This document shows positions 1 through 35,763 of a DNA stretch of 35,763 bases, in pieces. Each line of letters opens with the position of its first letter. The first letter of the stretch is position 1. A model generated the notes under the pieces. That model was given only the letters and a program-made list of their open reading frames with translations. It was not told the origin of the DNA and made no database searches. The stretch spans positions 1 to 35,763 of the forward strand of contig JAISPX010000049.1 of the NCBI GenBank assembly GCA_031274595.1, written 5' to 3'. Both the position numbers and the translations under genes were made by a program. This DNA comes from Prevotellaceae bacterium. GTDB taxonomy: Bacteria > Bacteroidota > Bacteroidia > Bacteroidales > UBA932.

Positions 1-41
1 ATTTGTAACAACTCCGTCATACAGATGCAATGTTTGTTCTG

Positions 42-49
42 TACTTTTG
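42..49 (+). promoter_or_regulatory. possible -7 promoter element
   Basis: TACTTTTG fits the Bacteroidota -7 consensus TAnnTTTG and lies 21 bases before the ATG at 71. No TTTG at the usual 19-21 base spacing is visible upstream, so only half of a promoter is supported. Confidence 0.3.
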
Positions 50-70
50 CAGAAATTAAACGGATAATAA

Positions 71-367
71 ATGAAAAAGTATCGTCTTCTCAGCATTTTG
101 GCAGTGATTACTCTTGTAGTCGTAACATGTCTGATTACCTTCACGCTCAGCGTACATTACAACAACCTGCACGCGGATTACCACAACCTCTACGCCGCCG
201 ATTCCGCAAAAATCGAAAACAGGATTAGTACCATGTGGAACATCATCAGCGACAAATTCTCCATCAAGGAAGAGTATTTTGAGGAGTTCGGCGAAATAGC
301 CAAAATCCATGCGGACGCTTTCCGCTGCTGGCTTTCTTCCTCTCCTTTCTCTTTTTCAGGAAGATAA
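71..367 (+). pseudogene. small membrane-anchored ORF, probably truncated
   Basis: This ORF of 98 codons begins with a Lys-rich start and a hydrophobic segment (about residues 5-28), followed by a hydrophilic helix-like part containing ENRISTMWNIISDKF. That layout, one N-terminal membrane helix then an alpha-helical segment with a conserved Trp, loosely resembles the start of LemA-family proteins, but the match is weak. The last residues (CWLSSSPFSFSGR) do not look like a natural end, and an open frame in another phase continues at once (373-753), so a frameshift or fusion of debris is likely. The local GC is higher than in the genes to the right, as expected for transferred DNA. Function is not known. 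Confidence 0.35.
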
Positions 368-372
368 GGATA

Positions 373-753
373 GTGGAAATCGCCATAGCCCGTATTCTCG
401 GCGTGCATCGGCTTACTGTTGCAGAGTTTGTGAAGGAGATGGAGTGCTTTGAAAATACGCAAGTTATCTTCCATTTTGGGCTTGACTCTTTATTTGACTA
501 CATCCGCATAAATCTCTCGCTTGAGCAAATGGCATGGCTGGTTACCATACAGATGTTGCTGCAAACGCTGTCGATGGGCTACATGTACCTTAGTCAATAC
601 AGTAAAAAAACAATTCTGCGGGAGCGGAATTTTGTTTGCACCGGCAAACGGCAAGTTGTATTTTGCGCTGCACACTTCGTTTTCCGCATCTCAAAATCAT
701 TTGCCCCGATACGGGGAAGATTTACTCCGAAGTCGCAAATCATTTTAAAATAA
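373..753 (+). pseudogene. unrecognised ORF, likely part of decayed element
   Basis: This is an open frame of 126 codons in a different phase from the preceding ORF. The frame is open upstream from at least 301. It has hydrophobic stretches (for example MAWLVTIQMLLQTLSMGYMY) but no family I recognise. Its last 40 or so codons run through the 595-770 stretch, which looks like a non-coding leader, so the 3' part is probably not real coding sequence. It is best treated as debris of the mobile element, not as a trusted gene. Confidence 0.25.
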
Positions 754-770
754 CGATTAAATCCCAAAGT
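606..770 (+). other. oriT-like leader ahead of mobilization remnant
   Basis: This segment contains several short dyads: TTTGC-accg-GCAAA near 640, and a perfect CCCCG-ATA-CGGGG hairpin at 704-716. It sits directly before a remnant that resembles a mobilization protein. In Bacteroides mobilizable elements the transfer origin commonly lies just before the first mob gene, so by position and structure this may be a relic of such a site. No nick site was identified, and the assignment is inference. Confidence 0.35.
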
Positions 771-771
771 T

Positions 772-926
772 ATGACAGTGGAAAACAAAAAAGTAAAACA
801 AATCGGACGTAAACTCAAAGCCGACCCTGCCGACACCGTTTGGTTATCAACCTGAACGATGTTAACTTTGCCAAGTTTCTGACGTTTTTTGAACAGTCGG
901 GCTTGCAAAACAGGGCGCGCTGCTAA
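772..926 (+). pseudogene. frameshifted N-terminal fragment of a mobilization (MobC/MbpA-like) protein
   Basis: From ATG 772 the frame reads MTVENKKVKQIGRKLKADP and stops at TGA 853-855. Moving by one base near 838-843 gives VINLNDVNFAKFLTFFEQSG and a stop at TAA 924-926. Joined, the two pieces have the form basic leader, KADP, then a strand-like segment and an 'AKFLTFFEQSG' helix, which I associate with the N-termini of Bacteroides mobilization/relaxosome proteins. Those are about 120-150 residues; here only about 50 remain, with a frameshift and early end. This is a dead fragment marking a former mobilizable element. The family call is from memory of the pattern and should be searched. Confidence 0.5.
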
Positions 927-976
927 CAGGAATATTTTTTCATGCTAATGTATTTTCAAATTTGGATAGTTGTGCG

Positions 977-1633
977 CTACAAATAATTTTCCAATAGTTT
1001 TTTCCAAACCAAATATCCTTCGCCTAAAAGGTGTAATCCGTCATTGGTATATTTTACATTCAGTTTCCCGTTTGGGTCAACAAGTTCTGAATAAACGTCA
1101 ACAAATGTAATGCCTTTTTGGATACATAATTGTTTTAAAAGTTCATTTGTTTCGATAATTTCTTTGCTTTTTGAACCTTGACGTTTTGTATATTTTTCAA
1201 AATCGTTGTTTACAGGAAAAATGCTTTGTATATACAATTCTGTTTCGGGACTTTCTGTTTGAAAACGTTCAATCAGTTTTGCCATATTTTCGGCTATTGA
1301 TTGTGGAGAATGTCCTGCTCCCAAATCGTTTGTACCTGTTTGGACAAATATTTTTTTTGGTTTTCCTTTTATAATCGGATCTAATCTGTCGAGTATCCAA
1401 TATGTGCGGTCGGCGCTGATACCGCGATTTTTTATGTTCGGATTATTAAAAAGTTCGTTCCACTCGCAACCATCTGTGATACTGTTGCCGAGGAATATAA
1501 TATCTGCTGGCGTTATCGGCAATATTTCAAATAACGAGCGTCTTTGGTAATTATATTCGCTTGGTTCCGGTGTTTGTGCGTAAATACTTATTGCTATAAA
1601 AGTTGCCGCAAATAATAATATTATTTTTTTCAT
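977..1633 (-). CDS. secreted SGNH/GDSL-type esterase
   Basis: This protein of 218 residues has a signal peptide (about 1-19, cut before Gln20). It is an SGNH hydrolase: block I is GNSITDG with the nucleophile Ser51, block II Gly is in NRGIS (about 71), block III is GTND (100-103), and block V is DGLH with Asp198 and His201. Members of this family remove acyl or acetyl groups from lipids or sugars; which one applies here cannot be read from the sequence. It lies 82 bp after the BACON lipoprotein gene on the same strand, at the end of the Sus-like cluster, but a strong hairpin lies in that gap, so it may be transcribed weakly by read-through or separately. Within the cluster a deacylase for phospholipids would fit; a sialate or acetylxylan-type esterase is an alternative. 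Confidence 0.85.
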   Translation of the reverse strand: MKKIILLFAATFIAISIYAQTPEPSEYNYQRRSLFEILPITPADIIFLGNSITDGCEWNELFNNPNIKNRGISADRTYWILDRLDPIIKGKPKKIFVQTGTNDLGAGHSPQSIAENMAKLIERFQTESPETELYIQSIFPVNNDFEKYTKRQGSKSKEIIETNELLKQLCIQKGITFVDVYSELVDPNGKLNVKYTNDGLHLLGEGYLVWKKLLENYL

Positions 1634-1668
1634 ATTTTTTTTGTATTTAAATTAAATATTTAATGTAA

Positions 1669-1703
1669 AAAATAGCCACCTGATATTTGCAAGTGGCTAT
1701 TTT
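1669..1703 (-). terminator. intrinsic terminator between lipoprotein and SGNH genes
   Basis: A perfect 11-bp inverted repeat (AAAATAGCCAC / GTGGCTATTTT) with a 13-base loop is followed, in the minus direction, by a run of T. It comes right after the stop codon of the BACON lipoprotein gene and before the SGNH gene, so it could end or attenuate the long glp/sus transcript. Confidence 0.7.
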
Positions 1704-1715
1704 ATTATTCTGTCT

Positions 1716-3377
1716 TTACGGAACAAGACTTATTACAGGGCTTGTTCCATCATCTGATCCTGCTAAGCGGGATGTTCCTGTATTTGGAGATGCTAATGCT
1801 CCGCCATTAGCTTTCCAATTCGCCATACAACGGAAACGGAATTGTACTTCACCTGTTTCAATTTTTTGCGTAAATGTATGAGTAGAATTTACCTGTACAT
1901 TGGTATTACCATCTGCATTCATTGCATGCGTATATGTAACGTCGCCAAGTCCTGCAACATTTTCTGTTGTAGGTTGTCCAACGACTTTCCATTCTCCATC
2001 GTCATAACATTCAAGCATCCAGTATTTATGACCTGTTGCAGATGTTCGTGTGAGATATTTAATATTGATTTTAGTTCCGGGTCGCAAATTTGTTACGGGA
2101 ACTTTGAACAACCAATAATCGCCTGTCCAACCGCCATTAATGTAAGGATGTCCTGTTGTTCCTACTATTCTTACTCCAACATTAGGGCTTGACGGAAAAT
2201 TATCCAATCCTCCTTCGGGTATATAACTTATAGTACTTGTTCCTGTAGCCGTAGCTGCGCCTGTTCCCGATTTGATAGCATTACCTTCGTTTGTTTTGAA
2301 TTGCGATATGTAAGTTCCTGCATTATAGTGAGCGGCAGAAAATTCCCATGCAACAGGAGTTTCAAAGCCTGTCATTTCACCAAGTTCATCTTGTTCGATG
2401 GTAACTGTGTAAGTGAAGTTCACAGGATCAACAGGCGATGATATTGTAACAGTACCTACACGCAACGCTCCTGTGGTATTTTCGCTGACATTCAGCATTG
2501 CCGCCGTTTCTGTTGTTGATGATACCGTAATCCAACTGTCGTTTGAAACAGCCGTCCAAGCAATATTTGCATCAACAGCGCAATTTATAACTTTAGGCAA
2601 CTTTGAGATTCCATATAATACGGTCGGAACTTTCAGATAACTTCCTGCTTCCTGACGTATTGTTATTTCTCTCCTGATATTTGGATTATCAATATAGAAA
2701 AACGTTATTAATGCTGTTCTCTGTGCATCTCCCATATTCTTTAATGCATCAATTTTTACGCTATCGCCTTCTACTCTTATTGCAGTAAGCCAATCTACTA
2801 TGCCAATCTGATCGCCATCTTCATCATTGCTGGTGCTGTCTCCTATTTTAATATCCCATTGAACATTGGATTTGACAAATAGGAAAAATGATTGGTCAAT
2901 AACTCCCGAAATATCAATAGTTGATTTTTCTTCTTTTACGCCTTGTTCATTACGCACGGTTACCGTGATATAAGGATTATTTTCTTTCTGAGTAACTGTA
3001 ATCAACACAGGTTGTTCTACGCCTCCTGCAATGATTTTAAAATATGCTTTGCGTTGCGTAATATCATCGTTTGCTTTGGCAATAATTCTAAATATGCCTT
3101 CATCTTTTCCAGTTTTCGGAAATGCTTCACACCATTTATATTCTTCAAGCGGAACTATCTCCCATTCGCCTACTGCTCTTACCGTATAGAAATGATACGG
3201 TGTTGCATTGTTATATGCGGTATGTTCTATTATCAAATTAGAATAGTCTTCTTCAATAAAGAACGATGGCGCAGGTTTTACATCATCCGATTCGCATGAT
3301 GTAAACATTGTTGCTGCAATACAAAAAATTGTAAGCAACAAGATATTCATTTTAGTAAAAAAATTAAATTTTTTCAT
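1716..3377 (-). CDS. BACON-type surface lipoprotein of the Sus-like locus
   Basis: The start at 3377 (MKKFNFFTKMN) was preferred over 3419 because it gives a normal lipoprotein signal with Cys28 in FTSC. The mature protein (product 553 residues) has several beta-sandwich repeats: about 35-130 ends in QPVLITVTQKEN, 130-245 ends in REITIRQEAG, and 250-325 contains WTAVSNDSWITVSS and ends in YTVTIEQDE. These 'W.ai.....Wi.v......t..i.Q' units are typical of BACON domains. The C-terminal 200 residues (WEFSAAHYNAG...) form another domain I do not recognise, possibly ligand binding. The gene follows the phosphoesterase-GDPD gene by 55 bp, in the position where Sus loci carry SusE/F-like surface binding lipoproteins. 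It probably holds the substrate at the cell surface; the ligand is unknown. Confidence 0.75.
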   Translation of the reverse strand: MKKFNFFTKMNILLLTIFCIAATMFTSCESDDVKPAPSFFIEEDYSNLIIEHTAYNNATPYHFYTVRAVGEWEIVPLEEYKWCEAFPKTGKDEGIFRIIAKANDDITQRKAYFKIIAGGVEQPVLITVTQKENNPYITVTVRNEQGVKEEKSTIDISGVIDQSFFLFVKSNVQWDIKIGDSTSNDEDGDQIGIVDWLTAIRVEGDSVKIDALKNMGDAQRTALITFFYIDNPNIRREITIRQEAGSYLKVPTVLYGISKLPKVINCAVDANIAWTAVSNDSWITVSSTTETAAMLNVSENTTGALRVGTVTISSPVDPVNFTYTVTIEQDELGEMTGFETPVAWEFSAAHYNAGTYISQFKTNEGNAIKSGTGAATATGTSTISYIPEGGLDNFPSSPNVGVRIVGTTGHPYINGGWTGDYWLFKVPVTNLRPGTKINIKYLTRTSATGHKYWMLECYDDGEWKVVGQPTTENVAGLGDVTYTHAMNADGNTNVQVNSTHTFTQKIETGEVQFRFRCMANWKANGGALASPNTGTSRLAGSDDGTSPVISLVP

Positions 3378-3432
3378 AGTATTAATAATTTTAATATTTA
3401 TTCTTATTTTCAATTTCATAATTTGTGATTAA

Positions 3433-5667
3433 TTAGTATTTTCGTATTTGTTTCAAAACAATATCAGGGTAATTACTTATAATAGCATCGACTTTGAAAT
3501 CCAGCATTTGCTTAATATCGTCGATTTTATCAACAGTCCATACCACAATTTTCATTCCTAAATCACGACATTTTTTTAAAAGATTTTCATTTACAAGCGA
3601 AAAATGCGGACTATAATATACAGGCACAAAATTAAGTTTTTCCATATTTATTTCAAAATCATTGTCTTTATTTTCTACATTGTAAGATAATTTTATGTCA
3701 GGATACTTTTCATGCAAATAATTCAATGTACGTGGGTCAAAACTTTGTACTACAAGCCTGTCATTAATATTCTTGGACAATAAAATTTCCATAGCCAAAT
3801 CGCAAAATTCTTGGTAAGAGGGAGAAAAAACATTATCTCTGCCTTCCGCCGATTTTATTTCTATATTGTACAATACAGGAGAAATTTTGTTTGCTACCGT
3901 GTAATTTTCAACAGAATCTATCAAATCTGAAACCAGAGGTTTATGAGTTTTTATTTTCTTCTGTGTTGGAAAATCGGGATGTAATTTCATACCTGTTTCA
4001 TATTTTGCAATTGAGTCATAGGTCATGGAATAAAGCGAATAATGTTTTGCTTCTTCTTTTTTAATTTCCGCTCCATCCGGACGTGTTACAAATTTGTAGT
4101 TCATCCAAGGGTCGTGTGAAACAACAACTTTTTTGTCCTTTGATATATTCAGGTCAAATTCAAGAGCGCTTACACCTAAATTAATTGCATGAATCATTGC
4201 ATCAACAGTATTTTCGGGCATAAGTCCTGCGCCGCCTCTGTGCGCTTGAACGTCTATAGAATGTTCGAGCAACAATGAATCTGCATAAATTCTTCCAAAA
4301 TTATCTTTTACAACTATATTTATTTGCTTGGCGTTTTCTTCGGGATTAGCGGCAAAATACCAATATGTACGATTATCGTTAATATATTTACGTTTTGACT
4401 TGTCGCGGTAAACCTCAATTTCTTGCAGATAATAAGGCGAAACATCAAAAACTTTATCTATGTTTATTTTTTTGCCATCTTGATAACATTCTACCGTCCT
4501 GTTTTCGTCCCAATCCCAAATTGCCGCTACTATCTTATTGGGATGATATTTGGATTGTCCTTTGTTGAATATTTCCATCTGATAGTTGCGAGGTTTTCCA
4601 ACAGATTTGTAATACCACGAAAATTTCTTTCCATCCGATTCAAAAACCTTATATCCGCGTGGCGTTCCATCATCATTGTGATATCCAACCCATAATGAAC
4701 CATTTATGGCGGCGATATTGTTTTCAAAGAAATTCGGATTTATTTCAATGTTATGGTTTCTGTGCAAGTGTCCCGACAAAACATTAACTTTATAATCACG
4801 GCAAACATTAATTAATTTTTCGCCGTTTATCATTATTTTGTTTTTACTATCCCACCATCTTGCAAACGGTGCATGCATCGCAATAATGACATGAGAACCT
4901 TTGGGAACATAGTTGAGATATTTTTTCAGCCAATCAAGTTGATTTTCGGTTATCGCTTCCTTATAATTACGTCTGGTGTTGTAAATAATGTTATCCAAAA
5001 CCACAACATAATCTTTTCCGATATTGAAGGCGTAATAATTTGGGCCGAACATTTCGCGATATTTTTCGGCAGATGCATAATCATCTCCTTCAATACTTTG
5101 GTCATGGTCGTGATTTCCTATGACAGGATAAATTGGAGCTTTCACTGTTGAATTGAGTTTTTTTATCGGTTCAAACAGATTAAAAGCATCCCACACAATA
5201 TCGCCTAACATAATGCCTGCTACTGTTGTATGTGTATTTTTACCATATTCCTCTATAGTATTTTTAATGTCAGGAAATATTTGCGTTTTATATTCGTCAA
5301 AATGTTCATCCGTTTTTGGCTGAGGGTCAGCAATTGCAACAAGCGTATAATTTTCGGTATTTCCCCATTTTATAAGGTCAAAATCATATTTCTTGATTTT
5401 AACATCGAATTTTTTGTAGAAAACAGGCGTACCGCTATCAAATTCGGCTGTATAACCTGCTGGAGTTGCAATATAAATAAAATCGGCATTGATGTCAGCA
5501 TCAAGTACAAATTGACCTTTTTCATCTGTTACCGCAAAATTCTTTCCATCTGTTACAACAACATTTGCAATATTTGTTTCACCTGACCTTACTACGCCTG
5601 TTACTTGTTGAGAATATAAATTTGCAACTAATAACAAATACAACAGTGTAACTATAATCTTTTTCAT
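3433..5667 (-). CDS. metallophosphoesterase fused to glycerophosphodiester phosphodiesterase
   Basis: This is a protein of 744 residues with a signal peptide (1-19). Residues 20-90 are a carboxypeptidase-regulatory-like beta domain (MetallophosN type). Residues 105-320 are a calcineurin-like phosphoesterase with GDIVWD (Asp156), GNHD (Asn185-His186), AMH (His265) and GHLH (His300, His302). The first metal motif is ADPQ (114-116), with Gln where His is usual. Residues 340-465 match the C-terminal domain of such enzymes (MetallophosC type). Residues 472-744 are a GDPD domain: HRGG (His476, Arg477), EN (485-486), EFD (Glu503, Asp505) and His518 in SHDP. GDPD enzymes split glycerophosphodiesters into glycerol-3-phosphate and an alcohol. 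Placed 18 bp after susD and upstream in the same run from glpT/glpD, it is the likely source of G3P. The two domains may act in sequence on one substrate. It should be periplasmic or surface-exposed. Confidence 0.9.
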   Translation of the reverse strand: MKKIIVTLLYLLLVANLYSQQVTGVVRSGETNIANVVVTDGKNFAVTDEKGQFVLDADINADFIYIATPAGYTAEFDSGTPVFYKKFDVKIKKYDFDLIKWGNTENYTLVAIADPQPKTDEHFDEYKTQIFPDIKNTIEEYGKNTHTTVAGIMLGDIVWDAFNLFEPIKKLNSTVKAPIYPVIGNHDHDQSIEGDDYASAEKYREMFGPNYYAFNIGKDYVVVLDNIIYNTRRNYKEAITENQLDWLKKYLNYVPKGSHVIIAMHAPFARWWDSKNKIMINGEKLINVCRDYKVNVLSGHLHRNHNIEINPNFFENNIAAINGSLWVGYHNDDGTPRGYKVFESDGKKFSWYYKSVGKPRNYQMEIFNKGQSKYHPNKIVAAIWDWDENRTVECYQDGKKINIDKVFDVSPYYLQEIEVYRDKSKRKYINDNRTYWYFAANPEENAKQINIVVKDNFGRIYADSLLLEHSIDVQAHRGGAGLMPENTVDAMIHAINLGVSALEFDLNISKDKKVVVSHDPWMNYKFVTRPDGAEIKKEEAKHYSLYSMTYDSIAKYETGMKLHPDFPTQKKIKTHKPLVSDLIDSVENYTVANKISPVLYNIEIKSAEGRDNVFSPSYQEFCDLAMEILLSKNINDRLVVQSFDPRTLNYLHEKYPDIKLSYNVENKDNDFEINMEKLNFVPVYYSPHFSLVNENLLKKCRDLGMKIVVWTVDKIDDIKQMLDFKVDAIISNYPDIVLKQIRKY

Positions 5668-5685
5668 CTTATAAAAATTTGTTTT

Positions 5686-7233
5686 TTACCAGTTTCCTGT
5701 TATTGCTTTTTTACTCCACCACATTGGCGTTTTCATATCGTTGTCTCTGGCATTCATATTTTGCAACGCTGCATTTGCATTTACCGAATTTGTAGCCATT
5801 GTAGTATTGGGATAAGCAAAGCGTGTAGGTAAAATATGGTCGTTGAGCGTTCCTGTGCCGATAATCAAATCGGGAAAACCTGTGCGGCGATATTCGTGCC
5901 ATGCTTCCATTCCAATCCAAAATAAGGCAATATATTTTTGGTTTGCAATAAGTTCTTCTATATCAGCATCACTTTTTGCAAGGTCAAAAATCACTTCTGG
6001 TCGCTGAAGAAATGCAGTAATATCGGCGCTTGCGATAACATGAGGAACTGTCATATATTTACCATATCCTGCCCATTTTTCTATTGAAGCGGTAACAGCA
6101 TTTTCATAATAATTTTTCGCGGCATCTTTGCCTCCACTTATAAAACCTTTGAAAGCGGCTTCGGCAAAAATAAATTGTACTTCGGCATAATCCATAAAAA
6201 TATAATCGCCATCATTTCGTACAAAGACTTCATAATTAAGTCGCGCTACTCCTGATGTTGTTCTTTCTCCAATAGGACATCCTGCAACAGCGCCTTTCCA
6301 GCCTCCGCTTCTCATAACTCCATAAACAGGAAGACGAGGATCAACGTAAGCGCCGCCATCAAAAACCGTCATTTTTATTATCTGTTCGGTAAGATGACGC
6401 CCTGCAGATGTAAATGATGATTCGTCATAATCTACTCTATTGAAGTAATATAAATAAGGGGCTGTTCCTGAAAATACACATTTGGCATTGTCGGCATTTG
6501 ATTCAAAAACAGGATATGTTAAAGGATTATTCAGAATTTCCTGAATTTTTGCAACAACAGGCAATTCGTCGTTTCTGCCGCTTACTCGCATCAACAAACG
6601 CAGATACAATGAATTATTGAATTTACGCCATTTTGTAAGATTAGCTCCATACATGTTATCAATAGAAGCGGAAAAATACGGACTGTCTGACTGATACAAT
6701 ATATTTGCCTGTTCCAGTTCAGCAAACATTTGTTCGAAAACTTCTTTTTGCGTATCAAATTTAGGTTTCATATTACCTATATTTGCCTGAAATGCTTCGG
6801 AATAAGGAATATCGCCAAACATGGATGCAAGTTCGGACATGTAAAATACTTTCCATGTAAGAGCCAACGCTTTGAATATGTCGTCATTATCTCTTTGGGC
6901 GAGTTGGTACATGTGATTTGCATTATTGGCTTTTGCCGCATAAAAATTCCATCTGTTTGCCCAGTTTCCATCCGCTATACTGTAAATATTTTCGTTACGT
7001 GTTGTGCCTCCTGCAAATGTGGTATATTGAATCAGTTCATTATTCCAGAACCATGTGCTATATGTCCAATCGTTAGCGCCTCCAGCAAGTATTGGCACAA
7101 ACATATTTGATGGTTTTGCCGAGCCAACAGAAAATCCGTTAGGATTTGTGTTGGTTTCTATAAAGTCTGCTGTACAAGCTGTCATGCAGGTCATTATAGT
7201 TATAAACAATGTTAATTTTTTGATATTTTTCAT
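5686..7233 (-). CDS. SusD/RagB-like outer-membrane lipoprotein
   Basis: The start at 7233 (MKNIKKL) lies 10 bp after the susC stop and gives a lipoprotein signal with Cys20 in MTAC; the longer frame to 7272 would overlap susC. The product is 515 residues, the usual size. Family features are the NTNPNGF segment just after the lipidated Cys, the helical TPR-like core with LTWKVFYMSELASMFGDIPYSEAF, and the C-terminal 'FWIGMEAWHEYRRTGFPDL' segment. It belongs to the SusD-like group with these motifs (PF12771-type). It acts as the lid of the SusC channel and binds the substrate at the surface. Its association with phosphoesterases instead of glycoside hydrolases suggests a phosphorylated, non-glycan ligand. 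Confidence 0.92.
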   Translation of the reverse strand: MKNIKKLTLFITIMTCMTACTADFIETNTNPNGFSVGSAKPSNMFVPILAGGANDWTYSTWFWNNELIQYTTFAGGTTRNENIYSIADGNWANRWNFYAAKANNANHMYQLAQRDNDDIFKALALTWKVFYMSELASMFGDIPYSEAFQANIGNMKPKFDTQKEVFEQMFAELEQANILYQSDSPYFSASIDNMYGANLTKWRKFNNSLYLRLLMRVSGRNDELPVVAKIQEILNNPLTYPVFESNADNAKCVFSGTAPYLYYFNRVDYDESSFTSAGRHLTEQIIKMTVFDGGAYVDPRLPVYGVMRSGGWKGAVAGCPIGERTTSGVARLNYEVFVRNDGDYIFMDYAEVQFIFAEAAFKGFISGGKDAAKNYYENAVTASIEKWAGYGKYMTVPHVIASADITAFLQRPEVIFDLAKSDADIEELIANQKYIALFWIGMEAWHEYRRTGFPDLIIGTGTLNDHILPTRFAYPNTTMATNSVNANAALQNMNARDNDMKTPMWWSKKAITGNW

Positions 7234-7243
7234 GATAAATATT

Positions 7244-10200
7244 TTAGAATTGAAGTTTAACATTAATACCATAAGTACGAGTCATAGGAAAGGTCATAGG
7301 TTCTATACCTGGCATGATATTTGTACCGTTTACAACAGCCGTTTCAGGATCGTATTGAGGGAAATCGGTTATGCAGAAAAGATTTGTAGCAAATATTCCT
7401 ACACTTGCGCCTTGCAAAATTTTCAGTTTTTCACACAATTTTCTTGGTACCATATAATCCAGACGTACTTCCTTGAATTTGAAATAAGATGTGCTGAATG
7501 TATTTTCACGCGTATTGTCTCGAATCCATTTAAAGTTTGTATAATAGTTCTGCACATCTTTTATGATTGTTGTATTTTTCTTGTATGATACCGAACCATC
7601 GGGATTAGTTATAGCGTTTACTCCATCAAGCATCATGCCATCGTATCTGCCCTCGAGCGAGTTGGTAAGTTTACCAATATAACTCAACGAAAAATTGGTT
7701 ACCGAATAAGCATTGCCGCCATATTGCCATGCAAAAGTCATTCCAAGACTAAAATTTTTGTATCTGATTGTTTGAGTCATACCTGCTTTCCAATCAGGAT
7801 TTACTTTTGCTATCCTTGATTCAGGATTTTGGTCTAGAATTGGATTACCCGTACTTTCTGTAATCAGTTTCATTCCCGAACAATCTATTTGCTTTCCGTT
7901 ATCGTCAATATAGTATGAACCTTCGGGAGCTTTTTGATAATCTCGTCCGTAAATCCAATACATTTCTTCACCTATAAACGAATAAATATAAGTACGACTG
8001 CCTATTGTTGTTGACGTTAGAAGTTGAAAAGGTGTTACAGGATCCCAATCTTCTGTCATTGATTTAAGAACACTTTTGTTTTTTGCCCAGTTTACATTCA
8101 TAGTCCATGTAAAATCTTTTGTTTTAACAGGTACAAAAGTAGCTTCTATTTCAATGCCTGTATTCAAAATTGTGGCTACATTAATATTCATCCTTGATGC
8201 GCCTGTTATTTGATCAATAGGTACATCCACGATTTGGTCTTCTGAAGGAGATCTGTATAAGGTAATATCAATGCCCACACGGTTTTTTAGAAATTTCGCT
8301 TCCAGTCCTATCTCATAATTAGTTATATTTTCAGGTTTAATATATAAATATTTCATTGAGCCGGGTAATTGATACCCTCCGGGGAAACTTGAATTTGAAT
8401 ATACATCATACAGTTGATAGGCTTTAGTATCATTACCAACATTTGTGTAGGCTAAACGTAACTTTGCAAAATTTACAACGGGCAATTTCTCTTTAAAATT
8501 AAAAGTATTGTGCAATAATATACTTGCTGTAATCGAAGGATAAAAATATGACCAATTATCTTCATATAGCGTACTTGTCCAGTCGTTGCGTGCTGTGATA
8601 TCAAGAAAATAAGTATCCATCCATCCCAAAGTAACCAAACCATATAAACTGTTTTTTTTCTTTTTAGCGTGAGTACTGCTTATGGTGGCAGGATGTTCTT
8701 GTGTACCATTGTTTAAAGAATAGAAATAATCTTGTTCAAGAGCTTCTATTATTCCCTTCGTATTATTGTATTTATTTGCCGTATGCGTTCCTCCAAAATA
8801 TGCTGTAACAGATAATCTTTCATTAAACAAACTGTTGTTGTTATATTTCAGCATGAAATCCAGATTGAAATCAATATCTCTAATTGTTTGTTCGCTATAA
8901 TAACCATTTATGTATGCAGGAGTTAATTTAGGTCTCATCTTTTGTCTAAATTCATTATTTACATCAATATAACCTTTCAAATCAAGTTGAAGATTTTTAT
9001 GAAGTTTTATATTTAAAGATGTATTTGCAATAATACGATCTTTATCTATAGGGTTTAACGCTTCATGCAAGGTTTGATAAGGATTCCACGAGTCGGAAGT
9101 CGTAGGATAAACTAATACTCCATCTTTTAAGTTTTTTTCGTTATAGCGACCTTCAAAATATTCGGTTTTCCATGTTTTATTAATATCATTCACATTATAT
9201 CCCCATACCAACTGATACATTACATTTGAAGGGTCATAACCGCTTATTGGAACATTATCGCTGTAACGCCGATTGTAGGTAACCTTTGCGCTTAAAGAAA
9301 TATATTTGTTGAGTTCTTGTTGCATTGTAAGTACAAAATTTTGAGTTACGCTTTTGGTATTAGGCGTTATCCAGTCGTTACGCGTGTCGGTGAAAGAAAA
9401 ACGTCCAGAAAATCCTTTACCGTTGTTTCCATCAATAGTTATGCTGTTCTTAAAAGTAACTCCTGTTTGGAACAAACCTGTGTACCAGTTGTCGGCATAC
9501 ACAAAAGGAAGTTTTGTATAAGTATCGTTATCCCAGTCGCGCGAAGCATAAAGATAACGCATTTTGTCAGGACTGAATTTTTCGCCAAAAGCATAACGAT
9601 TGTAGGAATTTCGACTTACGGCAATTCCATCGGGAGCTTTATCGGCAGGAACTGTCCAGAAACAATAAGGATTTATGGCATCGGTACTTGGTCCGTATTC
9701 TCTTTGGAAATCGGGCCAAAAGCCTGCTTTTTCAAACGAAACAGCAGAATTAACAGTTACGCCTATTCCTTTTTGTTCACGTCCTTTTTTTGTTGTAATG
9801 ACAATTGCTCCTCTTGATGCTAAAGATCCATAAAGAGCCGCAGCTGCAGGACCTTTCAAAACAGTAAGATTTTCAATATCATCCGGATTAATGTCGTTTG
9901 CGCCATTACCAAAGTCAACCGAAGCATCTGCATTTGCATAATTTGCTCCGCTACCGCTTGCAGTTGGTTTTGTATTAAAAATAACTCCATCTACAACAAA
10001 CAGCACATCATTATTACCAAAATCCAATGAATTGTCTCCACGTAAAGTAACGCGTCTGCTACTCATCGGTCCTGTACCTCCGGACGATATCTCCAAACCT
10101 GCAACTTTACCTGACATAGCATCGAGCCAGTTGCTTTCTACGGTTTTAACAAGATCATCGCCTTCAAACTTTGTTACGGCATAACCCAATGCTTTTTTTT

Positions 10201-10561
10201 CGCGTGTAATACCCAAAGCGGTTACTACTACTTCGCTTATTTGTTCGACATCAGATTCCATAATAACATTGACTATGCTTTGTTTCCCCACGACAACTTC
10301 CTGAGTTTTATATCCTAAAAACTGGAAAAGCAAAACAGCGTTTTCGGGTACTCTCAACGTATATTTTCCATCTAAATCAACAGAAGTACCAATACTTGTA
10401 TTTCCTTTCACCGAAACATAAGCCCCGGTTAAGGCTGTTTGTCCATCACTGTCGTAAACAGTACCTGTAACAACTTGTTGCGCCGTTGCTGTTAGTGTAA
10501 AATAAAGCGCGACAAGTGTTGTTGTAAATAATTTTTTAACCATACTGATTTTTTTATTCAT
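7244..10561 (-). CDS. SusC/RagA-like TonB-dependent receptor
   Basis: A receptor of about 1105 residues. It has a signal peptide ending in ATAQQ and a carboxypeptidase-regulatory-like domain (about 28-110: VTGTVYDSDGQTALTGAYVSV...). The probable TonB-box region (EQISEVVVTALGITR) comes next, then the plug (about 120-245) with the SusC signature DIENLTVLKGPAAAALYGS and the end ITTKKG. A large beta barrel ends in aromatic INVKLQF. It forms the energised outer-membrane channel with the SusD protein encoded 10 bp downstream. A second Met at 10543 is an equally possible start. It follows the TIG-phosphoesterase gene by 22 bp, so co-transcription is likely. Energy would come from a TonB/ExbB/ExbD complex such as the one encoded at 25797-28082. 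Confidence 0.95.
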   Translation of the reverse strand: MNKKISMVKKLFTTTLVALYFTLTATAQQVVTGTVYDSDGQTALTGAYVSVKGNTSIGTSVDLDGKYTLRVPENAVLLFQFLGYKTQEVVVGKQSIVNVIMESDVEQISEVVVTALGITREKKALGYAVTKFEGDDLVKTVESNWLDAMSGKVAGLEISSGGTGPMSSRRVTLRGDNSLDFGNNDVLFVVDGVIFNTKPTASGSGANYANADASVDFGNGANDINPDDIENLTVLKGPAAAALYGSLASRGAIVITTKKGREQKGIGVTVNSAVSFEKAGFWPDFQREYGPSTDAINPYCFWTVPADKAPDGIAVSRNSYNRYAFGEKFSPDKMRYLYASRDWDNDTYTKLPFVYADNWYTGLFQTGVTFKNSITIDGNNGKGFSGRFSFTDTRNDWITPNTKSVTQNFVLTMQQELNKYISLSAKVTYNRRYSDNVPISGYDPSNVMYQLVWGYNVNDINKTWKTEYFEGRYNEKNLKDGVLVYPTTSDSWNPYQTLHEALNPIDKDRIIANTSLNIKLHKNLQLDLKGYIDVNNEFRQKMRPKLTPAYINGYYSEQTIRDIDFNLDFMLKYNNNSLFNERLSVTAYFGGTHTANKYNNTKGIIEALEQDYFYSLNNGTQEHPATISSTHAKKKKNSLYGLVTLGWMDTYFLDITARNDWTSTLYEDNWSYFYPSITASILLHNTFNFKEKLPVVNFAKLRLAYTNVGNDTKAYQLYDVYSNSSFPGGYQLPGSMKYLYIKPENITNYEIGLEAKFLKNRVGIDITLYRSPSEDQIVDVPIDQITGASRMNINVATILNTGIEIEATFVPVKTKDFTWTMNVNWAKNKSVLKSMTEDWDPVTPFQLLTSTTIGSRTYIYSFIGEEMYWIYGRDYQKAPEGSYYIDDNGKQIDCSGMKLITESTGNPILDQNPESRIAKVNPDWKAGMTQTIRYKNFSLGMTFAWQYGGNAYSVTNFSLSYIGKLTNSLEGRYDGMMLDGVNAITNPDGSVSYKKNTTIIKDVQNYYTNFKWIRDNTRENTFSTSYFKFKEVRLDYMVPRKLCEKLKILQGASVGIFATNLFCITDFPQYDPETAVVNGTNIMPGIEPMTFPMTRTYGINVKLQF

Positions 10562-10583
10562 ATTATTAATAATTTTCAGATTA

Positions 10584-12551
10584 TCATTGCATTAATGTTG
10601 AAAATGCTTTAGGGCGAGTCATAGTTTCGGTATATTCGTTTCCAAAACCATCCGTAACTTTTATAGTCAAAGTAGATGTTGGATTTGATGCTTTTACACG
10701 AAACATGTGAGTTGTATTGTTTGTTACAAAAGAACTTGTTGGTTCAGATTTTCCTACTTCAAAACGTTTTGCTTCATAAGAAATAATATGCAGAGGATCT
10801 TTTGCGCTGATACGTGTTACGTTAAGCGGCGTTTCTCCTTCTTTTACTTCAATTGTCCATGCAGGGTCGTGATTCCAAACATTTATCAAAACATAATTAT
10901 CGGTACTTTCATTAATATATTCGCCGGCATAAATTGCTTCAAACAATACTTTGTGCGCATCTGAAGCATTTGGAGTATATTTTTCCGCTGTTATTTGTAT
11001 TTCATTGCGGTCGTAAGTTCTAAACTGTTTTGTTTTCGGATAACCAATACTTTTGTAATACCATTTTATATCACGTCCTGATATTTCATAAACTCCGTAT
11101 CCTCCAGGCTCTCCATCTTTGCAAATGTGGTTTCCGGCATATCCATTTTTGCCTGTCCACCACCATGTAGCACAAACAGCGCCTGTATTATGTTCAAAAT
11201 GATTACCTTCCATGACATTATAATTAAGGTGAGTATGACCAGTGAGATAATGCACTGTAGAAAATTCAGCAAAACAATTTCTCAATTCTGTTCCGTTCTG
11301 CAATGCCAGCGAATGTGTCTGATTTCCTCCGCTTATGCCTACTTTGTAAAGAGGGCAGTGCATTGCAACTATAACAGGCGTGGTTTTGTCGGTAATTGTT
11401 GCAAGGTCTTTTTTCAGCCATTCTATTTGTTCGGTAACAATCTTTTCATTATAATTTCTGTCGCCCGTAGCGCCTTGAACGCCTCCTGTATTGATATATT
11501 CAACATTATCCAAAACTACATAATGAATTTCACCTATATTGAATGAATAATACGTGGGACCTACAACAGTTTTGTAAGTTTGTTCTGCCAGCCAGTCGTT
11601 TGCAATATACGGATTATTATCGTGATTACCAATAGTATTAAAAAGCGGACATCCTATAGATTTTATTGATTGAATATAATCGGGTAAAGAATAATTATTG
11701 TCATACCAATAAGCATCCCAACTCATGTCGCCAAGAGTAAGACCATAGATTTTTTTGTTCAATATGCCGTATTGGACACACATATCTTTTGTTTCTTTAA
11801 GAAAGTTTTGTTCAAATTGGCTCAAGTCGTTATTACGATTTGCCAAATGCAAATCAGCCATAGCCAAAAGCGTATATTCGGATTGGTCTGTCTGAGTCAG
11901 ACTAAAGTTTTTTTGTTCAACCACAGTTTGTGATTCTGTAAGGTAATCGTAGAACTGCGCCATACTGTTTAATAACGGCGCTTCGTATCCCGAAGGAACA
12001 GATATGAATACATAACCGTTTTTCTTTTCGGACGATAAGTAATAAATACCGTTTTCGTCGGTAACAGTTACTTCAAAGCCATCGGAAACAACAACGCCAG
12101 GAACGCCAGCTCCGTTGCAATAAACAACGCCTTTAACGTTTTTGCCTGCAACGTCCGGAATATTCAAATTAGCAAGAATTATTACATTCAAATAATTCAG
12201 CGCTTCAGTGATATCCCCGCGCGTTACATAAAAAGCATAAATTGCGGTATTCATTTCATCAGGAACTGTGAATGTAACCGAATTGCTTGTTACGGAAGTT
12301 ACCGAAACGGTAATGTTTGTGGAGTTGTTTGCCTTAAATGTAAGAATGTCGCCAATTTCAAATCCGCTTCCCATAATCGTTACCTGCGCTCCCTTGTAAG
12401 TTTCAACTACAGGAGGAATTATTACACCTGTAATATTGAGAGTAGTCATTGTTAAACTTTCGTCTTCCTTGTCGCAACTTGTAAATCCACAGGTAATGAC
12501 AATTACTGTTAATGCCATCATTAGACATAATTTTAATTTTGATTTTTTCAT
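10584..12551 (-). CDS. lipoprotein metallophosphoesterase with N-terminal TIG domain
   Basis: The product is 655 residues with a lipoprotein signal (FTSC, Cys26). Residues 38-125 look like an IPT/TIG domain (GAQVTIMGSGFEIGD). Residues 138-215 are a carboxypeptidase-regulatory-like domain (VKGVVYCNGAGVPGVVVSDG). Residues 226-450 are a calcineurin-like phosphoesterase: ADLH (Asp233, His235), GDMSWD (Asp275), GNHD (Asn309, His310, Asp311), AMH (His398) and GHTH (His439, His441). Unlike the paralogue at 3433-5667, every metal ligand is the canonical one. The C-terminal part (490-650) matches the beta-rich end of that paralogue. It precedes susC directly. It probably cleaves a phosphomonoester or phosphodiester at the cell surface, using the TIG domain as spacer or binder. 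Confidence 0.87.
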   Translation of the reverse strand: MKKSKLKLCLMMALTVIVITCGFTSCDKEDESLTMTTLNITGVIIPPVVETYKGAQVTIMGSGFEIGDILTFKANNSTNITVSVTSVTSNSVTFTVPDEMNTAIYAFYVTRGDITEALNYLNVIILANLNIPDVAGKNVKGVVYCNGAGVPGVVVSDGFEVTVTDENGIYYLSSEKKNGYVFISVPSGYEAPLLNSMAQFYDYLTESQTVVEQKNFSLTQTDQSEYTLLAMADLHLANRNNDLSQFEQNFLKETKDMCVQYGILNKKIYGLTLGDMSWDAYWYDNNYSLPDYIQSIKSIGCPLFNTIGNHDNNPYIANDWLAEQTYKTVVGPTYYSFNIGEIHYVVLDNVEYINTGGVQGATGDRNYNEKIVTEQIEWLKKDLATITDKTTPVIVAMHCPLYKVGISGGNQTHSLALQNGTELRNCFAEFSTVHYLTGHTHLNYNVMEGNHFEHNTGAVCATWWWTGKNGYAGNHICKDGEPGGYGVYEISGRDIKWYYKSIGYPKTKQFRTYDRNEIQITAEKYTPNASDAHKVLFEAIYAGEYINESTDNYVLINVWNHDPAWTIEVKEGETPLNVTRISAKDPLHIISYEAKRFEVGKSEPTSSFVTNNTTHMFRVKASNPTSTLTIKVTDGFGNEYTETMTRPKAFSTLMQ

Positions 12552-12660
12552 TTTATCTATTATTTTATAGTTTTATATATTTATTAAAAATTCATGTAAT
12601 TTATTAAAAATCATAAAATTGTATTTTGTATTTATCTGCAATAATTTCATAATTTACAAC

Positions 12661-14073
12661 TTAACAATTCGCTTTTTCTTTTTTCCAAGTTGTAGCACAG
12701 AATACAGCCCCTACAATACTTGCAACTGTAAACATCCAAAAAGTTGCATCCCAACCGTTAGATTGAGAAACTGCTCCCATAACTATTTTTGCCAGCACTG
12801 CATCTCCGAGAAGATAACCAAACAATCCCACAAAACCTGCGGCAGTACCTGCTGCGTTTTTCGGAACAAGATTTAATGCCTGAACGCCAATAAGTGCAAC
12901 AGGTCCGTAAATGCAAAAACCTATTTGGCAAAGTGACATATAAACAACAGTGCGACATATCGCTGCAGGGTCGCCGCCAAAAGTTTGCGCAAACCATTCC
13001 GCAACAGGCATTGCCTGCCAATAAACCAAAATTCCTATAAGCACCAATACCATATATATAACGTTAGCAGGAGCGCAACGACCCTTGAAAAATTTTGCTG
13101 AAATCAATCCGCAAATTATTGTTCCCGGAACTCCTGCATAGTTGTGTAACGAAAATGCCAAATTGCTTTGACTTGAATTCATGATATTCATTTCCTGCAA
13201 ATAAACAGGCGCCCAGTCGCTTATGCCGTAACGTATGAGATAAACAAATGCATTTGCAACGGCGATAAGCCAAAGTATTTTGTTTTTGAAAATATAATCA
13301 ACAAAAAGACGCTTGAAAGGAATTTTTATTTCTTCGTCTTTGGCGTTTTGTTTTCCCGAAAAGTCATTGCGATATTCGTCAATAGGAGGAAGTCCGCACG
13401 ATTGCGGAGTGTCGCGCAAAGCCCACCAACAAAATCCAGCAAACAAAATAGCAACCAGACTCGGAAATATAAAAGATGCACGCCATGTTTGTTCTATTCC
13501 TAAAACCAAGAATATGCCGACACCTAAGGTTACAAGTAAACCTAAAGACCCACTGCCAATAGTGTGAGACGTATTCCATACGGACATCTTAAAACTTCGT
13601 TCGTTTTGCGAAAACCAATGCGCCATTATTCTTCCGCAAGGAGGCCAACCCATTCCCGACAGCCAACCGACCAACAACATAAGCGAGAAAATTATAATCA
13701 CATTGTATGTTATATTATTTGCGTTAAATGGAATTAATCCTGCGCCTATCATCAAAAAGGATGATAGTATTAGACCTATTACAAGAAATTTTCGGGCGTC
13801 GCTACGGTCTGAAATGCTTCCCATAATAAATTTACTGAATGCGTAAGCTATGGAAATAGCAGAACCTGCAATACCGACACTTGCTTTGTCAAGCAAACCG
13901 TTTTCTATCATTCCCGGCGCTGCCAGCGATAAATTTTTTCTTACCAAATAATATGCAGCATAACCGAAAAATGCTCCTAAAAATACTTTTAAACGCATTT
14001 TTTTGTAGGTCGTATCTATTTTTCCCTTTTCAATCAGTGGTTTATATGCCGGAGGCTGTAAAAGATTTTTCAT
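12661..14073 (-). CDS. glpT: glycerol-3-phosphate transporter (MFS, GlpT type)
   Basis: A 470-residue, 12-helix organophosphate:phosphate antiporter. Diagnostic segments are YYLVRKNLSLA with Arg45, GMGWPPCGR (140-148), SVWNTSHTIGSG with His170, and YLIRYGISDWAPVYL with Arg281. These align with Arg45, His165 and Arg269 that bind the phosphate of G3P in E. coli GlpT. It brings G3P across the inner membrane in exchange for inorganic phosphate. It lies 69 bp after glpD and 109 bp before the TIG-phosphoesterase gene, all on one strand. A -7-like site (CAAAATTA read in reverse, 14090-14097) could add a weak internal promoter. A UhpT-like hexose-phosphate or UhpC-type sensor is less likely given the neighbouring glpD. 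Confidence 0.92.
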   Translation of the reverse strand: MKNLLQPPAYKPLIEKGKIDTTYKKMRLKVFLGAFFGYAAYYLVRKNLSLAAPGMIENGLLDKASVGIAGSAISIAYAFSKFIMGSISDRSDARKFLVIGLILSSFLMIGAGLIPFNANNITYNVIIIFSLMLLVGWLSGMGWPPCGRIMAHWFSQNERSFKMSVWNTSHTIGSGSLGLLVTLGVGIFLVLGIEQTWRASFIFPSLVAILFAGFCWWALRDTPQSCGLPPIDEYRNDFSGKQNAKDEEIKIPFKRLFVDYIFKNKILWLIAVANAFVYLIRYGISDWAPVYLQEMNIMNSSQSNLAFSLHNYAGVPGTIICGLISAKFFKGRCAPANVIYMVLVLIGILVYWQAMPVAEWFAQTFGGDPAAICRTVVYMSLCQIGFCIYGPVALIGVQALNLVPKNAAGTAAGFVGLFGYLLGDAVLAKIVMGAVSQSNGWDATFWMFTVASIVGAVFCATTWKKEKANC

Positions 14074-14142
14074 AAAATTATTTTGGCTGCAAAATTATTA
14101 CTTATTTATTTAATTAATGTTTCAATAATATTAAAATTATGT

Positions 14143-15708
14143 TTATATCATTATATAATTTCTCACTATTTCGCTGTATGCTTTTATCTGTTCATCAATC
14201 CACGATTGGTCTTTTTTCATTTCTTCTGACATAATTTCGGCAATGCGAGGCGATATTTTCAATGCTTCGCGGGCATCAATGTATTGCAGACGTACGCGAC
14301 GTGCAAGTACATCATCTAAGGTACGCGCCATTTCTTTCCTAATCGCCCAAATCACTTCGGCAACAGTGTAATCGTACTTTGATGATATTTTTTCTGCATA
14401 TTTTGGATTTTCGTTTGTTAATTTTACAATTTCGGGTTCATCACTGCCGTAAACATACAAATGATTTTTAAAGTCAGGATTTTTACGATAACCGTGAATA
14501 TGTAATTTTTTGGTAATACATTTTCTTTTTTCAATCAATCCAATGTTAATTGCCTTATTTATAGTATCCTGTGCCATTAATCGGTATGATGTCCATTTTC
14601 CGCCTGTTATTGTTATAAGTTTACTGTCGGAAACTATAATTTTGTGACTTCGTGAGATTTCTTTTGTTTTTTTTCCTGCTTTTTTGGGCGCTGACAATGG
14701 ACGTTGTCCTGCAAATACAGATAAAACGTCGTTGCGTGTAGGCGCAGGATTCATATACAAACCGGCAGTTCTCAGAATGAAATCAATTTCCTGTTCCAAT
14801 GGTTTGGGTTCACTTTCGGGTATTTCGCGCAGGATATCTGTTGTACCGACAACAACCTTATTGTGCCATGGAACGGCAAACAATACACGTCCATCGCCTG
14901 TTTTTGGAACCATTATTGCATAATCGCTTTGTAAAAACTTCATATCCAATACTATATGTACGCCTTGACTTGGTTGTATCATTTTTGGAGTGTTCGGTTT
15001 ATCCATTTTTATTATATCATCGATAAAAATACCTGAAGCGTTAATTACTGCTTTTGATTTTACGTCATATTGTTTTCCTGTTTCTTTATCGGTAACTTTT
15101 ACACCTGCAATTTTACCGTCGGCGCTATGAATAAGAGAATCTACAGATGCGTAATTTACAGCACAACCTCCGTTTTCGACACAGGTTTGTGCAAGATTAA
15201 CAGCCATTCTTGCGTCATCAAATTGTCCATCATGATACATAATTCCGCCTTTCAGATTTTTTTCGACAGACGTAGGAATATATTTCAACACTTTCTTTTT
15301 CGATATAAATCTGCTGCGTCCGTATCCAAAACCGAATGAAAGAATATCATAAAAAGTCAATCCGCAAAAGTAAAGCAAATTATCCCAATATCTGTAGTTT
15401 GCAATAACAAAAGACTGGTCTTTTACTAAATGCGGAACGTTTGCTTTCATTCGTCCGCGCTCGCGCAAAGCTTCCAAAACAAGCATTACATCTCCTTTTT
15501 GCAAATAACGGACGCCGCCATGTACTAATTTTGTACTTTTGCTTGATGTAGATTTTGCAAAATCATCTTTCTCAAATAATACTACATTAAATCCCCGTGT
15601 TGCCGCATCTACGGCGCACCCGAGACCTGTTGCCCCTCCGCCGATAACTATTACATCCCATATTTTGTCCGAGTCTGAAATTTGCAATATTTGTTTATCT
15701 CTATTCAT
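14143..15708 (-). CDS. glpD: FAD-dependent glycerol-3-phosphate dehydrogenase
   Basis: A 521-residue FAD enzyme. The dinucleotide-binding fold is at the start (VIGGGATGLGCAVDAATRG, 21-39), followed by the family signature SSKSTKLVHGGVRYL (about 55-69). The TGGKWTSYRLMAQD segment lies in the substrate/FAD part, and the C-terminal helical cap domain contains EVIWAIRKEMARTLDDVLARR. It oxidises G3P to dihydroxyacetone phosphate at the inner membrane and passes electrons to quinone. It is the first gene of the minus-strand run and is divergent from the DeoR-type regulator gene. No glycerol kinase or facilitator is nearby, so the pathway here appears to start from G3P itself. Confidence 0.95.
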   Translation of the reverse strand: MNRDKQILQISDSDKIWDVIVIGGGATGLGCAVDAATRGFNVVLFEKDDFAKSTSSKSTKLVHGGVRYLQKGDVMLVLEALRERGRMKANVPHLVKDQSFVIANYRYWDNLLYFCGLTFYDILSFGFGYGRSRFISKKKVLKYIPTSVEKNLKGGIMYHDGQFDDARMAVNLAQTCVENGGCAVNYASVDSLIHSADGKIAGVKVTDKETGKQYDVKSKAVINASGIFIDDIIKMDKPNTPKMIQPSQGVHIVLDMKFLQSDYAIMVPKTGDGRVLFAVPWHNKVVVGTTDILREIPESEPKPLEQEIDFILRTAGLYMNPAPTRNDVLSVFAGQRPLSAPKKAGKKTKEISRSHKIIVSDSKLITITGGKWTSYRLMAQDTINKAINIGLIEKRKCITKKLHIHGYRKNPDFKNHLYVYGSDEPEIVKLTNENPKYAEKISSKYDYTVAEVIWAIRKEMARTLDDVLARRVRLQYIDAREALKISPRIAEIMSEEMKKDQSWIDEQIKAYSEIVRNYIMI

Positions 15709-15771
15709 CTATATTTTTATATTTTTAATTTTAACTTTCAAAACAAAATGATTTTGCTTTCATTTTTACTG

Positions 15772-15804
15772 CAAATTTATAGATTATATTTTCATATAAA
15801 CAAA
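15772..15804 (-). promoter_or_regulatory. predicted glpD promoter
   Basis: Read on the minus strand this is TTTG (15804-15801), 21 bases, then TAAATTTG (15779-15772), an exact match to TAnnTTTG. It lies about 65 bases before the glpD start and would drive the whole glp/sus run. Confidence 0.55.
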
Positions 15805-15841
15805 AAATATCTTATTTTTCGATTTAAAATTTGCATAAATG

Positions 15842-15862
15842 TTTCATATTGTTTCGTTTTGA
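15842..15862 (+). promoter_or_regulatory. possible DeoR-family operator
   Basis: TTTCA at 15842 and TTTCG at 15852 are spaced ten bases apart, about one helical turn, and are followed by TTTTGA. Tandem TTTCR units are typical of several DeoR-family operators. It sits between the two divergent promoters. Further TTTCAT copies occur near 15759 and 15790. No binding is shown; this is pattern inference. Confidence 0.35.
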
Positions 15863-15973
15863 TAAAAATATTAAGTGTTAAAATTTTGACATCCTATTTA
15901 TATTTTTTTAGAAAAAATATTGATTTATATACAAATATAATCTCATATTATTTAATTCTTATAATTATATTAT

Positions 15974-16002
15974 TTTGAAATGAAATTTATTTATTATTTT
16001 TG
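15974..16002 (+). promoter_or_regulatory. predicted glpR promoter
   Basis: TTTG at 15974-15977, 17 bases, then TATTTTTG at 15995-16002, an exact TAnnTTTG match. It lies 27 bases before the ATG at 16030. The spacing is slightly short for the consensus. Confidence 0.45.
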
Positions 16003-16029
16003 CCAAATACTAATTATACAAAATTATAT

Positions 16030-16791
16030 ATGACTCTTACAGAAAGACATTCGCAAATTCTTGATATATTGCACAAACAAGGCTCCGTATCTGTTTTGGA
16101 TTTGGCTAATCAATTAGATGTTTCAAGCGTAACCATACGTAAAGATTTGAGTTTCCTTGAACAAAAAGAATTGCTGTATCGCACGCACGGCAGCGCAATA
16201 CTTATCAATCCGTATATCAACGACAGACATGTTAACGTTAAGGAAAAACTGTACATGGAAGAAAAACGATTGATTGGTATTCGCGCAGCAGAATTAATAA
16301 CGACTAACGATTCTATAATTATTGCTTCGGGAACAACAATTCATGCTTTTGCTCGTCAGATTCAAACAAAAGAACATCTTACGGTTATTTCGGCGGCGTT
16401 GAATGTTACAAATATTTTGGCTCGCAATAAAAATATAGATATTATTCAACTCGGCGGTTTTGTACGTAATACTTCTTTATCAACTGTAGGAAACTATGCG
16501 GAAAAAATGCTTGAAGATTTTTCATGCAGTAAACTGTACATTGGCGTAGATGGAATTGATTTGGATTATGGTTTGACTACAACAAATGCAATGGAAGCAA
16601 CTCTTAACAGAGTGATGATGAAAGTGTCGCAAAAAACTATTGTACTTGCCGATTCATCAAAGTTCGGACGGCGTGGATTCAGCAAAATTTGCGATTTAAA
16701 TTCTGTTGACCACATAATTACAGATAAAAATATTTCGCAAAAAACGCTTGACGGATTGCACGAACATGGAATTGAAGTTTCGATAGTGTAA
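16030..16791 (+). CDS. glpR: DeoR-family repressor, GlpR-like
   Basis: The start at 16030 (MTLTERHSQIL) was chosen over 16000 because DeoR proteins start just before the helix-turn-helix and the upstream bases contain the promoter. The product is 253 residues. The N-terminal winged helix (about 5-57) has VSVLDLANQLDVSSVTIRKDL, the DeoR signature. The C-terminal sugar-phosphate sensor (about 75-240) has IASGTT (residues about 98-103), GG (near 148) and LADSSKFG. The ligand in this family is a phosphorylated metabolite, and here G3P is the natural candidate. It is divergent from glpD and probably represses the glp/sus run until G3P appears. The symbol rests mostly on context. Confidence 0.8.
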   Translation: MTLTERHSQILDILHKQGSVSVLDLANQLDVSSVTIRKDLSFLEQKELLYRTHGSAILINPYINDRHVNVKEKLYMEEKRLIGIRAAELITTNDSIIIASGTTIHAFARQIQTKEHLTVISAALNVTNILARNKNIDIIQLGGFVRNTSLSTVGNYAEKMLEDFSCSKLYIGVDGIDLDYGLTTTNAMEATLNRVMMKVSQKTIVLADSSKFGRRGFSKICDLNSVDHIITDKNISQKTLDGLHEHGIEVSIV

Positions 16792-16794
16792 TAA

Positions 16795-17033
16795 TGCAGT
16801 TACAAAACGGAACTCGCGGCATTGGACAGGAGAATACATTTGTCGCTAAAAAGATTGACCAAAGCGAAGATAAAGCCAACGAAAAATAAGGTAACGAGCA
16901 AGTTACAAACGCAGAAACGCCATCAATACCGAAAAGGTTGCAAGAATACAAGCAGGCAATTGGCGAAAGGCTTGTTATTGCAAGCATACCGAAATACGAC
17001 AGTGAAAATAAATCGAAAATGTTTAAAATATGA
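16795..17033 (+). pseudogene. frameshifted 3' remnant of an unknown, possibly mobile-element, gene
   Basis: Protein-like sequence runs through two frames. One frame reads YKTELAALDRRIHLSLK. After a shift in an A-run near 16849-16854 the next reads KIDQSEDKANEK, stop (16887-16889), then IPKRLQEYKQAIGERLVIAS ending IPKYDSENKSKMFKI and a stop at 17031-17033. The amphipathic, charged character and the clean end look like the C-terminus of a real protein, possibly the helicase/methylase-type protein of Bacteroides conjugative elements, but I cannot confirm the family. No intact reading frame exists. It starts just after glpR. Confidence 0.4.
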
Positions 17034-17273
17034 CTTATTCTCCAAAGCAAATAGTTGTCCAAAATATTGAAATATTGAATTATAGTAGTGCCCCCTCTGC
17101 AAGGCAAAACAACTGTAGCATAATACTAATAATCAAAAAACCATTAAGCGCACCTTGATGCTGGTTAGTATTAAAACCGTTGACCGAGAGACTTTACGAA
17201 AAACGAACTTAAATCGCAGCAATTGTATAGCATCTACGTTTGCAGCAAAATTGACTTAGTAATGAGCGACTAA
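17034..17273. other. gene-free gap with imperfect hairpin
   Basis: No gene is seen. A nested dyad is present: AATACTAA (17122-17129) pairs with TTAGTATT (17165-17172), and inside it ATCAA (17132-17136) pairs with TTGAT (17155-17159). There is no T-run directly after it, so it is not a clear terminator; its role is unknown. Confidence 0.3.
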
Positions 17274-18713
17274 TTACTTTTTCTCTTTTTCTTTTGCTTG
17301 TATTTTTTCTTCTTCCGATGTAGTTATTGCTGTTTCTTTTCCCAAATAGTTTGGGAGTTCCATACCTGCCATTTTAAATAAATCGTTTAGCGGAGGTACG
17401 GCATTCATTAATCCCGAAATGAAATTGGCTGTGGCTGTTTTTTCGCCTTTTGCGTTGCCGTCCCACACGGTAATTTTATCTATTTTGATATTTTTAATTG
17501 CTTCGACCTGTGTTTTTATAAGTTCAGGAAGTTTTTCGGCAATCAGGTAAGTAACTGCATTTCTGGAATCGCCGCCGGCTGAAATAACCAATTGCTTATA
17601 GCCTTCTGCTTGCTTCGACAATATTTCGTAAATACCTTTTCCTTCGGCTTCCATCTTAACAAAAATAGCATCGGCTTCGCCTTTTGCTTTACGGCGAAAT
17701 GTTTCAGCGTCTGCTTCGGCATCTATAATCGCTTTTTCTTTGTCGATTTCGGCGCTTACGATGATGTTTGCCTGTTGGGTTGCTTTTTCTCTTTCGGCGC
17801 GTGAAAGTTCGGCTAAGCGTTCGGCGATATATGCTTCTTCCATTGCTTTTGCCTGTTGTACTTTTTCGGCAGCAACGGCTTTTTTCATTGCTTCGGCTTC
17901 GCGTTCACGGCGTTCTGAATCCGAGTTGGCGATTATTATTTTAGATTGATTTTCTCCCGATACGGCGGTTGCATTTGCTTCTGCTGTTCTGATACGTGTG
18001 TCTCTTATTGTTTCGGCAATACGAATATCTTTATCTCTGTTTGCTTCGGCTTTACCTATTTCGCCGAAACGTTCCTGTTCGGCAACGCTCTTTTTTGCTT
18101 CGTTTATTGCTTTTGCGGCGGCTTCTTTTCCCAATGCTTCTATATATCCCGACTCGTCGCGAATGTCGGTAACATTTACATTAATAAGTTTCAAGCCTAT
18201 TTTTCGCATTTCCTGTTCAACATTTTGACTTACGTTAATCAGAAATTTATCTCTGTCGGAATTAATTTCTTCGATATCCATTGTGGCTATAACCAAACGT
18301 AGTTGTCCAAAAAGAATATCTTTTGCTATTTCCTGTACTTTCTCCATCGACAGTCCCAATAAGCGTTCTGCCGCATTGGTCATATTTTCGGGTTCGGTAG
18401 AAATTCCTACCGTGAACCTACAAGGAACATCTATTCTGATATTTTGTTTACTCAATGCATTTGTAAGATTACATTCTATAGAAACCGGAGTTAAATCCAG
18501 AAAAGAATAACTTTGAAATACAGGCCAAATAAATGCCGCTCCTCCGTGAATACATTTTGCAGAACTGTGTCCGCCGCTTTTATTGCGTCCCGTTCTTCCG
18601 TAAACAACCAATATTTTATCGGAAGGACAACGTTTGTATCTTCTTAATATTGCTGAAAATGTGATAAAAAAAACCGCAACAATAATGATAATTAATAATA
18701 ATCCCTGTTCCAT
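17274..18713 (-). CDS. flotillin-like SPFH membrane scaffold protein
   Basis: A 479-residue protein with one N-terminal membrane helix (about 4-22), an SPFH domain (about 30-200, with DVPCRFTVGISTEP and LKLINVNVTDIRDESGY), and a long coiled coil rich in EA/AE repeats (about 200-370). The C-terminal tail (370-479) contains AEKLPELIKTQVEAIKNIKIDKITVWDG, which is highly typical of flotillins (FloT/YuaG, YqiK). These form oligomers at the inner membrane and organise membrane microdomains. The gene lies 26 bp after the NfeD-like gene, the usual pairing in many bacteria. The terminal KEKEKK is low in complexity. Confidence 0.92.
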   Translation of the reverse strand: MEQGLLLIIIIVAVFFITFSAILRRYKRCPSDKILVVYGRTGRNKSGGHSSAKCIHGGAAFIWPVFQSYSFLDLTPVSIECNLTNALSKQNIRIDVPCRFTVGISTEPENMTNAAERLLGLSMEKVQEIAKDILFGQLRLVIATMDIEEINSDRDKFLINVSQNVEQEMRKIGLKLINVNVTDIRDESGYIEALGKEAAAKAINEAKKSVAEQERFGEIGKAEANRDKDIRIAETIRDTRIRTAEANATAVSGENQSKIIIANSDSERREREAEAMKKAVAAEKVQQAKAMEEAYIAERLAELSRAEREKATQQANIIVSAEIDKEKAIIDAEADAETFRRKAKGEADAIFVKMEAEGKGIYEILSKQAEGYKQLVISAGGDSRNAVTYLIAEKLPELIKTQVEAIKNIKIDKITVWDGNAKGEKTATANFISGLMNAVPPLNDLFKMAGMELPNYLGKETAITTSEEEKIQAKEKEKK

Positions 18714-18739
18714 AAATTTATGTTTTAATAATTAATAAT

Positions 18740-19315
18740 TTATATTTTTTCAACTAAAAGAATATTTTCTTCTACAACTTTTATAATTTTTATTATATTT
18801 CCTGTTTTCAGAGCCTCGCCATCGGTAACGGCATCATATTCTCTGATACAATTTTGCACGCTTACCTGTATTTTGCCTTTACCTTCTTTGTTGGCTGGAA
18901 TCGGCAAATAAACCGTTGCTGTCAAGCCTACTGTTTGTTCGGCAAATATATTTCCATCCTGCGCCATTTTACTCAACCAGTAAAAAATAAGCATAACGCA
19001 GGCAACAATAAAACTGCCCACAAAAGTAGATAAAACAACCAACCAGAATTGGCTTAAAATGGTATTGTAAAAAATGATATATGTCCAACTGAATCCTAAA
19101 AAGAAATTAATAAAATTTCTGAATGTGAACAATTGAAACGGCATGCCCGTACTGTCTTCTGTCGAAATATCATCAACGTTTCCCGAAAAATCGGAATCCG
19201 AATCCATTCCTGTAAAAGTCATAATCATCTGAATGATGAAAATAAGACTTGATGCGATAGCAATAACCCACGCTATTTGCTGTGCCAACGACATTGAATT
19301 CCACCATGTTTCCAT
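18740..19315 (-). CDS. NfeD/YuaF-like membrane protein, flotillin partner
   Basis: The start at 19315 (METWWNSMSLAQQ) was chosen over 19432 because the added N-terminus is charged, unlike the family, and covers the likely promoter. The product is 191 residues. It has a membrane helix at about 11-32, two more at about 70-120, and a C-terminal OB-fold domain from about 125 (GLTATVYLPIPANKEGKGKIQVSVQN...GNIIKIIKV). This is the short NfeD form that pairs with flotillins (YuaF type) without a protease domain. It is expected to be an inner-membrane protein with the OB domain on the cytoplasmic side, supporting the flotillin encoded next. Confidence 0.85.
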   Translation of the reverse strand: METWWNSMSLAQQIAWVIAIASSLIFIIQMIMTFTGMDSDSDFSGNVDDISTEDSTGMPFQLFTFRNFINFFLGFSWTYIIFYNTILSQFWLVVLSTFVGSFIVACVMLIFYWLSKMAQDGNIFAEQTVGLTATVYLPIPANKEGKGKIQVSVQNCIREYDAVTDGEALKTGNIIKIIKVVEENILLVEKI

Positions 19316-19355
19316 AATTTGTAATTTTATTTGGATTACATAAACATTTATTGCG

Positions 19356-19363
19356 CAAAGGTA
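19356..19363 (-). promoter_or_regulatory. predicted -7 element of the NfeD-flotillin operon
   Basis: Read on the minus strand this is TACCTTTG, an exact TAnnTTTG match, about 41 bases before the NfeD start. TTTG occurs 13 bases further upstream (19380-19377), closer than usual, so the -33 part is uncertain. Confidence 0.45.
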
Positions 19364-19479
19364 ATATTTTTTCCGACAAAAATGATGTCTTGTGAAAACT
19401 TTACGGAAATAAAGAATTTTGTGTAAACGCAATATTTTCTAAACTTTTGCTATTTTTACAAATTATTTTGAGATACACA

Positions 19480-20592
19480 ATGCTTTCCGAATTATTAAAA
19501 TATTACATAGCGATTGAACTTATTCCGAATGTAGGCAGCGTTACAGCAAAAAAACTGATTGCTTATTGCGGTGGAGTTGAGGCTGTTTTTTTAGAAAAAA
19601 AATCGGCGATAAGCAAGATTTCTGGAATAGGAAATGTGCTTGTCAATTCTGTTTTGGCAAAACGCGATGAGGCGTTGCAAACAGCGGAAAAAGAAATAGA
19701 TTTCATCGAAAAAAACAGAATAAAAACCTTTGTTTACACCGAAAAAGATTATCCCAAGCGATTACAACTCTGCGATGACAGTCCTGTTGTGTTTTTTGCC
19801 AAAGGAGACGTGGATTTTAACAATGCAAAATTTTTAAGCGTTGTAGGCACGCGAAAAGCAACCGATTACGGAACGGAAATATGTGAAAAAATTATTGCAG
19901 ATTTGGCTGTAACACATAAACCTGTTATTGTCAGCGGACTTGCTTACGGAATTGATGTGTGCGCTCACAAAGCCGCTTTGCAAAATGGATTAAAAACAGT
20001 TGCAGTAATGGGAACAGGTCTTAATATTATTTATCCGTTTCAGCATCGAAACATAGCAAATCAGATATTGCAACAAGGCGCATTGATTACCGATTTTACA
20101 TCGCAGGCAATATTTGACCGAACAAACTTTTTGCGGCGAAACAGAATTATTGCAGGTCTTGCCGATGCAACTATTGTTGTTGAGTCGGGCAAAAAAGGCG
20201 GCGCTCTTGTTACTGCCGATATTGCCGCATCATATAATCGCGATGTTTTAACGTTTCCTGCTCGCATTGGAGATGAATATTCTGCCGGTTGCAACTGGCT
20301 TATAAAAACAAATAAAGCCGCTTTAATTGAAGATATAAAAGATATTGAATATGTTTTGGGCTGGATGTCGAAAACCGGTAAACCTAAACAGTTGCCGTTA
20401 TTTGATACGCTTAGCGAAAAAGAAATGTTGATAATAAGTCATCTCAAAAAAACAGATACCGATACAATTGATAATATTTTGCAGGAAACAAAAATTCCGA
20501 TGTCTCAACTGTCGGCAATGCTTCTCACGCTTGAATTTGGCGGATATATAAAAAGCCTTCCGGGTAAATCATACTCGTTGAAAAAAATATAA
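19480..20592 (+). CDS. dprA: DNA-processing protein DprA
   Basis: The start at 19480 (MLSELLKYYIAIELIPNVG) places the helix-hairpin-helix part at its normal position; the frame to 19447 adds a hydrophobic leader not seen in DprA. The product is 370 residues. The helix-hairpin-helix is about 10-65. The Rossmann DprA domain (about 95-300) has SVVGTRKATDYG, VSGLAYGIDVCAHKAAL, GTGLNIIYPFQHRNIA, FLRRNRIIAGLADATIVVE and GGALVTADIAASYNRDV. A C-terminal winged helix (about 310-370) has NILQETKIPMSQLSAMLLTLE. It binds single-stranded DNA and loads RecA during transformation. The tatD gene follows 20 bp later. Confidence 0.95.
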   Translation: MLSELLKYYIAIELIPNVGSVTAKKLIAYCGGVEAVFLEKKSAISKISGIGNVLVNSVLAKRDEALQTAEKEIDFIEKNRIKTFVYTEKDYPKRLQLCDDSPVVFFAKGDVDFNNAKFLSVVGTRKATDYGTEICEKIIADLAVTHKPVIVSGLAYGIDVCAHKAALQNGLKTVAVMGTGLNIIYPFQHRNIANQILQQGALITDFTSQAIFDRTNFLRRNRIIAGLADATIVVESGKKGGALVTADIAASYNRDVLTFPARIGDEYSAGCNWLIKTNKAALIEDIKDIEYVLGWMSKTGKPKQLPLFDTLSEKEMLIISHLKKTDTDTIDNILQETKIPMSQLSAMLLTLEFGGYIKSLPGKSYSLKKI

Positions 20593-20612
20593 AACAAAAA
20601 ACATTTGAAAAA

Positions 20613-21380
20613 ATGACAGATACTCATACTCACTTATATTTGGAAGAATTTGATAACGATTTTGATGAAACTATTGCAAGAGCGGAGGCTGTTGGCGTTG
20701 ATACGTTTATTTTTCCTGCGATAGAAAAATCCATGTTTGAGAAAATGATTTCGGCTCAATCGCGTTATCCGCAAAAAATATTTTTATCCATAGGTTTACA
20801 TCCTACGTCAGTTCAGGAAAAAACATATAAACAGGAACTTGATTTTGTTGAAAAAACCGTCAAAAATTTTCCTTTCGTCGCTATTGGCGAAATAGGAATT
20901 GACTGTTATTGGACAACCGAAAATATTGTTTTGCAACGATTGGTTTTTGAACGCCAGATTGAGATTGCCGCCGAATATAATTTGCCTGTAATTATTCACG
21001 CGCGAAATTCTTTTGACGAAATATTTTCAATTCTCGACAAGCGCAGAGATTTGGCAACGCGGGGAATTTTTCACGCATTTTCGGGAACTGTGGACGATTA
21101 TGAAAAAATAAAATCATACAAAAATTTTTTATTCGGATTGGGAGGAATAATAACTTTCAAAAATTCGGGAATGATTCCGATTGTAGAAAAAATGTCGTTG
21201 GATGAAATTGTACTTGAAACCGATTCGCCGTACTTAACTCCTGCGCCGTTCAGAGGCAAACGCAACGAAAGCGCAAACATTATTTTGATTGCAAAAAAAA
21301 TTGCGGAAATAAAAAACATAAACATCGAAACTGTTGCCGAACAAACAACATTAAATGCGAGGGAAATGTTTTTAAAGTGA
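20613..21380 (+). CDS. tatD: TatD-family metal-dependent hydrolase (DNase)
   Basis: A 255-residue TIM-barrel enzyme. Metal motifs in order: THTHLY (His5, His7), GEIGID (about 90-95) with the Glu ligand, VIIHARNSFDE (about 127) with His, GIFHAFSG (about 151) with His, and ETDSPYLTPAPFRGKRNE near the end with Asp. TatD/YcfH members act as 3'-5' exonucleases or deoxyribonucleases in DNA repair. It follows dprA by 20 bp and is probably co-transcribed. The length is the normal one for the family. Confidence 0.93.
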   Translation: MTDTHTHLYLEEFDNDFDETIARAEAVGVDTFIFPAIEKSMFEKMISAQSRYPQKIFLSIGLHPTSVQEKTYKQELDFVEKTVKNFPFVAIGEIGIDCYWTTENIVLQRLVFERQIEIAAEYNLPVIIHARNSFDEIFSILDKRRDLATRGIFHAFSGTVDDYEKIKSYKNFLFGLGGIITFKNSGMIPIVEKMSLDEIVLETDSPYLTPAPFRGKRNESANIILIAKKIAEIKNINIETVAEQTTLNAREMFLK

Positions 21381-21507
21381 TTAGCCATTTAATGGCACTT
21401 TTAATTAATAAAAATGGGGAAGTTGTATTTTTTGTTATCTAAAACAAAGAAAAGTTACGGATTAAAAACAAATCGAATAACAAATATATTCTGCAGAAGA
21501 TTAAAAT

Positions 21508-21537
21508 GGCAGTGTCCACAAAACTGCGGACACTGTC
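21508..21537. terminator. bidirectional terminator between convergent genes
   Basis: CAGTGTCC (21510-21517) and GGACACTG (21528-21535) are a perfect dyad, extended outward by a G-U and a G-C pair, with a ten-base loop. It lies between tatD (plus) and the OMP gene (minus). Short T-rich stretches lie on both sides. Confidence 0.6.
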
Positions 21538-21562
21538 GTTTACTAATTTTTAAATAATTCAC

Positions 21563-22144
21563 TTAAAATTTAGCACCAAAACCTAAACACAATAAGACAT
21601 TATCAAATTCTAATCCTGAAATGAATCTTGTTTTTATTTTTGAAGAAATAAATAATTCATATTTTGAGTTGTCAATAATATAAAATCTGACAGGAAAATG
21701 AATCCCCCACCTGTATCCGCTATAACGAAAATATTGGTCGTACCCATAAAATATATGGTCTGATATTTGCATTTCTCTTTCTTCTCCCCAATAATCTTCT
21801 TCTTTTTGTAAACTTAATCCGACACCAAGTTTAATCCATCTGAATTTATCGGGGAACGGAGTAAATATAGTCCCAACAGAGCTAAACATCTTTACATAAT
21901 CATAGTTTTTACCGTAATGTGTTTTTGTAATGGCAAAATTGATATTAATACCTATATATTTCGATAACAAACGCTGATATTCTGTTTCCAATGCAATGCC
22001 GCCTATTATATATTTATCGTAGTTGTCCAAATGATTACTGAAATTTACTCCTGCTCCTATGCGAATAATGTTTTTTGCTTCGTTTTGCGCAAAAATATTA
22101 TTGCATGAAAAAGTTATTGCAACAAACAAGATAATTTTATTCAT
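21563..22144 (-). CDS. small outer-membrane beta-barrel protein, unrecognised
   Basis: The start at 22144 (MNKIILFVAITF) gives a clean signal peptide cut after about 20 residues (FAQNEA) and overlaps the stop of the upstream lipoprotein gene by 8 bases, suggesting translational coupling. The product is 193 residues. Alternating hydrophobic patterns with many aromatic residues (IIRIGAGVNFSNHL, YIGININFAITKT, YRWGIHFPVRFYI, VLLCLGFGAKF) and a terminal Phe indicate an 8- to 10-strand outer-membrane barrel. It is the last gene of a three-gene secreted cluster. No specific function is recognised. Confidence 0.65.
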   Translation of the reverse strand: MNKIILFVAITFSCNNIFAQNEAKNIIRIGAGVNFSNHLDNYDKYIIGGIALETEYQRLLSKYIGININFAITKTHYGKNYDYVKMFSSVGTIFTPFPDKFRWIKLGVGLSLQKEEDYWGEEREMQISDHIFYGYDQYFRYSGYRWGIHFPVRFYIIDNSKYELFISSKIKTRFISGLEFDNVLLCLGFGAKF

Positions 22145-23060
22145 CTTGAGTTTCATCTTCTGATATTTTTTTAATGTTTCTGATTAAAATTAACGGCAAA
22201 GTTGCATGTGTTTCTGCTGTTACCTGATACGTATAATAATTATTTTCCAATCTTACGTTTTCAACATTTCCCCGCGCTATGGTCAAAAGCACAATACCTG
22301 TATCAGGAATATCATCAAACAAATGACTGTTCAAAACAGCGCTTCCGTTATCTGGAATAACATCTGTTCTTCGTATGCTAATATCGGGATGGTCTTGCCC
22401 GAAAGCCATTGTGCCTGTCCATGTTACAACTATCACTACTCCGTTTTCATTTTTGTCGTCGGCATTCCATCGTAAAATAAAATTTTCGTAATAACAAAGA
22501 GGATACATATCTTCTTTTGTCAAAACAGATGGAGAAAAGATTTCTATTAGTTCGGGAACATACATGCTTACTGTTGTATCCGTGTCGGAAGATGAAGAAC
22601 TTTGAGTGCGATTTGTGTTTTGTATAGAAAATTCAATGTTTTTACCATACAGTGATGATAAATCTTCTTTTTCTGATTTGTTCATCAAAGCAACATTACC
22701 ATCAATTGATTTTATCTTCATTCCATTAGCCGAAACCGAAAAAGGATTTACATTTGTTTTATTCGATTGTTCTTCTGCTGTATTCTTATTTATACCGCTA
22801 TAAGACGAATAAAATACATCCTGTAAAGGATCTACTTTTTGTGCAGAAACTACTGCATAAAAATCTTTCGGAGCATATATATCAATATATTTGCCTACAT
22901 TTTCGGCAATAACAATATCGCTGCTCTGCAAATTCCAAAAATTATCTTTTTTGACTTTTATTTTAGAATCTTTATTGTCGATTATATTTGATTCATTTGT
23001 ACAAGCTGTGAATATCGCAAGTACAGCAACGATTACAAAAAAATTACAGTTTTTTTTCAT
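22137..23060 (-). CDS. lipoprotein of unknown function
   Basis: A 307-residue protein with a lipoprotein signal (FTAC, Cys20). The middle has a Ser run with acidic residues (TQSSSSSDTDTTVSMYVPELIEIFSP, about 150-178). The C-terminal half looks beta-rich (YYENFILRWNADDKNENGVVIVVTWTGTM) and is reminiscent of an immunoglobulin-like or surface domain, but I recognise no family. It starts 15 bp after the upstream lipoprotein gene and its 3' end overlaps the barrel protein gene. It is likely an outer-membrane-attached partner of its neighbours. Confidence 0.6.
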   Translation of the reverse strand: MKKNCNFFVIVAVLAIFTACTNESNIIDNKDSKIKVKKDNFWNLQSSDIVIAENVGKYIDIYAPKDFYAVVSAQKVDPLQDVFYSSYSGINKNTAEEQSNKTNVNPFSVSANGMKIKSIDGNVALMNKSEKEDLSSLYGKNIEFSIQNTNRTQSSSSSDTDTTVSMYVPELIEIFSPSVLTKEDMYPLCYYENFILRWNADDKNENGVVIVVTWTGTMAFGQDHPDISIRRTDVIPDNGSAVLNSHLFDDIPDTGIVLLTIARGNVENVRLENNYYTYQVTAETHATLPLILIRNIKKISEDETQDE

Positions 23061-23075
23061 ATTAATTATAGTTTA

Positions 23076-23930
23076 TTAGTTATTAATTAGTGCCAAATAT
23101 GGTTCGCGCCATCTTACATCATCATCATAAGATCCGTTTATGTACACGCTTCGCGATAATGCGCTTGTGTTAACATTAGGATCTGATATTAAGTTTACAT
23201 TGTCCCAGTCAACACTATCATAATTATAATCGGATGATGCATTTTCTACAATTACATAATGCCCGTTCTCAACAGTTAAATAATACGAATGATGATTACC
23301 GGGTCCAGTTCCTCCATAATCACCTCCTGTACTACCCGATGAACCTCCTCCACCGCTACCACTGCTAGAACCTTCATATTTTGGTATTCCGTAAGCAGAT
23401 ATCCCACTTATGTGAAAACCACCTGTAATTGTTGGAGTTCCTGACCATACTATCTTGCGATTAAGAGCGTCTGTAACTGTTTCTATTTTAAAGGTCATTG
23501 CAGTTGGTGTACTGTACGGCAAGACAGGAAAATCGTGCAACCAATTACCAATAGTTACTCTGGCTCCAATATCATCATAAAAAGTAACCTTGCCTGAACA
23601 TGCAGTAGTTGTTACATCTATCGTTATTTTACTGCATCCAAAAGGGGCGCTTTTTGTTTGGATATTAACAATGTCGGATAATTCTGTAATTGTCCCAGAA
23701 TTTGTTTGAAAACAAAAAGGATGCCACGTTCGAAGAAAAACCGCATCAATATTAACTCCTGCATTCAACATATATTCAAGTTGTACAGTTGCTAACCCCA
23801 TAGATTGATATTCGGTTGTGCTACAAGTCGGTAAACTATTTCCACCATCTCCTTTAGGACATGCAATACATAAATAACTTACAATTATTATTGTAAATAA
23901 TTTTATTGTTTTTATTATTTTATTTTTCAT
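23076..23930 (-). CDS. lipoprotein with Gly/Ser-rich linker, unknown function
   Basis: A 284-residue protein with a lipoprotein signal (CIAC, Cys24). An N-terminal beta-rich domain (about 35-185) contains four or five Cys after the lipid Cys (PTCS, FCF, GCSK, TACSG), so disulfides are possible. A Gly/Ser linker (about 187-212, GSSSGSGGGGSSG) leads to a short Tyr/Asp-rich C-terminal part (213-284). I do not recognise the family. It is the first gene of a secreted cluster with the next lipoprotein 15 bp away. A promoter-like site lies about 380 bp upstream, with a 14-base homopolymer between. Confidence 0.6.
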   Translation of the reverse strand: MKNKIIKTIKLFTIIIVSYLCIACPKGDGGNSLPTCSTTEYQSMGLATVQLEYMLNAGVNIDAVFLRTWHPFCFQTNSGTITELSDIVNIQTKSAPFGCSKITIDVTTTACSGKVTFYDDIGARVTIGNWLHDFPVLPYSTPTAMTFKIETVTDALNRKIVWSGTPTITGGFHISGISAYGIPKYEGSSSGSGGGGSSGSTGGDYGGTGPGNHHSYYLTVENGHYVIVENASSDYNYDSVDWDNVNLISDPNVNTSALSRSVYINGSYDDDVRWREPYLALINN

Positions 23931-24151
23931 TATATTACTTGTTTTAGTTTATTAAAAAAAACGTTGATGATTTTGTTTTCAAAGATTATTTTTTGAGATT
24001 GTTTTTGGAATGTTAAAATTGTTGTATTTCGCCCTTAGCAGGGCTACTTAGTAATAATCGGTTTTAGCGTAATTACAGAATGTTATTTTCATACGTAAAC
24101 AATGTATTGTTGCCGCAAATCTTTTTAAAATTATTTTTAATTGAGGTTTTA

Positions 24152-24165
24152 CCCCCCCCCCCCCC
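24152..24165. repeat. 14-base homopolymer (C on plus strand)
   Basis: Fourteen consecutive C follow TTTTA on the plus strand (14 G on the minus strand), in a region otherwise very AT-rich. Tracts of this kind slip in replication and often act as phase-variation switches; they can also be sequencing artefacts. Confidence 0.9.
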
Positions 24166-24311
24166 AAGCGCTGATAATCAATAAGTTATGGCGGCGGCTA
24201 TTGGGTTTGAATAAACACAAAAAACTCCTGTGTTGCATAATTTGCCACAAACAGAAAATTTCAAGAATACTATTTATATACTCTCTCATTGTATTTTTAG
24301 TATTTTAGGCA

Positions 24312-24342
24312 CAAATGTAAGAAAAGTAATTTAATCTGCAAA
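24312..24342 (-). promoter_or_regulatory. predicted promoter for the secreted three-gene cluster
   Basis: On the minus strand: TTTG (24342-24339), exactly 19 bases, TACATTTG (24319-24312). Both elements match the Bacteroidota consensus with the ideal spacing. A transcript from here would have a leader of about 370 bases containing the 14-G tract before the lipoprotein start at 23930. Confidence 0.5.
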
Positions 24343-24574
24343 AATATTTTTATTATTTTCAAAAAATACAGAGGCGCAATTTAACTCCCCTGCAAATTTT
24401 CTATTACTCAAGTTCTATTGATATTATATTGATACTATTTCTCGTTAGAAAATGGAGCAAAAATAATTTTGCCTTGCATATAAATTTTAACGTTGCCGCT
24501 GTCTAAAAGGCTTATTTATATAATCTAAAAATAACAATCAGGACGCTAAAGCGAATATTTATTTTTAAAATATT

Positions 24575-24604
24575 TTCGTTAATCATATTTTATTTATACT
24601 TTCG
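24575..24604 (+). promoter_or_regulatory. weak promoter candidate for asparaginase gene
   Basis: TTCG (24575-24578), 18 bases, TACTTTCG (24597-24604). Each element differs by one base (T to C) from TTTG and TAnnTTTG. It lies 30 bases before the ATG at 24634. Confidence 0.3.
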
Positions 24605-24633
24605 CATCATAAAATTGTCATAACAAAACATAC

Positions 24634-25656
24634 ATGGATACTTCGGTGCTCGTAATATATACCGGCGGAACAATAGGAATGAAGCAAAACGCAAAAACAG
24701 GCGCGCTTGTTCCTTTTGATTTCAGCGAGATAGAAAAAGAAGTTCCCGAATTAAAAAAATTCAAATACAAAATAGATACACATTCATTCAAAAATCCCAT
24801 TGATTCTTCAGATGTTCAGCCCGCATTTTGGGCAAATATTGCAACGGTTATAAAAAACAATTATGATTTATATGATGGATTTGTCGTTCTTCACGGAACG
24901 GATACAATGTCATATTCGGCGGCGGCATTAAGTTTTATGTTGGAAAATCTTGCAAAGCCCGTAATTTTTACAGGTTCACAGTTGCCTATAGATTCGTTGC
25001 GCACCGATGGAAAAGAAAATATTTTGTCGGCGATAGAAATTGCAGCATCACAACGCAACGGAAAGCCAATAGTTCCCGAAGTTTGCATATTTTTTGAAGA
25101 CAAACTTTTTCGTGGAAATAGAACGACAAAACACAGCGCAGAAAATTTCAACGCATTTCGTTCATATAATTATCCGGCATTGGCAGAATCGGGAGTCGAA
25201 ATCAAGTATAATTTGCCTGCAATAGCAAAGCCAAAATCGAACAAAGTGTTAAAAATTCACACCGAAATGGACACTTCGGTTATAGGTTTAAAAATTTTTC
25301 CGGGCATAAATTGTGATTTTATTGATAATATATTGAATATAAAAGGATTAAAAGGAGTTGTGATTGAAACATTCGGTTCTGGAAATACGCCTACATCCGA
25401 AAATTTTTTGACGAAATTTAAGTCCGCAATTGATAAAAATTTGATAGTTCTAAACATTAGTCAATGTCAAGTGGGAAGCGTAGAAATGGAACGTTACGAA
25501 ACAGGTATTTTGTTTAAAAAAACAGGCGTTATTTGTGGAAAAGATATAACCTTTGAAGCAGCCATAACAAAAATATCGTTCTTGTTGGCTAATAATAAGA
25601 CGATTACAGAAATAAAAGAAAATTTACAAAAATCATTGCGCGGAGAAATTTCTTAA
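24634..25656 (+). CDS. ansA: type I (cytoplasmic) L-asparaginase
   Basis: A 340-residue protein without a signal peptide. The first catalytic motif is YTGGTIGM (Thr13 as nucleophile position), the second is HGTDTMSY (87-94, with Thr89 and Asp90), and a downstream signature is FTGSQLP followed by RTDGKEN. The C-terminal domain has VVIETFGSGNTPT and ISQCQVGSVEMERYE. It hydrolyses asparagine to aspartate and ammonia. Length and the missing export signal fit the AnsA type rather than the periplasmic AnsB type. It stands alone, with a gap of 140 bp before exbB. Confidence 0.93.
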   Translation: MDTSVLVIYTGGTIGMKQNAKTGALVPFDFSEIEKEVPELKKFKYKIDTHSFKNPIDSSDVQPAFWANIATVIKNNYDLYDGFVVLHGTDTMSYSAAALSFMLENLAKPVIFTGSQLPIDSLRTDGKENILSAIEIAASQRNGKPIVPEVCIFFEDKLFRGNRTTKHSAENFNAFRSYNYPALAESGVEIKYNLPAIAKPKSNKVLKIHTEMDTSVIGLKIFPGINCDFIDNILNIKGLKGVVIETFGSGNTPTSENFLTKFKSAIDKNLIVLNISQCQVGSVEMERYETGILFKKTGVICGKDITFEAAITKISFLLANNKTITEIKENLQKSLRGEIS

Positions 25657-25796
25657 AATTTTTCTGTGGTAATAATTTTTTTTGTAATTTGGCACCTTCA
25701 AATTAATGTATAAAGAGAAAAAAAAGTGAAATTTTAAAAATATTGAACTTAATAAAAAACAAACAAATTAAAAAAAAAATTAAATTTTAAAAAGCC

Positions 25797-26534
25797 ATGA
25801 AAAGACTATTTATGTTTTTAGCAGCTATTGGAACAACCATTACTGCAAATTTAGCAATCGCACAAGATGCTGTAGCGTCGTTAGCATCAGAAGAAACCGC
25901 AGTTCCGCTACATCAGGTATTAAAGAAAAACTTTATCGATGGAGGTCCGTTATTTATGACGCCAATTATTTTGTGTCTTATTCTTGGTTTAGCATTTGTA
26001 ATCGAAAGGATTATCTATCTAAACCTTGCAGATAACAACACAAAAAAACTTGTTGATGATGTTGAAAATGCACTTGTACACGGAGGCATCGAATCGGCAA
26101 AAGATCTTTGTCGCGACACTCGCGGACCTGTTGCAAGTATTTTTTATCAAGGTCTCGACCGCGCAAGCGAAGGCGTTGAAATGGTAGAAAAAGCCGTTGT
26201 GAACTACGGCGGAGTACAAATGGGTAAATTGGAAAGCAACCTTTCATGGATTGCATTGTTTATCGCTATTTCTCCATCATTAGGATTCTTGGGAACAGTT
26301 ATCGGTATGGTACAAGCGTTCAACGCTATCGAAAATGCCGGTCAAATTTCTCCGACAGTTGTTGCAGCAGGTATGAAAGTTGCTCTTATTACAACCGTTG
26401 CAGGTCTTATTGTTGCTATTATTCTTCAGCTTTTCTATAACTATATACTTGCAAAAGTTGATGCTATCGTTAACAAAATGGAAGATGCATCAATTACTCT
26501 TGTAGATTTGGTTATAAAACACAAAAACAAATAA
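25797..26534 (+). CDS. exbB: ExbB/TolQ-like proton channel protein
   Basis: A 245-residue inner-membrane protein. An N-terminal hydrophobic leader ends near NLAIAQDA (about 22) and may be cleaved. Membrane helices are at about 50-75 (GGPLFMTPIILCLILGLAFVIERI), 150-178 (WIALFIAISPSLGFLGTVIGMVQAF) and 195-220 (ALITTVAGLIVAIILQLFYNYIL). The segment SPSLGFLGTVIGMVQAF is the MotA/TolQ/ExbB signature. It forms the proton-driven motor that energises TonB-dependent receptors such as the SusC protein in this window. It starts a four-gene operon with gaps of 4, 20 and 12 bases. No tonB gene follows. Confidence 0.9.
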   Translation: MKRLFMFLAAIGTTITANLAIAQDAVASLASEETAVPLHQVLKKNFIDGGPLFMTPIILCLILGLAFVIERIIYLNLADNNTKKLVDDVENALVHGGIESAKDLCRDTRGPVASIFYQGLDRASEGVEMVEKAVVNYGGVQMGKLESNLSWIALFIAISPSLGFLGTVIGMVQAFNAIENAGQISPTVVAAGMKVALITTVAGLIVAIILQLFYNYILAKVDAIVNKMEDASITLVDLVIKHKNK

Positions 26535-26538
26535 AATC

Positions 26539-26991
26539 ATGTCGAGGAAAACATTAAACATAATAACTATAGTCCTGTTTGTTGTTTCTATTATTGTGGG
26601 AATATTTACATTTGCCAACAGCACCGCAATAAAAGACGGCGAATCGGGATTAGTTAATCCACTGTTCGTTTGGACGCTTTTGCTGTTAATTGTTACAGTG
26701 GTTTTAGCATTGTTGATGCCGCTTCCTGCAATACTTAAAAATCCAAAAATGTTGAAAAAGACATTATTTGTTATTGTGGGAATAGTTGTCGCTTTCGGCG
26801 TGGTTTATTTTTTATCTCAAGGCAATCCCGATGGCGAAACAATTTGGAGTACTTTAAATCCTGCACAAAAAGATGACTACCAAGCAGACTTTGTTGTTGC
26901 AAGCATGAATATAATTGCAGTAATAATTGCATTGGTATTGGCAGTTGTGGCTGTTTTATGGTCGGCTGTTAAAGGATTTGTAAAAAAATAA
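26539..26991 (+). CDS. four-helix membrane protein of the ExbB/ExbD operon, unknown role
   Basis: A 150-residue protein with membrane helices at about 8-26, 42-65, 74-93 and 122-145, and a short polar loop (GNPDGETIWSTLNPAQKDDYQ). It starts 4 bases after exbB and is followed by two exbD genes, so it is certainly co-expressed. Genes of this kind are common between exbB and exbD in Bacteroidota but have no settled function; an accessory part of the motor complex is plausible. I recognise no catalytic motif. Confidence 0.75.
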   Translation: MSRKTLNIITIVLFVVSIIVGIFTFANSTAIKDGESGLVNPLFVWTLLLLIVTVVLALLMPLPAILKNPKMLKKTLFVIVGIVVAFGVVYFLSQGNPDGETIWSTLNPAQKDDYQADFVVASMNIIAVIIALVLAVVAVLWSAVKGFVKK

Positions 26992-27011
26992 TTTTGTAAA
27001 GAAAACAAACT

Positions 27012-27605
27012 ATGGCAAGAAAAAAGAAAGAAATGCCCGAACTAAACGGCGCCGGTATGTCCGACATATCGTTTCTTTTGCTTTGCTTCTTTTTGATGAC
27101 ATCCAGCATGGATGAGAGTCTGGGTATAAATCGTCTTTTGCCGCCAATACCAGAAGGCGAACAAGAACAAATTCAAATTAAACCCCACAACGTATTATCC
27201 GTACTTGTTGATGGACAAGACCGACTTTCAGTAAATGCAAAAGTAATAGATATTAGGGATTTGAAAGATGCGGCTAAAGAATTTATTCTTAACCCCACAA
27301 GAGACCCTAACAAATCAAGCAAAAAAGAAGAACAAATAAATATACCGGGTAGAGGTACTGTTACGTTTGAAGTAACAGAAGCCGTAATTTCATTGCAAAA
27401 TGTGCGCAGTACAAGTTACGAAAAATACCTGCAAGTGCAAGATCAGCTTACAAAAGCGTATAACGAATTGCGGAATGAAAAATCTATCGAACTATTCAAC
27501 AGAAAATTTAGCGATTTAGATGATAAGCAACGCGAAGCAATTACGCAAATTTATAAGCAAAGGATATCGGAATCACCGCCGAAAGATACGCGTAAAAGAA
27601 AATAG
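27012..27605 (+). CDS. exbD: ExbD-like protein with long charged C-terminus
   Basis: A 197-residue protein. A short basic N-terminus (MARKKKEMPELNGAGMSDIS) leads into one membrane helix (about 17-34) with the essential proton-carrying Asp18. A periplasmic domain follows (about 55-130, KPHNVLSVLVDGQDRLSVNAKVIDI). The C-terminal 60 residues are strongly charged and helical (KYLQVQDQLTKAYNELRNEKS...PPKDTRKRK), longer than in classical ExbD (about 140 residues). It works with the ExbB protein and the second ExbD encoded next. Confidence 0.87.
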   Translation: MARKKKEMPELNGAGMSDISFLLLCFFLMTSSMDESLGINRLLPPIPEGEQEQIQIKPHNVLSVLVDGQDRLSVNAKVIDIRDLKDAAKEFILNPTRDPNKSSKKEEQINIPGRGTVTFEVTEAVISLQNVRSTSYEKYLQVQDQLTKAYNELRNEKSIELFNRKFSDLDDKQREAITQIYKQRISESPPKDTRKRK

Positions 27606-27617
27606 GAGACACAAACA

Positions 27618-28082
27618 ATGGCAAAATTTACAGGAAAAAAAGTAAAAAGACTTGCAGGATTCAGTACTGCATCTATGGGCGACATTGTGTTTATCTTGTT
27701 ATTTTTCTTTATGGTAACAACCACAATGCGCGAAACAGATGTAAAAGTAATAACCAATGTTCCGAAAGCATCGGAAGTTGCCAAATTGGAACGCAAAGAC
27801 CTTACTGTTTACATCAACATAGGAACTCCCATACCATCCGAACAGGCTCGATACGGTACGGATACGCGTATTTGTCTGGATGATGCAATTAAAACGATTG
27901 ATGACATTCGTAATTTCATAGCATCTCGCCGTGAAGGTTTGGATGAAAAAGATCGTCCGCTTATGACAACTGCCCTTAAAATAGATAAAGAAACAAAAAT
28001 GGGTATTGTGTCGGATGTTAAAGAAGAACTGAGACGCTGTCAGGCATTGAAAATTATATACAATGCGCTTAAAGTGGAATAA
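27618..28082 (+). CDS. exbD: second ExbD-like protein
   Basis: A 154-residue protein with a basic start (MAKFTGKKVKRLAGFSTASM), one membrane helix (about 20-40) carrying the conserved Asp22 in GDIVFILLFFFMV, and a periplasmic domain of about 110 residues (DVKVITNVPKASE...TALKIDKETKMGIVSDVKEELRRCQALKIIYNA), the usual ExbD fold. Tandem, unequal ExbD copies are typical for Bacteroidota. A strong terminator closes the operon just after this gene. Confidence 0.88.
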   Translation: MAKFTGKKVKRLAGFSTASMGDIVFILLFFFMVTTTMRETDVKVITNVPKASEVAKLERKDLTVYINIGTPIPSEQARYGTDTRICLDDAIKTIDDIRNFIASRREGLDEKDRPLMTTALKIDKETKMGIVSDVKEELRRCQALKIIYNALKVE

Positions 28083-28098
28083 AAATTATTGATACGAC

Positions 28099-28129
28099 AA
28101 AAAAAGAGGTGTTTTAACGCCTCTTTTTT
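28099..28129 (+). terminator. intrinsic terminator of the exbB-exbD operon
   Basis: GAGGTG and CGCCTC (one G-U pair) form a six-pair core flanked by A-run and T-run, with loop TTTTAA, followed by more T. It lies 16 bases after the second exbD stop. Confidence 0.85.
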
Positions 28130-28146
28130 GTTTTTATTTTATAAAA

Positions 28147-29364
28147 ATGAAAAAAATATTATTAACAATTTCATGCATGGTCATGATTTTCAGTGCATGT
28201 TTTGCACAAAACAGTAAAAAACCCAAATATATCTTTTTATTTATAGGAGATGGAATGGGAATATCACACGTTACGCTAACCGAAGCCTATTTGGCAGACA
28301 AAGCGGGGAAAATAGGAAGCGAATATTTATCGTTCTCGAAATTTCCTTATACGGGATTTGCAACAACATATTCGGCAAGCAGTTTTACAACATGTTCATC
28401 GGCAGTAGGAACAGCATTCGCAACAGGATACAAAACAAACAATCTCATGGTTTGCATTGCTCCCGATTCTGTTACGAAACTTAAAAGCGTTTCGTATAAA
28501 CTCAAAGAAAAAGGATTAAAAATAGGAATAAGTTCAAACGTTGGAATAAATCATGCAACACCGGCTGTTTTTTATGCAAATAATATCAGCCGTACGGCTT
28601 ATTACGAAATAGGTCTTCAACTTTGGCAAAGCGACTTTGACTTTTTCGGCGGCGGAAGTTTTATGCATGACAAAGGTAAAGCAAAAGATAAACAATCATT
28701 GGAAGAAATAACCAAAAACAACGGATATGTGATTACTCGCGGGATAAAAGAAATAAACGAAATTCCTGCAAATGTAACGAAAGTTGTCGCTTTTTTCAAT
28801 GAAGATAATAATGTGCAAAATTTATCGTATGCTATAAATCGAAAAGACGGTGAAGCAAAACTTTCGGATATTGTAGATGCCGAGATAAAATTTCTTAAAG
28901 CAAGAGAAGACAAAGGATTTTTCATTATGGCAGAAGGCGGAATTATTGATTGGGCTGCTCACGACAACGATGCAGCAGGGACAGTAAAAGAGGTTATTGA
29001 TTTGTCAGAAGCAGTACAGGTTGCCGTTGATTTTTACAACAAATATCCCGACGAAACACTTATAGTTGTTACTGCCGACCATGAAACAGGAGGAATGACT
29101 TTGGCGCGAACGGGAGGAGGAAAACAAGGTTTTGCAAGCCTTGATGGACAAACAGGTTCAGTTGGAGTTTTAAGCAAAGAAAACGGCAGAGCGATTTGCG
29201 ATTCAATAAACAATGTCGCAGGCGTAGGATTTAGCACAAAAGGACATACGGGAATTGTTGTGCCTGTGTATGCAATCGGCGCAGGCGCAGAATTGTTTAC
29301 AGGAAAATTCGACAATACGGATATTCCCCGCAAAATTATGAAAGCCGCAGGATTTGAATTTTGA
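28147..29364 (+). CDS. alkaline phosphatase (PhoA superfamily), secreted
   Basis: A 405-residue protein with a signal sequence; FSAC (Cys18) could be a lipobox, or cleavage may follow CFAQ. Metal and catalytic motifs of the family: FIGDGMG (Asp35), the nucleophile region TTCSSAVGTAFATGYKT (Ser84), EGGIIDWAAHDND (Asp and His ligands), TADHETGG, and TKGHTG near the end. In classical PhoA the residue before the nucleophile is Asp (TDSA); here it is Cys83. It removes phosphate from organic phosphomonoesters in the periplasm. It is preceded by the exb terminator and followed by its own, so it is monocistronic. It may support the phosphate economy of the glp/sus locus, but there is no direct link. 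Confidence 0.88.
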   Translation: MKKILLTISCMVMIFSACFAQNSKKPKYIFLFIGDGMGISHVTLTEAYLADKAGKIGSEYLSFSKFPYTGFATTYSASSFTTCSSAVGTAFATGYKTNNLMVCIAPDSVTKLKSVSYKLKEKGLKIGISSNVGINHATPAVFYANNISRTAYYEIGLQLWQSDFDFFGGGSFMHDKGKAKDKQSLEEITKNNGYVITRGIKEINEIPANVTKVVAFFNEDNNVQNLSYAINRKDGEAKLSDIVDAEIKFLKAREDKGFFIMAEGGIIDWAAHDNDAAGTVKEVIDLSEAVQVAVDFYNKYPDETLIVVTADHETGGMTLARTGGGKQGFASLDGQTGSVGVLSKENGRAICDSINNVAGVGFSTKGHTGIVVPVYAIGAGAELFTGKFDNTDIPRKIMKAAGFEF

Positions 29365-29395
29365 TAAGTAACTTATCTGCAAATAAAATAACAAC

Positions 29396-29422
29396 GAGGC
29401 TGTCTTAAAAGCCTCAAAAAAG
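29396..29422 (+). terminator. terminator after alkaline phosphatase
   Basis: GAGGCT (29396-29401) pairs with AGCCTC (29410-29415) over an eight-base loop, 31 bases after the stop codon. On the plus strand it is followed by A rather than T, so it is weaker than the exb terminator. Confidence 0.45.
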
Positions 29423-29427
29423 CGATT

Positions 29428-29506
29428 GTCATTGCGGGCTTGACCCGCAATCTCCTAATTATCACATGCGATTTTTCAGGAGATACCGTGTCAAGCACGG
29501 TATGAC
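29428..29506. repeat. nested palindromic intergenic element with complementary loops
   Basis: Two hairpins sit side by side: ATTGCGGG-CTTGA-CCCGCAAT (29431-29451) and TACCGTG-TCAAG-CACGGTA (29484-29502). Their loops, CTTGA and TCAAG, are complementary. The outer parts also pair (GTCAT with ATGAC, CTCCT with AGGAG). It resembles the small palindromic elements dispersed in many bacterial genomes. Confidence 0.75.
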
Positions 29507-29534
29507 AGCGTTGTATTCATCATTAACCACTAAT

Positions 29535-29569
29535 TTTCAACTTTCAACTTTCAACTTTCAACTTTCAAC
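29535..29569. repeat. five tandem copies of TTTCAAC
   Basis: Five perfect 7-bp copies, with partial copies on both sides. The stop codon of the FGGY kinase gene (TGA, 29551-29553 on the minus strand) and its last residues lie inside the tract. Confidence 0.95.
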
Positions 29570-31047
29570 TTTTCACTTAACAATGATATCCATCTGTCAT
29601 AAGCGGCGTGGCTTTCTTTTTCGTTGTTTGCTTCGGGCGTTACGGTTATTATTTTTCGTAATGTAGCAAAGGCTTCGGTTTCGTCTTTATAAATGCCTGC
29701 GCCTATTCCCGCTCCGCGCGCCGCGCCGATTGAGCCATCGGTGTTATACAGTTCGATGGTTGCTCCTGTAATGTTCGACAATGTTTGGCGGAATATGGGA
29801 CTCATGAATAAATTGGCAAATCCTGCGCGAATTGTTTTTGTTTCGATACCCATTTGGTTCATAATATCCATGCCGTATTTGAATGAAAATGCAATGCCTT
29901 CGTGCGCTGCGCGTATAAGGTGGGCGTTGCCGTGTCGGATAAAATTAATGCCGTGTACCGAACAGTCGGGTTCGCGATTGCACAATACGCGTTCCGCGCC
30001 GTTGCCGAAAGGAATAATGCTTATGCCATCGCTGCCTACGGGAATTTTAGCGGCTAACTCATTCATCTCGGCATAGCCTGTGCCTTCGGGGAGAATATTA
30101 TTTTTCAGCCACGCATTAAGGATAGCCGTGCCGTTGATACACAGCAACACTCCTACCCGCGTTTGCTGCAACGAATGGTTGACGTGGGCAAACGAATTAA
30201 CGCGCGATAAAGAATCGTACTTTACCTCGCTGTTTACGCCGTACACTACGCCTGACGTTCCCGCCGTTGCCGCAATTTCGCCTGGATTAAATACATTCAG
30301 CGAAAGCGCATTGTTGGGCTGGTCGCCGGCGCGGTAGGTAACAGGCGTTCCCGCTTCCAAACCCAATTCTTTGGCTATGGCTTCGGTCAGGCAGCCCTGC
30401 TGCCCGAAAGTAGGCACAAGGTCGGGAATAATCCCCGTATCAAATCCGAAATAATCGTACAGGAATTTTGCTGGCGCATTGGCTGCAAAATCCCATGCAA
30501 TGCCTTCCGACAATCCCGAAACTGTTGTGCGCGCATCGCCCGTGAGCCTCATGGCAATGTAGTCGCCGGGAAGCATGTAGTAGCGTATTCGCGCATAATT
30601 TTCGGGTTCATTTTCTTTGAGCCATGCTAATTTCGACAGGGTGAAATTCCCGGGAGAGTTCAACAAATGTGTCAAACATTTATCGCTTCCCAAATCGCCG
30701 AATGCTTTTTCACCGTAATGAACCGCGCGGCTGTCGCACCATATAATGGCATCGCGAATAACTTCCTGCCGTTCATCTACCACTACCAAACCGTGCATCT
30801 GGTAAGAAATGCCTATGGCTTTTATTTCCTTAGGAGTTGCACATGCCTGTTCAATCACCGACTGTGTAACAAGTTTAAGATTTTCCCACCAGATTTCGGG
30901 GTCTTGTTCTGCCCATCCTGTTTTTGTTGATTTCATGCCCATTTCCTTTTTGGGGAAGAAGGCGCTTGCGGTCGCCTCGCCTGTTTGGATGTTTACCAAA
31001 CTTGCCTTTATCGACGAACTTCCAATGTCATAACCGAGTAAATACAT
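29551..31047 (-). CDS. xylB: FGGY-family carbohydrate kinase, xylulokinase-like
   Basis: A 498-residue kinase. The N-terminal domain begins with GYDIGSSSIKASL (Asp7, phosphate-binding loop) and has SYQMHGLVVVD, the xylulokinase-like QMHG motif, at about 81-92. The middle has RAGDQPNNALS with the catalytic Asp, then AGTSGVVYG. The C-terminal half has IRAGFANLFMSPIFRQTLSNITG and GSIGAARGAGIGAG. It phosphorylates a ketose, most likely D-xylulose. The last residues (LKVES) are encoded by the TTTCAAC tract, so the original C-terminus may have been altered. Its GC content is visibly higher than in the genes left of 29400. It is on the same strand as the KDPG aldolase and hexuronate transporter genes, separated by repeats. 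Confidence 0.85.
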   Translation of the reverse strand: MYLLGYDIGSSSIKASLVNIQTGEATASAFFPKKEMGMKSTKTGWAEQDPEIWWENLKLVTQSVIEQACATPKEIKAIGISYQMHGLVVVDERQEVIRDAIIWCDSRAVHYGEKAFGDLGSDKCLTHLLNSPGNFTLSKLAWLKENEPENYARIRYYMLPGDYIAMRLTGDARTTVSGLSEGIAWDFAANAPAKFLYDYFGFDTGIIPDLVPTFGQQGCLTEAIAKELGLEAGTPVTYRAGDQPNNALSLNVFNPGEIAATAGTSGVVYGVNSEVKYDSLSRVNSFAHVNHSLQQTRVGVLLCINGTAILNAWLKNNILPEGTGYAEMNELAAKIPVGSDGISIIPFGNGAERVLCNREPDCSVHGINFIRHGNAHLIRAAHEGIAFSFKYGMDIMNQMGIETKTIRAGFANLFMSPIFRQTLSNITGATIELYNTDGSIGAARGAGIGAGIYKDETEAFATLRKIITVTPEANNEKESHAAYDRWISLLSEKLKVES

Positions 31048-31111
31048 ATTAATTAAGAATTATAAATTATGAATTATGAATTGCGACAAGCGCGTTGTTT
31101 TTAAACGCAGA

Positions 31112-31140
31112 GAAGCCCCCCGGCCCCCGAAGGGGGAGAG
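31112..31140. repeat. GC-rich palindrome, copy 1
   Basis: Contains CCCCC-GAA-GGGGG preceded by CCCCCCGG. It matches copy 2 (31302-31330) at 27 of 29 positions. Confidence 0.85.
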
Positions 31141-31205
31141 TGGTGGCGGTGGCTCATTGTTTGTTGTACGTTGTACGTTGTTCGTTGTTGAATTGTTGAA
31201 TGGTT

Positions 31206-31298
31206 TTGCCCGTAGGGCATTTATATCGGTAGAATAACGTATCCCTGCCGCATGGTTCCCCGTAGGGGATATACCTGCCGTTAATGCCCTACGGGCAA
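31206..31298. mobile_element. 93-bp MITE-like element with 16-bp inverted ends
   Basis: The left end TTGCCCGTAGGGCATT (31206-31221) and right end AATGCCCTACGGGCAA (31283-31298) are perfect reverse complements. Inside is another dyad, CCCCGTAGGGG (near 31257-31267). No coding capacity. It is flanked by GC-rich palindromes; no target-site duplication was established. Confidence 0.6.
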
Positions 31299-31301
31299 CG
31301 G

Positions 31302-31330
31302 GAAGCCCCCCGACCCCCAAAGGGGGAGAG
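31302..31330. repeat. GC-rich palindrome, copy 2
   Basis: Same orientation as copy 1, with CCCCC-AAA-GGGGG as the core. Confidence 0.85.
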
Positions 31331-31404
31331 AGGATGCGATTGTTCATTATTTGTTGTTCATCGTTCATTGTCCGTTATTCATTTACATTGTCTCTCCCGC
31401 AGGT

Positions 31405-31436
31405 CTCCCCCTCCTTCGGAGGGGGCTGGGGGGAGG
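31405..31436. repeat. GC-rich palindrome, copy 3, inverted
   Basis: Reads CTCCCCCTCCTTCGGAGGGGG and continues into GGGGGGAG; it is the reverse-oriented relative of copies 1 and 2 and ends just before the stop of the next gene. Confidence 0.75.
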
Positions 31437-31439
31437 TGA

Positions 31440-32084
31440 TTAATTTATCAGCGCTTTTAATTCATCGCTCCATGGGCCGTGCTGGAGGCGGGGATTAATC
31501 CATGCGGCGGCAAGGGTGATGTGTTTGCCCTCATCGGCGCTGTCGAAAGTGAGCGTAAGATGCAGGCGGGTGGTGTATTTTTCATGCCATTCGGTTTCGT
31601 CTTCCTTGCGGTATCGAAGCACAAACCCGTGATAGCGTTTCCTGCCCGCATGTTCCAAAGGATGCCCGTGCGAGGGGCGGTGTATATGCGCTGTTATCTC
31701 GCCATGCCGTAAGGTGATGGATATATTCGGCGCTTCGGTCGGCGCGGGCAGCGGCTCATGGATATGATGCTCGCGCGAGGGCAATCCCATTGCCATAAGC
31801 TCGGCATTGGGGACGTCCAAGTTGGCGATAAGGGAACGAATAACGATGCTCATAAACGTCCGCAATGCCTTGAAACTTGCATTCTTGTTGACGACTGTCT
31901 GATGATTGGCGGTTGCCCGGTTCGAGTTTACCTTGTAATCCGCGTTAGCGCGGTCGGTAAGGGTTTGAAGTTCGGTTACCATCGCCTCATTAAGATGCCA
32001 GGCGCCTTGATTGGCGGTACATTGAGCGCTTATATTAAGCGCAAAAGCGATGTAGTCGGCGTCTTTACTTGGTTGTGTTCTCAT
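31440..32084 (-). CDS. hypothetical protein, Bacteroidota type
   Basis: A 214-residue protein without signal peptide or membrane helix. The N-terminal half (about 20-105) looks helical (NEAMVTELQTLTDRANADYK, FKALRTFMSIVIRSLI). The C-terminal half (about 118-214) looks like a beta-sandwich, similar to a fibronectin-type module (ISITLRHGEITAHIHRPSHG... GFVLRYRKEDETEWHEKYT... LTLTFDSADEGKHITLAAAWINPRLQHGPWS). Such two-part proteins occur widely in Bacteroidota, often near repeats, with no known role. Its start overlaps the end of the repeat-encoded frame (32065-32508) by 20 bases, and its 3' end abuts the GC-rich repeats. Confidence 0.6.
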   Translation of the reverse strand: MRTQPSKDADYIAFALNISAQCTANQGAWHLNEAMVTELQTLTDRANADYKVNSNRATANHQTVVNKNASFKALRTFMSIVIRSLIANLDVPNAELMAMGLPSREHHIHEPLPAPTEAPNISITLRHGEITAHIHRPSHGHPLEHAGRKRYHGFVLRYRKEDETEWHEKYTTRLHLTLTFDSADEGKHITLAAAWINPRLQHGPWSDELKALIN

Positions 32085-32508
32085 ATATTAATTTCCTGTT
32101 GGGTGAACCGTAAAATAAGGGAAGAAATCCTAAATTCACGCGTGTAAATCCTGAAAAAGCATGTGTAAATTTAAAATTTACTCGTGCAAATTTAAAAAAA
32201 GCACGTGTAAATATTAAATTTACTCGTGTAAATATCAAATTCGCACGTGTAAATATTAAATTTACTCGTGTAAATATCAAATTTACTCGTGTAAATATCA
32301 AATTCGCACGTGTAAATATCAAATTCGCACGTGTAAATATCAAATTTACGCGTGTAAAAATTAAATTTACTCGTGTAAATATCAAATTTGCACGTGTAAA
32401 TATTAAATTTACTCGTGTAAAAATCAAATTTACACGCACCCTTTCTGAAAAAGCACACATATATTTTGCAACCGCGTCCCTCATTTTGGTATGTTGTTTT
32501 ATATCCAT
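32085..32508 (-). other. heptapeptide-repeat frame across the minisatellite, doubtful gene
   Basis: An open frame (147 codons, 32508 to 32065) starts with ATG directly after the hexuronate transporter stop (TAA then ATG). It would encode MDIKQHTKMRDAVAKYM followed by eleven consecutive RVNLIFT or RANLIFT units and four degenerate ones. Because the 21-bp repeat length is a multiple of three, all frames stay open, so length is no evidence of coding. It is more likely non-coding repeat DNA, although the stop-start junction would allow translation. Confidence 0.4.
32142..32435. repeat. 21-bp minisatellite, 14 units
   Basis: The motif GTGTAAA (once GTGCAAA) recurs at exactly 21-base steps from 32142 to 32415. 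Units have two alternating forms, ACTCGTGTAAAT and GCACGTGTAAAT, joined by an AT-rich part (ATCAAATTT, ATTAAATTT). The outer units are degenerate and the inner ones near-perfect. Confidence 0.95.
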
Positions 32509-33900
32509 TTAAATGTCGACCGGTTTGAATTTAGGTACTAAAAATTTCATAATGCCCCACGCCAGCAGGTACGCCAATGCGCAATATGCAAAGACAATGG
32601 TGTAGCCTGTCGCTTCGTTTCCGATACCTTTATAATAGTCGAACAGGGCGCCGGCGGCTTTTGATACAATCACGCCGCTCAGCCCGCCCGCCATCGTGCC
32701 TATGCCGACAATGGAGGCGACCGCTTTGGCGGGAAACATGTCGGAAACGGTGGTGTAAATATTCGCCGACCACGCCTGGTGCGCCGAGCAACCGGCGCCG
32801 ATAAGCACTATCGGTATCCACATCGAAATGTAGCCGAGCGGTTGCGCCAGTAACACCACCAGCGGGATGACCGCAATGATTAACATCGCCGTCATACGGG
32901 CTTTGTAAGGTTCATATCCCTTTTTTATAAAAAATGCAGGAAACCAGCCGCCGCAAATACTTCCTATCATGGTCATGCTGTACAGCGCCGTCAGCGGCAG
33001 CGTTATTTGCGTATCGCTGATATCATACTGCGATTTCAAATAGGCGGGAAGCCAAAACAGGAAGAACCACCACACGCCGTCGGTCATAAATTTTCCGAAA
33101 AAGAACGACCACGTTTGCCGGTACGAAAGTAATTTAATCCATGACGTTTTTTCTTTCACGCCGGTTGTTTTTGCAGGCTGCTCCGCTACGCTGTGTTCAT
33201 CGCTGCGGATATAGTCGTATTCGGCCTGGTTGATTTTCCCTTTTGCCAGCATCTGTTGCGGCGAATGATAGCATAAAAGCCAAAACAAAATCCATAAAAA
33301 CCCGATGCCGCCCACAATGATAAACGCCGCCTGCCAGCCGAATTCGGAGGCAATCCACGGGACGGTAAGCGGGGCGACAATGGCGCCTATGTTTGCGCCC
33401 GAATTGAAGATGCCTGTTGCCAGCGAGCGTTCCTTGCGCGGGAACCATTCGGCGACTGTTTTTACCGCCGCCGGGAAATTACCCGCTTCGCCCACGGCAA
33501 GGACTATCCGCCCCACCATAAACCCGATAACCGACACCGGAAGGACAATCCCCACCACCGATAATACGGGGGAAACAATGCCGCCAAGCCCGATAGCAAA
33601 CGCATGTATGATTGCCGCAAACGACCAAATGGCAATCGCCCATGCGTAGCCTTTCCGGGTGCCAATCCAGTCGATAAACCTGCCGGCGAAAAGGACGGCA
33701 ATCGCGTAACAAAACTGGAACGCAGCCGCTATATCCGCATAGTTGCTGTTTGTCCAGCCGTATTCTTCGGCAAGCCGCGGCTGCAGGATACTAAGCACCT
33801 GTCTGTCCAAGTAATTCACGGTGGTGGCGAAGAAAAGCAGGGAGCATATCGTCCACCGGTACTTGCCTATTTTTTGGTTAATGCTGTTAAATTTATTCAT
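32509..33900 (-). CDS. exuT: MFS transporter of the hexuronate (ExuT) type
   Basis: A 463-residue MFS permease with 12 predicted helices. Typical anion:cation symporter segments are [19 protein letters not shown] (about 24-42), [47 protein letters not shown] (about 131-178) and [21 protein letters not shown] (about 278-298). These fit ExuT/GudP-type carriers for galacturonate or glucuronate. Its ATG overlaps the stop of the KDPG aldolase gene by 8 bases (ATGAATAA), showing translational coupling and a shared pathway. The exact substrate is inferred. Confidence 0.85.
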
Positions 33901-34570
33901 GGTATTTAATTAGTTTTTTGGTGCTGTCCAAAGTGTTTTTACATAATGCCGTTATTTGTTCCCACGCCCCCGCTTCCAGCGCTTCTTTGGGGAACAGGTT
34001 GGAACCCATCCCGACACAATCTGCGCCCGCGTCAAACCATGCTTTCAGGTTCGCCTCTTCGGGCTTCACGCCTCCCGTAACCATCAACATCGACCAGGGC
34101 ATGGGGGCTTTTATGGCTTTCACAAACGCCGCGCCCAGCACATCGCCCGGAAACAGTTTGCACAAGTCGCATCCCGCCTCCTGCGCCACGCCCACCTCCG
34201 ACACCGAACCGCAACCCGGCACATACAGGATTAACCGCCGGTTGGCGACTTTGGCAATGTCGGGATTGAACAGCGGTCCGACAATAAAACTTGCGCCCAA
34301 CTGAATATATAAGGACGCGGTAGGGGCATCTACCACAGACCCCGCGCCGAGAATTAGTTGCGGACATTCGGTATGCACAAATTTGCTTAACCCGCTAAAT
34401 GTTTCATGCGCAAAGTCGCCCCTGTTGGTAAACTCAAAAACCCTTATCCCGCCTTCGTAGCAGGCTTTCACCGCTTTTTTCACAACCTCCATATCCGCAT
34501 GATAAAACACCGGGATTATGCCTGTGGAAAACATGGCTTTTAATACTTGTAGTTTGTTAAATTTTGACAT
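33893..34570 (-). CDS. eda: 2-keto-3-deoxy-6-phosphogluconate aldolase (Eda type)
   Basis: A 225-residue TIM-barrel aldolase. FEFTNRG (Glu46, Arg50) holds the acid/base and phosphate side. LGAGSV and FIVGP lie in the following strands. The Schiff-base lysine is Lys138 in [15 protein letters not shown] and [12 protein letters not shown] form the phosphate-binding end. It splits KDPG into pyruvate and glyceraldehyde-3-phosphate, the last step of hexuronate or gluconate breakdown; 4-hydroxy-2-oxoglutarate is an alternative substrate in the family. It overlaps exuT by 8 bases. Upstream it is cut off from any other pathway genes by AT-rich repeats and the four-helix-bundle gene. Confidence 0.92.
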
Positions 34571-34575
34571 TTCGA

Positions 34576-34630
34576 TTTACTATTTTATTATTTACGATTT
34601 ACTATTTTTATTTACTATTTTATTATTTAC
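34576..34630. repeat. AT-rich direct repeats, period 35 bp
   Basis: A 20-base unit beginning TTTACTATTTTATT occurs at 34576-34595 and 34611-34630. A near-identical inverted copy (19 of 20) lies at 35018-35037, on the other side of the four-helix-bundle gene. Confidence 0.9.
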
Positions 34631-34998
34631 GATTTACTGTTTTGGGATAACCTGTTTTTTGTGGTGTTGATTGAACTGATAATTATTTTCAACAGTTCTT
34701 CGTTTTCAAGCATCAAATCATTTAATATCTCTTTTCGCACCAATTGAGCCTCCATTATTAATTCCATCCAGTACAGTGTTTCATCCAATTCTTCTTCTAC
34801 TATTTTTAATTTATTCACAAAATCTTTATCCGATTTGGCAATACAAGCAGCCCTGTAATTTGCTCCAGAAGACGTACCTGAACGAATAATTTGATTACCG
34901 ATAGTTCTTCCTGCCACATTATTCGGCAAACTCGAAGCCAATTTAATAATCCGTATGGCGAATAATTGCATTCTTTTCTTTAATTCCGCTGCATTCAT
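34627..34998 (-). CDS. four-helix-bundle protein (23S rRNA intervening-sequence family)
   Basis: A 123-residue all-helical protein. The pattern RMQLFAIRIIKLASSLPN... then GNQIIRSGTSSGANYRAACIAKSDKDFVNKLKIVEEELDETLYWMELI is the hallmark of the IVS/S23 four-helix-bundle family (TIGR02436 type). The family was first described from inserts in 23S rRNA genes but is common as a free-standing gene in Bacteroidota; its role is unknown. Here the stop codon (TAA at 34629-34627) falls inside one AT-rich repeat and the ATG directly follows an inverted copy, so the gene is framed by inverted repeats as a cassette would be. It interrupts the space upstream of eda. Confidence 0.9.
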   Translation of the reverse strand: MNAAELKKRMQLFAIRIIKLASSLPNNVAGRTIGNQIIRSGTSSGANYRAACIAKSDKDFVNKLKIVEEELDETLYWMELIMEAQLVRKEILNDLMLENEELLKIIISSINTTKNRLSQNSKS

Positions 34999-35334
34999 AA
35001 ATCGTAAATAGTAAATGGTAAATACTAAAATAGTAAATTATCTGTTCACTCTTCTGCTGCCATCGCCTTGCATCAGTTGTTCTACTTCTTTTAAGGTTAC
35101 TAAATTGAAATCGTATCCTTTCAGGCGGATACTGCGGCGATGATATAGGCTCCCAATAATTTTGATTTTATTTCTATGGATTTGTTTTGCAAATAACATA
35201 TTATTGATTATAAGTAGATTGCTATGACAATGGATTTGTTTTGCAAATAAAACGCTCTATTCATAGTAGGGAATATAGGGCGTATATTTTCTTTCTATCT
35301 CACTCTCTACCACATTCTTTGTCTCCATCACTTT
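34999..35334. other. gap with repeats and a short ORF
   Basis: This 336-bp stretch holds the inverted AT-rich repeat (35018-35037), a 53-codon minus-strand frame, and a 21-base direct repeat (ATGGATTTGTTTTGCAAATA plus A) at 35176-35196 and 35230-35250. Nothing else is recognised. Confidence 0.6.
35038..35199 (-). pseudogene. 53-residue ORF with RRSIRLKGYD motif, possible transposase scrap
   Basis: From ATG 35199 the frame reads MLFAKQIHRNKIKIIGSLYH then RRSIRLKGYDFNLVTLKEVE and ends QGDGSRRVNR. The RRSIRLKGYD part resembles the start of the IS200-like (REP-associated) transposases of Bacteroidota, but the rest does not follow that family. It may be a chimeric leftover or a chance match. The first codons overlap one copy of the 21-base direct repeat. 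Confidence 0.25.
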
Positions 35335-35763
35335 TCAAGCAACTAATTTTTCTGAAATTTCCGGTTGATAACGCTGGCTCCACATAATAATGTCAGAGCC
35401 TTTGCTTTCAAGGGCGCCAATATACTCATGTCTTAATTCTTTCTCCATATCATTGATAATTGCTAATCCTTTTAGTTCTTTACCTGATATTTTTTCTCTT
35501 GCATTTTTAATATCCTCCCAACCAAACAAAAAATTAACAACATTGATTTTATTTAAAGAATTGAAAGATTTGATAACAATTTCTTTTTGTCGCCCTGCTA
35601 TTTGAAAGTCAAATGAAAATTCAAATCCTGTATTTCCCTTGGCGATAAACTGCGGCGTGTATATGATATTCCGTTCATCAAAGAAATTTCTTACATCTTC
35701 TTTAAATAAAGACGACACTGTATGTTTTGCCATCATAGCCATATCGGATATTTCTGATATGGC
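35335..35763 (-). CDS. DUF1829-type protein, 5' end outside window
   Basis: The frame is open to the window edge, so only the C-terminal 142 residues are seen. Residues starting at FEFSFDFQIAGRQKEIVIKS, followed by NVVNFLFGWEDIKNAREKISGKELKGLAIINDME, match the pattern of the DUF1829 domain, which usually follows a DUF1828 domain that should lie beyond the edge. The full family length is about 250 residues. Function is unknown; relatives occur in mobile and prophage-like regions. The Met at 35742 is not a believable start. Confidence 0.7.
   Translation of the reverse strand, partial: AISEISDMAMMAKHTVSSLFKEDVRNFFDERNIIYTPQFIAKGNTGFEFSFDFQIAGRQKEIVIKSFNSLNKINVVNFLFGWEDIKNAREKISGKELKGLAIINDMEKELRHEYIGALESKGSDIIMWSQRYQPEISEKLVA

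Follow-up and report, generated by a model that had tools for sequence, protein, structure and literature searches.

A Sus-like locus of a Bacteroidales bacterium probably directed at glycerophosphodiesters rather than sugars

SusCD systems are mostly seen as glycan importers. Phosphodiester catabolism is known from other settings: the E. coli-type glp system consists of GlpQ (a GDPD), GlpT, GlpD, and the DeoR-family repressor GlpR. GlpT exports phosphate (Pi) while importing glycerol-3-phosphate (G3P), and GlpT, GlpD, GlpK, and GlpF serve carbon and energy catabolism. Metallophosphoesterase (MPE) folds, for their part, serve many phosphoesters. The closest described SusCD systems are the phosphate utilization systems (PUS) of Flavobacterium, of which PUSI was proposed by its authors to act on phosphodiesters such as lipid head groups and nucleic acids (PMC8115612). 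When the literature was searched for SusCD or SusD in connection with glycerophosphodiesters, GDPD, GlpT, MPE, or teichoic acid, the PUS work was the only relevant study to emerge, most subscription journals and preprints being outside the coverage of that search.

The window, a stretch of 35,763 nucleotides from a Bacteroidales bacterium, carries a block of eight minus-strand genes (977-15708) that faces a divergent DeoR-family gene on the plus strand. Open reading frame calls and Pfam/NCBIfam models agree with the gene set listed in an earlier note on this DNA:

977..1633, minus strand: SGNH/GDSL esterase (218 aa; Pfam Lipase_GDSL_2, 4.4e-23)
1716..3419, minus strand: BACON-domain lipoprotein (Pfam BACON, 9.8e-21)
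3433..5667, minus strand: fusion of MetallophosN, Metallophos, MetallophosC, and GDPD domains, MPE-GDPD (744 aa; Pfam)
5686..7272, minus strand: SusD-like lipoprotein (SusD-like_2, PF12771, 3e-81; likely start 7233)
7244..10561, minus strand: SusC/RagA TonB-dependent outer-membrane transporter (TIGR04056, 529.5 bits, cut-off 368)
10584..12551, minus strand: lipoprotein with TIG and MetallophosN/C domains, TIG-MPE (655 aa; Pfam)
12661..14073, minus strand: GlpT-family organophosphate:phosphate antiporter (MFS) of the inner membrane (TIGR00712 glpT, best NCBIfam model)
14143..15708, minus strand: GlpD, FAD-dependent glycerol-3-phosphate dehydrogenase (DAO and DAO_C; PRK12266 is the best NCBIfam model, below cut-off)
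15709..16029, no strand: intergenic region between the divergent regulator and glpD, with TTTCRT-like repeats, a possible operator (sequence)
16000..16791, plus strand: DeoR-family repressor, AgaR/GlpR-like (DeoRC 1.6e-47, HTH_DeoR 8.3e-18; likely start ATG 16030)

From 977 to 15708, the genes are spaced by 82, 13, 18, an overlap (SusD/SusC), 22, 109, and 69 bp. Taking the internal ATG at 7233 as the SusD start turns the overlap into a 10-bp gap, with which the previously given range of 10-109 bp is correct; for the regulator, ATG 16030 is a more likely start than TTG 16000. Scans for sigma-70 promoters and terminators lend no support to particular operon boundaries because their matches occurred at about chance level. 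The adjacent SusC/RagA transporter, above its family cut-off, and SusD lipoprotein make this a Sus-like locus, the SusD matching PF12771 and PF12741 and neither PF07980 nor PF14322. It does not qualify as a polysaccharide utilization locus, which is marked by CAZymes: no glycoside hydrolase or lyase Pfam match was found among its genes, and positions 977-16791 hold, as the earlier note had it, no hybrid two-component system or anti-sigma pair, and likewise no ECF or FecR gene. The SGNH esterase is the sole possible exception to the absence of CAZymes.

We favor, at a probability of roughly 0.7, a nutrient-acquisition system for glycerophosphodiesters, e.g., deacylated phospholipids, rather than sugars. 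In general terms, the route can be rationalized into three steps. (i) Capture: the BACON lipoprotein, TIG-MPE, and SusD would bind, and possibly trim, glycerol-phosphate diesters at the cell surface, from where SusC would import them with TonB-derived energy. (ii) Cleavage: in the periplasm, the MPE-GDPD fusion would split the diesters into sn-glycerol-3-phosphate and an alcohol, the SGNH esterase possibly removing residual acyl chains. (iii) Catabolism: GlpT would carry G3P across the inner membrane against phosphate, and GlpD would oxidize it to DHAP, with the divergent DeoR-family repressor likely controlling the operon via a phosphorylated intermediate. The lipobox and signal types fit this split between surface and periplasm. 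The BACON lipoprotein has the lipobox FTSC-ESDDVKP, in which the ESDDVK after the cysteine resembles a surface-export signal, and is likely a surface binding protein; in TIG-MPE, Cys26 is followed by DKEDES, so that judging from its sequence this lipoprotein is probably surface exposed as well. The fusion has a signal sequence without a lipobox and is probably periplasmic. The SGNH esterase, a possible deacylase, has a hydrophobic signal sequence, also without a lipobox.

The MPE domains of both phosphoesterases structurally resemble GpdQ, the Enterobacter aerogenes glycerophosphodiesterase. At the sequence level, a PDB search with TIG-MPE found nothing beyond weak matches to purple acid phosphatases, so a comparison of structures was needed. 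The TIG-MPE model (pLDDT 90) has GpdQ as its best solved structure (Z 23.8), and GpdQ is also the best MPE-type match of the fusion (AlphaFold2 model, pLDDT 91; Z 23.1), whose MPE spans residues ~100-460 and GDPD ~469-744. We compared the dinuclear-site motifs of GpdQ and the class III metallophosphodiesterases (DxH, GD, GNHD, H, GHxH). In TIG-MPE, Cys26, D233, H235, G274, D275, GNHD, H398, H439, and H441 are invariant in 43 homologues. The fusion reads DxQ (Gln116) at the D-x-H position, as do 22 of 24 homologues, and its remaining motifs are intact. The GDPD HR, ExD, and H residues (H476, R477, E485, E503, D505, H518) are likewise intact and conserved in 11/11 aligned GDPD sequences.

Relatives of the locus SusD were found at 80 loci. 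As controls for 49 SusCD relatives with intact neighborhoods, we took 55 loci whose SusD belongs to the same Pfam family (SusD-like_2). An MPE lies nearby in all 49 relatives versus three of the controls, and GDPD, GlpT, GlpD, GlpK, or GlpF in 33/49 versus 4/55 (Fisher p 8.7e-11); GDPD itself occurs in 26/49, and 16/49 have an MPE with no recognizable glp or GDPD gene near SusCD. The synteny check proposed earlier thus favors the idea, showing neither SusCD beside unrelated enzymes nor glp adjacency confined to this genome, the arrangement recurring in distant genera. Across the whole SusCD clade, the MPE is the fixed partner, and the glp/GDPD catabolic genes are a variable module. Other clade loci also carry GlpK-like FGGY kinases, GlpF-like MIP channels, HAD phosphatases, and further GDPDs; the BACON gene is found in 42/49 and an SGNH gene near SusD in 7/49. 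In the SusD tree, one fully supported clade of 40 rows contains 36 associated loci, and the remaining four sampled loci, without associated genes, sit on truncated contigs. The clade is sparse, as the SusD alignment, searched across the phylum (E<=1e-120, best three candidates per genome), returned no further carrier in 391 genomes.

Among 200 genomes of the family, GlpD is present in 9/11 carriers of the locus SusD versus 11/189 non-carriers (p 7e-9), and GlpT in 10/11 versus 37/189; found in 20/200 genomes overall, GlpD is not a housekeeping gene in this family. In the window's own genome, GlpT and GlpD (E<=1e-20) and the regulator (E<=1e-15) are each single copy, the sole match. Two genus mates (G021, G083) have no match to any of the three and no relative of the locus SusD. 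Several observations count against the favored reading: this MAG, which is 87% complete, yielded no glycerol kinase; GDPD and GlpT also occur together at sites away from SusCD; 16/49 loci, as noted above, pair SusCD with an MPE only; and the closest relative (G040) keeps fusion and SusCD with no GlpT or GlpD match. Synteny, enrichment, co-occurrence of SusD with GlpD and GlpT, the intact GDPD residues, and the GpdQ-like neighbors together argue for a role in glycerophosphodiester or glycerol-phosphate catabolism, as first suggested, with the correction that the constant enzyme is the MPE, not the GDPD.

The catabolic assignments are graded by their family models. GlpT scores 512.7 bits with TIGR00712, below the cut-off of 632.6, and this is still the top model, above PgtP, UhpC, and UhpT. 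The regulator scores 249.6 bits with AgaR (cut-off 260) versus 121.9 with GlpR (cut-off 331), both below cut-off; AgaR is its best NCBIfam model, and the former designation as a GlpR-type repressor sensing G3P is not supported. As a common operator, the motifs TTTCGTTTTA (one mismatch allowed; 10/16 divergent regions) and TTTTTGCTTT (11/16) were rejected as too weak to use, being marginally above shuffles, whose maxima were 7-10 regions.

Scavenging of organic phosphorus for Pi, broadly and under phosphate-limitation control, is possible but unlikely. In Flavobacterium PUSI and PUSII, PusCD is accompanied by phosphodi- or monoesterases, Pi depletion induces both systems, and PUSII PhoA1 has pf13653, i.e., GDPD_2 (PMC8115612). 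Along the same lines, ECF sigma and FecR clusters each occur in 17 clade loci, and porin O/P-type and HAD-type genes are among the neighbors. However, GlpT, GlpD, GlpK, and GlpF are carbon and energy genes, GlpT sends Pi out, and the regulator adjoining glpD, in the window and several relatives, is of the DeoR family and not Pho-type. The SusD type differs too, as set out below.

It is doubtful that the substrate is instead a glycerol-phosphate polymer of Gram-positive neighbors (wall or lipoteichoic acid, or fragments), which surface MPE and BACON proteins would release or bind and periplasmic GDPD/MPE degrade. Oligomers are the usual SusCD cargo, and the structures near the fusion GDPD include the G3P complex of B. 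subtilis GlpQ (Z 27.3) as well as GDPD-like domains from staphylococcal phage proteins. The closest solved structure to this GDPD, however, is 3ch0, the free Cytophaga enzyme (Z 35.6, 43% identity); the SGNH esterase better suits lipid deacylation; and many carriers are marine Flavobacteriia, in a setting where Gram-positive walls are presumably scarcer. Improbable, too, is another phosphoester (cyclic nucleotides, sugar-phosphodiesters, phosphorylated glycans) set by the constant MPE, with glp as an accessory neighbor module. The MPE is indeed the invariant partner, its structural neighbors also include Rv0805 and purple acid phosphatase folds, and one relative's locus (L139) has a phosphodiester glycosidase (NAGPA), but the metabolic genes that recur in the clade (GDPD, GlpT, GlpD, GlpK, GlpF) all lead to glycerol/G3P, and control loci hardly ever have them. 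A coincidence that placed housekeeping glp genes beside an unrelated Sus locus, for which G040 with its SusCD locus but no glp genes might speak, is ruled out for practical purposes by the control loci and the SusD/GlpD co-occurrence, besides the recurring synteny and the scarcity of GlpD.

A separable SusCD clade with a constant GpdQ-like phosphoesterase, often with the G3P pathway, offers a sequence signature from which phosphodiester uptake can be predicted in Bacteroidota of the gut and the sea. A bolder and rather doubtful extension is a sparse, phylum-wide clade dedicated to glycerol-phosphate compounds, teichoic-acid-type polymers included, drawing carbon and phosphorus from the head groups of phospholipids or from polymers of Gram-positive walls; if true, Bacteroidota would own a complete outer-membrane-to-cytosol route for these compounds. 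Since named isolates (Flagellimonas, Arenibacter, Phocaeicola coprophilus) are among the carriers, scavengers of phospholipid head groups or teichoic acid become testable in culture.

Returning to the glycerophosphodiester reading, the locus combines features of four known systems. With canonical Sus/PUL systems it shares SusC, SusD, surface lipoproteins, a periplasmic hydrolase, and a dedicated inner-membrane transporter, but it has phosphoesterases and the G3P pathway in place of the usual glycan hydrolases and regulators. With the E. coli-type glp system it shares GDPD, GlpT, GlpD, and a DeoR-family repressor, arranged by the same pathway logic; it adds active import across the outer membrane by SusCD, the MPE-GDPD fusion, and a surface MPE, and its regulator falls below the GlpR cut-off. 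Among solved structures of the MPE type, GpdQ lies closest to both MPE domains, at 16-17% identity, whereas the locus enzymes add MetallophosN/C flanks and TIG or GDPD, and the fusion has Gln116. As in PUS, a SusCD-like pair is co-located with phosphoesterases instead of CAZymes, here two flanking MPE genes, of which the fusion also has a GDPD domain. The earlier note's word "unusual" for a Sus-type system of this kind is therefore relative, as SusCD complexes beside phosphodiesterases were already published (PMC8115612). What stands apart is the SusD, PF12771 and PF12741 versus PF07980/PF14322 in PusD1 and PusD2, the two of the PusD forms compared (four more are described), and the glp coupling: PUS is Pi-regulated, and the accessible text of that paper mentions no GDPD, GlpQ, GlpT, or glycerol (PMC8115612).

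The locus comprises a minus-strand gene set and a divergent regulator:

977-15708, minus strand: eight-gene cluster of SGNH esterase, BACON lipoprotein, MetallophosN-Metallophos-MetallophosC-GDPD fusion, SusD, SusC, TIG-metallophosphoesterase (TIG-MPE) lipoprotein, GlpT and GlpD
Start at 16000 or 16030, divergent from the minus-strand cluster: DeoR-family gene

The window is a complete contig (C24) of a metagenome-assembled genome (MAG) of 2.46 Mb in 205 contigs, 87% complete. The largest intergenic gap within the cluster is 109 bp. At the thresholds used, GlpT, GlpD, the regulator and both metallophosphoesterases (MPEs) are single-copy in the assembly. Another GDPD is encoded on contig C44. 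A flotillin-like SPFH protein (17274-18713) is encoded directly downstream of the regulator.

We drew the clade of SusD relatives by a pattern scan, based on an alignment of eight SusD sequences, of one genome per species, taking the best 80 of 131 relatives; by record titles, these belong to Flavobacteriia, Bacteroidia, Cytophagia and Sphingobacteriia. Neighbors were typed with phmmer, using window proteins and clade-locus proteins of checked Pfam identity as queries (FGGY/GlpK-like, MIP/GlpF-like, two GDPDs, HAD, and porin), and counted in the 49 loci with 8 kb on either side of SusD; the controls were 55 intact SusD-like_2 loci from genomes of the phylum, and many loci in the comparison are MAG fragments. 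An MPE accompanies SusD in all 49 intact clade loci, followed by BACON (42/49), GDPD (26), GlpD (16), DeoR (15), GlpT and GlpK (12 each), GlpF (11), and SGNH (7), with some glp or GDPD gene in 33. Among the 55 controls, MPE and GDPD were found three times each, GlpF and SGNH once each, and BACON, GlpD, DeoR, GlpT, and GlpK in none. Enrichment is strong (Fisher, p = 3e-26 for MPE and 8.7e-11 for glp/GDPD), although the queries favor close homologues and could have passed over remotely related GDPDs or transporters among the controls; GDPD queries of three different types were used to lessen this bias. The earlier note had named relatives of this susCD sitting beside unrelated enzymes as grounds for refuting its idea; these loci instead favor it.

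A SusD tree of 99 rows, built from the controls and every second clade locus, places most associated sequences in a single 40-row clade with full support, where 36 are associated; the sampled clade loci devoid of associated genes (L108, L120, L142, and L144) each lack a full neighborhood. All three controls with MPE and GDPD (L193, L195, and L205) rank among the four that resemble the window SusD most closely (193-208 bits). The association may therefore reach into a sister group, suggesting a wider SusD group for phosphodiesters.

A close SusD is present in 11 of 200 family genomes. GlpD occurs in 9/11 carriers versus 11/189 others (p = 7e-9) and GlpT in 10/11 versus 37/189 (p = 2e-6), or p = 6e-8 and 8e-6, respectively, with the window genome left out, values that do not describe independent events because the genomes are related. 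At the thresholds used, two genus mates (G021 and G083) had no relative of the window SusD and no match to GlpT, GlpD or the regulator. There are exceptions: in a third genus mate, G040, SusCD and the fusion are retained but neither GlpT nor GlpD is present; the MPE adjoins GlpT and GlpD in G005, and the fusion adjoins GlpT in G042, with no SusCD next to them in either. The G003 locus (L042, L064) is apparently split by a contig break within the TIG-MPE gene, fragments of which lie at the end of C8 and the start of C5.

The fusion model (pLDDT 91) contains two enzyme domains. Structure comparison aligns residues 468-744 with GDPDs (3ch0, Z 35.6, 43% identity; Bacillus subtilis GlpQ with glycerol-3-phosphate, Z 27.3) and residues 107-359 with GpdQ (Z 23.1). 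The TIG-MPE model (pLDDT 90) also matches GpdQ best (Z 23.8), followed by Rv0805, Lmo2642, and purple acid phosphatases. A common fold is no proof of activity. The GDPD catalytic residues are intact in 11/11 aligned GDPDs. In the fusion MPE, the D-x-H metal motif is D-x-Q, with Gln116 in place of the metal-binding His of GpdQ-type enzymes, as in 22 of 24 homologues; D233 and H235 are both present in TIG-MPE and do not vary across 43 sequences.

Lipoboxes were found on SusD, BACON, and TIG-MPE. The acidic residues after the Cys in BACON (ESDDVK) and TIG-MPE (DKEDES) resemble a described lipoprotein export signal (PMC5080379). The lipobox Cys is invariant in 43 TIG-MPEs, only 25 of which have at least two acidic residues after it; thus, by this criterion, family members differ in surface exposure. 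None of eight fusion sequences and one of 26 unfused MPEs carry a lipobox. Binding and trimming would then occur at the surface, and cleavage in the periplasm.

The GlpR-type repressor proposed earlier holds up as a divergent DeoR-family gene, but the GlpR label is not supported: AgaR is the best NCBIfam model, slightly below its cut-off and far above the GlpR score. Its gene lies divergent to glpD both here and in several related loci, an arrangement that supports a putative control of glpD; an operator search gave a marginal result. ECF sigma clusters and FecR clusters are each present at 17 of the relatives' loci, so the SusD clade does not share a single mode of control.

Elsewhere, the plus strand carries ExbB, ExbD, and ExbD genes (25797-28082), a possible TonB energy unit, and an alkaline-phosphatase (PhoA)-like gene (28147-29364) partially matching PRK10518. 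A minus-strand stretch (29551-34570) encoding an XylB-like FGGY kinase, a D-galactonate-type MFS protein, and a KHG/KDPG aldolase has a GC content of 0.47-0.50, versus about 0.35 elsewhere, and is possibly an acquired sugar-acid module.

Taken together, we infer a Sus-like phosphodiester locus with the glycerol-3-phosphate pathway built in, its substrate and regulation being putative. Among described systems, the phosphate utilization system (PUS) of Flavobacterium (PMC8115612) comes closest; it combines SusCD with phosphoesterases and is induced by low Pi. The architecture idea is the same; however, the listed PusD1 and PusD2 are PF07980/PF14322 proteins, and the terms GDPD, GlpQ, GlpT, and glycerol are absent from the paper's text. 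The window locus thus appears to be a variant of the PUS-like kind.
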